This document shows, piece by piece, positions 1-64,000 of a stretch of DNA of 64,000 nucleotides (the stretch's first letter is position 1; each line of letters starts with the position of its first letter). Location: contig CADCLV010000017.1 in the NCBI GenBank assembly GCA_902802325.1, forward strand, positions 1-64,000, in the 5' to 3' direction. A program made the position numbers and the translations under genes. The notes below the pieces were generated by a model. It made no database searches. It was not told the origin of the DNA and worked only from the letters and a program-made list of their open reading frames with translations. Source of the stretch: Oscillospiraceae bacterium (GTDB lineage: Bacteria > Bacillota > Clostridia > Saccharofermentanales > Saccharofermentanaceae).

Positions 1-12
1 TTTTCTCCTAAA

Positions 13-672
13 TCAATATTCGTAAGATCGGTTTGTAACCTTCAGACCTGCAACATAGTCGCATCCTTTTTCTTTCACATTATTCGGATCCATCGGGTAG
101 TGGATGTTATACGAAACACTTTTTTCTCCAAAGCGGTCCGCAAGGAATTCTTCGTCAACATGTCCTCCAACGATCTCGAGACACACCATTACGTGATCAT
201 CTCCGGGAACGATCTCCTTCTCCCAGAGATACTTACACTCAAGATTCATAAAGCATTCTTCTACCATCGGTGCATCTACCCAGGAAGCCTTCGCCACGGT
301 AAGTCCGGATGCGGAGATCTCATCCGCTTCAAACTGATTATTCTGGATCGTTTTCATGCAGTCTTCGTACTTGTCCGAAGACATGAAATTGATGACCGCT
401 TCCTTCTTCTCGTTCAGCGTCTGATGAAGGTGTCCGCCTTTTGTAACACTGGCAAGAACAGCGAAATATCCGTTACCGTGATCCGCGCTGGTAAACGTCG
501 CCCACGACTGCATCGTCGCGTTCGGTTGACCGTTGGATTTGTAGGTCGTTACGAGAAACATCGGTGTCGGGATCCCCATAATGAATTCTTTCCAGTCAAA
601 TCCAAAATTCCTGGAAAACTCAGCATATGTTCCCTGAAGGGAAGATGGCATTTCTTTATAGTGCTGTTTCAT
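13..672 (-). CDS. Flavin reductase-like FMN-binding protein
   Basis: The 219-residue product matches the flavin reductase-like, FMN-binding split-barrel family. The N-terminal segment FIMGIPTPMFLVTTYKSNGQ followed by NATMQSWATFTSAD is the typical start of that fold. Members bind FMN and either reduce flavin or serve as small flavoproteins; the substrate cannot be told from sequence. I placed the start at 672 because a GGAG lies about seven bases upstream of that ATG, while the in-frame ATG at 684 has no ribosome binding site. It is transcribed away from the GNAT gene at 809, with both promoters in the short shared gap. The gene stops 12 bases from the window edge and appears complete. Confidence 0.75.
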   Translation of the reverse strand: MKQHYKEMPSSLQGTYAEFSRNFGFDWKEFIMGIPTPMFLVTTYKSNGQPNATMQSWATFTSADHGNGYFAVLASVTKGGHLHQTLNEKKEAVINFMSSDKYEDCMKTIQNNQFEADEISASGLTVAKASWVDAPMVEECFMNLECKYLWEKEIVPGDDHVMVCLEIVGGHVDEEFLADRFGEKSVSYNIHYPMDPNNVKEKGCDYVAGLKVTNRSYEY

Positions 673-769
673 TTTTATCTCCATTTTCTTTAAAGCGTTA
701 AGAGCGCAATGCCTGAAAATAGTCTGTTTTCGTTCAGTATAGCATAGCCTCTTTCAGCAGGTTCCATGA

Positions 770-775
770 TATAAT
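770..775 (+). promoter_or_regulatory. Possible -10 element for the GNAT gene
   Basis: A perfect TATAAT lies 34 bases upstream of the start codon at 809. I see no good -35 hexamer at the right distance, so this is a weak call. Confidence 0.3.
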
Positions 776-808
776 CTGAATCAATCTAGAAGACAACGGA
801 GAAGGATC

Positions 809-1270
809 ATGGACAGAAAGATCACCATTGCTCAGCCTAAAGATGCAGATATCGTATATGAGATCACTCAAGTCACGATCAACACGGTATATCCGAGATA
901 CTATCCGGTAGGTGCGGTCGAATTCTTCAGCCGGCATCATTCGATGGATAAGATCGTTTCCGATATTTCAAATGGAAACGTGTACCTTCTGAATGTTGAC
1001 GGAAAGACCGTCGGCACGGTAACAGTCGCTGAGAATCACATCTGCAGGCTCTTCGTTCTTCCCGAATATCAGCATCAGGGCTTCGGAAAAGCACTGATGG
1101 ACTTTGCTGAAGGGAAGATCTTTTCATCCTTCGATACGATCGAACTGGATGCGTCTTTCCCTGCCAAAAGAATCTATCTTAAGCGTGGATATACCGAGAT
1201 CGAATATAACGTGATCGATGCCGCAAACGGCGATCACTTATGTTATGACGTTATGAGAAAGATCCGCTGA
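809..1270 (+). CDS. GNAT-family N-acetyltransferase
   Basis: The 153-residue protein has the GNAT layout: an N-terminal strand (ITIAQPKDADIVYEI), a central VGTVTVAENHICRLFVLPEYQHQGFGKALM that contains the acetyl-CoA pyrophosphate-binding Q/RxxGxG/A motif (QHQGFGKA), and a C-terminal AKRIYLKRGYTEI. It should transfer an acetyl group from acetyl-CoA to an amine; the acceptor is unknown. A ribosome binding site (GGAGAAGGA) precedes the ATG. Its 3' end overlaps by 20 bases, tail to tail, the DUF3795 gene on the other strand, so the two are convergent and probably share their termination zone. Confidence 0.8.
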   Translation: MDRKITIAQPKDADIVYEITQVTINTVYPRYYPVGAVEFFSRHHSMDKIVSDISNGNVYLLNVDGKTVGTVTVAENHICRLFVLPEYQHQGFGKALMDFAEGKIFSSFDTIELDASFPAKRIYLKRGYTEIEYNVIDAANGDHLCYDVMRKIR

Positions 1271-1598
1271 TCCCGAGGTTCTCTCTGGCTTCCATATTGT
1301 TTCCGAGGACCATCGCTGCCTTCTCACAAGAAGCGACTTCGCTGCAGTCCGCACATGTCTCGTACTTCTTTTCCGAAGAACAGATCTTAATCGGACACAT
1401 GGATTCACAGAAAGGAAATTTCACGCCAGGAACACGGCATCCGGTGCAGTTGATCATCTCCGGTGTGATCTCGACTTCGTTCATGACAGACCACTCTTTC
1501 GCCACTTTCTGACGAAGCTCATCATCATTATTCATCGTCGCGATACGTGCTTCACACTTCTCGCAGTCCAAGCCGCAATATGCAATAAATTCGTTCAT
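1251..1598 (-). CDS. DUF3795-type cysteine-rich protein
   Basis: This 115-residue protein is dominated by cysteine motifs. CGLDCEKCEA near the N-terminus is the hallmark of DUF3795 proteins. It is followed by CTGCRVPG, CESMCPIKIC and CADCSEVASCEKA. The spacing suggests metal (zinc or Fe-S) binding, but the function of the family is not established. The start at 1598 is preceded by GGAGT; the longer in-frame ATG at 1652 has no comparable site. It is convergent with the GNAT gene. Confidence 0.65.
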   Translation of the reverse strand: MNEFIAYCGLDCEKCEARIATMNNDDELRQKVAKEWSVMNEVEITPEMINCTGCRVPGVKFPFCESMCPIKICSSEKKYETCADCSEVASCEKAAMVLGNNMEARENLGISGSFS

Positions 1599-1695
1599 AT
1601 AGACTCCTTCCTTGTTATGGATTTGCCGGCCTCTATATTGTAGCACGTTCAAGTGTTTTTCCCTTTACCCTTCATATATTTTTCAAAGGGATGGA

Positions 1696-2025
1696 TTACT
1701 CCAAGTCGCAGAGAAGCCCCGCGTATGGGAACTTGTAAAGAAGGGCTTTGTTGCCGTAGAACTCTACTTCTTTCCCTTCGGCTTTGCCTTCTTTGATTTC
1801 GTTTGCCCCCTCGATAAGCTTACCGATCAGGTCAGGAGAGACCGGGAAGGACCCGTGCATCGGATAGATCTCATCGAACTGTCCTTCCAGTTCAGAAAGG
1901 TGATTGAGGCTTTCGATATAAAGGTCCAGATTCCGCATGGGGCCGAACATGAATATGTTACTGTCGGAGACCGTGTCGCCGCTGATAAGGACGCGGTTTT
2001 CCGCCTTATTATGTGCGTAACATCG
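1696..2025 (-). pseudogene. 3' remnant of an MBL-fold metallo-hydrolase gene
   Basis: The open frame reads ENRVLISGDTVSDSNIFMFG and continues for about 84 residues to a stop at 1696. ISGDTVSDS with the later YPMHGSFPVSP matches the second half of metallo-beta-lactamase-fold hydrolases, where the Asp and His are metal ligands. The N-terminal half with the HxHxDH motif is missing: an in-frame TAA at 2026-2028 blocks the frame, and the sequence beyond it is the 3' end of the DUF4037 gene. The fragment sits only about 15 bases after that stop, so this looks like a deletion scar, not a sequencing slip. An internal ATG at 1950 could be translated, but the product would lack the active site. Confidence 0.6.
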
Positions 2026-2042
2026 TTACAAACGCCTCTTTT

Positions 2043-2958
2043 TCAGGACCTGATGATCCCGTCAAGAATTTTCCGGACATCTGCTTCCAGATAAGGATTC
2101 ATGCGGGAAATATACCCTTCCTGCTTCAGAAGTTCCGTCAGATCATAGCCGATCCTTCAGATTCAGCCGGTTCGGATTATATTTTGTGTCCTCCCAGGCT
2201 TCCAGATTGCATTTCTCATCTGCCAGTTCCTGGATGCGGGAAGTAAACTCGCCCTTTTCATCAATATCCTGAAGCGCACGGAACATCCACTTATAGTAAG
2301 GCGGATAGACTTTCTTCAGAAGGAAGAAAAGTTCCATCGCCGCTTCCATTCCCCTGAGCCTGCAGATCTGCGCGGAAACGGTATCTTTTCTCGTCATGCA
2401 CCGGGCATAGTTGATCTGAAGGGAAGCAGAGTATTCGTGCATCTTTTCCGCGATACGGATCCGGTGGATATTTTCCGGATAATATCCGAGAAGAAGATTT
2501 CTGAAACTGGTAAATGCACCCAGGTCGTCGCGGAAAACTTCGCCGTTCACCGCAGTCGCCAGACACGCATGATCCAGCATCATCCACTGGTTTGTGCTCA
2601 TCGCGCATTCCCTGGTATTGCAGTCGATCCGAAGGATATTCGAGAAAAAATCGTGGATGGTCATGACACCTCTTCTTTTCCGGAGATTCTCCGTAAGATA
2701 AGACCTCTCTTTTTCATCCACGATGGCATCATAGGCCTCCTGAAGTGCTTTTCCAAAAAGAGCCATATCTTCATCGGTAAGCCACAGGCAGACACCTGTT
2801 CCGAAGTCGTGATCCCGCGAAATATCGTCATCGAAGGCGAAGCAGTCCGATCCTTCTCCGGAAAGGCCCACCGCGATCCGGCTTTCATATTCTCCGAATT
2901 TTTCTTTTATCATCGGAGCTACTTTTTCTTCATAAAACAGTCGGCTGTTCTCAATCAT
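2043..2958 (-). pseudogene. DUF4037-family protein, frameshifted near the 3' end
   Basis: The intact frame (2143-2958) encodes 271 residues and resembles DUF4037 proteins, a group with a nucleotidyltransferase-like core (RIAVGLSGEGSDCFAFDDDI followed by SRDHDFGTGVCLWL). It stops early after NPNRLNLKDRL. In the next frame the sequence runs on as GYDLTELLKQEG and ends KILDGIIRS at 2043, a sensible C-terminus. Removing one G in the AAGGATCGG stretch (about 2149-2156) joins the two into a 304-residue protein. This is a real single-base frameshift or an assembly error. Even if real, most of the protein would still be made. Biochemical role unknown; an antibiotic-nucleotidyltransferase-like or streptomycin-modifying-type fold is possible. 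Confidence 0.65.
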
Positions 2959-3006
2959 AATCTTTTTCCTACTCTCTCTATTCCCCGTCGGGTCTGGATT
3001 TTCCTT

Positions 3007-3891
3007 TTATCGGAGGATCTCATCGATCGTCGAAACGGTACTGAATGTGCCCTTATTTTCGGCGATGATCTCTCTCATTTTCTGAAGTTCAAAGTAGTTT
3101 ACATAGCAGATCAATGTCTTATTTTCTCCTGCGATGGCACCGTAGGAGTCCATGATGGTGCATGTTTTATTCAGTTTCTGCTTGATCGCCTCCACCAGTT
3201 TATCCGGTTCTTTGGTAATAATGGTGACCTGCTTGATGGCTTCAAAGTGATCGGTAAAGTGGTCGATCACCGCCGTCGCCACAAAGTAGACCAGAAGGCT
3301 CAAAAGCGCGGCATTTCTGTTGATAAGAATAAACGCCGCCATATAGACGCAGGCATTAAAGCCGATCAGGATCCAGGACATACTGAAGTTCTTTCCGGTC
3401 TTATCGGAAAGTTTTTTGATCACGATATTGGCAAAGATCTCCGACCCGTCGATACACCCGCCGTGCCGTAATATCAGGGAAAGACCCAGTCCCAGGATCG
3501 CTCCGCCGAAAGCCACCGCCAGAAAATGCTCGGTATTCAGTTCAAAAGGGATCTCTTCAAACACATCCAGTCCGATGGTATAGACCAGCGAACCTGCCAG
3601 TGCTTTGAGGCTGAAGCGCCAGCCAAGAAGCAGCACGCCTCCCAGCATGAAAGGAAGGAACACCAGAAACACGCAGGGAGAAAGCGGGAATCCGGTCATC
3701 TTACTGATGATGATGGCCACACCTGCCGTTCCGTAATCGATGGCATCATTCGGAAGCAGAATGCAGGCAACGGAAAACGCGGCCATCAGCGCGCCGACCA
3801 TGATCATCAGATACGAGAAAAACTCTTTGAATCCTTTTTTCATAAGATGCCTGAAATGCTCCTTACCGTGGATGTAATTCCTAAGAAGCAT
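3007..3891 (-). CDS. YitT family membrane protein (DUF161 + DUF2179)
   Basis: The 294-residue protein has about five or six hydrophobic segments: FFSYLMIMVGALMAAFSVACIL, AGVAIIISK, PCVFLVFLPFMLGGVLLLG, LAVAFGGAILGLGLSLIL, LIGFNACVYMAAFILI and LLSLLVYFVATAVI. A soluble C-terminal DUF2179 domain follows (QVTIITKEPDKLVEAIKQKL to TFSTVSTIDEILR). GGCIDGSEIFANI is the family's conserved loop. YitT proteins are widespread in Bacillota, and their transported molecule is not established. The start at 3891 gives an N-terminal extension; a later ATG at 3843 is also possible. It runs in the same direction as, and lies just upstream of, the DUF4037 gene. Confidence 0.8.
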   Translation of the reverse strand: MLLRNYIHGKEHFRHLMKKGFKEFFSYLMIMVGALMAAFSVACILLPNDAIDYGTAGVAIIISKMTGFPLSPCVFLVFLPFMLGGVLLLGWRFSLKALAGSLVYTIGLDVFEEIPFELNTEHFLAVAFGGAILGLGLSLILRHGGCIDGSEIFANIVIKKLSDKTGKNFSMSWILIGFNACVYMAAFILINRNAALLSLLVYFVATAVIDHFTDHFEAIKQVTIITKEPDKLVEAIKQKLNKTCTIMDSYGAIAGENKTLICYVNYFELQKMREIIAENKGTFSTVSTIDEILR

Positions 3892-4002
3892 TATACCATT
3901 CCGGAAGAAGTCTTCGGGGGCAAGTGCTTTTTCCGCAGAAAAAGGGAGATCCGCTTCCTATTTCCGCCTTTCGCAATTTGTTTTGACATTGCCTGTAGTT
4001 AT

Positions 4003-4049
4003 GTGACAGTTCCCTTATTTTCAGGCCTTTTGGGTGACGGTTCCCTTAT
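4003..4049 (+). repeat. Pair of 16-bp direct repeats, GTGACRGTTCCCTTAT
   Basis: GTGACAGTTCCCTTAT at 4003-4018 recurs as GTGACGGTTCCCTTAT at 4034-4049, 31 bases start to start, in the 241-bp gap between the divergent YitT and DUF5050 genes. The gap also holds a TTGACA at 3983-3988, but without a matching -10. Spacing of three helical turns would suit a direct-repeat regulator site. The phrase also resembles short dispersed elements of Bacillota genomes. Confidence 0.35.
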
Positions 4050-4132
4050 CCGGGCGATGATTTCTCCGTGGTACCATGACTTTGTCGAAGGCAGGAAACA
4101 GCCTTCGGAACGAATTGCAAGGAGGTATACTT

Positions 4133-5362
4133 ATGAAACAGTTCGGTTATAAAAATTGGATCGTCGCAGCAATCGCATTTTCTTGTCTGTGCTCCGGGTG
4201 CAGCAAGCCGATCGAAACCGGCGATGCCAAAAAACAGATCAAATCGGATCTTGATAACACATCCATATGGATCGACGAAAATGACGTGTCAGATACTTCC
4301 CTCAACAAGTCTTCCGAGAATCAAGACGCAGCTTTGGAAATTGATGTCGAGGACATCCTCGCCTCATCCGAATCCGAAAAAGAAAAAGAAGAAAGCCAAG
4401 ACCCTTCGAACAGTCCGGTCACATCGCCCATCAGCCTTGGCACCGCCAACATCTCGAACGGCGGATTTGCCACAGGAGACAGCCAGTATTCGTATTACGT
4501 GGTGCATCCGGATAAGTCTACGCTTTCCATCAGAAAGGAACACCGCCCCACCGGGCAGACGGAGATGATCTATACTTCTCCGGAAAGCGCAAATCCGCTT
4601 TTGGATTGTCTGAATCTTGCGGGAAATGCACTGTTTTTCAGACAGCGGGTCCCGAATTCCGATGAGTACACCATCGAGAAGATCACCGTGTCCGGCGAAG
4701 ATCAGAAGACGGTCTTACAGGGACATATCTCTAACGTGACCGCATACGGCAATTACCTGTTCTACAGTAAGGACGGCGATATTCTCAGAAGTGACCTGAA
4801 CGGCGAAAATGAAATAGAGCTGTATGTTTCTGATGAGTCTTCCATGGATGCCAACCCCGCTTTCTGTATCGCAAATGACCGGATCTACTTTGCCGATCCG
4901 ACGGATTTTGCCAAGGGCGGTATGTTCTTCGGCCGGCTGATCTCCATGGATCTGAACGGCGGAGCATTCTTTGATATGGGCACTCCGGTAACCGTCTGCA
5001 ATAAAGAACTCTTCTTCTCCGATGGGGAATTCCTGTACTTCTACGGAAATACCGAAGAAGGCGGCGCCGCCTACTACAGATGCAATCTGGATGGTACCGG
5101 TCTGGAACTGGTGGGAAAGGCCTGTCCGTGTTCCCGAAATCATGTGGACGGAAATGACATTATCGCCGATACATATGAGCTATATAGACAGAACGGACCC
5201 GACGGATTTACCCTGATCTATTCTGGTTTCATGGACATGGGAAAAACTTGTATCGTCGGCGATGAGATCTACTTTATGGAGACAGATGCCACCAAATACG
5301 AATCCGGCACCGTCACCAAGCGGATCAATATGAACAGTCCGAAAGAGGACATCTTAGACTAA
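4133..5362 (+). CDS. DUF5050-type beta-propeller lipoprotein
   Basis: The 409-residue product starts with a lipoprotein signal (MKQFGYKNWIVAAIAFSCLC then SGC, lipidated Cys near residue 23). An acidic Ser/Glu/Lys-rich linker follows, then a repeat domain with recurrent units such as GNYLFYSKDGDILRSDLNGE, NDRIYFADPTD and GEFLYFYGNTEEGGAAYYRC. These Y/F-Y and L-N-G repeats are typical of DUF5050 propeller proteins anchored on the outer face of the membrane; their ligands are unknown. A strong GGAGG at 4121-4125 fixes the start at 4133, not the upstream in-frame ATG. A terminator follows 45 bases after the stop. Confidence 0.75.
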   Translation: MKQFGYKNWIVAAIAFSCLCSGCSKPIETGDAKKQIKSDLDNTSIWIDENDVSDTSLNKSSENQDAALEIDVEDILASSESEKEKEESQDPSNSPVTSPISLGTANISNGGFATGDSQYSYYVVHPDKSTLSIRKEHRPTGQTEMIYTSPESANPLLDCLNLAGNALFFRQRVPNSDEYTIEKITVSGEDQKTVLQGHISNVTAYGNYLFYSKDGDILRSDLNGENEIELYVSDESSMDANPAFCIANDRIYFADPTDFAKGGMFFGRLISMDLNGGAFFDMGTPVTVCNKELFFSDGEFLYFYGNTEEGGAAYYRCNLDGTGLELVGKACPCSRNHVDGNDIIADTYELYRQNGPDGFTLIYSGFMDMGKTCIVGDEIYFMETDATKYESGTVTKRINMNSPKEDILD

Positions 5363-5406
5363 CCTTCCTTCCGGATCCCTCACCTCCCGGAAAGAAGTAT
5401 AAAGAT

Positions 5407-5446
5407 CCCCGAATGCCTTGCTCCTCCACGGCTTTCGGGGGTTTTT
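5407..5446 (+). terminator. Rho-independent terminator after the DUF5050 gene
   Basis: CCCCGAATGCC pairs with GGCTTTCGGGG (one mismatch) and is followed by GTTTTTC. The T-run favours the plus strand. The hairpin also lies at the 3' end of the minus-strand NRPS cluster and could act weakly on it. Confidence 0.8.
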
Positions 5447-6162
5447 CATTTACTTTCCATCTGAGAAAACGACTCTTTCCATCGATCGATATCCGACCTC
5501 GTAAGAAAAGTTATCCCGGTACGATGATTCGTTTCTTCTTCCCCTGAAACACAAAGAGCCATCTTGTGACGTGCATCCAGATCACATGTTTGAAAGAAGA
5601 AACGGGTATTCTGCTTCCCGTCAACAAAAAGACAGATCTGTTCCGGTTTCAAACGGAATGAAAAGGAATTCAGCGGAATACTCATTCCCATTCCTACATT
5701 TTTTGTATAACTCTCTTTCAACGTCCATAACGAATAGAACGCAGCCTGTCTTTCCGCCTCAGGAAGCATGTGAAGATAGGCTATCTCCTCTTTCGCAAAA
5801 TACTCATCTGCAACAGAGATCTCGATTTCTTCCATCTTCTCCACGTCAATGCCCAGGCTCCGGTCACCAAGTGCACACACCACCCAATCTCCGGAATGAG
5901 ATACGTTGAAAAAAATGTCTTTATGATCTTTCAGATACGGTTTTCCATATTCCGTATTCAAAATGCGCAAGTCCCGGATAGCATACTTTTCCCACAATGC
6001 ATACCGGCAAACGATCTCGGCAAACAGACTTCTGATCTTATCCGCATCAAAGCGAAATCTGCTGATTTTGTCTCTCCGCTCCTTCGAAATGAATGCCAGA
6101 AGATCGGAAACCTCCTGAAATCCACTGATGCTATGAATATTGTACGCATATTGATATATCAT
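5446..6162 (-). CDS. Sfp-type 4'-phosphopantetheinyl transferase
   Basis: This 238-residue enzyme carries the two defining motifs of Sfp-type transferases: LGIDVEKMEEI (magnesium and CoA binding Asp and Glu) and FYSLWTLKESYTKNVGMGMS (W-x-x-K-E-S/A-x-x-K). FNVSHSGDWVVCAL matches the conserved middle motif. It moves phosphopantetheine from CoA to the carrier-domain serine, turning the apo T domains of the NRPS into active holo forms. It is the last gene of the cluster, starting 16 bases after the glycosyltransferase stop, and the cluster ends here at the terminator hairpin. Length is normal for the Sfp group. Confidence 0.93.
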   Translation of the reverse strand: MIYQYAYNIHSISGFQEVSDLLAFISKERRDKISRFRFDADKIRSLFAEIVCRYALWEKYAIRDLRILNTEYGKPYLKDHKDIFFNVSHSGDWVVCALGDRSLGIDVEKMEEIEISVADEYFAKEEIAYLHMLPEAERQAAFYSLWTLKESYTKNVGMGMSIPLNSFSFRLKPEQICLFVDGKQNTRFFFQTCDLDARHKMALCVSGEEETNHRTGITFLTRSDIDRWKESFSQMESK

Positions 6163-6178
6163 ATCCGTCCCGAAATGA

Positions 6179-7501
6179 TCACCCTTCTTTATTTTCCTGC
6201 TTCTTCCGCAGGATTTTCATAAGCATCTCCCGGGAAACCTGACGGTTCACGCCTGCCTGATTCACAGCCGCTTCGTATCTCTTCTCCTGTCTGGGTAATA
6301 CATAGGGTTCAATTTCAGGAATAACCGTCTTCCATACCTTGGCAGAATACTCCTCCTGATTCAGGTCCCTGTATTGCAAACATTTTTCTTTCATTCTGCC
6401 ATCCAGCAGCCGGGTAATACCCTCAGCAATGTTTTCCGGATCCCACATCTTCGGAGAATACTTTTCAGCAATTCCCAGAGCACTCAGGCGATCCGCATTG
6501 TCGGGTCCATCTGTCAAATGCGGCATCAGGAGTTGCGGCAAAGCCGCGTCAACCGCTTCGTTAATTGTTCCCATACCACCGTGATGAATAATCAGATCCA
6601 CTTTATTCATCAGCGAACGCAATGGGACGTGACGCACGCACAGTATCGTGTCCGGGACAGTTTCGGGAATATATTCATCATACGGCGTGACGGCAATAGC
6701 ATAGATATCCGCCATCGAACATGCCTGGATCGCCTTCTGATAAAACTCTTTGCTGACCATCCGGCTGCTTCCTCCGGTCACAATGACGGTTTTTTTCTTC
6801 TTATTCTTTGCTTCCTCCAGAAAAGCACTGACCTCCGGATCAAACTGCACCATTTCCTTTGGCTGTTCCGCAGCTAAAAAACCGATGGGAACAGCGCATT
6901 CCGGCCAGGTTTCATCCGCCTGGGCGTACCACTTCGGCCAACCGCACAGAATCTTTCCGGGAGAATAGAGCCAGTCTTTCCAGTTGCTGATTGGTGTCAG
7001 TCCAAGTTCTGTCCTTGCCTGGTTGATTTCCTCACAGAAAATTTTTCCAAACAACTGGTCATGTAACTCCATATGCGAGAAATAATTCGGAGCAAGAATC
7101 ATGGATGCATAAGGCAGATGATTCTTTTCTGCCGCAATAAGGCCGGAGATACTCGATCGGTGACGGGCAATGATAATGCTGTCCGGCGTGCAGATAGTCT
7201 CGATCAGTGCAACCTCGCGAAGGAGTCGTTCTTTTCCGTGATACAGTGTATGGAACCTAATATACTCCTCCTTTTTCCCGATCGGATCAGCAAGGAGTGC
7301 CAGGTCACGGTTCTGCTGTTCATACTCTTCCTTCGTATCAACAGCAATAAACTCCAGTCCTGCTTCTTTCGCTACATTCTCATACACACAGTGTGTCAGG
7401 ATCGTGACCTTATGCCCTTCTTCTTTCAGCATTTTACCGAATCGGATAAAGGGATACACATCACCGCCCGTCCAATGAGTAACCAGTATAATATTCGACA
7501 T
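6179..7501 (-). CDS. GT1/MGT-like glycosyltransferase with basic helical tail
   Basis: The 440-residue protein begins NIILVTHWTGGDVYPFIRFG, the N-terminal glycine-rich strand-loop of GT-B glycosyltransferases. It carries VDLIIHHGGMGTINEAVDA, the sugar-nucleotide site of the GT1/MGT group (macrolide, glycopeptide and glycolipid transferases), followed by LPQLLMPHLTDGPDNADRL. It should attach a sugar from an NDP donor to the peptide or its precursor. It overlaps the end of the A-T gene by one base, so translation is probably coupled. After the catalytic fold it has a 40-residue extension ending SREMLMKILRKKQENKEG, a basic helix resembling the NRPS N-terminal linker. It is clearly related to the other cluster glycosyltransferase (both begin with the VTHW strand-loop). 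Acceptor and sugar unknown. Confidence 0.88.
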   Translation of the reverse strand: MSNIILVTHWTGGDVYPFIRFGKMLKEEGHKVTILTHCVYENVAKEAGLEFIAVDTKEEYEQQNRDLALLADPIGKKEEYIRFHTLYHGKERLLREVALIETICTPDSIIIARHRSSISGLIAAEKNHLPYASMILAPNYFSHMELHDQLFGKIFCEEINQARTELGLTPISNWKDWLYSPGKILCGWPKWYAQADETWPECAVPIGFLAAEQPKEMVQFDPEVSAFLEEAKNKKKKTVIVTGGSSRMVSKEFYQKAIQACSMADIYAIAVTPYDEYIPETVPDTILCVRHVPLRSLMNKVDLIIHHGGMGTINEAVDAALPQLLMPHLTDGPDNADRLSALGIAEKYSPKMWDPENIAEGITRLLDGRMKEKCLQYRDLNQEEYSAKVWKTVIPEIEPYVLPRQEKRYEAAVNQAGVNRQVSREMLMKILRKKQENKEG

Positions 7502-9336
7502 CAGTCTTCTCCATTCATCAATGCTTCAATTTCCTCATCCGACAGACCGGAAAGAAGATTTTCCTCAACCAGTTTCGCCATTTCCTCGACTGTCATCGGG
7601 CGGGAGAAGATCTCTACGAGCGCAATTGTTGTTCCGAAAGCATTATTCATTTTCTTGACCAGACGGTTCGCCAGAAGCGAGTGACCGCCTAACTCAAGGA
7701 AGTCATCACATACACTGACCTGCTCCAGATTAAGAAGTCCCTTCCAGATATCTGCAACCATCTCTTCGATCTCATTTCTGGGGGCGACATATTCATGAGC
7801 ATTATCCGCGCCTTCATCTTCCATGCTCATCAGTGCCTTACGATCCACCTTCAAATTGGCAGTCATCGGGTATTCATCCACAAAGCGGAAGATATTCGGT
7901 ATCATGTAGTAGGGAAGCAGCTCCTCCACAAAAGCCTTCAAATCAGATACTGCCGGACGCTCCTCTGATTTCGTTTTGATAAAGGCCTTGATCTTTGCCT
8001 CAGCATTTTCTCCGGTAACGACTACCACAGCCTGCGCCACATCTTTATGCTTCGAAATAGCAGCTTCGATTTCACCCAGTTCAATACGGTATCCGTGCAC
8101 CTTGACCTGGAAGTCACTTCTTCCCACATAAACGATATCAGTCTCATTCACACACTTGACAATATCGCCTGTCTTATAGATACGTCCGCGGCCGGGTTCA
8201 ACCGGATCGGGAATAAAACGCTCATCTGTCAGTTCCTTATTCTCAAAGTATCCACGTGCCACACCTATACCACCGATATAGAGATCTCCCTCCATTCCGG
8301 TTTCCACCGGTTTCATATTCTGATCCAGCACGTAAATATCCGTCTGATCGATCGGTGCGCCAATCGGAATATAGGTGTCTTTCTTTGTAATCCGGTACAT
8401 AGTCGAATAGATCGTTGTCTCTGTCGGTCCATACACATTCCACAATTGCTCACACCCAAGATCCAGTAAAGACTGCGCAAGGCTGATGCTCCAGGGTTCA
8501 CCGCCGATGAGCATCTTCATGCCATCCAAATCCGGTATTTCGGCATCCAGTAACATATATGCTGTTGACGGCGTGAATCCGCAAAGATCGATTCTCTCAT
8601 CTGCTATCAGTTTTGTCAGGAGTGCACCATCTTTTGCTGTTTCGTTATCGGCAACGATCAACGTACCTCCGTTGATAAGCGGGAGGAACATTTCAGAAAT
8701 CGAAATATCAAAGGTGATCGTAACTACAGTAAGGCCTCTTTCCGAACCATTCAGATGCAGGTTATCGCTTACGCTCAACAGGTAGTTCACCATACCTTCA
8801 TGCTCCACTTCGACGCCTTTCGGTTTTCCCGTAGAACCGGATGTAAAGATCACATATGCAAGCTGGTGGCCACCGCTTAACAGATTCTCGATGACATAGT
8901 TCTCACCATGCAGTATCTCTTCCCAGATGCTGTCGACACAAATCATTTTGGCAGATAATGCAAATGCATCCTCGTATTTCTTTTCCGTAAGGACCGTGCC
9001 GATATGTGACTTTTCAATGATGTACTTGTTCCGCTCGCTCGGATGAGCCGGATCCAACGGCACATATGCACCACCGGCCTTAATCACAGCCAGAAGAGAA
9101 ATGATCATCTTTTCGGAACGGTCCATATAGATTCCGACAAGCGATTCTTTCTGCACACCGGCATCCTGAAGGATTCTTGCTAACCGTGATACGGCGCCGC
9201 AAACCTCTTCGTATGTCATTGAAGTTGAATGGAATTTTAAAGCTTCTTTCTGCGGCTGTTCTTTCGCCCGCTGCTCCAAAAGTCCAATCAGTGTTACTCC
9301 TTTTGTATCTCTCTGTTTACCATGAAAAATGCTCAT
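7501..9336 (-). CDS. Stand-alone NRPS A-T protein
   Basis: The 611-residue protein has one adenylation domain (about 20-525; AYVIFTSGSTGKPKGVEVEH near 167, YGPTETTIY, YKTGDIVK) and one carrier domain (about 530-590; DDFLELGGHSLLANRLVKK, with the phosphopantetheine Ser near 554). There is no C, E or TE domain. Read by the Stachelhaus positions, the pocket is roughly D-I-S-G-I-G-V-I-Y-K, which I cannot match to a known amino acid. The C-terminus is acidic (GLSDEEIEALMNGED), like short docking motifs at NRPS termini. It may be the loading module feeding C1 of the large NRPS, or the last module used by its terminal C domain. GGGAGG precedes the ATG. Confidence 0.9.
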   Translation of the reverse strand: MSIFHGKQRDTKGVTLIGLLEQRAKEQPQKEALKFHSTSMTYEEVCGAVSRLARILQDAGVQKESLVGIYMDRSEKMIISLLAVIKAGGAYVPLDPAHPSERNKYIIEKSHIGTVLTEKKYEDAFALSAKMICVDSIWEEILHGENYVIENLLSGGHQLAYVIFTSGSTGKPKGVEVEHEGMVNYLLSVSDNLHLNGSERGLTVVTITFDISISEMFLPLINGGTLIVADNETAKDGALLTKLIADERIDLCGFTPSTAYMLLDAEIPDLDGMKMLIGGEPWSISLAQSLLDLGCEQLWNVYGPTETTIYSTMYRITKKDTYIPIGAPIDQTDIYVLDQNMKPVETGMEGDLYIGGIGVARGYFENKELTDERFIPDPVEPGRGRIYKTGDIVKCVNETDIVYVGRSDFQVKVHGYRIELGEIEAAISKHKDVAQAVVVVTGENAEAKIKAFIKTKSEERPAVSDLKAFVEELLPYYMIPNIFRFVDEYPMTANLKVDRKALMSMEDEGADNAHEYVAPRNEIEEMVADIWKGLLNLEQVSVCDDFLELGGHSLLANRLVKKMNNAFGTTIALVEIFSRPMTVEEMAKLVEENLLSGLSDEEIEALMNGED

Positions 9337-9390
9337 TTCTATTTTCCTCCCGTTTGTTTTTATGTTGGTTTTTCACGATCTTCTGTATTT

Positions 9391-12300
9391 TTATGTAATG
9401 GAAAAGGCCTTCTGTATCCTTCTGTAGAATTCCTCATCAGAAACCCCGTGCATATGGAATCCCATACCCACGTAGACCTTATCACCATCAAGACAGCATT
9501 CGATGCCTTCCTGCGCACTCTGACTGCCTAAATTGTATATCTCGATCTGATTCATTTCTTCACTCATCATATCGATCGATTCTTTCAGGTTCACTACCGG
9601 TACATCATCACAAATACCTGAAGCATATTCATCTCCAAGGAAATGGTATTCCGCGCTCCCCTCTTTCAGCTTATCGATCGCCTCATCGTAGAAACAGATC
9701 TCCTGCCTCTTTTTGTCGTACACACAGGGAATGTAGTCGATGTAATATCCGATCGTATTCATTGAACGGTCATCCCGGCAGTGGTACAGCATAAAGAACG
9801 GTATCGAACTCAGGTCTTTCGTATCACTGATTTCACTGAACTTGGACATAAGCCATCTAACATCGTAAGTGACATTCTCGTCCTTCTTCAGCGTGACACT
9901 AAAGGACTTGTTTTCATATGTACCGGCAGATCTCGCTTTATAAAGCTCAATACTGGACAGGATCGTCCCGCTGTCTTCTTTGCTGTGTACAGACTTTTCT
10001 GCCGTATTCCGGCACTGTATGTAATCGCTGTACGTCAGATCATCCGGCTTTGTGTTCCCTGACTGGTTAAGGTATGTCTCCAGAAGATCTGCCGCCACAT
10101 CACAGCTGCTTCGATCCCACAGTGCATGATTTGCCGCGATGTACACATCAAAGGAGCCGGTACCCGACTCGGTAATCAGGATCACAGGTAAAATATCTAT
10201 TCCGGATCTAACCTCATGTGCAAAAAGACATGTCGCAACAGACTCTCTGCTGACTGCCTGAGATGCGGATAGATACGGAATTTTCCATTCACCAAATGAA
10301 TACTCCGTGATTTTTTCCTGCTCATCGGAATAACAGGAACGCAGTGCACTTTGATCCCGAACCATATCAGTCAGTGCTTTCTGGATCTGCGAAACCGCAG
10401 CTCCCGAAATGTGGAAACATACACCGATGATCGAAGATTCATCTGTGGAAAGATGCAGATAATACTTCTGCATGTTGTTCGGCTTGTAACTGCTGACGAT
10501 ACTCTTTCCCTTCAGATTGTTCTTATATTCAGCTATGGCTTCAATTACGCCTTCGTTATGGACTTTTTTCCCTTCGATCACCGGCGGCTCAAACATGGAG
10601 ATCTTAATTGCTGACTTGTCGGCATTCACAGAGGAAGATATCTCTTCTTCCGCATCCATTCCTAAAACATGAGCCAGTTGCGAAATCGTCCTGTACGTGT
10701 GCAGGTCTTTTGTCGAAACAGGAATGTTGAACAGTTTCAGTTTGGCAGAAACACGGATCGCTTTCAGTGAATTTCCGCCCAGTTCAAAGAAATCATCCTG
10801 TATGCCGACTTTCTCCACATCAAGAATCTCTTCAAATACAGAAGCCATCGTCCTTTCCGCCTCATTTCGCGGCGCGATGTACTCTTTTCCGGTACTTGCT
10901 TCAATTATCGGAAGGGCCCGCTTATCCAGCTTTCCGTTTCTGTTTACCGGTATCTTTTCAATCCGCATCATATACGAAGGGATCATGTAATCCGGAAGAT
11001 TTTTTCCGAGTTCACTTCGGATCAGAGAAATATCCATTTCGTCCTGGCTGACGAAATACGCGTAAATTGCCTTATCACCGGACGATTCTTCTCTAACGAT
11101 CACAGCACAATCCTTAATGCCTTCAATCTCTCTGAGGCGGCTATCGATCTCTCCCAGCTCAATTCGGAAGCCTCTCACTTTGACCTGTTCATCGATTCGT
11201 CCGAGATACTCCACATTGCCATCCGGAAGCCATCTTGCAAGGTCACCCGTGTGATACAGTCTTCCTGTTCCAAATGAATTGGGAGCAAATTTCTCCCCGG
11301 TCAGTTCCGGACGGTTCAAATAGCCTCTTGCCAATCCGTCTCCGGCAATACAAAGCTCGCCGGGAACACCGATTCCACACAGATGATCTTTATCCACGAT
11401 ATAGATCTGCGTATTGCTGATCGGTTTTCCGATAGGGATGCTGGCATATTCTCCCTCAATCTGGAAGCAGCTTGACCATACTGTAGTTTCGGAAGGACCG
11501 TATACGTTTTCGATCACGGCATCCGAGGCTGCCTTCAATCTGGAAACCACTTCCATACCTACAGCTTCGCCTCCAAGCATGATGTACCGCATTCCGGCAA
11601 ACACTTTCGTTTCCGGATCCTGTGCAAAGAACCCTTTTATACGGCTCGGCGTAGTCTGCAGGATCTCGATCCCGTTTTCCACAACGAGCTTTTCAAATGC
11701 AGCAAGGTCACTTTGCTCTTCACTTGTGGCCACATATATAGTCATACCATTGCAAAGAGTTAATATTGCTTCTGTGACAAAGATATCAAACACAAGGTTC
11801 GTGACAGACACAAAGCGGCGAAGTCCGTTTTTGTATGCGTATGTCATCGTACTCTTATCTGATACAAAAGAGTAGTTCACAACATTTTGATTCTTGATCA
11901 TGACACCTTTCGGTTTTCCGGTTGTGCCCGATGTATAAATACAATAGAGCAGATCCTCCGGGCATGTCACATGTTCCGGATTGGAAGAGGTGCCGGAATA
12001 CAGTTCCGGATCAGCCAGATCGATTCTAATGATATCTGTATCCAGGCTTGTCTTGTACGTCAGCACAGCCTTAGGAGAAGCATCTTCCAGCATATACTCG
12101 ATTCGGTCCTTCGGATACGCAGGATCCATGGGAAGATACGCTCCTCCTGCTTTCATAACTCCGTAGATGGCAATAATCATTTCCAGGCTTCTTTCCGTAA
12201 AAACGGCAACAAAGTCATTCGGTTTCACGCCCAGTTTTCTCAAACGGTCAGCGAGCTGGTTGGCTTTTTCATTGAGCTCGGCATACGTGAGGCTCTGTCC

Positions 12301-15300
12301 ATCGTATACAACAGCGGTTTCATCAGGTGTATTTGCGACTGCCTCTTCAAACATCTCCACCACGGTCTTTTCCTTCGGATACTCTATGGCGGTACTGTTG
12401 AATTCTGAAAGAATCCGGGCTTTTTCCTCCTCACAGATCACCTGTACCTGATCGATCCGCAAAGAAGGAGTCTCCGTCAGTTCTTCCAGTACAGCGATAT
12501 AGTGCTTGAGAAGATTCTCCGCGCTTTCTTCTCTGAACAAGGCTGTACAGTATTCCAGTCCAATATCAAAATCGTCTTCATGTCCGTTGATGTTGAACGT
12601 AATATCGAATTTGGCGACCGTATCCTCCGATTCGGCATATTCTGTTTCCGCGCCGTTCAACCGGATCTGTTCGGTCTCATTGTTTTGGAGAACGAGCATA
12701 ACATCAAACAGCGGGTTTCTGGACATATCCCTTACAACATGAACTGATTCGACCAGTTCCTCAAATGGATACTCCTGATTCTCGTAGGCTTTCAGACAGG
12801 TGTCCTTGATTTCGGAAAGAAATTCCAGGAATGTCTTTTTTCCCTCCGGTTTGCCACGCAAGGCCAGTGTATTGATAAACATACCCAGCATACCTTCCGT
12901 ATCCTTGTGGGTACGGCCACTGATCGGTGTACCAATCACAATATCCTCCTGACGACTATACTTTCCCAGAAGGATCATCGCGGCAGAAAGCAGTACCATA
13001 AATTCCGTCGTGCCGGTCTTGGCGGCAAGATCACGAATCTTTCTTCCCAAAACCTCGCCGGTACTGTTATATACCATAGAACCACGAAAACTCTGTTCCT
13101 GCGGTCTGACGAAATCCAGAGGCATATCCAATACCGGGATCTCATCATCAAACTGATGTTTCCAATATGCCGCCTGTCCGCTAAGATCACGATTACGCAT
13201 CCATTCACTGTAGTCTTTGAACTGATGGGTCAGCGCAGGGAGTTTCTCGCCATTATACAGTGCATTCAACTCCCGGATAAAAGTACCCACACTCATGCCG
13301 TCACCTACAATGTGATGCATATCAATGTTCAACAGATAGTATCCGCTCCGCTCGATGAGCTGAACCCGGACAAGCGGGAGTTCACTCAAATCAAATGGAC
13401 GGACAAAATCGGAAATCAGCTTAGCTTCATCTGTTTGCGTATCCTGGATATACTCAAAATCCGCATCTGCATGATTCAGGATTTTCTGCACCGGTTCCCC
13501 GTCCACCATGAGGAATTGTGTCCTCAATATCTCATGCCGGTCGATCAGATCCTGCAATGCGCTTCTGAATGCATCCGGATTCACCTCACCATGAAGTATC
13601 AGATGCTCCGGCATGTTATACAAAATGTCATCCGGATTCATCTGGCAGACGAGATATGTTCTTTTCTGGGCGGAAGACATCGGATAGTATTCCTTCTCTT
13701 CTGCATGCGGAATCGATACAAACTCTTCTTCCTTTTTTCCGTTTACGATTTCAGCCAGTTTTTCCGGAGTCGGACTGCTGAAAACAGATTTTAACGGAAT
13801 CCTCTTTCCGGTTTCCGCCTCTATACGGTTTACCAGTCTGGTTGCACGCAAAGAATGGCCGCTAAGAGCAAAGAAACTGTCCTTAACGCTGACTTTCTCT
13901 ACATTCAGGATCTCACTGAAGATGCGGCAGATAATTTCTTCTGTTTCATTACTCGGTGCCACATATTCGCCGCCGGTTTTTGCCTCGATATCCGGCAATG
14001 CACGCTTATCGACTTTTCCGTTTCTGGTCATCGGTATTTTTTCGATCTGCGTCATATAGGACGGCAGCATATAATCCGGAAGCGATTTTGCAAGTTCATC
14101 CCGGATCATCGGAATGCGGACAGCCTCATCACTGACAACATAAGCATAGATCGCCTTTTCTCCGTTGCTGTCATTTCTTGCAATTACCGCACAATCTTTT
14201 ATTTTATCGATTTCCCGGATACGGCTCTCGATTTCACCCAGTTCAATTCGGAAACCACGGATCTTCACCTGTTCATCGATTCGGCCAAGATATTCGATAT
14301 TTCCGTCCGGCAGCCATCTGGCAAGATCACCTGTCCGGTACATTCTTCCTTCACTAAATGGATTCTTTACGAATTTCTCCGCTGTCAGATCCGGTCTGTG
14401 CAAGTATCCTCTTGTGATTCCTGCGCCGCCTGCACAGAGCTCACCCGGCACACCGACTCCACACAGTGTATCACCCTGCAGAATGTATACCTGCACGTTG
14501 TGGATCGGTTTGCCTATCGTGATTCTTTCAGGTTTTTCCCCCTTCTTACATATCCAGTTACTGATACATACCGTTGCCTCAGTCGGGCCATAAGAATTAA
14601 TATATCCGCTGTTCGCCAGAACCGCTTCCACAACAGACATCGGTGCTGCTGACCCGGCAGTCAGGACATATTTATCCAGTACAAATCGTCCCTGTTCATA
14701 ATATTGCGGCGGGAAATAAGATACGTTGATTCCTTTCTCGATAACGTATTTTTTCATGGCATCCAAATCACGAATCGTCTCATCTGTCGGTATATACAGA
14801 GAAGCGCCGTTCATAATCGCGGTCAGCATTTCCCAAACCGATCCATCAAAGATGTAATTCGAAAAAAGCATCGCATGGTCTTCTTCTGTGATACCCAGTT
14901 CTTTTCTCATATAGCAGGCAAGATTGCAGACATTCTTGTGCTCGATCAGCACGCCTTTGGGCTTACCTGTGGTTCCGGAAGTAAAAATACAATACACAAG
15001 ATCATCCGGGGTATTTGTATGTTCCGGATTTTCTACCGGGCACGCAAAACTCTTTTTTTCAGCCAGATCGATCACCGGAATATCTGTACGGATCTTCGTA
15101 TTGTAGGTCAGCACAGCCTTCGGCGCCGCGTCTTCCAGCATATATGCGATTCTGTCTTCCGGATATGTCGGATCCATCGGAACATAGGCTCCGCCTGCTT
15201 TGATGATGCCAAAGATACCTATGATCATTTCCAGACTTCTCTCGGTGAGCATGGAAACAAACTCACCAGGTTTGACACCATACTGTTCCCGGAGAGAATG

Positions 15301-18300
15301 AGCAAGCTGATTCGCTTTTTCGTTTAATTCGCGATAGGTCAGTGTTTCCCCTTCAAAGAAAACGGCAATATTCTCTGGTGTCTTATTTACCTGCTCTTCA
15401 AAGAGGTCTACCAGTGTCTTTTCAGCCGGATATGCGACAGAAGTATTATTAAAGTCAATGAGAACTTGTTTCTCCTCTTCCTTTCCGATCATGGAAATAT
15501 CTTTGATCAGAGAGGATGGGGTTTCCGTCAGATTCATAAGAATGTGAATATAATGATCCAGGATCTTTTCTGCGCTCTCTTTCTTGAACAGCGCTGTACA
15601 GTATTCCAGACCAATGCCGAAATCACCGTCATCTTCATAGATGTCAAAGGACAGATCGATCTTTGAAATGGTGTCGGTAGTATCCGCAACCTGCACTTCC
15701 GTATTGCCCAGACGGATCACTTCATCCTCGTTATTCTGCAGGACAAGTATCACATCAAATATCGGGTTTCTGGACAGATCCCGCTGAACATCTACAGCTT
15801 CAACCAGTTCTTCAAATGGGAACTCCTGATTCTCGTAGGCCTTCAGGCAAGTCTCCTTTACTTCCTGAAGGAAGTCCGTAAACTGTTTTTTCCCTTCAGG
15901 TTTTCCCCTCATTGCCAACGTGTTGACAAACATACCCAGCATGCCTTCGGTATCCTTATGGGTACGCCCGCTGATCGGCGAACCGATCACTACGTCCTCT
16001 TGCCGGCTGTACTTTCCGAGAAGAATCATGGCTGCAGATAAAAGCACCATAAACTCGGTCGATTTCGTCTCAGCCGCCAGTTTCTTGATCTTTTCTCCCA
16101 AAGCTTTCCCGGTATGCACCATAGCCATGGCACCATTGTGGCTCTGCTCCTGTGGTCTCGGGAAATCAAGAGGCATGTTCAATACCGGGATCTCATCCTC
16201 AAACTGACTTTTCCAGTACTTTGCCTGATCACTGAGATCACGGGAACGCATCCATTCACTGTAGTCTTTGAACTGGTGTGTAAGCGGAGGCAATGTTTCT
16301 CCGTTGTACAGTGCATTCAGTTCCTTTGTAAAGGTGACTGCACTCATTCCGTCACCAACAATATGGTGCATATCCAGATTGAGAAGATAGTGATCCCCTC
16401 TGTTTATAAGCTGGACCCGGATCAGCGGCAGCATGCTCAGATCAAAAGGCTTCACAAATCGTGCGGTTAGATCTGCCTCTTTGGATGTTTTATCTTCGAA
16501 ATATTCAAAATCCGCCTCAACATGATCCAGGATCTTCTGCACCGGTTCTCCGTCCATCATGAGGAACTGCGTACGGAGTATTTCATGTCTGTCTATCAGC
16601 TGCTGCAGTGCTTTTTTCAATGCTTCCGGATCAACTTCACCTTTCAGGCGATAAGACTCCGGCATGTTGTACAGAATTCCCTCCGGGTTCATCTGACAGA
16701 TGAGGAATGTTCTTTTCTGGGCAGAAGACATCGGATAGTAATCCTTCTTTTCCGCAGCCGGAATGGATTCAAATTCAGCGGCCTCTTCGCCGTTAACATA
16801 TTCAGACAGCATTTCCGGTGTCGGACTGCTGAAGATCGTTTTCAACGGTATTCTCTTCCCTAATTCAGACTCGATCCGATTGACCAGTCTGGTAGCACGA
16901 AGAGAGTGTCCGCCAAGAGCAAAGAAACTATCCTTGACGCTAACTCTTTTTACATTCAGTATTTCGCTGAATATAGCACAAATGATTTCTTCAGTACTAT
17001 TTCTCGGAGCAACATACTCATCCCCGGTCCGGGCTTCAATATCCGGAAGAGACCGCTTATCCAGTTTTCCGTTTCTGGTTACCGGAATACTCTCAATCTG
17101 CATCATATACGCAGGGATCATGTAATCCGGAAGATTTTTGCCCAGCTCATTTCTTACCTTGGAAAGAGACAATTCCTCATCGCTGACAAGGTAGGCGTAG
17201 ATTGCCTTTTCTCCGGATCGATCAGATCTTGCAATGACCGCGCAGTTTTTCACATTCCGGATCTGGAGAAGTCTGCTTTCCACCTCTCCCAATTCCACCC
17301 GGAATCCACGGATCTTCACCTGTTCATCGATTCTTCCGAGATACTCCACATTGCCATCCGGAAGCCATCTTGCCAGGTCACCGGTATGGTACATCCGGCC
17401 ATCTCCAAATGGATTTTTAACAAACTTCTCATTCGTCAGTTCCGGCCGGTTCAGATATCCCCTGGAAACACCGGCACCGGCAATACAAAGCTCACCGGGA
17501 ACACCGATTCCGCACAACACATCTCCATTCAGGATCATTACCTGACTGTTCGCGATCGGTTTTCCAATCGGAATGGTTTCATTCTCATCAGAATAATCCA
17601 CCTTATAGTATGTCGCACATACTGTCGTCTCTGTCGGACCATATGTGTTGTATATGCTTATATCCGTATCCAGGAGATCCTTGAAATATTCCTTCTTCAG
17701 CACATCTCCGCCGCTGATGAGTATTCTCATCTGCGTTTCCTTCAGATAATCCATTTCCTTTATCAGAAGCGGTGAACAGCTTATGATGTTGATTCTCTCA
17801 TTTATGATCGTTGTTTTCAGTTTCACCGGATCCAGCAAATGATCTTTGTTTACAATGACCATCTTTCCGCCGCAGATCAATACCGGATACAGTTCCTCTA
17901 CAGAGGTATCAAAGCCGATATACGCCTGCTGCAGGATAACAGACTGTTCCGTTATCCCGTAATACCGGACAAACTGGCGGACATATGCTGCCAGATTCCG
18001 CTGCTCAATCAGTACGCCTTTGGATTCTCCTGTCGTACCTGATGTGTAGATACAATACGCCAGATCCTTCCCTGTATTCACATGTGGCAGATTCTCCGTG
18101 TCACCGGTATATATCCGGCTATCAGAAAGGTCGATCACGGATATATCCGTGTTTAATGATGCCTGGTATGTCAGCACCGCCTTAGGCGTGGAATCTTTCA
18201 GAATATACGCGATTCTATCCTCCGGATATGACGGATCAATCGGAAGATACGCAGCGCCGGATTTAAGAATGCCGTAGATGCCGATAATCATTTCCAGGCC

Positions 18301-19953
18301 TCTTTCGGCCACAATTGCCACCATATCATCCGGCTTCACGTCTAAATCTCTCAATTTCCGGGCCAATTGGTTCGCACGGGCATTCAGTTCCGCATAGGTC
18401 AGTGATGTATCTTCATACACAAGCGCAATGTTTTCAGGCGTTTTTTCGACCTGACGCTCGAACAGATCTATAACGGTTGTTTCCTCTGATTGTGGAAGAA
18501 CTGCATTGTTAAACTCCGTCAGGATCTTCTGTCTTTCTTCCTCGCCAACTACCTCGATGCTCTCGATCCTGGCTTCCGGATTTGCTGTCAGCTTATCCAG
18601 AATAAGCAGGTAATGAGCCAGGATCTTCTCAATGGTCTGCTTTTCATAGATAGTCCGGTTATACTCTACAAATCCACAAAGAGAAATATCATCATCATGA
18701 ATCTGGAAGTTCACATCGGTCAGTACAACAAAGTCTCCCAGACCGAATGCTTCCACTTCACAACCTTCTAGAGAAAGCTCCATTCTCTTTCTGGGATTAT
18801 AGTTAAATCCGACTTCGGAAAAAGGTGTCCGGCTCAGGTCACGGGGCGGATTTACAGCAGCCACCAGCGTTTCCAGCGGAACATCCTTCTTTCCGTATGC
18901 CTGATATGTTTTTTCCTTCGCCGCCTCCACAGCATCGTCAAAAGTCATCTGCGGATGGATTTCCGTCACGATGATCAGATTATTAATAAAGCAGCCCAGA
19001 AGGTTTTCAAGCTGTTCATTATCTCTGTCTGCGACAGTGATCTCAACGGCGATATTCTCATTCCGTGTGTAAAGGTTCAGCAGGCAATTCAACGCTGAAA
19101 ACAGAACCACATTTACCGTAACGTGCCGGGATGCAGCATATTGTCTGATCTTCTCGTCAATGCTCTTCGGAACATCAAAGTAGATCATTCCTCCCTCACT
19201 GCTTCGCACAGCCGGGCGCATGTGATCCGTCGGGAACTCCGTCGGTTCGATTCCTTCCAGTTCTTCTTTCCAGTATTCGATTTGGGAACGGATTTCTTCT
19301 GAACCCATCTTTGATAAAACAAATTCAGCATAATCACCATAACTGACAGCAGGTTTTTCCAAGTCAGATTTCCGATTATGCAGTGCCGCAGTATATTCCT
19401 CCGACAATTCCTTACAAAAGAGGTTTTCTGAAGTTCCATCGTACACAATATGATGTCCTGAAAGAACAAAATACGCGATGTCCTCTTCAGTCTGATACAA
19501 GGCAAAACGGACCAGCGGACCTTTTTCTAAATCAATGGGTTCAGATACGAATCTTTTTCCTTCTTCAGCCACAAGATCGTCATTGTATCCTTTTCCGCGA
19601 AGATCAAAATATCTGAAGTCAAGTTTCCCTTCTGGAAGCACTTCCTGGAATACTTCTTCTCCTTCACGGCACAGGACTGTCCGCCAGATCTCATGTCGAT
19701 GGATGATCTGCTCCAAGCTCTTTTTCATCGCTTCCAGATCTACATGTCCCTTGATTTTGCAGGCAAACGGAATGTTATATACAACACTGTCCGGATCGAT
19801 CAGGCAGTCCATCCAAATGCCCCGCTGTACCATGGAAAGCGGGAATTTTGTTTTATGTGATGCTATGATCCGGTCTGAATCCTCCGGTTCACTTTTCTGT
19901 TTCTTTTTCGAAAGCATCTTCAAAAGAAGCTGTCTTTTTTCATCGTTATTCAT
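9391..19953 (-). CDS. Three-module NRPS, C-A-T-C-A-T-C-A-T-C*
   Basis: At 3520 residues, this is the main assembly line. Motif positions: C1 HHIVYDG ~168, A1 TSGTTGESKGV ~639, T1 LGGHS ~1014; C2 HHIVGDG ~1198, A2 TSGTTGKPKGV ~1661, T2 LSGHS ~2032; C3 HHIVGDG ~2215, A3 ~2676, T3 LGGNS ~3060. A divergent, short condensation-like domain (~3190-3520) has NHALWDR at ~3277. No epimerase, methyltransferase, TE or reductase domain is visible. Pocket residues suggest a basic residue (Lys-like) for A1 (DTESIGTVCK) and an aromatic one for A2 (DGWYLASVCK); A3 (about DITQMGVVWK) is unassigned. I chose the ATG at 19953 because it follows GGAAAG and begins with an NRPS-type linker helix (NDEKRQLLLKMLSKKKQK); the upstream in-frame extension overlaps the previous gene. 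Modules 2 and 3 have near-identical C domains. Confidence 0.95.
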   Translation of the reverse strand: MNNDEKRQLLLKMLSKKKQKSEPEDSDRIIASHKTKFPLSMVQRGIWMDCLIDPDSVVYNIPFACKIKGHVDLEAMKKSLEQIIHRHEIWRTVLCREGEEVFQEVLPEGKLDFRYFDLRGKGYNDDLVAEEGKRFVSEPIDLEKGPLVRFALYQTEEDIAYFVLSGHHIVYDGTSENLFCKELSEEYTAALHNRKSDLEKPAVSYGDYAEFVLSKMGSEEIRSQIEYWKEELEGIEPTEFPTDHMRPAVRSSEGGMIYFDVPKSIDEKIRQYAASRHVTVNVVLFSALNCLLNLYTRNENIAVEITVADRDNEQLENLLGCFINNLIIVTEIHPQMTFDDAVEAAKEKTYQAYGKKDVPLETLVAAVNPPRDLSRTPFSEVGFNYNPRKRMELSLEGCEVEAFGLGDFVVLTDVNFQIHDDDISLCGFVEYNRTIYEKQTIEKILAHYLLILDKLTANPEARIESIEVVGEEERQKILTEFNNAVLPQSEETTVIDLFERQVEKTPENIALVYEDTSLTYAELNARANQLARKLRDLDVKPDDMVAIVAERGLEMIIGIYGILKSGAAYLPIDPSYPEDRIAYILKDSTPKAVLTYQASLNTDISVIDLSDSRIYTGDTENLPHVNTGKDLAYCIYTSGTTGESKGVLIEQRNLAAYVRQFVRYYGITEQSVILQQAYIGFDTSVEELYPVLICGGKMVIVNKDHLLDPVKLKTTIINERINIISCSPLLIKEMDYLKETQMRILISGGDVLKKEYFKDLLDTDISIYNTYGPTETTVCATYYKVDYSDENETIPIGKPIANSQVMILNGDVLCGIGVPGELCIAGAGVSRGYLNRPELTNEKFVKNPFGDGRMYHTGDLARWLPDGNVEYLGRIDEQVKIRGFRVELGEVESRLLQIRNVKNCAVIARSDRSGEKAIYAYLVSDEELSLSKVRNELGKNLPDYMIPAYMMQIESIPVTRNGKLDKRSLPDIEARTGDEYVAPRNSTEEIICAIFSEILNVKRVSVKDSFFALGGHSLRATRLVNRIESELGKRIPLKTIFSSPTPEMLSEYVNGEEAAEFESIPAAEKKDYYPMSSAQKRTFLICQMNPEGILYNMPESYRLKGEVDPEALKKALQQLIDRHEILRTQFLMMDGEPVQKILDHVEADFEYFEDKTSKEADLTARFVKPFDLSMLPLIRVQLINRGDHYLLNLDMHHIVGDGMSAVTFTKELNALYNGETLPPLTHQFKDYSEWMRSRDLSDQAKYWKSQFEDEIPVLNMPLDFPRPQEQSHNGAMAMVHTGKALGEKIKKLAAETKSTEFMVLLSAAMILLGKYSRQEDVVIGSPISGRTHKDTEGMLGMFVNTLAMRGKPEGKKQFTDFLQEVKETCLKAYENQEFPFEELVEAVDVQRDLSRNPIFDVILVLQNNEDEVIRLGNTEVQVADTTDTISKIDLSFDIYEDDGDFGIGLEYCTALFKKESAEKILDHYIHILMNLTETPSSLIKDISMIGKEEEKQVLIDFNNTSVAYPAEKTLVDLFEEQVNKTPENIAVFFEGETLTYRELNEKANQLAHSLREQYGVKPGEFVSMLTERSLEMIIGIFGIIKAGGAYVPMDPTYPEDRIAYMLEDAAPKAVLTYNTKIRTDIPVIDLAEKKSFACPVENPEHTNTPDDLVYCIFTSGTTGKPKGVLIEHKNVCNLACYMRKELGITEEDHAMLFSNYIFDGSVWEMLTAIMNGASLYIPTDETIRDLDAMKKYVIEKGINVSYFPPQYYEQGRFVLDKYVLTAGSAAPMSVVEAVLANSGYINSYGPTEATVCISNWICKKGEKPERITIGKPIHNVQVYILQGDTLCGVGVPGELCAGGAGITRGYLHRPDLTAEKFVKNPFSEGRMYRTGDLARWLPDGNIEYLGRIDEQVKIRGFRIELGEIESRIREIDKIKDCAVIARNDSNGEKAIYAYVVSDEAVRIPMIRDELAKSLPDYMLPSYMTQIEKIPMTRNGKVDKRALPDIEAKTGGEYVAPSNETEEIICRIFSEILNVEKVSVKDSFFALSGHSLRATRLVNRIEAETGKRIPLKSVFSSPTPEKLAEIVNGKKEEEFVSIPHAEEKEYYPMSSAQKRTYLVCQMNPDDILYNMPEHLILHGEVNPDAFRSALQDLIDRHEILRTQFLMVDGEPVQKILNHADADFEYIQDTQTDEAKLISDFVRPFDLSELPLVRVQLIERSGYYLLNIDMHHIVGDGMSVGTFIRELNALYNGEKLPALTHQFKDYSEWMRNRDLSGQAAYWKHQFDDEIPVLDMPLDFVRPQEQSFRGSMVYNSTGEVLGRKIRDLAAKTGTTEFMVLLSAAMILLGKYSRQEDIVIGTPISGRTHKDTEGMLGMFINTLALRGKPEGKKTFLEFLSEIKDTCLKAYENQEYPFEELVESVHVVRDMSRNPLFDVMLVLQNNETEQIRLNGAETEYAESEDTVAKFDITFNINGHEDDFDIGLEYCTALFREESAENLLKHYIAVLEELTETPSLRIDQVQVICEEEKARILSEFNSTAIEYPKEKTVVEMFEEAVANTPDETAVVYDGQSLTYAELNEKANQLADRLRKLGVKPNDFVAVFTERSLEMIIAIYGVMKAGGAYLPMDPAYPKDRIEYMLEDASPKAVLTYKTSLDTDIIRIDLADPELYSGTSSNPEHVTCPEDLLYCIYTSGTTGKPKGVMIKNQNVVNYSFVSDKSTMTYAYKNGLRRFVSVTNLVFDIFVTEAILTLCNGMTIYVATSEEQSDLAAFEKLVVENGIEILQTTPSRIKGFFAQDPETKVFAGMRYIMLGGEAVGMEVVSRLKAASDAVIENVYGPSETTVWSSCFQIEGEYASIPIGKPISNTQIYIVDKDHLCGIGVPGELCIAGDGLARGYLNRPELTGEKFAPNSFGTGRLYHTGDLARWLPDGNVEYLGRIDEQVKVRGFRIELGEIDSRLREIEGIKDCAVIVREESSGDKAIYAYFVSQDEMDISLIRSELGKNLPDYMIPSYMMRIEKIPVNRNGKLDKRALPIIEASTGKEYIAPRNEAERTMASVFEEILDVEKVGIQDDFFELGGNSLKAIRVSAKLKLFNIPVSTKDLHTYRTISQLAHVLGMDAEEEISSSVNADKSAIKISMFEPPVIEGKKVHNEGVIEAIAEYKNNLKGKSIVSSYKPNNMQKYYLHLSTDESSIIGVCFHISGAAVSQIQKALTDMVRDQSALRSCYSDEQEKITEYSFGEWKIPYLSASQAVSRESVATCLFAHEVRSGIDILPVILITESGTGSFDVYIAANHALWDRSSCDVAADLLETYLNQSGNTKPDDLTYSDYIQCRNTAEKSVHSKEDSGTILSSIELYKARSAGTYENKSFSVTLKKDENVTYDVRWLMSKFSEISDTKDLSSIPFFMLYHCRDDRSMNTIGYYIDYIPCVYDKKRQEICFYDEAIDKLKEGSAEYHFLGDEYASGICDDVPVVNLKESIDMMSEEMNQIEIYNLGSQSAQEGIECCLDGDKVYVGMGFHMHGVSDEEFYRRIQKAFSIT

Positions 19954-19993
19954 CTGTCTTTCCTTTTCTCTTGTTCCTTTTTCCGAAGTCAGT

Positions 19994-21931
19994 TTACATG
20001 TTGTATCTGGCAAAGGCCTCCTGATAGGCAGCTGCATTGCCCAGATCGAAAGATTTCCCGTCCACCAGGAATCCAATCAGATCCTTTTCTTTAATTGCTT
20101 TTCGAAATGCTTCTGTAAGATCGATTTCGCCTTTTTCATTTGTGTGATTATTTCTCACCGCATCGCCCAGGTAACTAAAGATTTTCTCATTCAGAACATA
20201 GGCGCCAAATGCCGCACAGCAAACATTCTCTTCCTTCTTTCGGGAGAGCATCAAATACTCTTTTGCATAATCGGGTGTTGGTTTTTCAACTACTTCAGAA
20301 CAGTTCAGAATACGTTCTTCCTTATCATCCCAGTGGCCGGAGAATACACCAAAAGAAGACACATTTTTCACGCCTACCGTCTGCAATGCCACGATGGATT
20401 TCCCGTATATATCATATGTGTCCACGATCTGCTTTAAGCACGGAGTAGAAGTGTTGCTCCGGTACAAAGTATCCCCCAGAAGGAGCAGTACCGGTTCCTT
20501 ATTTGTAAAAGAAGCAGCCTGATATACAGCATGCCCGAATCCTTTCGGCTCGTACTGCTTTACAAAGGAGATCTTCTTCGTGATTCGAGTCATCTTATCT
20601 TCATATGCGCGCATTTTCTCCGGAAGCTTTTCATAATGCTTTCTCGACAATGGACGCAAAAGCAGCTGTCTGTACATTTCTTCGTCATCCGGATTAATGA
20701 TCAGGCAGATCTCCTCTATCCCGATCGCATCCAGCTGCTCAAGTAATACCAGGAGGATCGGCTTGACCAAACCATCAAGATCTACGATCGGGCACATTTC
20801 CTTTTTCGTAAATCTCGTTTCGGGATATAACCGTGTTCCGAATCCGGCAACAGGTATAATCGCTTTGTTGATCGCTCTTTGCGGTTTCAATGTTAACGGA
20901 TAGGCAGAAAGACCCAGCGAATGGCTCATGTAATCGATCAGATCGTCCTGGCATTTCTTGTCTTTTGCCAGAAACTGCACTGTTCCATCTCCCTGTGAAC
21001 CGACGCCTTTTCCACCATAGGTAAGTTGTTTGATCGTAGTGTTATTGAGTACGGAATGGAGTACCGGTGCTTTTAATTCTTCCGGGCACATCGGCGCCAC
21101 TTTCGCATCAAAGATCTCCTGTGCTTCTGTCATTAAGTGGCCCAAACCTTGTGCGTCACCGTTTTTAATCAGTTTTCTGGCCTCTGTCGTAATGCGGATA
21201 TTGTCCTCGCCCAGTGCCTCATGGAGAGTTTTCTCCTTCTCATTTCGGGCAAATGGATATCCGCTGTTCAGATCGGCCAGGATCTTGATCGTATCTTTTT
21301 TTGCCATCAGATCGGCAAAAACGTAGTACAGTGGTTTTTTAACAGGAATCTGATCCACATGCATCTCGTTTCCATCAAAAGTCATCGAAACCGGGTGTGG
21401 TCCGAAGGCACAGGCCTGATCGACTCTTCCACATCGGGAAGGCGTTCTCTGTTCACCCCAGTACGCAATATTCATGATTCCACGGGTATTCAGATTCAGA
21501 TTGTACAACTGATTAAATGCCTGTGCGACAAGCACACAAATTGCTGCCGAAGAAGACAATCCCTTCTTCACCGGCAGGTCTCTTTTTGTAATTTCAATAG
21601 AAACGCCGCCTACGTTATACCATTCGCACATATAGGATGCGACGCCGGCAACATAGCTGAAATATCCTCCCTGATGCGCAGTTTCACTGAGAGAGTCCAG
21701 ATCCATCGGGCATTCAAAGGAGCCGTCTTTCAGTTCCTTGATCTTACTGGTTACTGAAAACATGTCTGATCTTTTTGCACGGGCATATATACCCTGCTGT
21801 GTACCTGTTACAATCGCACATCCAGGTGTGATTTCAGAATTAACTGTTCTACTTGTCCCTGCCCAGTCACTATGCTCACCAAACAGACACAGGCGTCCCG
21901 GCACAAACAAATCAATCGTTTCGTTATCCAT
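19994..21931 (-). CDS. Bifunctional GHMP sugar kinase / NDP-sugar pyrophosphorylase
   Basis: The 645-residue protein fuses two enzymes. Residues ~1-345 are a GHMP kinase: PGRLCLFGEHSDWAG matches the sugar-kinase N-terminal motif and PVKKGLSSSAA the phosphate-binding loop; GGKGVGSQGDG is motif 3. Residues ~350-645 are a GalU/RmlA-type nucleotidylyltransferase: IIPVAGFGTRLYPETRFTKK is the G-x-G-T-R-x(n)-K signature, followed by LLLLGDTLY and later VVEKP. The pair would phosphorylate a free sugar at C1 and activate it as an NDP-sugar, much as Fkp does for fucose but with the domains in the opposite order. In this cluster it most likely supplies donor for the two glycosyltransferases. Sugar and nucleotide cannot be read. 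A strong AAAGGAGG precedes the start. Confidence 0.85.
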   Translation of the reverse strand: MDNETIDLFVPGRLCLFGEHSDWAGTSRTVNSEITPGCAIVTGTQQGIYARAKRSDMFSVTSKIKELKDGSFECPMDLDSLSETAHQGGYFSYVAGVASYMCEWYNVGGVSIEITKRDLPVKKGLSSSAAICVLVAQAFNQLYNLNLNTRGIMNIAYWGEQRTPSRCGRVDQACAFGPHPVSMTFDGNEMHVDQIPVKKPLYYVFADLMAKKDTIKILADLNSGYPFARNEKEKTLHEALGEDNIRITTEARKLIKNGDAQGLGHLMTEAQEIFDAKVAPMCPEELKAPVLHSVLNNTTIKQLTYGGKGVGSQGDGTVQFLAKDKKCQDDLIDYMSHSLGLSAYPLTLKPQRAINKAIIPVAGFGTRLYPETRFTKKEMCPIVDLDGLVKPILLVLLEQLDAIGIEEICLIINPDDEEMYRQLLLRPLSRKHYEKLPEKMRAYEDKMTRITKKISFVKQYEPKGFGHAVYQAASFTNKEPVLLLLGDTLYRSNTSTPCLKQIVDTYDIYGKSIVALQTVGVKNVSSFGVFSGHWDDKEERILNCSEVVEKPTPDYAKEYLMLSRKKEENVCCAAFGAYVLNEKIFSYLGDAVRNNHTNEKGEIDLTEAFRKAIKEKDLIGFLVDGKSFDLGNAAAYQEAFARYNM

Positions 21932-21980
21932 ACATCATTCCTCCTTTGAAACAATGGAAAGAAATAGAAGTGTATCGTTC

Positions 21981-22724
21981 TTATTTGATCAAATCATCGA
22001 AACGGGCAAACTTGATTCCCATATCCACAAAAGCCTTTATGATCGGTCCAAACATCTCATTTGTCTGCGGATGATCATGGATGACTATGAGATCTGCCGA
22101 ACCGGGATAGTTAAGCCCCATCCATCTGTCCGGAAGATCCAGCTCCATCATTTCCAGCACATCATCTAATGTACGGACTCCATATGGCGGATTCTCCTGA
22201 TATACACACCACTCCATGGCATCATATGTCCAAAGCCAGTCCACACGCCCGGATTTCCGGAATGCATCAAAATACGGGTAGGTGATTTCCTGAAATGACG
22301 GGAGCACATATCCGTTTTCTTTTAAAAAGGACTGTATGCTCTCGACCCGTTCTTTTTCCTCTTGCGAATAGTCCAGATCATAAAAACCACGGGTGACCCC
22401 TTCATTTCCATATGGAAAACGGAAAAACTTGGCCGGTCTCTTTACTCCCGCTTCTTCATAGATCCGTTCTATCATCTGATCATTCAGCAGGATCTCTTCT
22501 TTTGCCTGTTCCAAAGTCAGCTCAGAGAAGTTCGGGTGGGAACATGCATGATTACCGATAATGTGGCCACTTTGAATGGTATAAAGAACATCATCTTTTC
22601 TGATATCCATAAATCGCTTCTCGCAAAACCAAACCGCCTGAATACCATACTGATTTAATATGTCCACTTTTTCACGGCGGGCCACAGAAGGGCCATCGTC
22701 AACTGTCAGGTACGCTTTTTTCAT
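21981..22724 (-). CDS. Polysaccharide deacetylase-like (NodB-type) enzyme
   Basis: This 247-residue protein shows the NodB/CE4 motifs: YLTVDDGPS (catalytic base and metal Asp pair), GNHACSHPNFSEL (metal-binding HxxxHP), FFRFPYGNEG (the RxPYG motif) and LIVIHDHPQT near the C-terminus. CE4 enzymes remove N- or O-acetyl groups from sugars such as GlcNAc. It has no signal peptide, so it works in the cytoplasm, which suits deacetylation of a sugar on the peptide or of its precursor, not cell-wall editing. I placed the start at 22724 (MKKAYLTVDDG) by family convention; an ATG lies 18 bases upstream. It sits between the glycosyltransferase and the sugar-activating enzyme. Confidence 0.85.
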   Translation of the reverse strand: MKKAYLTVDDGPSVARREKVDILNQYGIQAVWFCEKRFMDIRKDDVLYTIQSGHIIGNHACSHPNFSELTLEQAKEEILLNDQMIERIYEEAGVKRPAKFFRFPYGNEGVTRGFYDLDYSQEEKERVESIQSFLKENGYVLPSFQEITYPYFDAFRKSGRVDWLWTYDAMEWCVYQENPPYGVRTLDDVLEMMELDLPDRWMGLNYPGSADLIVIHDHPQTNEMFGPIIKAFVDMGIKFARFDDLIK

Positions 22725-22763
22725 ATATACCTCCATGTTCACTTATACTGATTTTCTTTGTAT

Positions 22764-24137
22764 TTACTTGTTTTCTCTTTTTTTGAGACTCAATCGCAGC
22801 CGTGCTCTCTGCTCATCGGTGAGTTTCTGTATACGCTCACCGGGCGCTTTTTTCTCACTGGATTCCGAAGTATTTATTTGCTTTGCTTCCGTTCCCTGCT
22901 TCCTGTTAATGGAATACACGTAGTCATCATTACCTATCATCTGCTCAACACGATCAGCTGCTACCGAGATACCACGGTTTTCCGCCATCTTCTCAACACA
23001 TATCCGGTATTTTTCCGAGCCGCGATTTGCCATAAGAGAACGGATCATGTCAGCGACTTTCTCCGGCTGCCAGTTTCCTGGAAGCAGATAGTCACCCACA
23101 CCCTGTTCCTTGATCAGTGTTGCATTATACGGTCTGTCTCCATATCCTGGCAGAATCAGTTGCGGTATACCGATCGCCATTCCTCCCGTAACCGTTCCGA
23201 TTCCGCCGTGATGAATCAGAACACTTAGTTTCGGCATGATTTCATCAAGTGGGATATATTTGTACCAAACCACATTCGAGGGCAGTTCTTTTGGAATAAA
23301 CTCATCATACTTGCAAAGAACAACAGTCGGCTGGCCAATGATTCCACACGCCTCTATGCTGCTGGTATAGAAGCTGGCGTCGATCATGGTCGTAGTGCCT
23401 CCGGTAATCAGGATCGGATTCGGATTCTTCTCCAACCAATTTGCAAAGTCTTCCGGAATCTCTCTTTGATAAGCCGCTTTTCCCTGCTCAAGCGGAAAAC
23501 CGACCGGATCAATTTTCGTCGGCCACTGATCATCCACATGATCAAACCAGTCCGGCCATAGGGCCAGCGTCATTTTTGCACTGCCTTCCCACTGCAGCCA
23601 AGAATCTATCGGATCCAGACCAACTGCCTTGCGAAGTTCATTTAAACGAGGAACATCATTCTTTCCTTCGAGATCTTCAAACAGCAGCATACTGGCTACT
23701 TCCGACGGATAACCGATCACAGTGGCCAAAGGAAGCTTTCTCTTCTCCGCCACCATATACGCAGCTACACTGGAACGGCTCTTGCAAAGAAGAACTGTAT
23801 CCGGGCTTTGACAGCAGGAGTCGACGATTTTATATTCTTTCAGTCTTAACTGAATGTTTTCTGTACTTTGCCTGAACTCATTTGATGAATATGAAAAATT
23901 ACTGCTTTGGAAAGCATGATCATCTTTATTCCGATACATCAGATCCACCAATGCATCGTACTCTTCCGGAGTATCCCACGGAACAAAGTCCAGCCCGGCC
24001 TTCTCAGCCATACCGGCAAAGTGACAGTGCGTAACCAGCGTTACGTGATGACCTCGTCTTTTCAGTTCTGTACCAATCCGGACATAGGGAATCACATCCC
24101 CATCCAGCCAATGGGTGACAACAACAACATTCGCCAT
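22764..24137 (-). CDS. GT1/MGT-like glycosyltransferase with linker and docking-like tail
   Basis: This 457-residue enzyme is related to the glycosyltransferase at 6179-7501. It starts MANVVVVTHWLDGDVIPYVR and has VLIHHGGIGTVTGGMAIGIP, the GT1/MGT donor-binding signature. After the catalytic domain there is a polar low-complexity linker (about KQGTEAKQINTSESSEKKAP) and a final basic helix, LTDEQRARLRLSLKKRENK. That helix looks like the linker motif found in front of NRPS condensation domains. I chose the start at 24137 because the protein then aligns with its relative; the upstream 43 in-frame codons have no homologous look. The ribosome binding site is weak (CAGGT). First gene of the second transcription unit. 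Confidence 0.87.
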   Translation of the reverse strand: MANVVVVTHWLDGDVIPYVRIGTELKRRGHHVTLVTHCHFAGMAEKAGLDFVPWDTPEEYDALVDLMYRNKDDHAFQSSNFSYSSNEFRQSTENIQLRLKEYKIVDSCCQSPDTVLLCKSRSSVAAYMVAEKRKLPLATVIGYPSEVASMLLFEDLEGKNDVPRLNELRKAVGLDPIDSWLQWEGSAKMTLALWPDWFDHVDDQWPTKIDPVGFPLEQGKAAYQREIPEDFANWLEKNPNPILITGGTTTMIDASFYTSSIEACGIIGQPTVVLCKYDEFIPKELPSNVVWYKYIPLDEIMPKLSVLIHHGGIGTVTGGMAIGIPQLILPGYGDRPYNATLIKEQGVGDYLLPGNWQPEKVADMIRSLMANRGSEKYRICVEKMAENRGISVAADRVEQMIGNDDYVYSINRKQGTEAKQINTSESSEKKAPGERIQKLTDEQRARLRLSLKKRENK

Positions 24138-24432
24138 ACCAACTACCTGATCTATGGCTCCATTGCTTTTTGTCGGTTCTATGCACCCCCATTTTTTCTG
24201 CACAGCCCGCTTTAATTTCGCACTTTGCTCAGCAAACAAAACCCAACCCACTGGGCCGCCGCGCAAAAAGTGTCATTATATAGAAAAAGAGACTACAGCA
24301 AAAAAAGTCGACAAAAAAACTACTTTTTTACCAAAAAATCATTAATCCTTTCTTCGTTTTCCTTCCTGCCTAATTATATCACACCAGACGGTCTTTCAAT
24401 TCTTTCAAAAGTGAAACATTGTGACATTTCCA
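24138..24432 (-). other. Intergenic region with likely internal promoters
   Basis: This is the largest gap inside the NRPS cluster and is AT-rich with A/T runs around 24297-24350. Read on the minus strand it has two TATAAT hexamers (24373-24378 and 24275-24280). I see no gene here: the longer glycosyltransferase frame that enters it lacks a ribosome binding site. Confidence 0.5.
24373..24399 (-). promoter_or_regulatory. Possible promoter of the glycosyltransferase-NRPS unit
   Basis: Minus-strand TTGAAA (24394-24399) and TATAAT (24373-24378) are separated by 15 bases, shorter than ideal. A second TATAAT at 24275-24280 with a poor -35 (TTTTGC, 17-base spacer) is an alternative nearer the gene. 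Confidence 0.4.
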
Positions 24433-26373
24433 TCACTCCAATTCAAAAGCACCCGTGTACAGCTGGTAGTATTTTCCTTTTTCAGCCACGAGTGAAGTGT
24501 GGTCTCCCTGCTCGATAATACGGCCATTTTCCAGCACCATGATCATCTCACTGTTTTTTACGGTGGAAAGCCTATGTGCAATAACAAATACCGTGCGGTT
24601 CTCCATCAGAGCATCCATTCCACGCTGCACGATCGCTTCTGTACGTGTATCGATCGAACTGGTTGCTTCATCGAGGATCATGACAGGCGGATCAGCCACA
24701 GCGGCACGGGCGATCGAGATCAGCTGGCGCTGGCCTTGAGACAGTTCCGAACCGTTCGCCGTCAGCAAAGTATCATACCCTTGTGGAAGCTTACTGATGA
24801 AATCATGTGCATTGGCCAGTTTGGCAGCAGCGATACATTCTTCCTCCGTCGCCGAAAGATTTCCGTAGCGGATATTTTCCATGACAGTTCCCGTGAAAAG
24901 CTGAGTGTCCTGAAGTACCACGCCAAGCGAGCGGCGCAGGTCCGACTTTTTTATCTTATTAATGTTGATATCATCGTAGCGGATCTTTCCATCTGCTATG
25001 TCATAGAAACGGTTGATCAGATTTGTGATCGTCGTTTTTCCGGCACCGGTTGCACCGACGAAAGCAATCTTCTGCCCCGGCATGGCATGTAAAGTGATAT
25101 CGTGAAGCACGGTCTTTTTTCCGTCATAACTAAAATCCACGTCTGTGAAACAAACTTCGCCACGCACAAGCGAGTACGTCATCGTTCCATCCCCATGCGG
25201 ATGTTTCCAAGCCCAAACATAATCATCATTAGAGTTATGGACAAGCGGCGTCTCCTTCGAAACCTCTATCAGTTTTTCCCCATCTTTCCGGCAACGCACT
25301 AGCGTAACATATCCTTCATCCGGCTCGGATTCTTCATCTAGAAATCGAAAGATTCTTTCCGCTCCGGCCATCGCCATATTAATGGCATTCATCTGCCCTG
25401 ACATCATTGATACAGGTTCTACGAAGGCTCGTGTCAGCTGCAGGAAGGACGCAATCACTCCGACAGTAATGACGCTCAAGTGACAACGAATCGCCAGAAA
25501 TCCGCCGATGAACGCAACAAGTACATATAGAACTTTTCCTATACTGTCTGTCAACGGCATCATAATATTGGCAAAGGTGTTCGCCTTTGTGGAATTCAGA
25601 CAGAGTTCATCATTCTTTTGGTCGAATCTCTGTATAGCACGCTTCTCGTATGTAAAAACTTTAATGACTTTCTGACCATTGGCCATTTCTTCAATATAGC
25701 CATTCACATTTCCAAGTGAATCCTGCTGTTTCATGAAGTACTTAGCGCTTTTTCCTCCAATCTTTCCGATTAAGAAAAACATCGCTGCCGTACCAATGAT
25801 GACGGGGATCGTTAACTGCCAGCACAGGAAAAGCATACCAATCAGATTGGCAGCAAAAGAGATACAAGAAGAGAGTGTGGTAGGCACACCCTGGGAAATC
25901 ATCTCTTTTAGTGCATCTACATCATTTGTGTAATGACTCATTACATCCCCGTGAGCATGAGTGTCAAAAAACGAAAGCGGAAAGGTCTGCATGTGGCGGA
26001 ACATTTCATCACGTACATTCCGTAATACATTGTTAGCAATCACCATCATGATCTGTGCCGAAAAGAACTCCACCAGCACAGCAAACCCATACAACAGCCC
26101 GAGTTTTCCGATCCATGTTGCCAGTCCGGAGAAATCCACCGCGTTTATTCCTGATGTTTCCGCCGTTTTCAAAAACGGCATCACGTAGTCATCGAGCAAG
26201 TCTTTTATAAACACATTACTCAAAACAGCAACAATAGAGGCGAGAATTATACAAACGACGACCAGACACAGTAGAAATTTATATTTCCCGGTCAGATAAG
26301 AAAGCAAGCGCTTGATATTCTTCATAGAAAGCGGGCTCTCCTGCTCCAATGTTTTCTCATCGATGGAAGACAT
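24433..26373 (-). CDS. ABC exporter, TMD-NBD half with canonical ATPase site
   Basis: The 646-residue half-transporter has six membrane segments in the first ~330 residues and a C-terminal nucleotide-binding domain: Walker A GATGAGKTT, signature LSQGQ, Walker B VMILDEATSSID with the catalytic Glu, and the switch His in VIAHRLSTV. A roughly 45-residue insert (about 355-400, containing DDYVWAWKHPHGDG) lies between the two domains. It pairs with the downstream-read half (26373-28158), whose Walker B ends in Asp, making a heterodimeric exporter with one consensus site. It overlaps that gene by one base. Expected role: export of, and self-protection from, the NRPS product. Confidence 0.9.
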   Translation of the reverse strand: MSSIDEKTLEQESPLSMKNIKRLLSYLTGKYKFLLCLVVVCIILASIVAVLSNVFIKDLLDDYVMPFLKTAETSGINAVDFSGLATWIGKLGLLYGFAVLVEFFSAQIMMVIANNVLRNVRDEMFRHMQTFPLSFFDTHAHGDVMSHYTNDVDALKEMISQGVPTTLSSCISFAANLIGMLFLCWQLTIPVIIGTAAMFFLIGKIGGKSAKYFMKQQDSLGNVNGYIEEMANGQKVIKVFTYEKRAIQRFDQKNDELCLNSTKANTFANIMMPLTDSIGKVLYVLVAFIGGFLAIRCHLSVITVGVIASFLQLTRAFVEPVSMMSGQMNAINMAMAGAERIFRFLDEESEPDEGYVTLVRCRKDGEKLIEVSKETPLVHNSNDDYVWAWKHPHGDGTMTYSLVRGEVCFTDVDFSYDGKKTVLHDITLHAMPGQKIAFVGATGAGKTTITNLINRFYDIADGKIRYDDININKIKKSDLRRSLGVVLQDTQLFTGTVMENIRYGNLSATEEECIAAAKLANAHDFISKLPQGYDTLLTANGSELSQGQRQLISIARAAVADPPVMILDEATSSIDTRTEAIVQRGMDALMENRTVFVIAHRLSTVKNSEMIMVLENGRIIEQGDHTSLVAEKGKYYQLYTGAFELE

Positions 26374-28158
26374 TATTCCTCGCCTCCCCTCTTCTGAGAT
26401 TCATATACTTCCCGATATATATCATTGCCGGCCAATAGCTCCTGGTGGGTGCCAATACCACTGATCCTGCCTTTGTCGATCACTATGATTCGATCTGCAT
26501 TCTCTACGGAAGATATACGCTGGGCAATGATCAGCTTTGTCATTCCCGGAACCAGTTCAGTAAAACCTTTCTGAATCTGAGCATCTGTTTTCGTATCTAC
26601 CGCACTGGTCGAATCATCCAGAATGAGGATCTTCGGCTTTTTCAAAATGGCCCTGGCTATACATAGCCTCTGCTTTTGTCCGCCGGAAACATTGGTTCCA
26701 TCCTGTTCAATATACGTATCATACCCCTCCGGAAATGATCGGATGAAAGAGTCCGCCTGAGCAATTTCACATGCCTGTCTCATCTCCTCGTCCGTTGCTT
26801 CCGCATTTCCCCAACAAAGATTCTCCCGGATCGTACCTGAGAAAAGAACATTTTTCTGAAGTACCATAGTTACATTGTCACGGATAACATTCAAATCATA
26901 ATTTCGCACATCGACTCCGCCAACTTTGATCCTTCCGGATGTGACATCATAAAGTCGCGGGATCAGCTGTACCAGAGAAGATTTTCCGCTTCCGGTCCCG
27001 CCAATGATTCCCACTGTTTCTCCGGAACGGATATGCAGATCAATATCTATCAAGCAGCACTTCTCTTTGTCCTTAGAATAACTGAAAGATACATTCTCAA
27101 AATCAATAGAACCATCTTTCACTTCCTGGATCGGAGCCTCCGGATTGCGGATATCCGGTTCCTCTTCCAGTATTTCAGCAATACGAGCTGCCGACGCACG
27201 GGAAATGACAAGCATAACAATAATCATCGATACCATCATCAAACTCAGCAGTATCTGCATGGTGTAGGTGAACATAATCGTCAGCTGTCCGGTTGTCATC
27301 TTTTTATTTACGACCAGTTTTGCACCGATCCAGGAAATCAGAAGCATCGCTGTATAGATGCTGGACATCATAATCGGACCATTGAAATTCAGCGCTCTCT
27401 CAGCTTTTACAGAGTCGTTTCGGATACTGTTGGATACAGACGTGAATTTCTCGGTTTCATGTTCTTCCCGCACATATGATTTGACGATACGGATCCCTCG
27501 TACATTTTCCTGAACAACATTATTCATCCGGTCGATTTTAGTAAACATGCGGGTAAAAACCGGCTGAGCATAACGAAAAATAAGATACAAGCCAATCAGC
27601 ATCAGTGGTGCAATACCCAGGAATATCAGTGCCAGTCTGGTATTGATCGTAAAAATCGCCGTCATGGCAAATATCAGCATGATCGGCGCTTTTACCGCAA
27701 TCAGAATAATCGTCTGATACGCATTTTGTACATTCATCACATCTGTCGTCAGTCTTGTGATGATACTAGAAGTTTTGAACTTATCTATATTAGAAAACGA
27801 GAATTTCTGCAGCTGGCAAAACATATCGTGTCTAAGATTTCGGGCAAATCCGGAACTGGCCTTGGCAGCAAAACTTCCGGATAAAGCACCGAATGCCAGA
27901 TATGCCAGCATACACACCAGAATCAGAGTCCCCATCCACCATACGTAGTCCATGTTGGATTTTTCAACACCTTCATCGATTCAGAGTCCCCATCCACCAT
28001 ACGTAGTCCATGTTGGATTTTTCAACACCTTCATCGATCAGTTTTCCCATAAGGAACGGCATAATTACCTCCATGGCAACCGCCAGGGAAACCAGAACCG
28101 GTGAGAGAATAGATGGTTTTTTATACTCTCTGACTGAAAGCAGGAGCCTCTTGATCAT
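26373..28158 (-). pseudogene. ABC exporter half disrupted by a 58-bp tandem duplication
   Basis: The gene should encode a 575-residue half-transporter: an N-terminus MIKRLLLSVREYKKPSILSP, six membrane segments, Walker A GGTGSGKSS, signature VSGGQKQ and Walker B ILILDDSTSAVD (Asp in place of catalytic Glu, usual for the degenerate site of heterodimeric exporters). A perfect 58-bp repeat (27923-27980 and 27981-28038) shifts the frame and produces a TGA right after ...DYVWWMGTLNR (residue 61). Deleting one copy restores an unbroken frame (1728 bases). The downstream piece could only start at an internal ATG (27953) with no ribosome binding site and would lack the first membrane segment. It overlaps the thioesterase gene by four bases at its start. 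True inactivation, a reversible state and an assembly artefact all remain possible. Confidence 0.85.
27923..28038. repeat. Perfect 58-bp tandem duplication inside the exporter gene
   Basis: Bases 27923-27980 are repeated exactly at 27981-28038. The length is not a multiple of three (58 = 19 x 3 + 1), so it frameshifts the ABC exporter gene. A short TCAG occurs at both borders of the single-copy sequence, but the junction has one extra T, so simple slippage on TCAG does not fully account for it. Confidence 0.97.
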
Positions 28159-28868
28159 TTCTTCTTCTCACCTTCTTTCAAGTACTTACGAAGGTAAGAA
28201 ACGAACTCGGTATGGTTATTAAATGCAAAGAAATGATTGCCTCTGAAAACTTGAAGAGAAAAATCCTGTTCAGTATACTTTTGCCATTCCTGCATGTCCT
28301 CCTGGGGAGTTTCTTCGTCCTCCTCACCGAAAAGTGCCAAAAGAGGTACGTGGATCTTCCTTTCTTCATAGGAACGCGTATACCGGGTAAACATCTGCAC
28401 ATCGGCATATAAGATATCGGCAATCATTTCCATCAGTTCTTCGCATTCAAGGATCTCCGGTTCAAACTGTCCTCGGGAAACGATAGTTTGTAAAAGTTCT
28501 TCTTTGGATAACTCTCGAAGATTGATGCCTTTATTGCGCATATGTGGCGGCCGGCTTGCGGCAACAATGACTGCTTTGGGAAGTATGTCTGTTATCTTTT
28601 CCAAAACAAAAGCAGTCTCCAGCGCAATCAAAGCACCCATGCTATGACCGTAAATTACATAATCAGAAGGGTTTTTCCGAAGAATCGTTTCAGAGATCTC
28701 CTCTGCCGCTGCTTCAATACTGGAATAATAGGGATCGCAGAAGCGGCTCGCGTGTCCGGGATACTCGATGGGACAAACTTCGATTTCCGGTTTCAATTCT
28801 GAAATCCAGTCTCGATATATACTTGCACTGCCTCCTGCATAAGGCAATGCAAACATCTGCATGCTCAT
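28155..28868 (-). CDS. Type II thioesterase of the NRPS cluster
   Basis: This 237-residue alpha/beta hydrolase begins MQMFALPYAGGSASIYRDW, the typical start of external (type II) thioesterases. It carries the nucleophile elbow YGHSMGALIA (Ser), a Asp in LFGEEDEETP and the late His in RGNHFFAF. Such enzymes clear misprimed or stalled acyl groups from carrier domains; since neither NRPS has its own TE domain, this one may also take part in release. It is the first gene of the cluster and overlaps the next by four bases. No Shine-Dalgarno lies at normal distance from ATG 28868; an AAAGGAG sits upstream of a hairpin (28880-28904). Confidence 0.9.
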   Translation of the reverse strand: MSMQMFALPYAGGSASIYRDWISELKPEIEVCPIEYPGHASRFCDPYYSSIEAAAEEISETILRKNPSDYVIYGHSMGALIALETAFVLEKITDILPKAVIVAASRPPHMRNKGINLRELSKEELLQTIVSRGQFEPEILECEELMEMIADILYADVQMFTRYTRSYEERKIHVPLLALFGEEDEETPQEDMQEWQKYTEQDFSLQVFRGNHFFAFNNHTEFVSYLRKYLKEGEKKK

Positions 28869-28879
28869 ATTTTATCTAA

Positions 28880-28904
28880 AGTATAAGGATCCCCACCTTA
28901 TACT
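28880..28904 (-). promoter_or_regulatory. Hairpin between Shine-Dalgarno and thioesterase start
   Basis: On the minus strand AGTATAAGG and CCTTATACT form a perfect 9-bp stem with a 7-base loop. AAAGG lies just before it and the thioesterase ATG 11 bases after it. Folding would bring the ribosome binding site near the start codon. There is no T-run, so it is not a terminator. Confidence 0.5.
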
Positions 28905-28978
28905 CCTTTCGCATTATTTCCCCACACCTATTGTATTCTATCACAAAAATATCCGGTAAAAGAAATCGTCGCATCTTC

Positions 28979-31489
28979 TTATTCGATACTCTTCAGCGAC
29001 TCGGTCATGTCGATCCGGCGGATCTTGCCGCGCATCATGAAGTCCACGGCCATGGAAAAGAGGATGACCAGAAGGAGCGAGTAAACATAGCTCATGGGCA
29101 GGATCAGGACCTTGTAGGCCACGATATCCATCTTGATCTGGGAGATCACGAAGCGGTGCAGGGCGATGCCTGTCGGGATCCCTACGATAAAGCCCAGAAG
29201 GCAGAGGATAAAGTTCTCGCGGAACACATAGCTTCCGGTTTCGCCTTTTCGGAAACCCAGAACTTTGAGAGTCGCGATCTCCCGGGTCCTTTCGGCGATG
29301 TTGATGTTATTCAGGTTAAACAGCACGATAAAGGCCAGAAGAGCTGCACAGGTAATGACCAGTATCACGATATAATTCATCTTCTCCATGGTATTGGAGA
29401 AGTTCTTTCTTCCTTCTTCCATAATGTTCCAGGACTGGATATGCTCCTCCGATCCGATGGCGGAACCGAACTCGTAGGAAGTTCCTTCCGGCACGCGGAC
29501 CAGTGCGCTGTTCGGTACATATTCTTCGGCAAAAGCACTTTCGTAGGTGCTTTTGTCCATGATGGCGTAGTGGAATGTGTAATTCTCGAAAATGTAGCCG
29601 ATGGGGCAGGTTATGGTCTTTCCCTCTTCTCCGTATTCCAGAGTGATGGTATCGCCCACTTCAAGGCCGTTGCTTTCGGCAAGCTTAATGCTGATTCCGA
29701 TTTTTCCCGATTCAGGAAGCGCATATTCTTCTTTTCCGTTATGGGGACGCACATACTGAATGAATGCCGGATCGTCTGCCACGAACAAAGACACATCCCG
29801 GATGGCGCTTTTACTTGTGTGCTTCAGCTGCTCGGTACGGATCAGGATGGATTCGGCCTTTATACCGGTCTTCTCTTCAGCCTTTTGAAGAAGATCCCTC
29901 ATCTCCTCTTTTGTTGCTTTTCCATCGAAATTCACTGCCACATCGTAGGTCATGATCTCATCGTACTGGAAGTTGATGAGATTATTGATGGAGTCCTTCA
30001 GCCCGAATCCGGTGATCAGAAGCGCCGTGCATCCCGCAATGCCGATGATCATCATCCACATTCTCTTTTTGAAGCGGAAAACATTCCGGGCCGATACCTT
30101 GTGGAGGAAGGACAGTCTCTTCCAAAGAGGCGTAATGTACTCGAGAAAGATGCGTTTTCCCGAGGGCGGGGCTTTCGGCCGGACCAGTTCTGCCGGAGTA
30201 TCGGTAAACTCCGAAAAACACGTCACGATGGTCACGCCGACGGAGCAGAGAAGGGACACGAGAAGGGAGATCAGAAACAGCGGGATCTCCACTGTAAACG
30301 TGATGGGCGCAAACCCGTACATCACGTCATAGACCTTCCAGATCACGAAGGGGAATATCTTCGTTCCGGCGGCAAACCCGCCTACGGCGCCGATAAGAGA
30401 GGCCGATCCGGAGTAGATGATATACTTGAGCATGATGGAAAACTTCGAATACCCCACGGCCCGCATGGTGCCGATCACCGACCGTTCATCGCTGACCATG
30501 CGCTGCATGGTGGTAGAGCAGACGAGGGCGGCCAGCGCAAAGAAAAAGATCGGAAATACCGAGGCGATGCCGTCTACGATCTTGGCATCATTTTCGAAAC
30601 TGACATAGCCCACATTGGTGTCGCGCTTCAGGATAAAGAATTCCGCTGACGCCGGAAATCCCATGGATTCCGGATCTACAGGAAATGCACTTTCGTCGCC
30701 GGTGATCCCGTATTGGGAAAGGACCTCTTTCTTGAGCCGTTCATAGCGGGCATCCACCACCTCTTTCACGCAGGGCGAAAGTGCTTTTTCCTGAAGTTTT
30801 ACATCCTCTTCGTATTCTTCGGTAAATGCATCTTTGTCGGTGCGGATCCGTACATAGGTTTCAGAATATGAAGTGAAATCCAGTCCTTCTTCGGGAACAT
30901 ATACGAAGAAATCCAAAGATCCGTCCCCCATCTCGGTGGTGCCTTTTTGAAAGTTCAAGTAATACGGCGAGCGGACCCGGCCGACTACTTCGTATTCTTT
31001 GAAAGAAAAACCGTCACCTTCTGAAAGCAGAAGCGTATCCCCCACATAATCAGAGGCGCAGGCATAGGCATCGACCACCACTTCATCCGGCTTTTCCGGA
31101 AGCCGCCCCTCGATCAGATCCAGTTTATTGATATCCTTCGTCATTGTATGGAAACGGACGACGGAAACGAGATCTTCTTTTCCTTCTTTTCCCTTTTTCC
31201 GGGTCACGATGCCGTCCGAAAAGAATGCACCTTCACAGGAAATCACCTCCGGAAGAGTCCGGATCTTTTCGATATCCTCCTCATCGAAACCAATGGTGGA
31301 GAGAATGCGGAAATCAAAGAGGGCCTGTTTCCGGATATAGTCGGTACCGGTCTTCATAAAAGCCGGTTTGGTGCTTTTTAAGCCGGAAAAGAAACCGACG
31401 CCCAAAGCGATGATCGCCAGGATCGCCAGATATCGCATCAGACTTCCCTTGATGGTGCGCAAAACGATCTTCCAGTAACTGCTCTTCAT
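28979..31489 (-). CDS. FtsX/MacB-type ABC transporter permease
   Basis: The 836-residue permease has one N-terminal membrane segment (LMRYLAILAIIALGVGFFSGLK), a large extracytoplasmic domain, three membrane segments in the middle (around FPIFFFALAALVCSTTMQRM), a second extracytoplasmic domain, and three final segments (IVILVITCAALLAFIVLFNL onward). This double-FtsX layout is common in Bacillota peptide or lipoprotein exporters and sensors. ALVCSTTMQRMVSDERSVIGTMRAVGYS and NINIAERTREIATLKVLGFR are the coupling segments that touch the ATPase. It follows its ATPase gene by seven bases. Substrate unknown; not part of the NRPS cluster by position, although the thioesterase begins 110 bases later in the same direction. 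Confidence 0.85.
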   Translation of the reverse strand: MKSSYWKIVLRTIKGSLMRYLAILAIIALGVGFFSGLKSTKPAFMKTGTDYIRKQALFDFRILSTIGFDEEDIEKIRTLPEVISCEGAFFSDGIVTRKKGKEGKEDLVSVVRFHTMTKDINKLDLIEGRLPEKPDEVVVDAYACASDYVGDTLLLSEGDGFSFKEYEVVGRVRSPYYLNFQKGTTEMGDGSLDFFVYVPEEGLDFTSYSETYVRIRTDKDAFTEEYEEDVKLQEKALSPCVKEVVDARYERLKKEVLSQYGITGDESAFPVDPESMGFPASAEFFILKRDTNVGYVSFENDAKIVDGIASVFPIFFFALAALVCSTTMQRMVSDERSVIGTMRAVGYSKFSIMLKYIIYSGSASLIGAVGGFAAGTKIFPFVIWKVYDVMYGFAPITFTVEIPLFLISLLVSLLCSVGVTIVTCFSEFTDTPAELVRPKAPPSGKRIFLEYITPLWKRLSFLHKVSARNVFRFKKRMWMMIIGIAGCTALLITGFGLKDSINNLINFQYDEIMTYDVAVNFDGKATKEEMRDLLQKAEEKTGIKAESILIRTEQLKHTSKSAIRDVSLFVADDPAFIQYVRPHNGKEEYALPESGKIGISIKLAESNGLEVGDTITLEYGEEGKTITCPIGYIFENYTFHYAIMDKSTYESAFAEEYVPNSALVRVPEGTSYEFGSAIGSEEHIQSWNIMEEGRKNFSNTMEKMNYIVILVITCAALLAFIVLFNLNNINIAERTREIATLKVLGFRKGETGSYVFRENFILCLLGFIVGIPTGIALHRFVISQIKMDIVAYKVLILPMSYVYSLLLVILFSMAVDFMMRGKIRRIDMTESLKSIE

Positions 31490-31496
31490 GTCCGGA

Positions 31497-32198
31497 TCAC
31501 CATTCGATATCTTCCACGGATATGGGTTCCGGGTTCACTTCACAGCTTAAGACCCGGCCGTTCTTAATGCGGATCACCCGGTTCGCCATCGCGGCCAGCG
31601 TGGAATTGTGGGTAATGATCACCACAGTCATGTGCTTTTCGACACACATCTGGGCCAGAAGGCGGAGGATGGATTTACCGGTCTGGTAATCCAGGGCGCC
31701 GGTGGGCTCATCGCACAAAAGAAGCTTCGGATTCTTCGCCACAGCCCGGGCAATGGCTACACGCTGCTGCTCGCCGCCCGAAAGCTGGGCCGGGAAGTTT
31801 TTACTACGGTCAGAAAGACCCACATCCTTAAGCACTGTCTCCGGATCCATCGGATCGGAAACCAGCTGGGAGGCCATTTCCACATTTTCGATCGCCGTGA
31901 GATTGGGGATCAGATTATAAAACTGAAAGACGAAGCCCACATCGGATCTTCGATACTCCGCCAGTTCTTTTTCTTTGAGATCCGAGATCTTCTTTCCATC
32001 CAGGATGACGGTTCCGGAAGTCAGTGTATCCATGCCGCCCAGGATATTCAGAAGCGTTGTTTTCCCGGCGCCGGACTGGCCTAAAATGACACAGAGTTCG
32101 CCTTTTTCTATGGCGAACTCTGCTCCATCCAGCGCACGCACTTCCACGTCGCCGGTCTTATAGATCTTTTTTACGTCCTGAAACTCGATATAGGCCAT
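31497..32198 (-). CDS. ABC transporter ATP-binding protein (LolD/MacB type)
   Basis: The 233-residue ATPase has Walker [11 protein letters not shown]-loop [18 protein letters not shown], signature [14 protein letters not shown], Walker [13 protein letters not shown] and switch His IITHNSTLA. The Y-N-L-I-P-N-L-T-A-x-E-N-V stretch marks the LolD/MacB subfamily that pairs with FtsX-like permeases. I set the start at 32198 because AGGAG lies 11 bases upstream; the longer in-frame start lacks one. It is preceded by a lipoprotein gene (32276-32881), a frequent companion of such exporters, and followed by the permease. Confidence 0.9.
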
Positions 32199-32275
32199 GG
32201 CTTTTCTTCTCCTGAAGGTGTCGGTTCTACCTGCCATTATATACCATTTTCAGGCTTGAATCTGCTGTTTTCGGG

Positions 32276-32881
32276 TCAGTCGTAATCCTCCACATTCCAG
32301 ACATGATCCCACTCATCACGCATCTCTCCGGTAGTGGTATTGACCTTTACTTCCGCCACCAGCACATTGGCATCTTTTCCATCCTGGGAACGGACCTGGA
32401 AGGTGTAGCCCTCATCCGTCTCTTCGATCTGACTGTCAAATACCACCAGCTTCAGCTGCGCCTCGGCCTGCTCATTGTAGAAATTCAGCGCGGCACGGAT
32501 GTATCTTTGTACATCTCTTTCGCCCACCGGTTCCTCATCGGCCGTACCTTCTGCCACCTGATCTTCCGAGATCTCATCTCCAGATGGATCCTTCACCGGT
32601 TCATCTGACGCGGTTTTCGGTCCTTTGGATGGCGGTTCTGAATCGGGTTTTGTCGCATCCGTCTCTTTTTTTGAAGCCTCTGTCGTAGCTTCAGATTCTG
32701 CTTCTGTCTCTTTCTTTATTGCTTCTGTCGTCTCTTCGTCTTCGTCATCCGCTCTTCTTTCCGTCTTTGCCTTCGTGGTGGATTCCTCTCTGGAATCCTT
32801 ATCCGGACGGCATCCGGCTGCGGACAGCATGCACAAAGCCATGCATGCTACGATCGTTCTTCTTGCCCAAACTTTTTTCAT
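32276..32881 (-). CDS. Putative lipoprotein with Thr/Glu/Lys-rich linker
   Basis: The 201-residue product has a lipoprotein signal (MKKVWARRTIVACMALCMLS then AAGC, Cys near residue 24) and about 90 residues of low-complexity Glu/Thr/Lys/Asp sequence with recurring TTEA/KKETEA units. A compact C-terminal domain follows (RDVQRYIRAALNFYNEQAEA to DEWDHVWNVEDYD). The C-terminal domain mentions strands like those of small PepSY-like folds, but I do not recognise it firmly. It lies upstream of, and in line with, the MacB-like exporter, so it may be an accessory surface protein. AAGGAGG precedes the start. Confidence 0.6.
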   Translation of the reverse strand: MKKVWARRTIVACMALCMLSAAGCRPDKDSREESTTKAKTERRADDEDEETTEAIKKETEAESEATTEASKKETDATKPDSEPPSKGPKTASDEPVKDPSGDEISEDQVAEGTADEEPVGERDVQRYIRAALNFYNEQAEAQLKLVVFDSQIEETDEGYTFQVRSQDGKDANVLVAEVKVNTTTGEMRDEWDHVWNVEDYD

Positions 32882-33070
32882 TACAATACCTCCTTAAATC
32901 GATATCGTACGTCTATTCTAGCAAGAGAGCCGAAGATTAAGATAAGCATACCGTCACTTTTCCGTGTCACCATGCATTTCGGGCTTTAAAAAGTATACCA
33001 GCAAACTACTTGTTTCTCTCTTTTCCTCTCGCTACAATGGAGAAAAAGAGAGAGACGAGGTGGTTTTCGT

Positions 33071-33622
33071 ATGCATTTCCCGGAAAGAAAGATCTTACTT
33101 AAGGACGGCCGGACCTGTATTTTGCGTCCTAACGGACCGGATCTTGCCAAAGAAATGATTACCTACCTGGAAAAAACATCTGCGGAGACGCCGTTTCTTC
33201 TTCGAAATCCCGATGAAGTGAACTTCACACTGGAAAGTGAAAAAGAGATCCTGGGAAGACTTCAGGAAGATCCCTATGCCATCATGATGGCCGCGACAGT
33301 AGACGGAAAAGTCGCCGGTAACGGCAGCATCACCGGCATCGGAGATAAAAGAAAGATCCGCCACCGCTGTTCCCTGGCAATCGCTCTTTATGAAGAATAC
33401 TGGGGACTGGGCATCGGTACCGCCATGATCAATTACATGACAGAACTTGCCAAGGAGATCGGCTGGCATCAGGTGGATCTGGAAGTAGTCGCCGAGAACG
33501 AACAGGCGCAGGCACTTTATAAGAAGTGCGGCTTCATCGAGTCCGGACGCCGGCATAATGCCCTTCTTTTCGATGACGGCACCTACCACGACGAGATCCT
33601 GATGTATAAATCCCTCATCTAA
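33071..33622 (+). CDS. GNAT-family N-acetyltransferase
   Basis: The 183-residue enzyme shows the GNAT core: RCSLAIALYEEYWGLGIGTA with the acetyl-CoA loop (YWGLGIGTAM, R/QxxGxG/A type), then VDLEVVAENEQAQALYKKCG, the classical motif B of RimI/YhhY-like proteins. EGRRHNALLFDDGTYHDEIL is the usual C-terminal end of that group. It should acetylate a small-molecule or protein amine. An AGGTGG site precedes the ATG. It is followed 15 bases later by a phosphodiesterase gene and probably shares its transcript. Confidence 0.82.
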   Translation: MHFPERKILLKDGRTCILRPNGPDLAKEMITYLEKTSAETPFLLRNPDEVNFTLESEKEILGRLQEDPYAIMMAATVDGKVAGNGSITGIGDKRKIRHRCSLAIALYEEYWGLGIGTAMINYMTELAKEIGWHQVDLEVVAENEQAQALYKKCGFIESGRRHNALLFDDGTYHDEILMYKSLI

Positions 33623-33637
33623 AAGGAGCCGTATCTC

Positions 33638-34132
33638 ATGACCAAGTACCTGATCCTTTCAGATATTCACGGAAGCGAACTGTATCTCGAAGCCGCCCTC
33701 ACCGCGCAAAAAGATGCGGATGTTGTGGTGATCTGCGGAGATCTTGAGTTCGAGGTCTATGATATTGAAGAGATCATCCGAAGACATATGTCCCGTTCCA
33801 TCGATATCCGCATGGTCCGGGGAAACTGTGATGCCTATTTCACATCCAGTTCCTCCCTTTTAGATCAGATTTCCTTTCCCATCGGTGCCCGTCACAGGGC
33901 GCTGGTGACCCACGGGCATCTTTACCGTGCAAGTTATGATCTCATGACCTATGCGGCCATGGAAAAGGAATGTGACATCGTCATCTTCGGGCATATCCAC
34001 CGTCAGGTCGATAAAACCGAGAACGGGATCCGTTTTCTCAATCCCGGTGCGCTGAAAAACCGCAACTACATGACGCTCACGACGGATTCACAGGGAAATA
34101 TCGAGGTTCAGTTCTATCCGAACCTGATATAA
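33638..34132 (+). CDS. YfcE/MJ0936-family phosphodiesterase
   Basis: The 164-residue protein has the calcineurin-like metallophosphoesterase motifs: LSDIHGSELY (D-x-H), VVICGDLE (GD), VRGNCDAYF (GNxD/H), VTHGHLYRASYD (GH) and IFGHIHRQVDKTENGIRFLN (GHTH-like GHIH). NPGALKNRNY is the family's closing element. These small enzymes bind two metals and hydrolyse phosphodiesters; the natural substrate is uncertain. AAAAGGAG lies before the ATG. It ends about 50 bases from the convergent sensor gene. Confidence 0.85.
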   Translation: MTKYLILSDIHGSELYLEAALTAQKDADVVVICGDLEFEVYDIEEIIRRHMSRSIDIRMVRGNCDAYFTSSSSLLDQISFPIGARHRALVTHGHLYRASYDLMTYAAMEKECDIVIFGHIHRQVDKTENGIRFLNPGALKNRNYMTLTTDSQGNIEVQFYPNLI

Positions 34133-34182
34133 CATTGTTCCAAAACGCGTATTTTCAGGCAAAACCGTCCTCCGGTCTATTT

Positions 34183-35946
34183 TCAGATCGCGCGGCCGCC
34201 TAGGGATGTGCAGATCAATCTGCCCAGCTGATCTGCCAGAAATTCTCCTTCTGTCGCAATATACGGCGTCAGTTCGCAGACAAGAAAACCGTAAATGTTC
34301 CACTTATTAAAGATCGGGAAAGTCACAAATCCGCTGACCTGCGGAAGCTCCACTCTCTCGAACATTTCCCGGAGAAGGCATTTCTGGCGGTCCGGCGGAA
34401 GAACATATAATTCTCCTGACTTTGTGACGCAGCGCAGGTTGATATATTCCGGGAACAGATCATCGTTATCCTTTTCAAAGACCACACCCTCATCAAACAG
34501 ATACAGCGCCGCATTTTTCAACCCCAGCTTATCGAAATGGCTGACAAACCGTCCCATCGGATCGTCGGTTTCTTTTACATAGTCTGTGATCTGGGTCATA
34601 AACTCCTGATAGGATTGTCTCAGATACACCTTCTCTTCATTTGACTTGATCAACTCATCAGATAATGCCACGATCGCCTGGTCCCGCATGTAGGAAAACA
34701 GCCGGTTAATATATTCGTTACTTCCGCCCGGATTATTTCTCTGGGCAATATTCACACTGGCATGAAGCTTGCCGACGCTCTTTAAAAACTTGTCGGCGTC
34801 GGTATATTGAAGGGCGCCGTTAGCAAAGAAAATACTGATCATTTCCCGGCATTCCTCAAAATCCTCCACACTCATATAACGCTGGCGCAATGCCAGAAGG
34901 ATCTTCGAGATATATTCTTTAAAAAGTCTTCTAAGGTTTACGGATTCCCGGCTGATATGTTCATAGCGGTAGCGGTAAAAACAGTCATCGAACATACGGT
35001 AGATAAACGCCGGCTCGATGTTCTGCATTTCCAGACGACTGTATTCATACATCTCATACGGGAACGATTCACGCCCATAAAGACGTGTCGGGATCCGGAC
35101 AGACTTGACGTCCTCCCCGTTCATCTTCGCCAGAAGAAGCTCCAGGGATTTCTTACCCAAAGTCACCTCATCCGCGCCGATGGATGTCAGCGTCGGGATC
35201 GTTCTGCCGGACATCTTCGTATTATCAAATCCAAAGACCATAATATCTTTTCCGGGAACCAGCCTCCTATCCGCCATCTCCTCATAAAGGCCCATGGCTA
35301 CGGAGTCATTTACACAGAAGATCGCCTGCACATCCGGATTCCTGTTTAACAGTGCCTTTGCTTCGGTTTTGGTGTTGACAGACATATCCGTCGCCTCATA
35401 ATCCGATTCATGAAAAGCGATTCCATGTTCATTTAAGATGCGGCTGTATATCTCTTTCCGGTATCTTGAATCGACATTGTCTTCCCGTCCGCCAAGCATG
35501 CCGAACCGGGTAAACCCGTACACATTAATCAGGCACTCCAGCGCCTCCTTGATTCCCGTCTCATTATCGTAGTTTACGGAAACATAGTCCTTCATTTCCG
35601 TAACCGCGAACACGAACGGCGAAGAATTCAGCTTATCTTCAAAGCGTCTCTGGATCTGTTCCTGACTGATGTCCGCCATCGACCCCAGACAGATGATGAG
35701 TCCGTCAAAATGACAGCGGTGCTCCAGCTGATATGCCGAGTTATAGATCGTACGGAAAGCTCGAAAGTGCTCATTCTGATCCTTCACGCCATCATAGCGG
35801 CCGGCCACGACCACCAGACGGAGATCTTTTCTCTGCTGGATTCCGCTTAATACATTCCGGATAAACTCTCCGGCAAAATCCGAAAACACATTTTCCAGGA
35901 TCAGACCGATCGTCTTTTTCTTTACGCTACCCGACGCCATACTCAA
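34183..35946 (-). CDS. LacI-type periplasmic-binding-like sensor without output domain
   Basis: The 587-residue protein begins with a substrate-binding domain of the LacI/GalR sensor type (TIGLILENVFSDFAGEFIRN to ~300; AIFCVNDSVAMGLYEEMADR and DIMVFGFDNTKMSGRTIPTL are typical). It lacks both the LacI helix-turn-helix in front and any recognisable enzymatic domain behind. The C-terminal ~280 residues are a helical region, then a GAF-like segment (ITDYVKETDDPMGRFVSHFD onward). Related Clostridia proteins often continue into a GGDEF domain, which is absent here. The start codon overlaps the stop of the EAL gene (ATGA), so the two are translationally coupled and may act together. No signal peptide, so it is cytoplasmic. 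Confidence 0.65.
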   Translation of the reverse strand: MSMASGSVKKKTIGLILENVFSDFAGEFIRNVLSGIQQRKDLRLVVVAGRYDGVKDQNEHFRAFRTIYNSAYQLEHRCHFDGLIICLGSMADISQEQIQRRFEDKLNSSPFVFAVTEMKDYVSVNYDNETGIKEALECLINVYGFTRFGMLGGREDNVDSRYRKEIYSRILNEHGIAFHESDYEATDMSVNTKTEAKALLNRNPDVQAIFCVNDSVAMGLYEEMADRRLVPGKDIMVFGFDNTKMSGRTIPTLTSIGADEVTLGKKSLELLLAKMNGEDVKSVRIPTRLYGRESFPYEMYEYSRLEMQNIEPAFIYRMFDDCFYRYRYEHISRESVNLRRLFKEYISKILLALRQRYMSVEDFEECREMISIFFANGALQYTDADKFLKSVGKLHASVNIAQRNNPGGSNEYINRLFSYMRDQAIVALSDELIKSNEEKVYLRQSYQEFMTQITDYVKETDDPMGRFVSHFDKLGLKNAALYLFDEGVVFEKDNDDLFPEYINLRCVTKSGELYVLPPDRQKCLLREMFERVELPQVSGFVTFPIFNKWNIYGFLVCELTPYIATEGEFLADQLGRLICTSLGGRAI

Positions 35947-38588
35947 ACCTCATTGTTCGTTTCTGCTTCCATTACCAGATTCAGTTCCGGGGAGGGCTGG
36001 GAGAAAAGATACCCTTGAGAATAATCCACACCATAGGTAAGGAGTTTTTCCTGGATCGCCTCATTTTCCACATATTCGGCAACGATACCGATATTGTGGG
36101 AAGCAAGACTCTTAAACGAAGTGATCAAGGCGATGATGCTGGCCGAATCCTCATTCACACAGCAGTTGCGGATGATCGATCCGTCGATCTTCAGGAAATC
36201 CGTGTGGATACTCAGAAGATGCTGCAAATTGGAAAAACCGCTGCCAAAGTCATCGATGGCGATCCGTCCGCCTAACTCATGAACACGGTCAACAAAAGTC
36301 ACCATCTCGTTATAGTCCTCGATATCCTCATTTTCCAGGATCTCAAAGATAAAATTCTCCGGATGGCTAACCTGAGAGAGGTTGTCGAATATCAGATCCA
36401 GCACTTCTTTATTCTTAATGTCCCGGATCCCGATATTGATGCTGACGCTGATCTTATCTTCATTGCGGAACCGTTCAAAGACCTTCTTGATCATAGTCTT
36501 CGATATGGCATCATAAAGAACACCAAAGTTTCTGGCAATATCCAGGAAACTATTGGGATAGTAGATCTTGCCGGTCTCATCTTCCAGCCGCATCAGCGAC
36601 TCATAGTGGCTGATTTTCTTCTTGCGGTTATCGTAGATTCCCTGAAAGTACGGTATCACTTTATCGTTCATGATCGCGTAGTTGATCACATTGATCATGT
36701 GATAGCGTTCGCGGATGCTGTCCTCATCCAGATCCGCCTCATCCGATGCATCACGGACATAGAACTGGACGTTCTTATTCAGCATCTCCACACGGGCCGC
36801 ATAATAGACAGACTGAAGATTCTCCGCCGTGCAGCCATCCAGCACACAGAAGATCGGTACGATCGCAATGAAATCCTCGGAATACTCGAACAGTTCCATC
36901 TGAAGTTTGCTCATATCGTCGATAAACTTCGATAGCGAGACTCGATACGAGGACTCCGCAATTGCGATCTGCCAGTCATCCAAAAGATAAATATGGTATT
37001 TCTTGGACTTGGCAAAACTCAAGCACTTGCCGATATAATTCTTTCTTGTCAGGTCGATGATATGCTCGGAAAAAACACTTTCCATTTCGGCCTGTTCGGA
37101 TACGTTGATGATGCAGATCCGGTCATATTCTTTCAGACGGACATCCATACTTAATGCCGCTTCGTTGGGAATCTCATCACTTTCGGAGAAAAGGATCTTC
37201 TTCTCACAGTCATGGATAAAGGCTTTCAGTCTGTTCACATCATCAGATGGTGTCGAGGTCTCCGCCAATCCTTCGATCTCCATCAGGAAGTTGATCATGC
37301 CTTCATTATCCCGGGACAGACTCTCTGCGTGAGAAAACGCATACGGATTATATTCCTGTGATCCCGGCTTCTCACCTATGGCCGAGATCACAAAAGCATA
37401 GTGACCGAAGATATTCTGTCCGTTCACATGGACGATCTCACCATCCAGAACACAACCGCTGATATTGGAGTTCTCATACACAGACAATTCCCATCGGGAA
37501 CAATCGGAGTAGATTGCATTTCTGTCTACACAGGAATAGGCAAACAGCGACTCACACTTGACGAAATTCTCGATCCGCTGAAACAATCCCCGATTATCGG
37601 AAACGATCTTGCCATCGTAAATGAATCCTCTTCGAATCTTCTGCCCGATTTTCACATTATAATCAACACAAAGGCACTCCGCCTTCATCAAAGTATCCAG
37701 ATCTGTGCGGATCGCATACTCATGAGCATTTTCCGGATCACTCTTCGGGAACAGTTCTTCCAGACTCTTATTATATTCGTATCGGGTCAGCATCGGGACA
37801 TCCTCCGCCTCCGAATAGGTCAGCGGGAACATATGGAGAAGCTCCGGTTTATTCCTGAGATAGCCGGAAAAACCCATCTGGAACACATCAGTCGCTTTCC
37901 GGTTTGAGATCGAAAGCATACATGAACCGAATGCATCCGTCACTTCAATTTCCTGTCCGACTGCTTGAACACCGGTCGCATAGGAAGTATAGGATTCCAG
38001 ATCCGTACCGGACAAAGCCGCCACCATTAAGGCCTGGTCAGACCAGAAAGTCTCGTTAAACACAAATCCGCGGAAAATACCGTTTCTTTTTCCGGTCTGG
38101 GGAAGACAGGCGACACCACCGATCATCTGCATGCCCGGAAAATGGTCATTACATCGGACTATAAATTGATGAAAATCCCGATTCCCACCGGAAGAAAAGC
38201 ACAGAAGGAGTTTCGTATTGTCTTTGATCAGCTCCTGCTTGATCTGCCCGCAAAACATGTCGACCGGAAGTGGCGTGCCCTGTGATTCATCTGTAAGGGA
38301 AAGCATCTTGACATGTGCCTTTCCGGTATCCAGGGTAGACACAGAGATCATACACTGGTTCTGGGCGCAACGTCCGCCGATAATGACTGCGGCACAGCTC
38401 GTTCCTACGATCTTGGCCTTGGGAACGATCCGCTTAATGAACTGCGCCAGATCCACAGCCTCTTCCGGAAGATGAAGCGCAGTATGGATACGTATAAAGA
38501 TATCCCCGCTGTACTTGTTCAGATTCAACTGATTCAGCGTCTCTGACAGTCTGGACTTGGAGATATAATGAAAATTCCAAGTAAACAT
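35943..38588 (-). CDS. FIST sensor - degenerate GGDEF - EAL phosphodiesterase
   Basis: The 881-residue protein starts with a FIST N/C small-ligand sensor (~1-390; AKIVGTSCAAVIIGGRCAQ and MQMIGGVACLPQTGKRNGIF). A GGDEF-like fold without its active-site motif follows (~480-630). The C-terminal EAL domain (~640-870) keeps most catalytic residues: HYESLMRLED (ExL), VSINIGIRD (Asn), FEILENED (Glu), IAIDDFGSGFSNLQ (Asp-Asp) and FLKIDGSII (Lys). It is thus predicted to hydrolyse c-di-GMP under control of a ligand, probably an amino acid, the ligand class linked to FIST domains. The start at 38588 follows GGAGGAAGG. It is coupled to the LacI-type sensor gene. Confidence 0.85.
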   Translation of the reverse strand: MFTWNFHYISKSRLSETLNQLNLNKYSGDIFIRIHTALHLPEEAVDLAQFIKRIVPKAKIVGTSCAAVIIGGRCAQNQCMISVSTLDTGKAHVKMLSLTDESQGTPLPVDMFCGQIKQELIKDNTKLLLCFSSGGNRDFHQFIVRCNDHFPGMQMIGGVACLPQTGKRNGIFRGFVFNETFWSDQALMVAALSGTDLESYTSYATGVQAVGQEIEVTDAFGSCMLSISNRKATDVFQMGFSGYLRNKPELLHMFPLTYSEAEDVPMLTRYEYNKSLEELFPKSDPENAHEYAIRTDLDTLMKAECLCVDYNVKIGQKIRRGFIYDGKIVSDNRGLFQRIENFVKCESLFAYSCVDRNAIYSDCSRWELSVYENSNISGCVLDGEIVHVNGQNIFGHYAFVISAIGEKPGSQEYNPYAFSHAESLSRDNEGMINFLMEIEGLAETSTPSDDVNRLKAFIHDCEKKILFSESDEIPNEAALSMDVRLKEYDRICIINVSEQAEMESVFSEHIIDLTRKNYIGKCLSFAKSKKYHIYLLDDWQIAIAESSYRVSLSKFIDDMSKLQMELFEYSEDFIAIVPIFCVLDGCTAENLQSVYYAARVEMLNKNVQFYVRDASDEADLDEDSIRERYHMINVINYAIMNDKVIPYFQGIYDNRKKKISHYESLMRLEDETGKIYYPNSFLDIARNFGVLYDAISKTMIKKVFERFRNEDKISVSINIGIRDIKNKEVLDLIFDNLSQVSHPENFIFEILENEDIEDYNEMVTFVDRVHELGGRIAIDDFGSGFSNLQHLLSIHTDFLKIDGSIIRNCCVNEDSASIIALITSFKSLASHNIGIVAEYVENEAIQEKLLTYGVDYSQGYLFSQPSPELNLVMEAETNNEV

Positions 38589-38723
38589 CCTTCCTCCTTC
38601 TCCCTGCACACCAGACCTGTGGCAGGAAAAACCCCACAATGACATTATACATCCGTAAAAGTCAGATTTCATCATTTTGCACAAAGATAATTAAGAACAT
38701 TCTGTAAATGATTTTCACTTTCA

Positions 38724-38771
38724 ACAAAAAACGGAAAGAAAGACCCTCCCTGAAGTAACTTCGGGAGGGTC
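38724..38771 (-). terminator. Rho-independent terminator of the second FtsX exporter operon
   Basis: A long stem (GACCCTCCC ... GGGAGGGTC plus the inner GAAG/CTTC) lies at 38742-38771. Read on the minus strand it is followed by CTTTCTTTCCGTTTTTT. It lies about 45 bases beyond the permease stop. Confidence 0.9.
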
Positions 38772-38814
38772 ATGGAACATGTGGAGGGGTAGGGTATTTA
38801 GGAGGGCAGTTTTT

Positions 38815-41298
38815 TCACTCCACATTTTTCAGTGCATCGGCCAGCGGGATCTTCTTGATCCGGATCATGTCGAAGCACGCGACAATTGCATAGGAAACAA
38901 CCAGGATGAGGATCATTTTTCCGATTCCCATCGGGCTGATATATACGTCAAACCAGCCGTTCAGCGAACGCATATAGAGGCGGAAGACGAGGGACAATCC
39001 GAGTATTGCCAAAAAGCAGGTCAGGAGCGCACTGACGACCACCACGATGGAAGTCAGAAGGATGTAGAGACTGTTGATCTCGCGGTTTTCGTAACCAAGC
39101 ACTTTGACCATGGAGATGGAAGTGGCATTTTTCTCGATAATGATCTTCGTCAGGAGATACATCATCAGGACCGCCATGATCAGGCAGACCCAGGAAACCA
39201 TATCCATCGTGCCGCCCATACTGTGGTCAAGCTGTGTCGCGATGCTCATGATCTCTTCGATCGTGACTACGGAGTAGATCTGTTCGTAATCGATGTCCGA
39301 TATCGTGTTCTGCGACAGAAATCCGGTAAACGCATCCGTTTCCATACCGAAGATGCTGTTGAAGTTCTTTTGCGGCAGGAATATACAGAGGCCTCCTTCG
39401 TAGTCGTAGACGCCCTTGACCACGAAGTCGTAGGACTTGTCTTCGTACTTTTCTTTCAGCGTGATCGTGTCGCCTTTCTTCAGGCGGAACTTCTTCTGAT
39501 ACGGCGAGGATACCCAGATCTCGTTTCCGTTCAGGGGTTCATCGACCTTGATATACCGGCTTCCTTCCTCGTAACCGTACACCGAGATCTCCTCACCGAC
39601 GTGCGCACCGTCGATCGTCTCAAGAGAGGTGATCGAATATTTTTCCGCCGACTCTTCCGAGGTGGAGATCACATTTCCCGCCTCGTCTTTATATCCCTTC
39701 AGGATGTACTGGTAGTTCGACAGCAGGTTCTCATCCAGGTTCGACTTATAATGGTCGAGCGTCTGCGGAAGTCCGATCGAGAATGCCAGCATCAGCATAA
39801 CGAACGCGATACCGACAAAAAGCACGATGTAACCGCCCATGTTATCGAAAAGGATGCGGAGACGGAAGCGCTTGAGGAAGCTCCACGACGGAAGCCGCAT
39901 CGCCTTTTTTCTCTTCGATGTGCGCAGGTCCTTTCTAAGGAAGCGCAGTGGCGACAGGCGAAGTTTTCTGTAGATGACGATGAAGTTGATGATCATCATC
40001 AGAATAAGAGGCAGGATCGTCGTGATAATGAAGGCTTTCATATTCCAGAGTGTCTCGTATTTTACGAGGCTGTAGGAATTGTAGTACAGTGAAACAGCCA
40101 CATCCTTGAAAAACGTGTATCCCAGGATGTTTCCGGCTGCCGCTGCAAGCAGTGTCACGATGACCGGCATCAGCATATAGTGGCGCAATATCTCGCCTCT
40201 CGTATAGCCCGTGGCACGGAGTGTACCGATAACGGCAGATTCATTCGTGATCGTGTTGCTGGTGGTGATGGCAAAGATAAATGCCAAAACACCGATAAAG
40301 ACATATACCAGAACAGCGATCAGCGCTTTGTCCGATCCCATGTCATCCGGGGCAAAATGAATCGCCTGGTTGGCATATTCCGGCACGAAATCCTTAAGTT
40401 CATTCACATCTTTCTCGTGCTCAGAAAGAAGTTTCAACGTCTCCGGATCTTCGTTCTGGACCTTCACGGACATTTCCTCGGCGGCTTCTTTGTCATCAGT
40501 AAGGCCACCTGTTACCGAAAGCACGGCAAGCTTTTCCATGAGTTCATCCGCTTTTTTCTTCTGTTCCGAAGTGGTAGCCGGCTTCTCCTTATACTTAAAC
40601 GCGTACTGGTAGAAGACCGATGACGGCAGGCTTTCCCAGCCTTCTTCCGTCATGACCGCGATATCAAAGTCGACTGCATTGAACATGAAATCGGAGTTAT
40701 TCTTAAAGAGTGTGGTGTAATCGGAAGAAGAAATAAGTCCCGATACGGTAAAAGCACTTTCCCCGATATAGAGTGTGTCGCCAACCTTGATATCGTTGAC
40801 ATACGCATGGTTATTGTCAATGGCGATCTCATCCGCTTTCGCCGGCATCTCGCCCTTCATGAGGCAGGCCCGGTTGACTTCATTTCTGATTATAAAAATA
40901 CGGACGGTAACTTCTTTATCATCGGACGCAGTTTCATTTGGCGCATTCTTGCTCTCTGTCAGATCTTTATAGAACTGTTCATACACAGCGATGCCTGCGC
41001 CCTCAAACTTCGAAAGCAGCTCGTCGGATGCCTGATCGCGGAGCTCGAAGTGTCCGTTCTCGATCGAGTACTTTTCGAAGGACTCATCGATCGCGGCCAT
41101 CATACTGTCGTTGGCTACATCGATACCGGATGCAAGTCCGATCATAAATGTCATCAGAAGAAAGAGCACGATGTACTTTTTCCAGTCTTTTTTCAGCTCG
41201 CGGAACAGACGCTTGCGCATCGGATTTCCGACCTTTTTGCGGGACAAAGATGCCTGGGCAGGTGCTTTTCCCGCAGAAGAATTCGTATTTACAGCCAT
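38815..41298 (-). CDS. FtsX-type ABC transporter permease
   Basis: The 827-residue permease shows the eight-segment double-FtsX plan: an N-terminal segment (KKYIVLFLLMTFMIGLASGI), an extracytoplasmic domain, three segments (ALIAVLVYVFIGVLAFIFAI onward), a second soluble domain after GGYIVLFVGIAFVMLMLAFS, and a final trio (MDMVSWVCLIMAVLMMYLLT onward). SNTITNESAVIGTLRATGYT and SISMVKVLGYENREI are ATPase-coupling stretches. The first ~35 residues are Ser/Lys-rich with an Ala-Pro patch. GGAGGAG precedes the start. It follows its ATPase by 15 bases, and the operon ends at a strong terminator. Substrate unknown. Confidence 0.87.
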   Translation of the reverse strand: MAVNTNSSAGKAPAQASLSRKKVGNPMRKRLFRELKKDWKKYIVLFLLMTFMIGLASGIDVANDSMMAAIDESFEKYSIENGHFELRDQASDELLSKFEGAGIAVYEQFYKDLTESKNAPNETASDDKEVTVRIFIIRNEVNRACLMKGEMPAKADEIAIDNNHAYVNDIKVGDTLYIGESAFTVSGLISSSDYTTLFKNNSDFMFNAVDFDIAVMTEEGWESLPSSVFYQYAFKYKEKPATTSEQKKKADELMEKLAVLSVTGGLTDDKEAAEEMSVKVQNEDPETLKLLSEHEKDVNELKDFVPEYANQAIHFAPDDMGSDKALIAVLVYVFIGVLAFIFAITTSNTITNESAVIGTLRATGYTRGEILRHYMLMPVIVTLLAAAAGNILGYTFFKDVAVSLYYNSYSLVKYETLWNMKAFIITTILPLILMMIINFIVIYRKLRLSPLRFLRKDLRTSKRKKAMRLPSWSFLKRFRLRILFDNMGGYIVLFVGIAFVMLMLAFSIGLPQTLDHYKSNLDENLLSNYQYILKGYKDEAGNVISTSEESAEKYSITSLETIDGAHVGEEISVYGYEEGSRYIKVDEPLNGNEIWVSSPYQKKFRLKKGDTITLKEKYEDKSYDFVVKGVYDYEGGLCIFLPQKNFNSIFGMETDAFTGFLSQNTISDIDYEQIYSVVTIEEIMSIATQLDHSMGGTMDMVSWVCLIMAVLMMYLLTKIIIEKNATSISMVKVLGYENREINSLYILLTSIVVVVSALLTCFLAILGLSLVFRLYMRSLNGWFDVYISPMGIGKMILILVVSYAIVACFDMIRIKKIPLADALKNVE

Positions 41299-41313
41299 GA
41301 TTATCTCCTCCGC

Positions 41314-42024
41314 TTACCAGTCGAGATCCACTGCGGAGATCTTGTTTTCGTTAATGATGTTCTTTCTCACCTTTCCGTCACGGAGTTTGATGGTGTGATC
41401 GGCCATGTCGGAGATGGCATTATTGTGGGTGACCATGATGACGGTGTTTCCGTACTTCCGGTTCACGTCTTCGATGAGCTTTAAGATCTCCTTACTGGTG
41501 TTATAGTCCAGCGCGCCGGTGGGTTCATCGCAAAGGAGGATATCCGGGTTCTTGACGATGGCGCGGCCGATGGAAGTTCTCTGCTGCTGGCCGCCGCTGA
41601 GCTGGTTCGGAAGTTTATAGCGGTGTTCCCAAAGACCCAATGTGTTAAGAAGATCGTCAATATCCAGCGGCTTATCGGAAAGATAGGCGCCGACCTCGAT
41701 GTTTTCTTTTACGTTCAGGTTCGGGATCAGATTATAAAGCTGGAATACATAACCCAGATGCTTTCTTCTATAGCGGGTCAGTGCCTTTTCGTCCATGTCC
41801 CGAAGCTTATCGCCGGCAATGGCAATATATCCGTCATCGGCCTGATCGATGCCGCCGATGATATTCAGAAGAGTGGATTTGCCGGAGCCGGAAGGCCCTA
41901 AAAGGACACAGAACTCGCCTTTGGATACAGTGAAATCCATGCCGCGAAGTACTTCCTGCCTGCTGTCGCCTTCTCCGAAGGATTTGAAAATGTCTTTAAC
42001 TGTTAAAAATGTATTTTCTCCCAT
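41314..42024 (-). CDS. ABC transporter ATP-binding protein
   Basis: The 236-residue ATPase has Walker A GPSGSGKST, Q-loop FQLYNLIPNLNVKENIEV, signature LSGGQQQRTSIGRA, Walker [13 protein letters not shown] and switch His MVTHNNAIS, the LolD/MacB subfamily pattern. The ATG at 42024 has GAGGT at a suitable distance; two upstream in-frame ATGs lack one. It is the first gene of a two-gene exporter operon read from an unusually operator-rich promoter (42061-42130). Confidence 0.9.
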   Translation of the reverse strand: MGENTFLTVKDIFKSFGEGDSRQEVLRGMDFTVSKGEFCVLLGPSGSGKSTLLNIIGGIDQADDGYIAIAGDKLRDMDEKALTRYRRKHLGYVFQLYNLIPNLNVKENIEVGAYLSDKPLDIDDLLNTLGLWEHRYKLPNQLSGGQQQRTSIGRAIVKNPDILLCDEPTGALDYNTSKEILKLIEDVNRKYGNTVIMVTHNNAISDMADHTIKLRDGKVRKNIINENKISAVDLDW

Positions 42025-42060
42025 TGTCTTGTACCTCATAAGTGGTTGAGTAATTAATGT

Positions 42061-42130
42061 GGTGAACATATGAGTATGTGTTCATATGTAGTATACTTCT
42101 CACATGTGAACGAGTCAACATATGAACAAT
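42061..42130 (-). promoter_or_regulatory. Operator-rich promoter of the FtsX exporter operon
   Basis: On the minus strand, TTGACT (42113-42118) and TATACT (42090-42095) are separated by exactly 17 bases, a strong sigma-A-type promoter. Four copies of a GTTCAYATGT-type element (two in each orientation) surround and fill it. One, GTTCACATGTGAG, is inside the spacer; others lie upstream of -35 and downstream of -10. This is the expected layout of a repressor-controlled promoter. No candidate repressor gene is adjacent. Confidence 0.8.
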
Positions 42131-42282
42131 TAGTCATATATCACAATAAAACAAAGAAAAACAGCAAGAAATGTGGTTGTATTCGAATGACCGCTGTCTT
42201 ATAAGTATAAGATCAGATATGTCCTTTCGTTTCTGTGGTAGAATATCCCTATCGAATTTGATGCGAATTGAAAGGAGAGTTC

Positions 42283-43467
42283 ATGGTTTCCTGGCTCATT
42301 CGGAAAAAAGTGCCGGCGATGCGCAAACCTCCGGAATCATCTACGATGATCCCCCCGGAGGCACGTCGTTCCGTGGGCAGTATATGCGGAGCCTGCGGTA
42401 TCTTTTTCAACCTTCTCCTTTTCATCGGAAAGCTCATTATGGGTATTCTCACCCACTCCATCGCCATCATCGGTGATGCGCTGAATAACCTGTCCGATGC
42501 CGGATCTTCCATCATCACCATGATCGGATTCCGTCTGGCAGGCAAAGCTCCGGATGCCGACCATCCTTTCGGCCATGGCCGGATCGAGTATATCTCCGGA
42601 CTTCTCGTTTCCCTTCTGATCTGCATCATGGGTTTCGAGCTTGGAAAATCCTCTATCGAAGGGATCATTCACCCGGCAGAAGTTGACTGCACCGTACTTG
42701 CCGTAGCCATGCTGATCGCTTCGCTTCTTGTGAAATCCTATATGATGTTCTACAACTTCAAATGGGCGAAGATCATTGATTCGGCTGCCATGCGGGCCAC
42801 CGCCGTAGACAGCAGAAATGACATGATCTCCACGACCGTCGTTCTTCTGGCCGTGATCTCCACAAGGTTTACCTTTCTTCCGGTAGACGCCTACATAGGT
42901 GTGGCCCTTTCTATCTTTATCCTGTACTCCGGCATCAATGCCGCCAAAGACACCGTCGAGCCTCTTCTGGGAAATCCTCCGTCCAAGGAATTTCTTGACC
43001 GGATCTCCGAGATCGTTCTATCCCACGAATGTGTCAGCGGCCTTCATGATGTGGTTGTCCATGACTACGGTCCGGGCCGGAAAATGATCTCTCTTCATGC
43101 GGAGGTCTCTGCTTTTCAGGATATGTTCTACATCCATGACTGCATCGATAATATCGAGATGGATCTTGCCAGGGAACTGGACTGCGAAGCCGTGATCCAT
43201 ATGGACCCGATCGATACGAAGAATAAGGATCTCATGCGCCTTTCCGATGAAGTGAAAGACATCATCCGGGAACTGGATCCGCGTATCACGATCCACGACT
43301 TCCGTATGGTTCCGGGAGAAAGCCATACCAATCTGATCTTCGACATGGTGGTGCCCCACGATGTGAAGATGTCTGAAAAAGAACTCGTCCATGCCGTCTC
43401 TTCACGTATGCTGAAGAAACACCCGAATCACTACTGTGTCATTAAGATCGACCGGGCATATGTGTAA
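42283..43467 (+). CDS. Cation diffusion facilitator transporter
   Basis: The 394-residue membrane protein belongs to the CDF family of divalent-metal/proton antiporters. HSIAIIGDALNNLSDAGSSI holds the conserved metal-site Asp residues of helix 2, and DADHPFGHGRIEYISGL is the family signature. A second membrane metal motif is in ATAVDSRNDMIST. A cytoplasmic C-terminal domain with His-rich strands follows (VHDYGPGRKMISLHAEV). It would export Zn, Mn or Fe. The ATG at 42283 has AAGGAG eight bases before it. The C-terminal domain is longer than in minimal CDFs, ending with a second ferredoxin-like stretch (RITIHDFRMVPG). Confidence 0.88.
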   Translation: MVSWLIRKKVPAMRKPPESSTMIPPEARRSVGSICGACGIFFNLLLFIGKLIMGILTHSIAIIGDALNNLSDAGSSIITMIGFRLAGKAPDADHPFGHGRIEYISGLLVSLLICIMGFELGKSSIEGIIHPAEVDCTVLAVAMLIASLLVKSYMMFYNFKWAKIIDSAAMRATAVDSRNDMISTTVVLLAVISTRFTFLPVDAYIGVALSIFILYSGINAAKDTVEPLLGNPPSKEFLDRISEIVLSHECVSGLHDVVVHDYGPGRKMISLHAEVSAFQDMFYIHDCIDNIEMDLARELDCEAVIHMDPIDTKNKDLMRLSDEVKDIIRELDPRITIHDFRMVPGESHTNLIFDMVVPHDVKMSEKELVHAVSSRMLKKHPNHYCVIKIDRAYV

Positions 43468-43481
43468 CTAAGGAAGTACCG

Positions 43482-44903
43482 ATGAATCAGGAAAAGAGCG
43501 AAACCACAAACACGGCCACAGAAGTTCCGGCCGTTTCCTCTTCCAAAGGTGACTTTTCCAAAGGAAGCGTGCCATATCTGATCCTCAAACTCGGCCTTCC
43601 GATCATGCTGGCCGAAATGGTGGTCGTCCTTTATAACATCGTGGACCGGGCCTACATCGGTCACATGGGGGATCGCAGCACCATGGCCATCACGGGACTT
43701 GGCGTATGCTTTCCCCTGATCACATTCATCAGTGCCTTTGCCAATCTCCTGAGTACAGGCGGAACCACCCTGGCCACGATCGCCCGTGGTGAAAAAGACG
43801 ATGCAAAAGCGGAGCGTATGCTGAGCACTTCTTTCACGCTTCTTCTCATCATCGGATCATTTCTCACCGTTACGCTCCTGGCCCTTGCGCCCTGGCTTTT
43901 GGAGCTTCTCGGCGGCGACGAATTATCTCTTCCCTACGCCATCGGTTATTTCCGTATCTACGTGATCGGTACCATTCCGGTACTCATCAGCCTGGGCATG
44001 AACGCATTCATCAATGCACAGGGCTTCCCGAAGATCGGCATGGGCACCGTGATCCTCGGTGCCGTACTGAACATCGCACTGGATCCGCTTTTCATCTTTA
44101 CCTTCGACATGGGTATCCGCGGCGCCGCGCTGGCTACGGTTCTTTCCCAGAGCGCCAGTGCCCTGTGGGTAGTGCTTTTCCTTATGAGTAAGCGTCCGCC
44201 GCTTCGGCTGAGACGTCTTCTCATCGACAGAAAGCAGCTGGGCGGTCTTCTTAAGCTCGGCGCCACCGGATTTACTTTCCGGGTCACCACCAGCTTTACC
44301 CAGGCGATCGTCAACATCATGCTGAAGGCCTGGGCAGGTCCTCTCAGCACCCTCTATGTCGGCGCCATGACACTGAATAACTCGATCCGCGAAGTCATGA
44401 GTCTTCCCATCGGCGGAGTCACGGCAGCCGGCCAGAATGTCATGAGCTACAACTACGGTGCGAAGAAGAACCGCCGTGTCGCGGAATGCATCAAATTCAT
44501 CTTCTTTTCCGGTCTTCTGGTCAACACGCTCCTATGGATCCTGATGCTTCTGTTCCCGCGCCCGATCCTCGGTATCTTCACCAACGACACCGAGCTCATC
44601 GACCTGACCGTGCACTGCGCAAGGATCTACTTCGGCGCCTTCCCCTTCATGGCCCTTCAGATGAGCGGTCAGACCACTTTCGTCGCACTGAACCGTCCGA
44701 AACACGCCCTGTTCTTCTCCATGCTCAGAAAGCTCATTCTCGTCACCCCGCTGACACTTCTTCTTCCAAGCCTGGGACTTGGCGTAGACGGTGTATTCTG
44801 GGCGGAGTTTCTAAGCCAGATGATCGGCGCCAGCATCTGCTTCTCCACGATGTATCTCACCATCTGGCGGAAAATGCGCCGCGGAAAAGAAGAGAAAACC
44901 TGA
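43482..44903 (+). CDS. MATE family efflux transporter
   Basis: The 473-residue protein has twelve predicted membrane segments and the sequence pattern of MATE proteins: LILKLGLPIMLAEMVVVLYN at the start, YIGHMGDRSTMAITGLGVCF, FANLLSTGGTTLATIARGEKD, and the pseudo-repeat GLLVNTLLWILMLLF later. MATE pumps expel cationic drugs or metabolites using sodium or proton gradients. It begins 14 bases after the CDF stop with AAGGAAG before the ATG, so the two transport genes are likely co-transcribed. Confidence 0.88.
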   Translation: MNQEKSETTNTATEVPAVSSSKGDFSKGSVPYLILKLGLPIMLAEMVVVLYNIVDRAYIGHMGDRSTMAITGLGVCFPLITFISAFANLLSTGGTTLATIARGEKDDAKAERMLSTSFTLLLIIGSFLTVTLLALAPWLLELLGGDELSLPYAIGYFRIYVIGTIPVLISLGMNAFINAQGFPKIGMGTVILGAVLNIALDPLFIFTFDMGIRGAALATVLSQSASALWVVLFLMSKRPPLRLRRLLIDRKQLGGLLKLGATGFTFRVTTSFTQAIVNIMLKAWAGPLSTLYVGAMTLNNSIREVMSLPIGGVTAAGQNVMSYNYGAKKNRRVAECIKFIFFSGLLVNTLLWILMLLFPRPILGIFTNDTELIDLTVHCARIYFGAFPFMALQMSGQTTFVALNRPKHALFFSMLRKLILVTPLTLLLPSLGLGVDGVFWAEFLSQMIGASICFSTMYLTIWRKMRRGKEEKT

Positions 44904-45020
44904 CTTTTCAGATTTCTTTTTCCGACGTGACGAAACTGTCATCTACCGCATGCATTTCCTCACATAAACTCCACATTGGAACGTTACGATAACCGCATCC
45001 AAACGAAAGGAGCGGGAATC

Positions 45021-46064
45021 ATGCGGATCCGAAAGATCTATCTCCTCTATCTTCTCCAGTTATTTTTCATCGGGCTCCTGGCCCTGGTGCTTCTGGGATA
45101 TCAAATGAGTTCCCAAAAGAAAGACTTTTTTGAAAATGAAATGTTCAGTCCCTATGTCCGGGGCTTACAGATGTCCAGCGGGGAGCTGTCCGAAGAAGTG
45201 CATTTCGGGATTCCCAAAGTAGATGACACGGACTTCATGCTCTACCGGTATCTGTCCTACGGGCAATCCGAGATCGTCCGCGGGATCTATGGAACCAAAG
45301 ACGTGTTCGATTTCGGAAAACATGTTTCCCGGGGCCGTTTCTTCACTTCGAAAGACTACTCGGACGCTTCTCCGACAGCCGTACTTGGGAGCCGCGCCTT
45401 CGAAAATACTTCCGAGCGCAACGGCAAAAGATATTACGTCTATGACAATACCGAATACGAAGTGATCGGTGTATTTAAAGAAAGAAATGATCCTCTGGAC
45501 CGGGCCGTATACCTGAATCTGACTTATCTGGACCAGACCATCGATCAGCGCTTCGGTGTCTACTATATCGACGCCAAAAGCACTTCTGCCGTCCGAAAAG
45601 TCGAAGAGCAGATCCGAAGCGACGTCCGGGGTGCATTTACCATATTTGAAATCGAATATCAGTCCCCGCTTTCCCATGAGATGGGCAGAATGGATTTTAC
45701 TCTTTATCTGTTCAGCAGTATCGCCGCTTTTCTCTGCATGCTGATCACCACGATCTTTCTGATCTCCGGCCAGCGCTACAGTCTCGCCGTGAAAAAGCTT
45801 TGCGGGATGACGCAAAAAGAACTGTTCTTCGATAGCAGCAGGAAAAACCTTCTGATCTCGGGTCTTTCTTTCCTCCTCCTTTTCGCCTCGATGAAGGTGC
45901 TGACCCATGCCGTACATCTTCGTATTCTGACCGAATGCCCTCTTCGTTTTCAGCACTATCTTTTTACCGCAGTGATACTTTTTTTCATCGGGATCCTAAA
46001 TTCGGCCTATACTACCCGGCTTTGTCATCACATGGAATTAAGTACGATTTTGAAAGGACGCTAA
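45021..46064 (+). CDS. Small FtsX-like ABC permease subunit (first of two)
   Basis: This 347-residue protein has one N-terminal membrane helix (IYLLYLLQLFFIGLLALVLL), an extracytoplasmic MacB-like domain (about 35-240, with GRFFTSKDYSDASPTAVLGS and EYEVIGVFKERNDP) and three C-terminal segments. This is the single-FtsX plan. It overlaps in function with the next gene (46068), which has the same plan, so the transporter is probably a heterodimer of two short permeases with the ATPase at 47459. AGGAG at 45008-45012 fixes the start. Confidence 0.75.
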   Translation: MRIRKIYLLYLLQLFFIGLLALVLLGYQMSSQKKDFFENEMFSPYVRGLQMSSGELSEEVHFGIPKVDDTDFMLYRYLSYGQSEIVRGIYGTKDVFDFGKHVSRGRFFTSKDYSDASPTAVLGSRAFENTSERNGKRYYVYDNTEYEVIGVFKERNDPLDRAVYLNLTYLDQTIDQRFGVYYIDAKSTSAVRKVEEQIRSDVRGAFTIFEIEYQSPLSHEMGRMDFTLYLFSSIAAFLCMLITTIFLISGQRYSLAVKKLCGMTQKELFFDSSRKNLLISGLSFLLLFASMKVLTHAVHLRILTECPLRFQHYLFTAVILFFIGILNSAYTTRLCHHMELSTILKGR

Positions 46065-46067
46065 ACT

Positions 46068-47408
46068 ATGTTCGCTCTGATCCTTCTGGAATTGAAAACT
46101 GTTTTCTCCTCCCATAAGCGGATCTTCTTTCTTTCGGTCCTGGCCTTCACCTGCGCCTGCATCGGGATCAATGCCAGTATGTCCGGCCTTCTTCTCACAA
46201 GAACGCAGCATCAGGCCACCGAGGAAAGCTTTGGAAATAAGACCGCTTACGAGATCACCATGGACGGAGAAAGTGATACATATATCCGGGTATTCAGTAA
46301 TGAAAACAGCGGAAAAGTGAAGTCTCTTTTTGAAGCTCTTTCCAGGGATCCATCAATCCGGTTCCGCTATAGTACGGAGAATCTGATGGACTTTTTTGAC
46401 CCGGATGATCCATCTTATAACCACGATGATTTCCCCCGTTTCAAAGAAGAATTCCGGATCGGGTATGAGACCGGAGATGTGGTCTATGACGACAGCTATC
46501 TCACCTTAAAAGCCATCTATGCAGATAAGCTTTTCTTTTCGGAACAAGGCGTCAATATCGAAGACGGCCGGTCTTTTCAAGATACAGATTTTATCGTGGA
46601 TTCTCCGGAAGGGATCGTCATTCCGGTAATACTCGGTCACGAATATAGAGATCTCTATCAGGTAGGTGATCGGATCGAAAATGCCCATATGGGCACGGTA
46701 AAACCACTTACACTGGAAGTCGTCGGTTTTTTAAAAGAAGGCAGTTTCTTTTACGATAACAATGCCATACGTATTCTTCTCGACCGGTACATGATCGTCC
46801 CGTCCATCGAAACCGCCTATGATGGACGTCTGGAAAACGGCACCTACGATGAACTGACTCATGCCGCGTATGACTCCATGAAGATCATTAACTCCCGGAT
46901 CCTCTGTGAAAACAGCGATCGGGAAGAAGTCGAAAAACGCGTCCGGGAAATATTCACGGAAAACGGTTTTTCCGAACTTCGTCTTTCCGAAGAAAGCAAA
47001 GGCGCCCAAATGCAGCTTCACCATGCACGGGAAAACCTGACAGTCAGTATTCTGATCACTTCCTTCGTGATCGTACTGATCTGCCTTATGATATTGATCT
47101 CTACCTTCTACCGCATAACGAAGGACAGAAAAAAATACAGTATTTATTCACTCCATGGTATCTCCAACTGGAAGATCGCACTCCTTGTCAATGTGGAAAC
47201 GATCCTGATATTCCTTTGTTCCGCGATCCTGTTCTTCGTTATGCGGTCCCTCTTTGCATCCCTTCCCGCACTGGATTTCGGTCTTCATACGCATTCCGTT
47301 CTTTCGATCTTTTCGATCCAGATCCTCCTTCTTTTCCTGATCGGACTTTACGGAAAAAAGAAAGTGCGGAAAGTCGATATGAGCAGCGTTCTTCGGGATC
47401 ATGATTAA
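46068..47408 (+). CDS. FtsX-like ABC permease subunit (second of two)
   Basis: The 446-residue protein again has one N-terminal segment (RIFFLSVLAFTCACIGINAS), a large extracytoplasmic domain (about 40-320) and three C-terminal segments (SILITSFVIVLICLMILIST, LVNVETILIFLCSAILFFVM, SIFSIQILLLFLIGLYGKKK). YRITKDRKKYSIYSLHGISN is the likely ATPase-coupling loop. It starts four bases after the previous permease and is followed by the ATPase gene, so all three belong to one operon. AAAGGA precedes the ATG. Confidence 0.75.
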   Translation: MFALILLELKTVFSSHKRIFFLSVLAFTCACIGINASMSGLLLTRTQHQATEESFGNKTAYEITMDGESDTYIRVFSNENSGKVKSLFEALSRDPSIRFRYSTENLMDFFDPDDPSYNHDDFPRFKEEFRIGYETGDVVYDDSYLTLKAIYADKLFFSEQGVNIEDGRSFQDTDFIVDSPEGIVIPVILGHEYRDLYQVGDRIENAHMGTVKPLTLEVVGFLKEGSFFYDNNAIRILLDRYMIVPSIETAYDGRLENGTYDELTHAAYDSMKIINSRILCENSDREEVEKRVREIFTENGFSELRLSEESKGAQMQLHHARENLTVSILITSFVIVLICLMILISTFYRITKDRKKYSIYSLHGISNWKIALLVNVETILIFLCSAILFFVMRSLFASLPALDFGLHTHSVLSIFSIQILLLFLIGLYGKKKVRKVDMSSVLRDHD

Positions 47409-47458
47409 CCCGGACCGAGAAACGGTGACGGGAAAATAAGCATTCGAAAGGAAAAAAC

Positions 47459-48124
47459 ATGAGCTTGATCAGAGTAAAAAACTTAAGTAAAAACTACGGT
47501 ACGAAGAAGAAGATCCCTGCCTTGAAAGGATTTGACATGACGCTGGAAAAGGGCGAAATGGTGGCCATTATGGGCAGGTCCGGCTCCGGCAAATCCACTG
47601 TGCTGAATCTTCTTTCCGGGATCGATCAGCTGGAGGGCGGACAGTACTTTTTCGAAGACACGGATATGTTCCGTCTTTCGGAGAAAAACATGATCCGGTT
47701 CCGAAGAGAAAACATCGGGGTCATCTTCCAGCACTTTGCACTGATCGATGAATTCACCGTGTTTCAGAACATCGCGCTTCCCTTGAAACTTCGTCACATT
47801 CCGTCCGCTCTGATCGAAGAGAAAGTTAGAAATATCGCAGACGAACTGGGGATCAGTTCTCTTCTTCAAAAATATCCGAAGGAACTTTCCGGCGGAGAAG
47901 CCCAGCGCACCGCCATCGCCCGCGCCATCATCACCGAACCGAAACTGATCCTGGCAGACGAGCCCACCGGTGCATTAGACGAAGAAAACGGACTTCGGAT
48001 CATGACCGTTTTTGCCCGTCTTCACGAGAAAGGAAATACACTTGTCATCGTTACCCACGACCCCCAGGTGGCTTCCTGCTGCCAGCGGACGATCCGCATT
48101 AAAGACGGTAGAAACGAGCCATAG
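47459..48124 (+). CDS. ABC transporter ATP-binding protein (MacB/LolD-like)
   Basis: The 221-residue ATPase has Walker [11 protein letters not shown]-loop [18 protein letters not shown], signature [14 protein letters not shown], Walker [13 protein letters not shown] and switch His IVTHDPQVA. It belongs to the same broad group as the other two stand-alone ATPases here, but the Q-loop is more divergent. With the two permeases upstream and the lipoprotein and two-component system downstream, the layout resembles peptide-antibiotic sensing and detoxification modules (Bce-like in logic, not in permease structure). Confidence 0.88.
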
Positions 48125-48176
48125 CTCATTTTACATAACACACTAAACAAGTTTTTATAATGGGAGGAAATGTATC

Positions 48177-48446
48177 ATGAAAAAAAGAATTGGTGTAGTA
48201 TTAGTTTTACTGGGATGTCTTTTCAGCTTTAGTGCCTGTGGTTCAGATGAGACCACAACTTCCGCTTCAGAGACGACTACTGCTGTGACTTCAAGTGAAA
48301 CACAGAGTAATTCTGAAAAGGCATCTTCGACCTCGGTTTCAGAAAAGAAAGGATCCGAGCAGATGATCGTAAAAGAAATCGTCATCGATGAAAACCAGCC
48401 CACCTCTTCCGGAGAAAATGTGATCTCTCAGGAAATCGTGGTCTGA
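48177..48446 (+). CDS. Small Ser/Thr-rich lipoprotein
   Basis: An 89-residue protein with a clean lipoprotein signal (MKKRIGVVLVLLGCLFSF then SAC, Cys near residue 21) followed by a Ser/Thr/Glu-rich mature part and a short hydrophobic end (MIVKEIVIDENQ ... VISQEIVV). GGGAGG precedes the start. It lies between the ABC transporter and the two-component genes in the same direction. I do not recognise a family; a surface accessory or ligand-presenting role is a guess from its position. Confidence 0.7.
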   Translation: MKKRIGVVLVLLGCLFSFSACGSDETTTSASETTTAVTSSETQSNSEKASSTSVSEKKGSEQMIVKEIVIDENQPTSSGENVISQEIVV

Positions 48447-48465
48447 CATATGGAGGTACCGGCCT

Positions 48466-49125
48466 ATGGATCCGTTAAAGATCCTGATCGTGGAAGATGA
48501 TAAGATCCAAAATGACGTACTCGCCGCTTTTCTTCGGAAAGACGGCGATGACGTCGTTTCCGCCTACACGCTTTCGGAAGCGGAAGAAGTCTTTGACCCC
48601 TCTTTCAAGCTGGTCGTTCTGGATGTCATGCTGCCGGACGGATCAGGCATCGATTTTCTCCGGAGCATCCGCCGGATCAGTACTGTCCCGGTCATTATGC
48701 TGACGGCGCTCGATGATGATTTTACCAAGATCCAGACCTTCGATCTTCATGCCGATGAATACGTGGATAAGCCCGTTTCTCCGCAGGTCATGACCCGCCG
48801 GATCCACGCCCTGACGGACCGGATCTACGGGCAGGGAACTCAGTGTACCGTAAAAGGATATACTTTCGATTTTCCCCGTTTTCTCGTCATCGACCAGAAG
48901 GGAAACGAGATCCGTTTCACGAATAAAGAAATGGGGATCTTACGCTATCTTCTGGAAAACCGCGGCAAAGCCGTATCCCGGGATTTTCTGATCACCAATC
49001 TCTGGGGCTGTGAATACGAATCGGAAGAGCGCGCCATCGATACCCATATCAAGAACATCAGAAAAAAACTGGATCCGGATATCATCCTCACCATCAAGGG
49101 GATCGGCTATCGGCTGAATCTGTAA
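48466..49125 (+). CDS. OmpR/PhoB-family response regulator
   Basis: The 219-residue regulator has an N-terminal receiver domain (ILIVEDDKIQNDVL acidic pair; VVLDVMLPDGSG, phospho-acceptor Asp near 52; VIMLTA; DEYVDKPVSPQ, Lys) and a C-terminal winged-helix domain (FTNKEMGILRYLLENRGKAV ... RAIDTHIKNIRKKL ... IKGIGYRLNL). It binds DNA when phosphorylated by the histidine kinase encoded 11 bases downstream. The likely target is the adjacent ABC transporter operon. GGAGG precedes the start. Confidence 0.92.
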   Translation: MDPLKILIVEDDKIQNDVLAAFLRKDGDDVVSAYTLSEAEEVFDPSFKLVVLDVMLPDGSGIDFLRSIRRISTVPVIMLTALDDDFTKIQTFDLHADEYVDKPVSPQVMTRRIHALTDRIYGQGTQCTVKGYTFDFPRFLVIDQKGNEIRFTNKEMGILRYLLENRGKAVSRDFLITNLWGCEYESEERAIDTHIKNIRKKLDPDIILTIKGIGYRLNL

Positions 49126-49136
49126 GGAGATCTTCC

Positions 49137-50582
49137 ATGAAGAAGAAACATACACTGAATTTCTTTACCAAGACTCTTCTTATTTCTCTTGCGATGCTTC
49201 TTTCCATCGTCCTGATCGCCTATCTTCTCCTTTACCTTCTCATGCCCCGTTTTTACCGGGAATATAAGAAAAAAGAATACACCGGCATGGCCGGGAAATT
49301 TGCTTCTGAATTATCTCTGGCCAAAGACGAATCGGAAGAGTTTTCTCTTCTGACCGATTTTGCCCATCAGAACCATATCGGCTGCGCCATACTGGACAAA
49401 GACGGAAAAACACTGGTCCGCTTTTCGGAAAACTTAGGGGTTTCTCTGGAGCAGAATACCGATTCGGATGCAATTTCTACCGAACACGAGAATACCAGCA
49501 TTCTTTCTTATTCCGTCAGTGAGAATGCAGGTAAAAACGACTCCCTTCAGGCAGAATGCGACTACCAAAATGCATCCGGCATGCCCCGCACCTTGATCCT
49601 GGATGTTCCTCTTCAGCCCATCAATGAAGCAAAGGCAGTGCTTTTCCAGGTGCTCCCCTTCGCCTGTCTTTTTTGTGTGCTCTTCTCTTTTCTCCTGGCC
49701 ACGATCTTTTCCCATATCGTGACCCAGCCCATCCGGAAAGTGCAAAAAAGCGTCCGTGAAATGGCCGAGCTTCAGCCGGATGCCCGTATCTCCGACTCCG
49801 ACGGCGGTGCTTTTGCCGAAATGAGTGCGGACATCAACGCCATGTACGAAGAGCTTCGCACCACCATCGTTGACCTGGAAAACCAGATCCGCATGCACGA
49901 TGATTCCGAAAACCAGAAGATCGCTTTTTTACGGAATGTCTCCCACGAACTGAAGACGCCTTTGGCTTCGGCAAATGCACTGATCGAGGGCATTACCTGC
50001 GGGATCCCTCCCTATTGCGAGGAAAAAGAAAAGTACCTGAAAGAATGCCGGACCCTTCTTTCCCGGGCCATCACACTGACCAAGGAATCCCTGAATCTGT
50101 CGCCGGTCTATCACGAAGAACCGAAAGAGATGGATCTGAAAACAATGGTAGAAAAAGAATTCCGTCAGTATAAAGTGATATTGAAATCCCGCCAGATCCG
50201 GACCAGCCTGGATGTGCCCGAAAACTACTCTATCCGGACCTCTCCCAATCTTTTTTCCCAGGTCCTTTCCAATGTCTTTTCCAATGCCGCCAAATATACG
50301 GATGCCGGCGGATCAGTAAATGTCCGCTTTTCGGAAAATACACTCATGATCGAAAATACCTGTACCCCGCTTTCGGAAGAAGAGATAATCGATGCCATGA
50401 AGCCTCTTCATACGGGAAAAGCACCTCACCCGGATTCCAACGGATTGGGGCTTTTCATCGTATCCCAGTCTCTGGGACTTCTAAAACTTCCCTTCGAGTT
50501 TGCCCCGATTCCGGACGGATCCGGCATGCGGTTCTCCATCTATCTTTCTTCTGCGAAATCTTTACAGAACGTTATAGTATAA
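49137..50582 (+). CDS. Two-component sensor histidine kinase
   Basis: The 481-residue kinase has two membrane helices (about 12-33 and 165-190) around a ~130-residue extracytoplasmic sensor, then a HAMP-like segment (TQPIRKVQKSVREMAELQPD). The catalytic core follows: H-box FLRNVSHELKTPLASANALI (phospho-His), N-box NLFSQVLSNVFSNAAKYTDA and G-box SNGLGLFIVSQSLG. It would phosphorylate the response regulator upstream. The sizeable sensor domain contrasts with the tiny loop of BceS kinases, so it can bind a ligand itself. AAGGAG precedes the ATG. Confidence 0.92.
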   Translation: MKKKHTLNFFTKTLLISLAMLLSIVLIAYLLLYLLMPRFYREYKKKEYTGMAGKFASELSLAKDESEEFSLLTDFAHQNHIGCAILDKDGKTLVRFSENLGVSLEQNTDSDAISTEHENTSILSYSVSENAGKNDSLQAECDYQNASGMPRTLILDVPLQPINEAKAVLFQVLPFACLFCVLFSFLLATIFSHIVTQPIRKVQKSVREMAELQPDARISDSDGGAFAEMSADINAMYEELRTTIVDLENQIRMHDDSENQKIAFLRNVSHELKTPLASANALIEGITCGIPPYCEEKEKYLKECRTLLSRAITLTKESLNLSPVYHEEPKEMDLKTMVEKEFRQYKVILKSRQIRTSLDVPENYSIRTSPNLFSQVLSNVFSNAAKYTDAGGSVNVRFSENTLMIENTCTPLSEEEIIDAMKPLHTGKAPHPDSNGLGLFIVSQSLGLLKLPFEFAPIPDGSGMRFSIYLSSAKSLQNVIV

Positions 50583-50612
50583 TAGGTGTGCAAATCAGGA
50601 GGCGAAAGACGC

Positions 50613-52958
50613 ATGAAGATCACAGAAAAGCTGGATAACAGACATATACTCATCTGGGGAAAAGGAAGAGAAGGAAAATCCTCCGAGAAGTTCCTTTCCG
50701 AACACTGCCCCGGTGCGACCTATGAGATGGTGGAAGGTTCTGAAGAAGACATTTCGAAACTCTCCGGCGGATTCGATTATATTCTTAAAAGTCCGGGCAT
50801 CATCACTCATGTTCCGGATCCGAAATATATCTCCCAGACGCGTCTTTTCATGGAGGAGTTCCGGTCACAGATCGTCGGCATTACCGGAACGAAAGGAAAG
50901 AGTACGACTTCTTCACTTCTTTATCACGTCCTTCATGACCTGAGAGACGGAGATGCCATCCTCTGCGGAAATATCGGTCTTCCCTGCTTCGACTACTACG
51001 ATGACATCTCGAAAGACACCATCATCGTCTACGAGCTTTCCTGCCATCAGCTTTCGGATCTGGAGTTCTCCCCTCATGTGGCCGTATTCCTCAATCTCTA
51101 CGAGGATCATCTGGACCGCTATAAGACTATGGAAAACTACTTCAATGCGAAGAAGAATATCACGATCCATCAGGAACCTGGTGACTATCTTTTCTACGGA
51201 AATGATGTTCCGGAAATCGACACGAAAGCGAAGAAAAACCTTTTGGATTTTAATACATCGATGAACTTCGATATGAAGCTCAAAGGCGCGCATAATCAGT
51301 TCAATGCCACTTTCGTTTACCGGATCTGCACAGAAGTTTTCGGTCTGGATCCGGAAAAAGTCCGAAAGAGCATCGAGACTTTTACCGGTCTTCACCACCG
51401 TCTGGAATTCGTCGGCAATTTCGACGGTATCGATTTTTATAATGACTCCATCAGCACGATCCCCCAGGCCACCATCCAGGCAGCCACCAGTATCAGTAAT
51501 ACCGGCACGCTCCTCATCGGCGGCATGGACCGCGGCATCGACTATACCGCGCTTATTGATTTCGTAAAAGCACATCCGGAGTATCAGTACATTTTCTCCT
51601 ATGAATCCGGCAAACGCATCTATGCCGATGTGGGCGATCTTCCTTATACCCATCTGGTAGAAGACTTAAAAGAGTCCATCGATTTAGGAAAGAAACTGAC
51701 TCCCGCCGGAAAAGCCTGCATCCTTTCCCCGGCCGCCGCATCTTACACCCACTTCAAGGATTTCGAAGCCCGCGGAAATAAATTCTGTCAGATCCTCCGG
51801 GGCGAGACCACTCTCGTCTTTACGGGAGATATCGGATTTGACCGTTATATGGATCACCGCTGGGAAGATCCGAACCTTCTGAGCAAGCGGGTTAAGGATG
51901 TCCTTTCCTATGCCGATCACGTCATCGCCAATGTGGAAGGCCCTATCATGGAAGGAACGAAGAATGAAGCCACCGAGGGCGCACAGCAGCTCCTTCACTT
52001 CATGGATCCGAAAGTTGCGGATTTTCTTCAGGAAAACCACTGTGACATCTGGAATATCTGCAATAATCACATTAAAGATGCAGGCGAAGCAGGCATTGCT
52101 TCCACACTCGACGAAGCCCAAAAACGCAGCATCCAAACCATCGGTGCCGGCATGAATATAAAGGAAGCCAGAAAGATCCTTTATCTTCCGGAAGCGGGCG
52201 GCATCGGCATGTTCGGCGTCGGCTATCAGCGGGCCTGCAGAAAGGCAGGAGAAAATGAAGCCGGCTGCTTCAGCTGGAGCGATCTGGATGCGATACAGGA
52301 AGCCATTTCCGAGATCAAGAAGACCTGCCGCTGGTGTATCGTTGTGGCCCACGCAGGAGAAGAATTCACACCGCTTCCGTCTCCGTATACCCGCGACCGC
52401 TATCACCTGTACCTTCAGATGGGAGCGGACTTCGTGGTCTCCCACCATCCGCATGTCCCCATGAATTATGAGATGGTCGGCGATAAGGCGATCTTCTACT
52501 CACTGGGTAATTTCATCTTCGACACACCCTATCAGCGTTCTCAGTTTAATACGGAAAAAGGACTTCTTCTGCAGCTGGATCTGTCTTCTGAAAACTGGTC
52601 ATTTAAGCCCTACGGCATCGACATTTTACGGGATACGGAGCGCATAGATATCGGCTCTCTTCCGGTGATCTTTCAGGACGTGCAGGAAGACGAATATAAG
52701 CTTCTTTCCCCTCTTTCGGCCAAGATGCACATTGCCGCCACGAAACGGCAGATGACTTATTTAAAGCCGGATCAGTTTAAAAATGCCACGGAAGAAGACT
52801 GGAAAGCGCATTTTTCCGAGCCCATGCGTACCGGCCGCGTACCGGGAGAGACCCTGGATTTCTTCATTTTATGTCCTCTTGCGGAAGAAGCGGAAAAAGG
52901 CGCATGGAAAAAGAGCGCGCATCAGGACATCGTCAAATATATCCTGGATCAGATGTAA
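50613..52958 (+). CDS. MurD-like Mur ligase fused to a CapA-type domain
   Basis: The 781-residue protein is a fusion. Residues ~1-410 are a MurD-type ligase: a UDP-binding Rossmann start (HILIWGKGREGKSSEKFL), ATP loop GITGTKGKSTTSSLLYHVL, ELSCHQLSDLE, NLYEDHLDRYKTMENYFNAK and GGMDRGIDY. The C-terminal motif reads NDSISTIPQATIQA where classical MurD has NDSKATN. Residues ~415-781 are a CapA/PGA_cap metallophosphatase-like domain (LVFTGDIGFDRYM, NVEGPIM, NICNNHIKDAGEAG, VVAHAGEEFTP, DFVVSHHPHVP, FYSLGNFIFDT). CapA is linked to poly-gamma-glutamate assembly. Together they suggest a cytoplasmic enzyme that adds or handles glutamate on a wall precursor or polymer. AGGAGG fixes the start at 50613. 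Confidence 0.85.
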   Translation: MKITEKLDNRHILIWGKGREGKSSEKFLSEHCPGATYEMVEGSEEDISKLSGGFDYILKSPGIITHVPDPKYISQTRLFMEEFRSQIVGITGTKGKSTTSSLLYHVLHDLRDGDAILCGNIGLPCFDYYDDISKDTIIVYELSCHQLSDLEFSPHVAVFLNLYEDHLDRYKTMENYFNAKKNITIHQEPGDYLFYGNDVPEIDTKAKKNLLDFNTSMNFDMKLKGAHNQFNATFVYRICTEVFGLDPEKVRKSIETFTGLHHRLEFVGNFDGIDFYNDSISTIPQATIQAATSISNTGTLLIGGMDRGIDYTALIDFVKAHPEYQYIFSYESGKRIYADVGDLPYTHLVEDLKESIDLGKKLTPAGKACILSPAAASYTHFKDFEARGNKFCQILRGETTLVFTGDIGFDRYMDHRWEDPNLLSKRVKDVLSYADHVIANVEGPIMEGTKNEATEGAQQLLHFMDPKVADFLQENHCDIWNICNNHIKDAGEAGIASTLDEAQKRSIQTIGAGMNIKEARKILYLPEAGGIGMFGVGYQRACRKAGENEAGCFSWSDLDAIQEAISEIKKTCRWCIVVAHAGEEFTPLPSPYTRDRYHLYLQMGADFVVSHHPHVPMNYEMVGDKAIFYSLGNFIFDTPYQRSQFNTEKGLLLQLDLSSENWSFKPYGIDILRDTERIDIGSLPVIFQDVQEDEYKLLSPLSAKMHIAATKRQMTYLKPDQFKNATEEDWKAHFSEPMRTGRVPGETLDFFILCPLAEEAEKGAWKKSAHQDIVKYILDQM

Positions 52959-52985
52959 AGTGTAATGTGTAATATAGAAATGAAA

Positions 52986-54533
52986 TTATTCTTGTTCGCC
53001 CCGCTGTTCCAGCTGTTCCTGCTCGTAGATGATATTTAGCATCTTGGCAGAGGCCTTGATGGCTGCGGCAACCTGGTCACGGTCGAGACCTCGGGTCTTA
53101 AACTCATGCTCTCCGTCACGCCAGGTAATGACGCTCTCCACAAATGCATTGGTACGGCCTCCCGGCGGGATGGTAACGGTATAGTCGGCGAAGAACGGAA
53201 GAGTTCTTCCAAACTGCTGATATACTTTCTGCAGTGCTCTCATGAAGGCGTCGAACTGACCTTCACCGGAAGCGCTGGCCTCATGGACCTTATCGTCGAT
53301 CTGGATCCGAAGGGTCGCAACAGGCTTGAGATCCCGCGCGTGGCAGACATAGTAGTTCAGTATCTTAACATGGGATTCGCCATTTCCTCTTCCCAAAACA
53401 TCCGCCACGATATACGGAAGCTCATCGGTCATGACGCTTTCCTTATTATCGCCCATTTCCACGATCCTGGCTGTTACCTTTTCCAGAGATTCTTTATCCA
53501 GATCCAGTCCGAATTCTTCCAGATTCTTGGCAATACTGGCCCTGCCGCTTGATTTTCCAAGCGCATACTGACGGAACCGCCCGAAACGCTCCGGAGCCAG
53601 TTTATTGCAGTAGAGGGAATCTTTGGTGTCCCCATCCGCATGGACGCCGCAGGTCTGGGTAAATACAGCCGCGCCGGTGATCGGCTGGTTCTTCGGGATC
53701 CGCATGCCGGAATAGGACTCGACCATCTTGCTGACATGCTCCAGCGCGGATTCATTGATATCTGTCGATCTATTCTCGCAGAAGTCCGCCACCGCGCCCA
53801 CAATGGAGGCTAAAGGTGCATTTCCCGCACGCTCGCCCAGACCGTTCACGGTCACGTGGACACCCTTGGCGCCGGCTTTCACGGCCATGATGGTATTTCC
53901 CACCGACATATCGTAATCGTTATGGGCATGGAAATCGAAATGCACCTCCGGGAAAAGAGAGCACATCTTCTTTACATATTCGAAGGTCATATCCGGTGTC
54001 AGTACACCTAAGGTGTCGCAAAGCATGATCCTTTCCACAGGAAGGTCCGAAATCTCCGAAACCAGCATCTTTACATAGTCAAAATCACTCTGGACTCCGT
54101 TACTCCAGTCTTCCAGATAGATATTGACCTTCATGTCACGGAAGACCGCATCTTCGATAATGTGGCGGATCTCCCCCACATGCTGCTCCGGAGTCTTTCC
54201 CAGTTGGGCAGTCAGGTGATGCAGGGAACTCTTACAAAGGAGATTGACGACACGTCCGCCTCCGTTCTGGATCCAGGAAAGAGAGTGGCCACGGTCTACG
54301 AAAGCCAGAACTTCCACCTTATCCAGGTATCCCTTTTTCTTGGCCCATTCCGTGATTCTCTGGAGTGCTTCAAAATCACCGTCGGAAATCCGTGCAGATG
54401 TGACCTCGACGCGATCGACCTTGACCTCATCCAGAAGGATCTTGGCTATACTGAGTTTCTCGCTGGGAGTAAAAGAAACTCCCGGGGTCTGTTCTCCATC
54501 CCGAAGGGTGGTATCCATGATTTCCAGTTTCAT
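52986..54533 (-). CDS. 2-isopropylmalate/citramalate-type synthase
   Basis: The 515-residue enzyme has the DRE-TIM metallolyase signature MDTTLRDGEQTPGVSFTPSE, the metal-binding HAHNDYDMSVGN, GLGERAGNAPLASIV and GVHADGDTKDSLYC. A C-terminal LeuA dimer/regulatory domain follows (SHVKILNYYVCHARDLKPVA onward). It condenses acetyl-CoA with a 2-oxoacid; 2-oxoisovalerate (leucine route), pyruvate (citramalate route) and 2-oxoglutarate are all compatible, and I cannot choose firmly. The start at 54533 follows AAAGGTGAG. It stands alone, with no leuCD or leuB nearby, divergent from the diguanylate cyclase gene; no T-box is visible in the 140-base gap. Confidence 0.8.
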   Translation of the reverse strand: MKLEIMDTTLRDGEQTPGVSFTPSEKLSIAKILLDEVKVDRVEVTSARISDGDFEALQRITEWAKKKGYLDKVEVLAFVDRGHSLSWIQNGGGRVVNLLCKSSLHHLTAQLGKTPEQHVGEIRHIIEDAVFRDMKVNIYLEDWSNGVQSDFDYVKMLVSEISDLPVERIMLCDTLGVLTPDMTFEYVKKMCSLFPEVHFDFHAHNDYDMSVGNTIMAVKAGAKGVHVTVNGLGERAGNAPLASIVGAVADFCENRSTDINESALEHVSKMVESYSGMRIPKNQPITGAAVFTQTCGVHADGDTKDSLYCNKLAPERFGRFRQYALGKSSGRASIAKNLEEFGLDLDKESLEKVTARIVEMGDNKESVMTDELPYIVADVLGRGNGESHVKILNYYVCHARDLKPVATLRIQIDDKVHEASASGEGQFDAFMRALQKVYQQFGRTLPFFADYTVTIPPGGRTNAFVESVITWRDGEHEFKTRGLDRDQVAAAIKASAKMLNIIYEQEQLEQRGEQE

Positions 54534-54674
54534 ATTCTCACCTTTCCACTGCACCTTATGTTCAGTCACAGTATAGCAGAAACAGCGGGGAAATGCTTTT
54601 GTCTATTTCCTTTTTCATATTTTTTTGAGATAATAGGAGCGATTGGTTATCTTAGGAAAGAAGGAGTGCGTACT

Positions 54675-55628
54675 ATGGGGAAAAGTAAAAAAGAGTTCAA
54701 CTTCTCCAACGAGATGATTCTGGAAATTATCCGCGATTATTCGAATGATACGATCTACTTCAAGGATACCGAATCGCGTTTTCTGTGGAATAACCGGTCT
54801 CATGCCGCTCAGTTCGGCGTGGATGATCCGCGGCAGATGAAGGGCAAGACCGATGCGGACTTTTTCCCGAAGGAATTCGCCCAGCGGGCCAGAAAAGAAG
54901 AACTGGAGATCATGGATACACAGATCCCCCTGATCTCGAATATCGAGCGCCTGGAAAAGCCGGACGGTTCAGTGGTCTGGTATTCCGCCTCTAAATATCC
55001 CCTTCTGGATAGCACCGGAAAGACCGTGGGAACCTGGGGTATCAGCCGCAATATCACGGCCATCAAGATCGTGGAAGAAGAGCTTTACCGCACCAATGAG
55101 AAACTGAAGAGACTGTCCCATGTGGATGATCTGACCGGGCTTTTCAACCGGAGATATTTCTATGAAATGATCGAAAAGACGGCATCGCAGTACGATCGCC
55201 GTGTCCGTGAAGCCATGACGAAGAATCCGAAGAATACTTTCTCTTTGATTTCTCTGGATATCGATTACTTCAAGAGAATCAACGATACATACGGACATAA
55301 CAAGGGTGACGATGTGCTGCGTCTGGTAGCCGGTATTCTGACTTCCCAGTGCCGAAAGACCGATATGGTCTTCCGTATCGGCGGAGATGAATTTATGATG
55401 CTTCTTCCGGATACACCGCTGAAGGGCGCGAAGATCCAGGCTGAGCGTGTGCGTTCGGCTCTTTCCAGCACACCGATCCTTCTCGACGAGACTTCAGAGC
55501 CGATCCGTCTGACCGCCAGCATCGGTATTTCCTGCTATGCTGACTGTAAGGATGTGGCTGAACTGATCCACCAGGCTGATGACCGTCTTTATACCTCCAA
55601 GAATCTTGGGCGTGACAGAACGACCTGA
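54675..55628 (+). CDS. PAS-GGDEF diguanylate cyclase
   Basis: The 317-residue protein has an N-terminal PAS domain (~10-130; DTIYFKDTESRFLWNNRSHA, GKTDADFFPKEF, GSVVWYSASKYPLLDSTGKT) and a C-terminal GGDEF domain (~150-315; FSLISLDIDYFKRINDTYGH, VFRIGGDEFMMLLP). An RKTD motif ends five residues before GGDEF, the classical inhibitory I-site, so product feedback is likely. It makes c-di-GMP from GTP. AAGGAG precedes the ATG at 54675, and the long upstream in-frame extension is antisense to the synthase gene. It may act opposite to the EAL protein at 35943-38588. Confidence 0.92.
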   Translation: MGKSKKEFNFSNEMILEIIRDYSNDTIYFKDTESRFLWNNRSHAAQFGVDDPRQMKGKTDADFFPKEFAQRARKEELEIMDTQIPLISNIERLEKPDGSVVWYSASKYPLLDSTGKTVGTWGISRNITAIKIVEEELYRTNEKLKRLSHVDDLTGLFNRRYFYEMIEKTASQYDRRVREAMTKNPKNTFSLISLDIDYFKRINDTYGHNKGDDVLRLVAGILTSQCRKTDMVFRIGGDEFMMLLPDTPLKGAKIQAERVRSALSSTPILLDETSEPIRLTASIGISCYADCKDVAELIHQADDRLYTSKNLGRDRTT

Positions 55629-55673
55629 TCCGGATCGTATATCGTATTGAAATAGAAATTGAATAGAAAACGA

Positions 55674-55706
55674 AGAACCGGTTCCTTTTCGGGACCGGTT
55701 CTTTTT
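55674..55706. terminator. Bidirectional terminator between cyclase and gatD
   Basis: AGAACCGGTTCC pairs with GGGACCGGTTCT around a short loop and is followed by TTTTTA on the plus strand. On the minus strand the stem is followed by TCGTTTTC. It lies between two convergent genes. Confidence 0.85.
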
Positions 55707-56502
55707 ACGGGGCTGTATTTCCTTTTTCTTTATATTGGAGAAGTGCCGCACGGGCGAAGTCTTCGCCTTCCGTGGAAAGAAAGGGAAGCTCGAAATCCTC
55801 TCCGTACCTGCGTTTCAGCGCCAGCTTTAATAGATGGTCCGTCATGCGCGGGTTCTTCGGAAGGAAACTTCCATGAGAATAAGTACAGTATACATTCTTA
55901 TAGATCGCACCTTCGTAACCGTCTTTTCCGTTATTTCCGGCACCTTCAATGACCTTGGCCATGGGCTTTACGGAAGGACCCAGATAGGTCCGGCCGCTGT
56001 GGTTTTCGAATCCGTAGAGGCGCGTACTGTCAGAAACGCCATCTTCTTTCAGGAAATCCGCTTCGTAGATCGTATCCTGAATATAGCGGACATCCTCACC
56101 TACTGTGTACACATCGATGGCCCCAAGGCATTCGATCTTTGTGCCATCATGCTCCTGGTAATACTTTCCCAGCATCTGGTATCCGCCGCAAATGCACAGG
56201 AAGACCATACCGTCTTCAATAGACTTTTGGACCTTCGGACCTTTTACCTCGACAAAATCTTTACGGATCATGTTCTGCTCGGCATCCTGGCCGCCACCTA
56301 AAAAGACGATATCAAAGTCATCCTGATCAAACTCATCTCCAATGGAAACGGGAACGAGGCGGACCTTGATCCCCCGAAGCTCTGCTCTTCTTATCAGGCT
56401 CAGCACATTTCCGCGGTCTCCGTAAAGATTCAGAAGATCCGGATACATATGACATATTCGAAGTTCGTATTTTCCTGTTTCATTATCTTTTATGCTATTC
56501 AT
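55705..56502 (-). CDS. gatD: Lipid II isoglutaminyl synthase, glutaminase subunit GatD
   Basis: The 265-residue class I glutamine amidotransferase resembles GatD/CobQ: ICHMYPDLLNLYGDRGNVLS at the start, VFLGGGQDAEQNM, the nucleophile Cys in VFLCICGGYQMLGKYY, and the catalytic His in CTYSHGSFLPKNP. GatD frees ammonia from glutamine for MurT, which amidates the D-glutamate of lipid II. It follows murT directly. I chose ATG 56502 (GAGGG upstream). A GTG at 56520 overlapping the murT stop is an equally possible start and would add six residues. Confidence 0.88.
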   Translation of the reverse strand: MNSIKDNETGKYELRICHMYPDLLNLYGDRGNVLSLIRRAELRGIKVRLVPVSIGDEFDQDDFDIVFLGGGQDAEQNMIRKDFVEVKGPKVQKSIEDGMVFLCICGGYQMLGKYYQEHDGTKIECLGAIDVYTVGEDVRYIQDTIYEADFLKEDGVSDSTRLYGFENHSGRTYLGPSVKPMAKVIEGAGNNGKDGYEGAIYKNVYCTYSHGSFLPKNPRMTDHLLKLALKRRYGEDFELPFLSTEGEDFARAALLQYKEKGNTAP

Positions 56503-56516
56503 ACCGTTCCCATCCC

Positions 56517-57998
56517 TCACTTCCAGAAATCCTTCAGGTGATAACGCTTAACCAGGATCGACCGAAGCGCCAGCATAGAGGTATAGTTCGGAAGGATATA
56601 AAGGCACTTTCCGTCTGCCGTTGTCGAGATCGCCTGATCCAGAAGCTCAGCGCACTCTTCCATGCGTCTGGCGATGATCCGCTCTCTTTCTACCCCGGAA
56701 TACAGGATCCGGAGCATCATGTCACCGTAGCGGTCTCCGGAAACATAGACTTTCTGAGGGAAAGTCTTGGATTCGAAATCCACATCCCAGATCCAGGAAA
56801 CATCTTTTCCGTCGGCGATATTACTGTTAAGAAGCATATACATGCCGTCGGCATCCTCTGCACCGGCCACCAAAGACAGCGCCCGGTCAAGTCCCACCGG
56901 GTTCTTGACCAGCATGACACAGATCTTTTTGCTGCCGATGCTGATCTTCTCCATCCGGCCAAAAGCCGCTTCCACATGTTCCAGAGCCGAAGCGCATTTT
57001 CCAAAGGAAAGACCTTCTGTATCGCCGATCTTTTCGCCCATGCGGACACAGGCTGCCACCGCCGAAACGGAATTGTACATATTATGAATACCCGGAACCG
57101 GAAGTTTTACGGTCTTTTCCAGGATTTTCGAAGGATCGTCAAATTCATTTCTTCCATATCCGGCATCACATAGCGTCACCTCATAACCCTCGTTTGCCGG
57201 ATTTTTCGAAAGATCGTATTTGGCAAAAAACCGGGCCGGTACTCTTTTTTTGCCGCATTTTTCGCAGGCAAAGTCACCCAGATGGCCGAAGCTTCTGGAG
57301 TTGTAGGTGTATTTTTCTTTACACTCGGTGCAGTACTCTGCATCTGAAGAAGCCGGCAGAAGACCGGATTTACCTGGATATTTTTCGTTATTTTCTTTCA
57401 TGGAACGTGAAGAGAAACCATAGTAGAATGTCCGGTCTTCTCTTCCTTTATGAAGCTCAGAAACCAGAGAATCATCGCTGTTTAAGAGAATATCGGCCTC
57501 ACAGGTATCCAGTCCTTTTGCGATCAGTTCCCGGGTATGGGAAAGTTCGCCGAACCGGTCCAATTGATCCCGGAAAAGATTTGTCACTACCGATACCTTC
57601 GGCTTGATCTGGCAGGCGATCTTTCCGAAAGCCGCTTCGTCCGTTTCCAGTACGCAGATAACTTTTCTGCCTTCTTTTTCCGCCTTTTTCATATCTTTCA
57701 GGCCGAATATCATCGATGTCGTCACACCGGAAAGAAGATTGGCGCCGGAAACATTCGTGACCACGGTATATCCGCAGTTTCTGAAAATATCCGTGATCAT
57801 ATGGGTCGTAGTGGTCTTTCCGTTGGTACCGGTAATCGTCAGACAGTCACGTCCGCTGCAAAGCCGGGCCAGGATCTTCGGATCGATCCTGGCAGCCACT
57901 TTTCCGGGCAAAGTCGTGGCGCCGCGTCCCATAAGATGCAGCGCCAGTTTCGTTCCTTTTGCACAGAAGATAGCAAAATGATAACGTAATGAAGCCAT
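56517..57998 (-). CDS. murT: Lipid II isoglutaminyl synthase, Mur ligase subunit MurT
   Basis: The 493-residue protein has the Mur ligase ATP loop TITGTNGKTTTTHMITDIF, LETDEAAFGKIACQIKPKVSVVTNLFRDQLDRFGEL in the centre, and a four-cysteine zinc ribbon insert (CTECKEKY ... CEKCGKKR) that separates MurT from classical MurC-F. The C-terminal DUF1727 domain follows (VKNPVGLDRALSLVAG ... DVSWIWDVDFE). With GatD it forms the complex that converts D-Glu to D-isoglutamine in the stem peptide. Its stop overlaps the possible GTG start of gatD. Length is normal. Confidence 0.93.
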   Translation of the reverse strand: MASLRYHFAIFCAKGTKLALHLMGRGATTLPGKVAARIDPKILARLCSGRDCLTITGTNGKTTTTHMITDIFRNCGYTVVTNVSGANLLSGVTTSMIFGLKDMKKAEKEGRKVICVLETDEAAFGKIACQIKPKVSVVTNLFRDQLDRFGELSHTRELIAKGLDTCEADILLNSDDSLVSELHKGREDRTFYYGFSSRSMKENNEKYPGKSGLLPASSDAEYCTECKEKYTYNSRSFGHLGDFACEKCGKKRVPARFFAKYDLSKNPANEGYEVTLCDAGYGRNEFDDPSKILEKTVKLPVPGIHNMYNSVSAVAACVRMGEKIGDTEGLSFGKCASALEHVEAAFGRMEKISIGSKKICVMLVKNPVGLDRALSLVAGAEDADGMYMLLNSNIADGKDVSWIWDVDFESKTFPQKVYVSGDRYGDMMLRILYSGVERERIIARRMEECAELLDQAISTTADGKCLYILPNYTSMLALRSILVKRYHLKDFWK

Positions 57999-58004
57999 TT
58001 TTCC

Positions 58005-58718
58005 TCACTCCACAATATGTCCGACGATCAGAAGACGATGTGTGGCCACACCGGTAGGGGTGCAGGTAACCAAAGTGATCTGCTTTCCTTTTCCGTCGTC
58101 AATATCGATATAGTAGTCCAGATCGCCCGGATTCACAGCCTCGTGAATGGCATCGACCTTGTATGTGTATACATTTCCGTCAATACAGGAGATCTCGATG
58201 GTGTCTCCGATCTTCACATCTCCCAGGCGGTTAAAAAGCTTTCCTTCCGCTCGCATACGATGTCCCAGAACGGTCATGTTTCCTTCCTGACCGGGATCTG
58301 CGGTTCCCTTTAAACGTCCGGCACCATAGCGGAGGGATACGATAGAAGCATCGTCCCAGAGCGGAATATCGATATCCACAGAGGAAATACGGATCGTACC
58401 CAAAGCAGTCAGCACGACCTCGTCCGGCAGCTGCTCCACAATACTCTTGTAGTCATGGGGCGCATCACTGTCTTCCTCTTCACCGTAGTAATATTCGAAT
58501 TCTTCGCCATTGACCTCATTTCCAGAGGACTTTACCACGAAGGTAGATTGACTATTCTGCACGATGCTTTCCATCATGTCGTCTGTAACCTTCTGGCGCT
58601 TCATATTCTTGATCGGATCTATCAAAAGAAGGATCACGCCGACGATCAGGCAGATGGCGGCAATACTCAGCAGGATGATATTCTTCCATTTGATCCGTCC
58701 ATTCTTATCTCTGAACAT
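58005..58718 (-). CDS. Class D-type sortase
   Basis: The 237-residue protein has an N-terminal membrane anchor (WKNIILLSIAAICLIVGVIL), a variable acidic stretch, and the sortase fold with the catalytic residues visible: TVLGHRMRAEGKLFNRL (His), QITLVTCTPTG (Cys) and ATHRLLIVGHIV (Arg). RISSVDIDIPLWDDASIVSL is the typical sortase beta strand region. It would cut and attach LPxTG-like surface proteins. No substrate gene with a sorting signal is adjacent, and it ends seven bases upstream of the murT start, so it may share that wall-related transcript. Confidence 0.85.
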   Translation of the reverse strand: MFRDKNGRIKWKNIILLSIAAICLIVGVILLLIDPIKNMKRQKVTDDMMESIVQNSQSTFVVKSSGNEVNGEEFEYYYGEEEDSDAPHDYKSIVEQLPDEVVLTALGTIRISSVDIDIPLWDDASIVSLRYGAGRLKGTADPGQEGNMTVLGHRMRAEGKLFNRLGDVKIGDTIEISCIDGNVYTYKVDAIHEAVNPGDLDYYIDIDDGKGKQITLVTCTPTGVATHRLLIVGHIVE

Positions 58719-58947
58719 ATTTTCTCCGTTTCTGTACCGCTTACCTCTTTATATAAAGGGGCTTTGCCGTGCACAGGTTGATAATTCGATTGTCAAAAGA
58801 AAAATTTCGCGATTTTCTTTGCGATTCATTATATCAGATACTTTCATGAAGTGGAAATTTCTGCTATTATTATTCTGCTTTTCGTCTCTTTCGGAGAATA
58901 CGGAAGAAATCGAAGTCAGGGGTTTTCAAAAGAGGGTTATTTCGGAA

Positions 58948-60276
58948 ATGGATGCGAAAATAGTTTGGAATCAGACTCTTCCACTGATCAAAGATGAAGT
59001 CTCGGACATTAAGTACAAGACTTTCATCCAGCCTATCGTACCCGTTTTTGCCAATGATGACATGATCCTTTTAACTGTTCCGGATGAATTCAGTAAAGAA
59101 CAGGTCACCCCTATTATTCCTCTGATCAAGAACTGCATTGAGACAGCGATCCGTAAAGAACTGGATGTGAAACTCGAGCTCCCGAATTCGGCTTCGGCAC
59201 TGGAACTGGTACATCAGCTTTCTTCCGATTCCGTACCGGTCAGCCCGGAGACATCTTCTTCCCAGCTGAATGCAGATTATACCTTTGATTCGTTTATCGT
59301 CGGTTCCGGAAACCGCTTTGCCCATGCTGCCTGTGTTTCCGTAGCTGAGGGTGGAAAACAGTATAATCCGATCTTCCTCTACGGCGGATCCGGCCTTGGA
59401 AAGACCCATCTTATGCATGCGGTCGGAAATTATGTGCAATCGCATTTTCCTTCCAAAAAAGTGGTATATGTTAACTGCGAGAGGTTTGTAAATGATTTCA
59501 TTGCAACGATCCAGAACAGTTCTTATACCGAATTTAGAAGCAAATATAGAAACGCCGACTTCCTTCTGATCGATGATATCCAGTTTCTGGAAAGAAAAGA
59601 ACAGACACAGGTCGAATTCTTCTATACTTTCAATGAGTTATATGAGTCCGGCAAAATGATCATGATGACCTGTGATAAGCCGCCGCAAAGCCTCTCTTCC
59701 CTGGAAGAACGGCTTCGTTCCCGCTTCTCTTCCGGTCTGATCGTAGATATCCAGCCGGCCGACTATGAGACACGTGTGGCGATCCTGAACCGGAGAATGC
59801 AGGATGACCGTATTTCTTTGCCGGATACTGTCATTGACTACATTGCATCCAACTTCGCATCCAATATCCGTGAACTGGACGGTGCATTTAAAACAGTTGT
59901 AGCTTACTGTTTTCTTGCCAATTCCTTTACTCTGGACGATGCCAAGATCGCACTTAAGGACATGATCTCTCCGAAACAGGCCCGTCAGGTCACACCGGAG
60001 ATCATTGTGGAAGTAGTTGCCCGTTCTTCAAATATTACTGTAAACGACATTATGTCCAATAAACGCAGCAAGGATATTCTCGTGCCGCGTCAGATCTGTA
60101 TGTTCCTTTGCCGTTCCGAATTGAATATGACCTTTCCGAAGATCGGTGAATTTTTCGGAGGCAAAGATCATACCACCATTCTTCATGCCTGTAACAAAAT
60201 TGAAACAGAGCTGAAAAGCGCGGACAGTGAGCTTTCCGTTCGTATCGACTCCATTAAAAAGCGTCTTTTTAACTAA
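58948..60276 (+). CDS. dnaA: Chromosomal replication initiator DnaA
   Basis: The 442-residue protein carries all DnaA domains: an N-terminal domain (KIVWNQTLPLIKDEVSDIKY), a short linker, the AAA+ core (FIVGSGNRFAHAACVSVAEG, Walker A GGSGLGKTH, Walker B LLIDDIQFLERKEQTQ) and the C-terminal DNA-binding domain (VPRQICMFLCRSELNMTFPK, FGGKDHTTILHACNKI, the DnaA-box recognition signature). The start at 58948 is preceded by AGAGGG; the much longer upstream frame is antisense to the sortase gene. It initiates replication at the adjacent origin. Confidence 0.97.
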   Translation: MDAKIVWNQTLPLIKDEVSDIKYKTFIQPIVPVFANDDMILLTVPDEFSKEQVTPIIPLIKNCIETAIRKELDVKLELPNSASALELVHQLSSDSVPVSPETSSSQLNADYTFDSFIVGSGNRFAHAACVSVAEGGKQYNPIFLYGGSGLGKTHLMHAVGNYVQSHFPSKKVVYVNCERFVNDFIATIQNSSYTEFRSKYRNADFLLIDDIQFLERKEQTQVEFFYTFNELYESGKMIMMTCDKPPQSLSSLEERLRSRFSSGLIVDIQPADYETRVAILNRRMQDDRISLPDTVIDYIASNFASNIRELDGAFKTVVAYCFLANSFTLDDAKIALKDMISPKQARQVTPEIIVEVVARSSNITVNDIMSNKRSKDILVPRQICMFLCRSELNMTFPKIGEFFGGKDHTTILHACNKIETELKSADSELSVRIDSIKKRLFN

Positions 60277-60718
60277 AGTTTTCCACAGTTTTTCGTTCAT
60301 TTGTGGAAAACTTTGATTGGATTTCATGTGCATTTTGTGTGTAAAAATTCACCTTGTGGATAAAGTTTAAAATCCCACTTTTTTTCCACTTTCCAATTCA
60401 CAAGTTTTGCACAGTATAAATGTTGAAATATAGGCCTTTGAAGTAGTTTTTCTATTTTTACACAGGCTATAATAAGACGAATATGCTTTCCTTAACATCT
60501 TATTCTTTTTGTTGTTTATTCTGCCTTTCGGACCTGCCCTAAAGCCAAACCTGAACCTCTCCTCTCTTTTCAAAATGTGGAAAACTTTTAAAAACCTGAA
60601 AAACCCGAAAAAGGCAAGAACTGACGTGAATTTCAGGTGATTTTATGTAGCATTTTTGTAATTTTTCTGTATAATATAGAGTATGTATTTCGAAAAGAAA
60701 TAAGGAGGAAAGTTAACG
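60277..60718 (+). other. Replication origin (oriC) between dnaA and dnaN
   Basis: This 442-base AT-rich gap holds one consensus DnaA box (TGTGGATAA, 60355-60363) and several near matches: TTTTCCACA 60279-60287, TGTGGAAAA 60302-60310 and 60576-60584, TGTGTAAAA 60338-60346 and TTTTACACA 60456-60464. Clusters of such boxes in both orientations next to dnaA are the hallmark of oriC in Bacillota. Long A/T tracts (60440-60520) could be the unwinding element. Confidence 0.88.
60670..60675 (+). promoter_or_regulatory. Likely -10 element of dnaN
   Basis: TATAAT lies 44 bases upstream of the dnaN start. The -35 region has no good match to TTGACA at 16-18 bases. Confidence 0.5.
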
Positions 60719-61822
60719 ATGAAACTTGTAAGTTCAAGAGACAATCTGGTCGAAGCGATTTCGATCGTTCAGAAGGCAGTTTCAACTCGTTCTACCTTAC
60801 CTATTTTAGATGGTATTTTAATTGAAGCCGCAGGCAATGGCGTTAAGCTTACGGGATATGATTTAGAGACAGGTATTGAAGCACTGGTAGATGCAGATGT
60901 TATGGAAGAAGGATCCATTGTCATCCCTTCCAAAGTTTTCGGTGAGATCGTAAGAAAGCTCCCGGAAGCAGAGGTTTCCATTACATCCAACGAGAGAATG
61001 GTAATTGAGATCGTAAGTGGTTCTTCGAAGTTTGCGATCAATGGTATTTCTTCTGAAGGATTCCCGACGATCCCGGTCGTAGGCGATGAAAATAAGATCA
61101 TACTGAACCAGGATATCCTGAGAAACATGATCAGCCAGACGATTTTTGCGATTTCTACAGATGAAGGAAGACCGATCCTGAACGGTTCCCTCTTCGAATC
61201 CGACGGAAAGAGCATCAATATGGTATCCATCGATGGTTTCCGTATGGCTCATAGAAAGCAGGAGATCGGTGAGGATCTTCCGGTCATGAAGTTCCTGATT
61301 CCGGGTAAAGCTCTGCACGAAGCAGCACGTATCCTGACAGGAAAAGATGCGGAAGTTGTCATTTATGCTTCTACGAACCATATTCTTTTTGATACAGGCA
61401 GATTCCGTATCGTATCCAGACTGATCAATGGTGAGTTCCTGGATTATCACGCTATCGTTCCGAAGAATTCTTCCACAACGATGATCATTGATAAGAATGC
61501 AGTTCTTGATGCGGTAGAGCGTGCTTCCCTGATCATTCAGAAGGAAGATAGACGCTGCCCGGTCAACCTCTCCATGACAGATGAAGAGACTTTGGTTATT
61601 GCTTCCAGTACTGAGCTGGGTAACCTTCGTGAAGAAGTGCATTGTCAGATCACAGGTGACCTGATCAGCGTGGATTTCAACCATAAGTATATTATGGAAG
61701 CTCTCCGCTCCATTGAGGACGATACAGTGAAGTTCCTTTTCTCCGGCGCAAATGGCCCGTCTGTGGTGGTCCCGGTAGAGGGAGAAGGATATACCTATCT
61801 GATCCTGCCGCTGCGTAAATAA
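60719..61822 (+). CDS. dnaN: DNA polymerase III beta subunit (sliding clamp)
   Basis: The 367-residue protein is the ring-shaped clamp that tethers the replicase to DNA. It starts MKLVSSRDNLVEAISIVQKA, contains TLPILDGILIEA and DGFRMAHRKQEI, and ends VVPVEGEGYTYLILPLRK, the canonical C-terminus. Length is normal. A strong AAGGAGG lies before the ATG. Unlike many Bacillota, no S4-domain gene (yaaA/rlbA) sits between it and recF; that gap is only 55 bases. Confidence 0.97.
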   Translation: MKLVSSRDNLVEAISIVQKAVSTRSTLPILDGILIEAAGNGVKLTGYDLETGIEALVDADVMEEGSIVIPSKVFGEIVRKLPEAEVSITSNERMVIEIVSGSSKFAINGISSEGFPTIPVVGDENKIILNQDILRNMISQTIFAISTDEGRPILNGSLFESDGKSINMVSIDGFRMAHRKQEIGEDLPVMKFLIPGKALHEAARILTGKDAEVVIYASTNHILFDTGRFRIVSRLINGEFLDYHAIVPKNSSTTMIIDKNAVLDAVERASLIIQKEDRRCPVNLSMTDEETLVIASSTELGNLREEVHCQITGDLISVDFNHKYIMEALRSIEDDTVKFLFSGANGPSVVVPVEGEGYTYLILPLRK

Positions 61823-61877
61823 ACACCTTTCCGGCTGTTATAGATACTAAAGACAGCGAGAAAAAGGATACATCGGC

Positions 61878-63074
61878 ATGTTTATTCGTTCTATCGAACT
61901 TCAAAACTTTAGAAATTACAGAAGGCTTGATCTTATGGTCGGGCCTTCTGTTAATGTTTTTTATGGGGAAAATGCACAGGGTAAGACAAATATTTTAGAG
62001 TCGATCTACGTTTGTACCTCGACTCATTCCCACAGAACTGCCAAAGATGCCGAAATGATCCTTCACGGGGAGCATGCATATAAGGTAAAACTGGAGATCA
62101 CCTCTTCTTTTCATGCCTATGATGAATCCGTTTCAGTCATGTATGAGGATGGATCCGGAAGTTCTTCCTCTTCCAAGAGAGCAAAAAAGACAGTTTTTCA
62201 CGACGATGTCCCTTTCGAGAAAATATCCGAATATTTCGGGATTTTTAACGCTGTTATATTTGCTCCTGAAGACCTGATGCTGATAAAAGAGGGCCCATCT
62301 ATCCGCAGAAAATACATAAATGTGCTTCTTTCTCAGGTAAAGCCTTCTTACTATCACGAGCTTTCGAATTTTGTCCGATATCTGATGAGCCGGAACCGGA
62401 TCATTAAGAATGCCCGTACAAGCGGAAATAAGGTTTTTACTGATAAGATTGGTGAAGAAATGTCGATCTGGCATGAACCTATGGCCAGATCAGCAGCAAA
62501 GATCATTCATGACAGATACCTCTTCTCTCTTCGTATCGACAAGTTTGCCAAGGTCCATCATGAAAAGATTTCCCATGGCAGAGAGTCTCTTTATGTGAAA
62601 TATAAAACATGTATTCCCGTCAATATGTTAGAAAAATTCGATGAGGAAGAATTGGTGAAATATCTTATATCAAAGTGGGATCACTCTTCTGAAGATGATT
62701 TTTACCGGGGAGGTACCGAATATGGACCGCAAAGAGATGATCTGCAGATGTCTTTAGACGGAGATGGACTTCGTATGTTTGCATCTCAAGGACAGCAAAG
62801 ATCGGCAGCTCTTTCCATGAAACTTGCGGAACTGGATATTATGAGAGAAGAGATGAATGATTCTCCTGTTCTCCTCCTGGATGATGTTTTTGGCGAGTTG
62901 GATGCTCAAAGAAGAAAATGCCTTCTTTCCGAGATCGGAGATGCCCAGATCTTTATTACCTGCACAGATAAATCCTTTATTGAGCAGGAATTGGCTGATT
63001 CTTTGGAAAAAGCTTCTAAAATCGCGTTTTTTGAGGTTGTTTCCGGCGATGTGATACGAAGGGAGAATAACTAA
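61878..63074 (+). CDS. recF: DNA replication and repair protein RecF
   Basis: The 398-residue SMC-like ATPase shows Walker A GENAQGKTNILESIYVCTSTHSHR, the RecF motif NYRRLDL at the start, GTEYGPQRDDLQM, the signature LRMFASQGQQRSAALSMKLA, and Walker B PVLLLDDVFGELDAQRR. It loads RecA at gaps together with RecOR. It continues the conserved origin gene order after dnaN. Length is near the upper end of the usual range, owing to a Ser/Lys-rich insert around residues 92-100 (SGSSSSSKRAKK). Confidence 0.95.
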   Translation: MFIRSIELQNFRNYRRLDLMVGPSVNVFYGENAQGKTNILESIYVCTSTHSHRTAKDAEMILHGEHAYKVKLEITSSFHAYDESVSVMYEDGSGSSSSSKRAKKTVFHDDVPFEKISEYFGIFNAVIFAPEDLMLIKEGPSIRRKYINVLLSQVKPSYYHELSNFVRYLMSRNRIIKNARTSGNKVFTDKIGEEMSIWHEPMARSAAKIIHDRYLFSLRIDKFAKVHHEKISHGRESLYVKYKTCIPVNMLEKFDEEELVKYLISKWDHSSEDDFYRGGTEYGPQRDDLQMSLDGDGLRMFASQGQQRSAALSMKLAELDIMREEMNDSPVLLLDDVFGELDAQRRKCLLSEIGDAQIFITCTDKSFIEQELADSLEKASKIAFFEVVSGDVIRRENN

Positions 63075-63099
63075 AAAACTACTCGTTTTCTACCTTTTA

Positions 63100-63108
63100 T
63101 GGTATAAT
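63100..63108 (+). promoter_or_regulatory. Extended -10 promoter of remB
   Basis: TGGTATAAT (TGn-TATAAT) lies 38 bases upstream of the remB start. The extended -10 compensates for a poor -35. Confidence 0.6.
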
Positions 63109-63145
63109 ATTTAGGTCTAAAAAGATATCAAAAAGGGGCATTTGG

Positions 63146-63400
63146 ATGTTCGTTCATATCGGTGGAGAATATACGATTCTGGTTGATTCAGTGATCAGTC
63201 TGGTCAATCTGGAGACAGTTCAGGCATCTTCTTCAGATATGAATGCCTTTCTCAAGTTGCAGGAAGATGAGAATATCCTGGAGTATGTATCTGAAGAGAT
63301 CCCCAGATCTCTGATCCTGACGGATGATCGGACATACGTCTCCCCTCTTTCGGTGGCAACGATATTAAAACGGGTTCAAAGTGGAGAAATATCTGCTTAA
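63146..63400 (+). CDS. remB: DUF370 / extracellular matrix regulator RemB
   Basis: This 84-residue protein fits the RemB/DUF370 family found between recF and gyrB in Bacillota: MFVHIGGEYTILVDSVISLV at the start and SLILTDDRTYVSPLSVATIL later. RemA relatives bind DNA and regulate biofilm matrix genes; the exact role of RemB is less clear. It has its own extended -10 promoter and AAAAAGGGG in front of the ATG. Confidence 0.85.
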   Translation: MFVHIGGEYTILVDSVISLVNLETVQASSSDMNAFLKLQEDENILEYVSEEIPRSLILTDDRTYVSPLSVATILKRVQSGEISA

Positions 63401-63493
63401 AATATCTGTTTAACATTGTTACAGATCCGGTGAAATCAGTAGTTTTCCCCTATTTTCAGAAAAAGGGGAAAATCAGGAAGGAAAGAATAGAAA

Positions 63494-64000
63494 ATGGACG
63501 ACGAGAAGAATCTGCAGAATACTTCGGGCAATGAACAGCAGGGTCAGCCGGAGGGACAAAGAGAGTTCTACTATGAAGTACAGGAAGAGACAGATGGTCT
63601 GGTAAACCTGGCCTCTGATCCGCGTGCACTGACTGAGGATTATGCCGAGGATTCCCTTGAGGATCTGGAGCAGGCAACGCAGGGACAGGATGATTTCGAT
63701 ACGACCAACAAGAAGGAATATAACGAAGAAGATATTCAGGTCTTGGAGGGTCTGGAAGCCGTTCGTAAGCGTCCGGGTATGTATATCGGTGATACGACCC
63801 TTCGTGGTCTTCACCACCTCGTATATGAGATCGTAGCTAACTCTGTAGACGAAGCGCTGGCCGGTCGATGCGATACGATCAAGGTTACTGTTAATAAAGA
63901 TGGTTCTGTTACGGTACAGGATAACGGTTCCGGTATCCCTGTCGGTATTCACCCGAAAATGGGCATTCCGACAGTCGAAGTAGTCCATACAGTACTTCAT
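63494..64000 (+). CDS. gyrB: DNA gyrase subunit B, 5' part, with acidic N-terminal extension
   Basis: The frame runs from ATG 63494 off the window edge (169 codons). From about residue 77 it is standard Gyr[21 protein letters not shown] then [20 protein letters not shown], the ATP-site SVDEALAG, and [20 protein letters not shown]. GyrB introduces negative supercoils with GyrA. Before that lies a 70-residue acidic, Gln/Glu/Asp-rich extension; most GyrB proteins have only a few residues there. AGGAAGGAAAG precedes the ATG. No internal start with a good ribosome binding site is evident in the extension. Confidence 0.93.

Follow-up and report, generated by a model that had tools for sequence, protein, structure and literature searches.

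A perfect 58-bp tandem repeat that splits an ABC exporter gene in a clostridial draft genome is most probably an uncollapsed contig overlap

The gene for one half of an ABC exporter is interrupted, in the draft assembly of an Oscillospiraceae bacterium, by a perfect tandem duplication of 58 bp. Here we ask whether the organism itself carries this duplication or whether the repeat arose when the contigs of the draft were put together. The window, the whole stretch of 64,000 nucleotides that was analysed, is part of contig 17 (C17; other contigs are designated in the same way). An earlier note reported that bases 27923-27980 recur exactly at 27981-28038. This was confirmed in the window sequence, where 58 of 58 bases are identical and the match does not extend by a single base on either side. 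The repeat is the sole exact tandem found in the window in a scan of periods of 10-999 bases, and its origin by chance is excluded. The coordinates of the repeat, of the exporter genes and of similar tandems elsewhere in the draft are given in Table 1.

Table 1. Positions of the repeat, the exporter genes and other exact two-copy tandems of the draft. Window coordinates are given for the first four rows and locus coordinates for the others.
Feature	Location	Strand	Remarks
Repeat copy 1	27923..27980		Exact match to 27981-28038; taken as the right end of the left-hand contig
Repeat copy 2	27981..28038		Exact match to copy 1; taken as the left end of the right-hand contig; cutting at this point gives a piece of 37,591 bp, in keeping with the rank of contig 17
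ABC exporter half, membrane and ATPase domains	26373..28158	minus	In the assembly, two frames of 61 and 526 aa; in the sister genome, a single open frame
Partner ABC exporter half, 646 aa, intact	24433..26373	minus	PF00664 and PF00005
Exact 58-bp tandem	L163 (G000:C38) 5616-5731		Interrupts a GH3 glycosidase gene; relatives have a single copy
Exact 50-bp tandem	L220 (G000:C70) 14126-14226		Splits glycyl-tRNA synthetase before the anticodon-binding domain; contig also has a 51-base N gap
Exact 48-bp tandem	L091 (G000:C15) 356-453		
Exact 35-bp two-copy tandem	L183 686-757		
Exact 30-bp two-copy tandem	L084 9746-9806		
Exact 26-bp two-copy tandem	L205 5073-5124		
Exact 22-bp two-copy tandem	L171 372-417		

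In the assembly sequence the 58-bp insertion does put a stop at codon 62 of the exporter half, and when the repeat is counted once the gene is uninterrupted, with 575 codons and a stop, both as the earlier note had stated. The interrupted frame (28158-27973, minus strand) encodes 61 amino acids, and a second frame of 526 amino acids (27953-26373) starts from an internal ATG at 27953, within the repeat. Profile matches to PF00664 and PF00005 are present in both exporter genes. As in a heterodimeric ABC exporter, two half-transporters, each with membrane and ATPase domains, lie next to each other, but one of them is split in the assembly and forms one frame in the sister genome described below. 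If the duplication were real, the gene could still be functional as a shorter protein restarting at the ATG within the repeat, which does open the 526-residue frame. Such a product, however, would be devoid of about 49 N-terminal residues found in the homologues, and its membrane-domain match starts only at profile position 45. The probability of a functional restart is close to negligible.

The exporter genes are neighboured by those of a thioesterase, a glycosyltransferase, a polysaccharide-deacetylase-like protein, a GHMP-kinase/nucleotidyltransferase fusion and a 3561-aa NRPS, and "the cluster's exporter", as the gene had been called, is therefore fair wording. The NRPS product is presumably the cargo of the exporter pair. 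The NRPS (9391-20076) contains three adenylation domains and scores above the NCBIfam cut-off for the aureusimine synthetase AusA, though it is much longer than that model. The fusion protein, a single frame of 645 aa (19994-21931) within the cluster, combines a GHMP kinase domain and a sugar nucleotidyltransferase domain. A paralogous exporter pair is intact on C9 (L131, G000:C9:19801-39800, positions 9735-13273) and is 77% and 71% identical to the window pair. This paralogous version is carried by most of the same-genus genomes searched, at about 70-74% DNA identity. If the duplication in the window were real, the intact pair on C9 might compensate.

The draft is 95.6% complete and comprises 145 contigs with a total of 2.71 Mb. 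The scan took in contigs 1-86, about 2.45 Mb of this total. Runs of 58, 2, 11, 7, 60 and 51 N are present in C3, C20, C30, C41, C48 and C70, respectively, and mark the draft as scaffolded. Each of 13 pairs of contig ends has exactly 99 bases in common, a hallmark of de Bruijn graph assembly with k near 100; in assemblies made with IDBA-UD and metaSPAdes, perfect end overlaps have been linked to the largest k (PMC7111523). A k-mer overlap fixed at 58 (k = 59) was considered as the origin of the repeat and dropped, because 99 bp are shared between contig ends and the lengths of the other repeats are 48 and 50 bp; all of these repeats are better explained by overlaps below the graph limit.

The contigs are numbered in order of decreasing length, and 33 of the 86 are out of order. 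Such contigs appear to have retained their number in the ranking when a partner was attached. C17, with 65,571 bp, is one of them, its neighbours C16 and C18 being 37,727 and 37,086 bp long. The right piece obtained by cutting C17 at the repeat falls inside the slot between them, as would about 2% of random cuts. Exact two-copy tandems of at least 20 bp were found in six out-of-order contigs, and a cut at the tandem gives a fitting piece in three of the six, a result reached by random cuts in 0.3% of trials. C70, too, fits its slot if the N gap is treated as a join.

This signature is not confined to C17. Contigs 1-86 contain three more exact two-copy tandems of at least 48 bp with almost no extra match, in C38, C70 and C15. 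Glycyl-tRNA synthetase is indispensable to a cell. The whole-genome search found neither a second glycyl-tRNA synthetase above the family cut-off nor glyQ, and it is possible but unlikely that a second gene was missed in a draft of this completeness. The repeat in C70, which splits the one copy detected, is therefore very probably an artefact, and the repeat in the window has the same form. The tandems of 48, 35, 30, 26 and 22 bp may be join artefacts as well.

These observations bear on the reading that a real, recent 58-bp duplication became fixed in the strain and inactivated one half of the exporter of the NRPS cluster. The repeat is indeed exact and would frameshift the gene, and its single copy in relatives is what a private recent event predicts. 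However, it sits where a cut restores the length rank of C17, and a repeat of the same kind disrupts the glycyl-tRNA synthetase of the draft, the only one detectable, a loss that no living cell could tolerate. Nor does slippage account for its length: microhomology between two nearby ATCAG motifs near the repeat ends was tried as an origin and rejected, as it would produce an in-frame duplication of 57 bp, not 58. A real duplication is accordingly regarded as very improbable.

Of the relatives found, the MAG RUG13936 (G016; L003, L048) is the nearest; it is syntenic with the window from 16389 to 29813, across the proposed join, with 93-98% nucleotide identity in the main blocks by blastn. In RUG13936 the 58 bases are present once and a single exporter frame is open through the site, and the exporters of the window and the sister are 96% identical in amino acid sequence. 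In the 526-aa part dN is 0.018 and dS 0.339; the resulting dN/dS of about 0.05 is the pattern expected of a gene under purifying selection. The sister stretches matching the tandems of C38, C70 and C15 are each one copy shorter and, with the window site, single copy was found at four of four. The other homologous loci covering the region, a set in which several contigs are represented twice, are all open through the repeat site. No second copy or length variant was found at this site among the homologous loci of relatives, and only loci cut from the contig of the window itself show the doubled junction.

The comparison with relatives also weighs on the proposal of a reversible on/off switch, in which the copy number of the 58-bp unit would toggle export of the non-ribosomal peptide in this uncultured Clostridia species. 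Short tandem copies can in principle collapse and, as in a phase-variable tandem-repeat locus, the number of copies (one or two) would set the frame. The repeat in the window differs from such loci in having just two copies, in one draft only, at an assembly seam; copy-number variants among relatives, which mark phase-variable loci, are absent from the homologous loci. A switch is extremely improbable.

The 58-bp tandem is best explained, with a probability of about 95%, as a scaffolding artefact, an uncollapsed contig overlap. Two neighbouring contigs, one ending near 27980 and the other starting near 27981, would truly have overlapped by 58 bp. As this overlap is shorter than the 99-bp overlap of the graph, the assembly graph would have left the two contigs unmerged, and a later joining step would have abutted them and kept the overlap twice. 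We infer the joining step, the identity of the assembler and a single-copy result in the reads. The repeat has the form expected of such an overlap, an exact two-copy tandem below the graph limit; the location of the join is indicated, indirectly, by the rank of C17, and the signature recurs in C38, C70 and C15. A comparable local assembly error was described by Chen et al. 2020 (PMC7111523): scaffold joins of IDBA-UD and CLC with overlapping flanks retain duplicate sequence, the copies being separated by Ns, and the duplicate has to be deleted. Both cases have contig-end sequence kept twice at a join of a short-read draft. Counting against the artefact, the copies in the window abut directly, with no Ns between them, unlike those of Chen et al.; the pieces cut from C38 and C8 would fit their length slots only with a further, seamless join; and overlapping flanks were looked for at the six N gaps and none was found.

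Of the three options left by the earlier note, true loss, a reversible switch and an assembly fault, the last is strongly favoured by the rank of C17, the recurrence of the signature and the single copy in the sister, and the other two are not upheld. The exact identity of the copies, taken before as a sign of a very recent event, is read here as a consequence of the same stretch lying at the ends of two overlapping contigs. The suggestion that the exporter is frameshifted and that the strain may not export its peptide is likewise not supported: in the organism the exporter half is most likely one intact frame, like that of the sister. The repeat itself carries little biological weight and is an ordinary artefact that serves as a caution. 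At several likely joins of this draft an exact short tandem gives rise to a false pseudogene, in one case of an essential gene. Before a frameshift or gene loss is called in a scaffolded short-read draft, the sequence should be checked for exact repeats that abut and are shorter than the graph overlap of the assembly.
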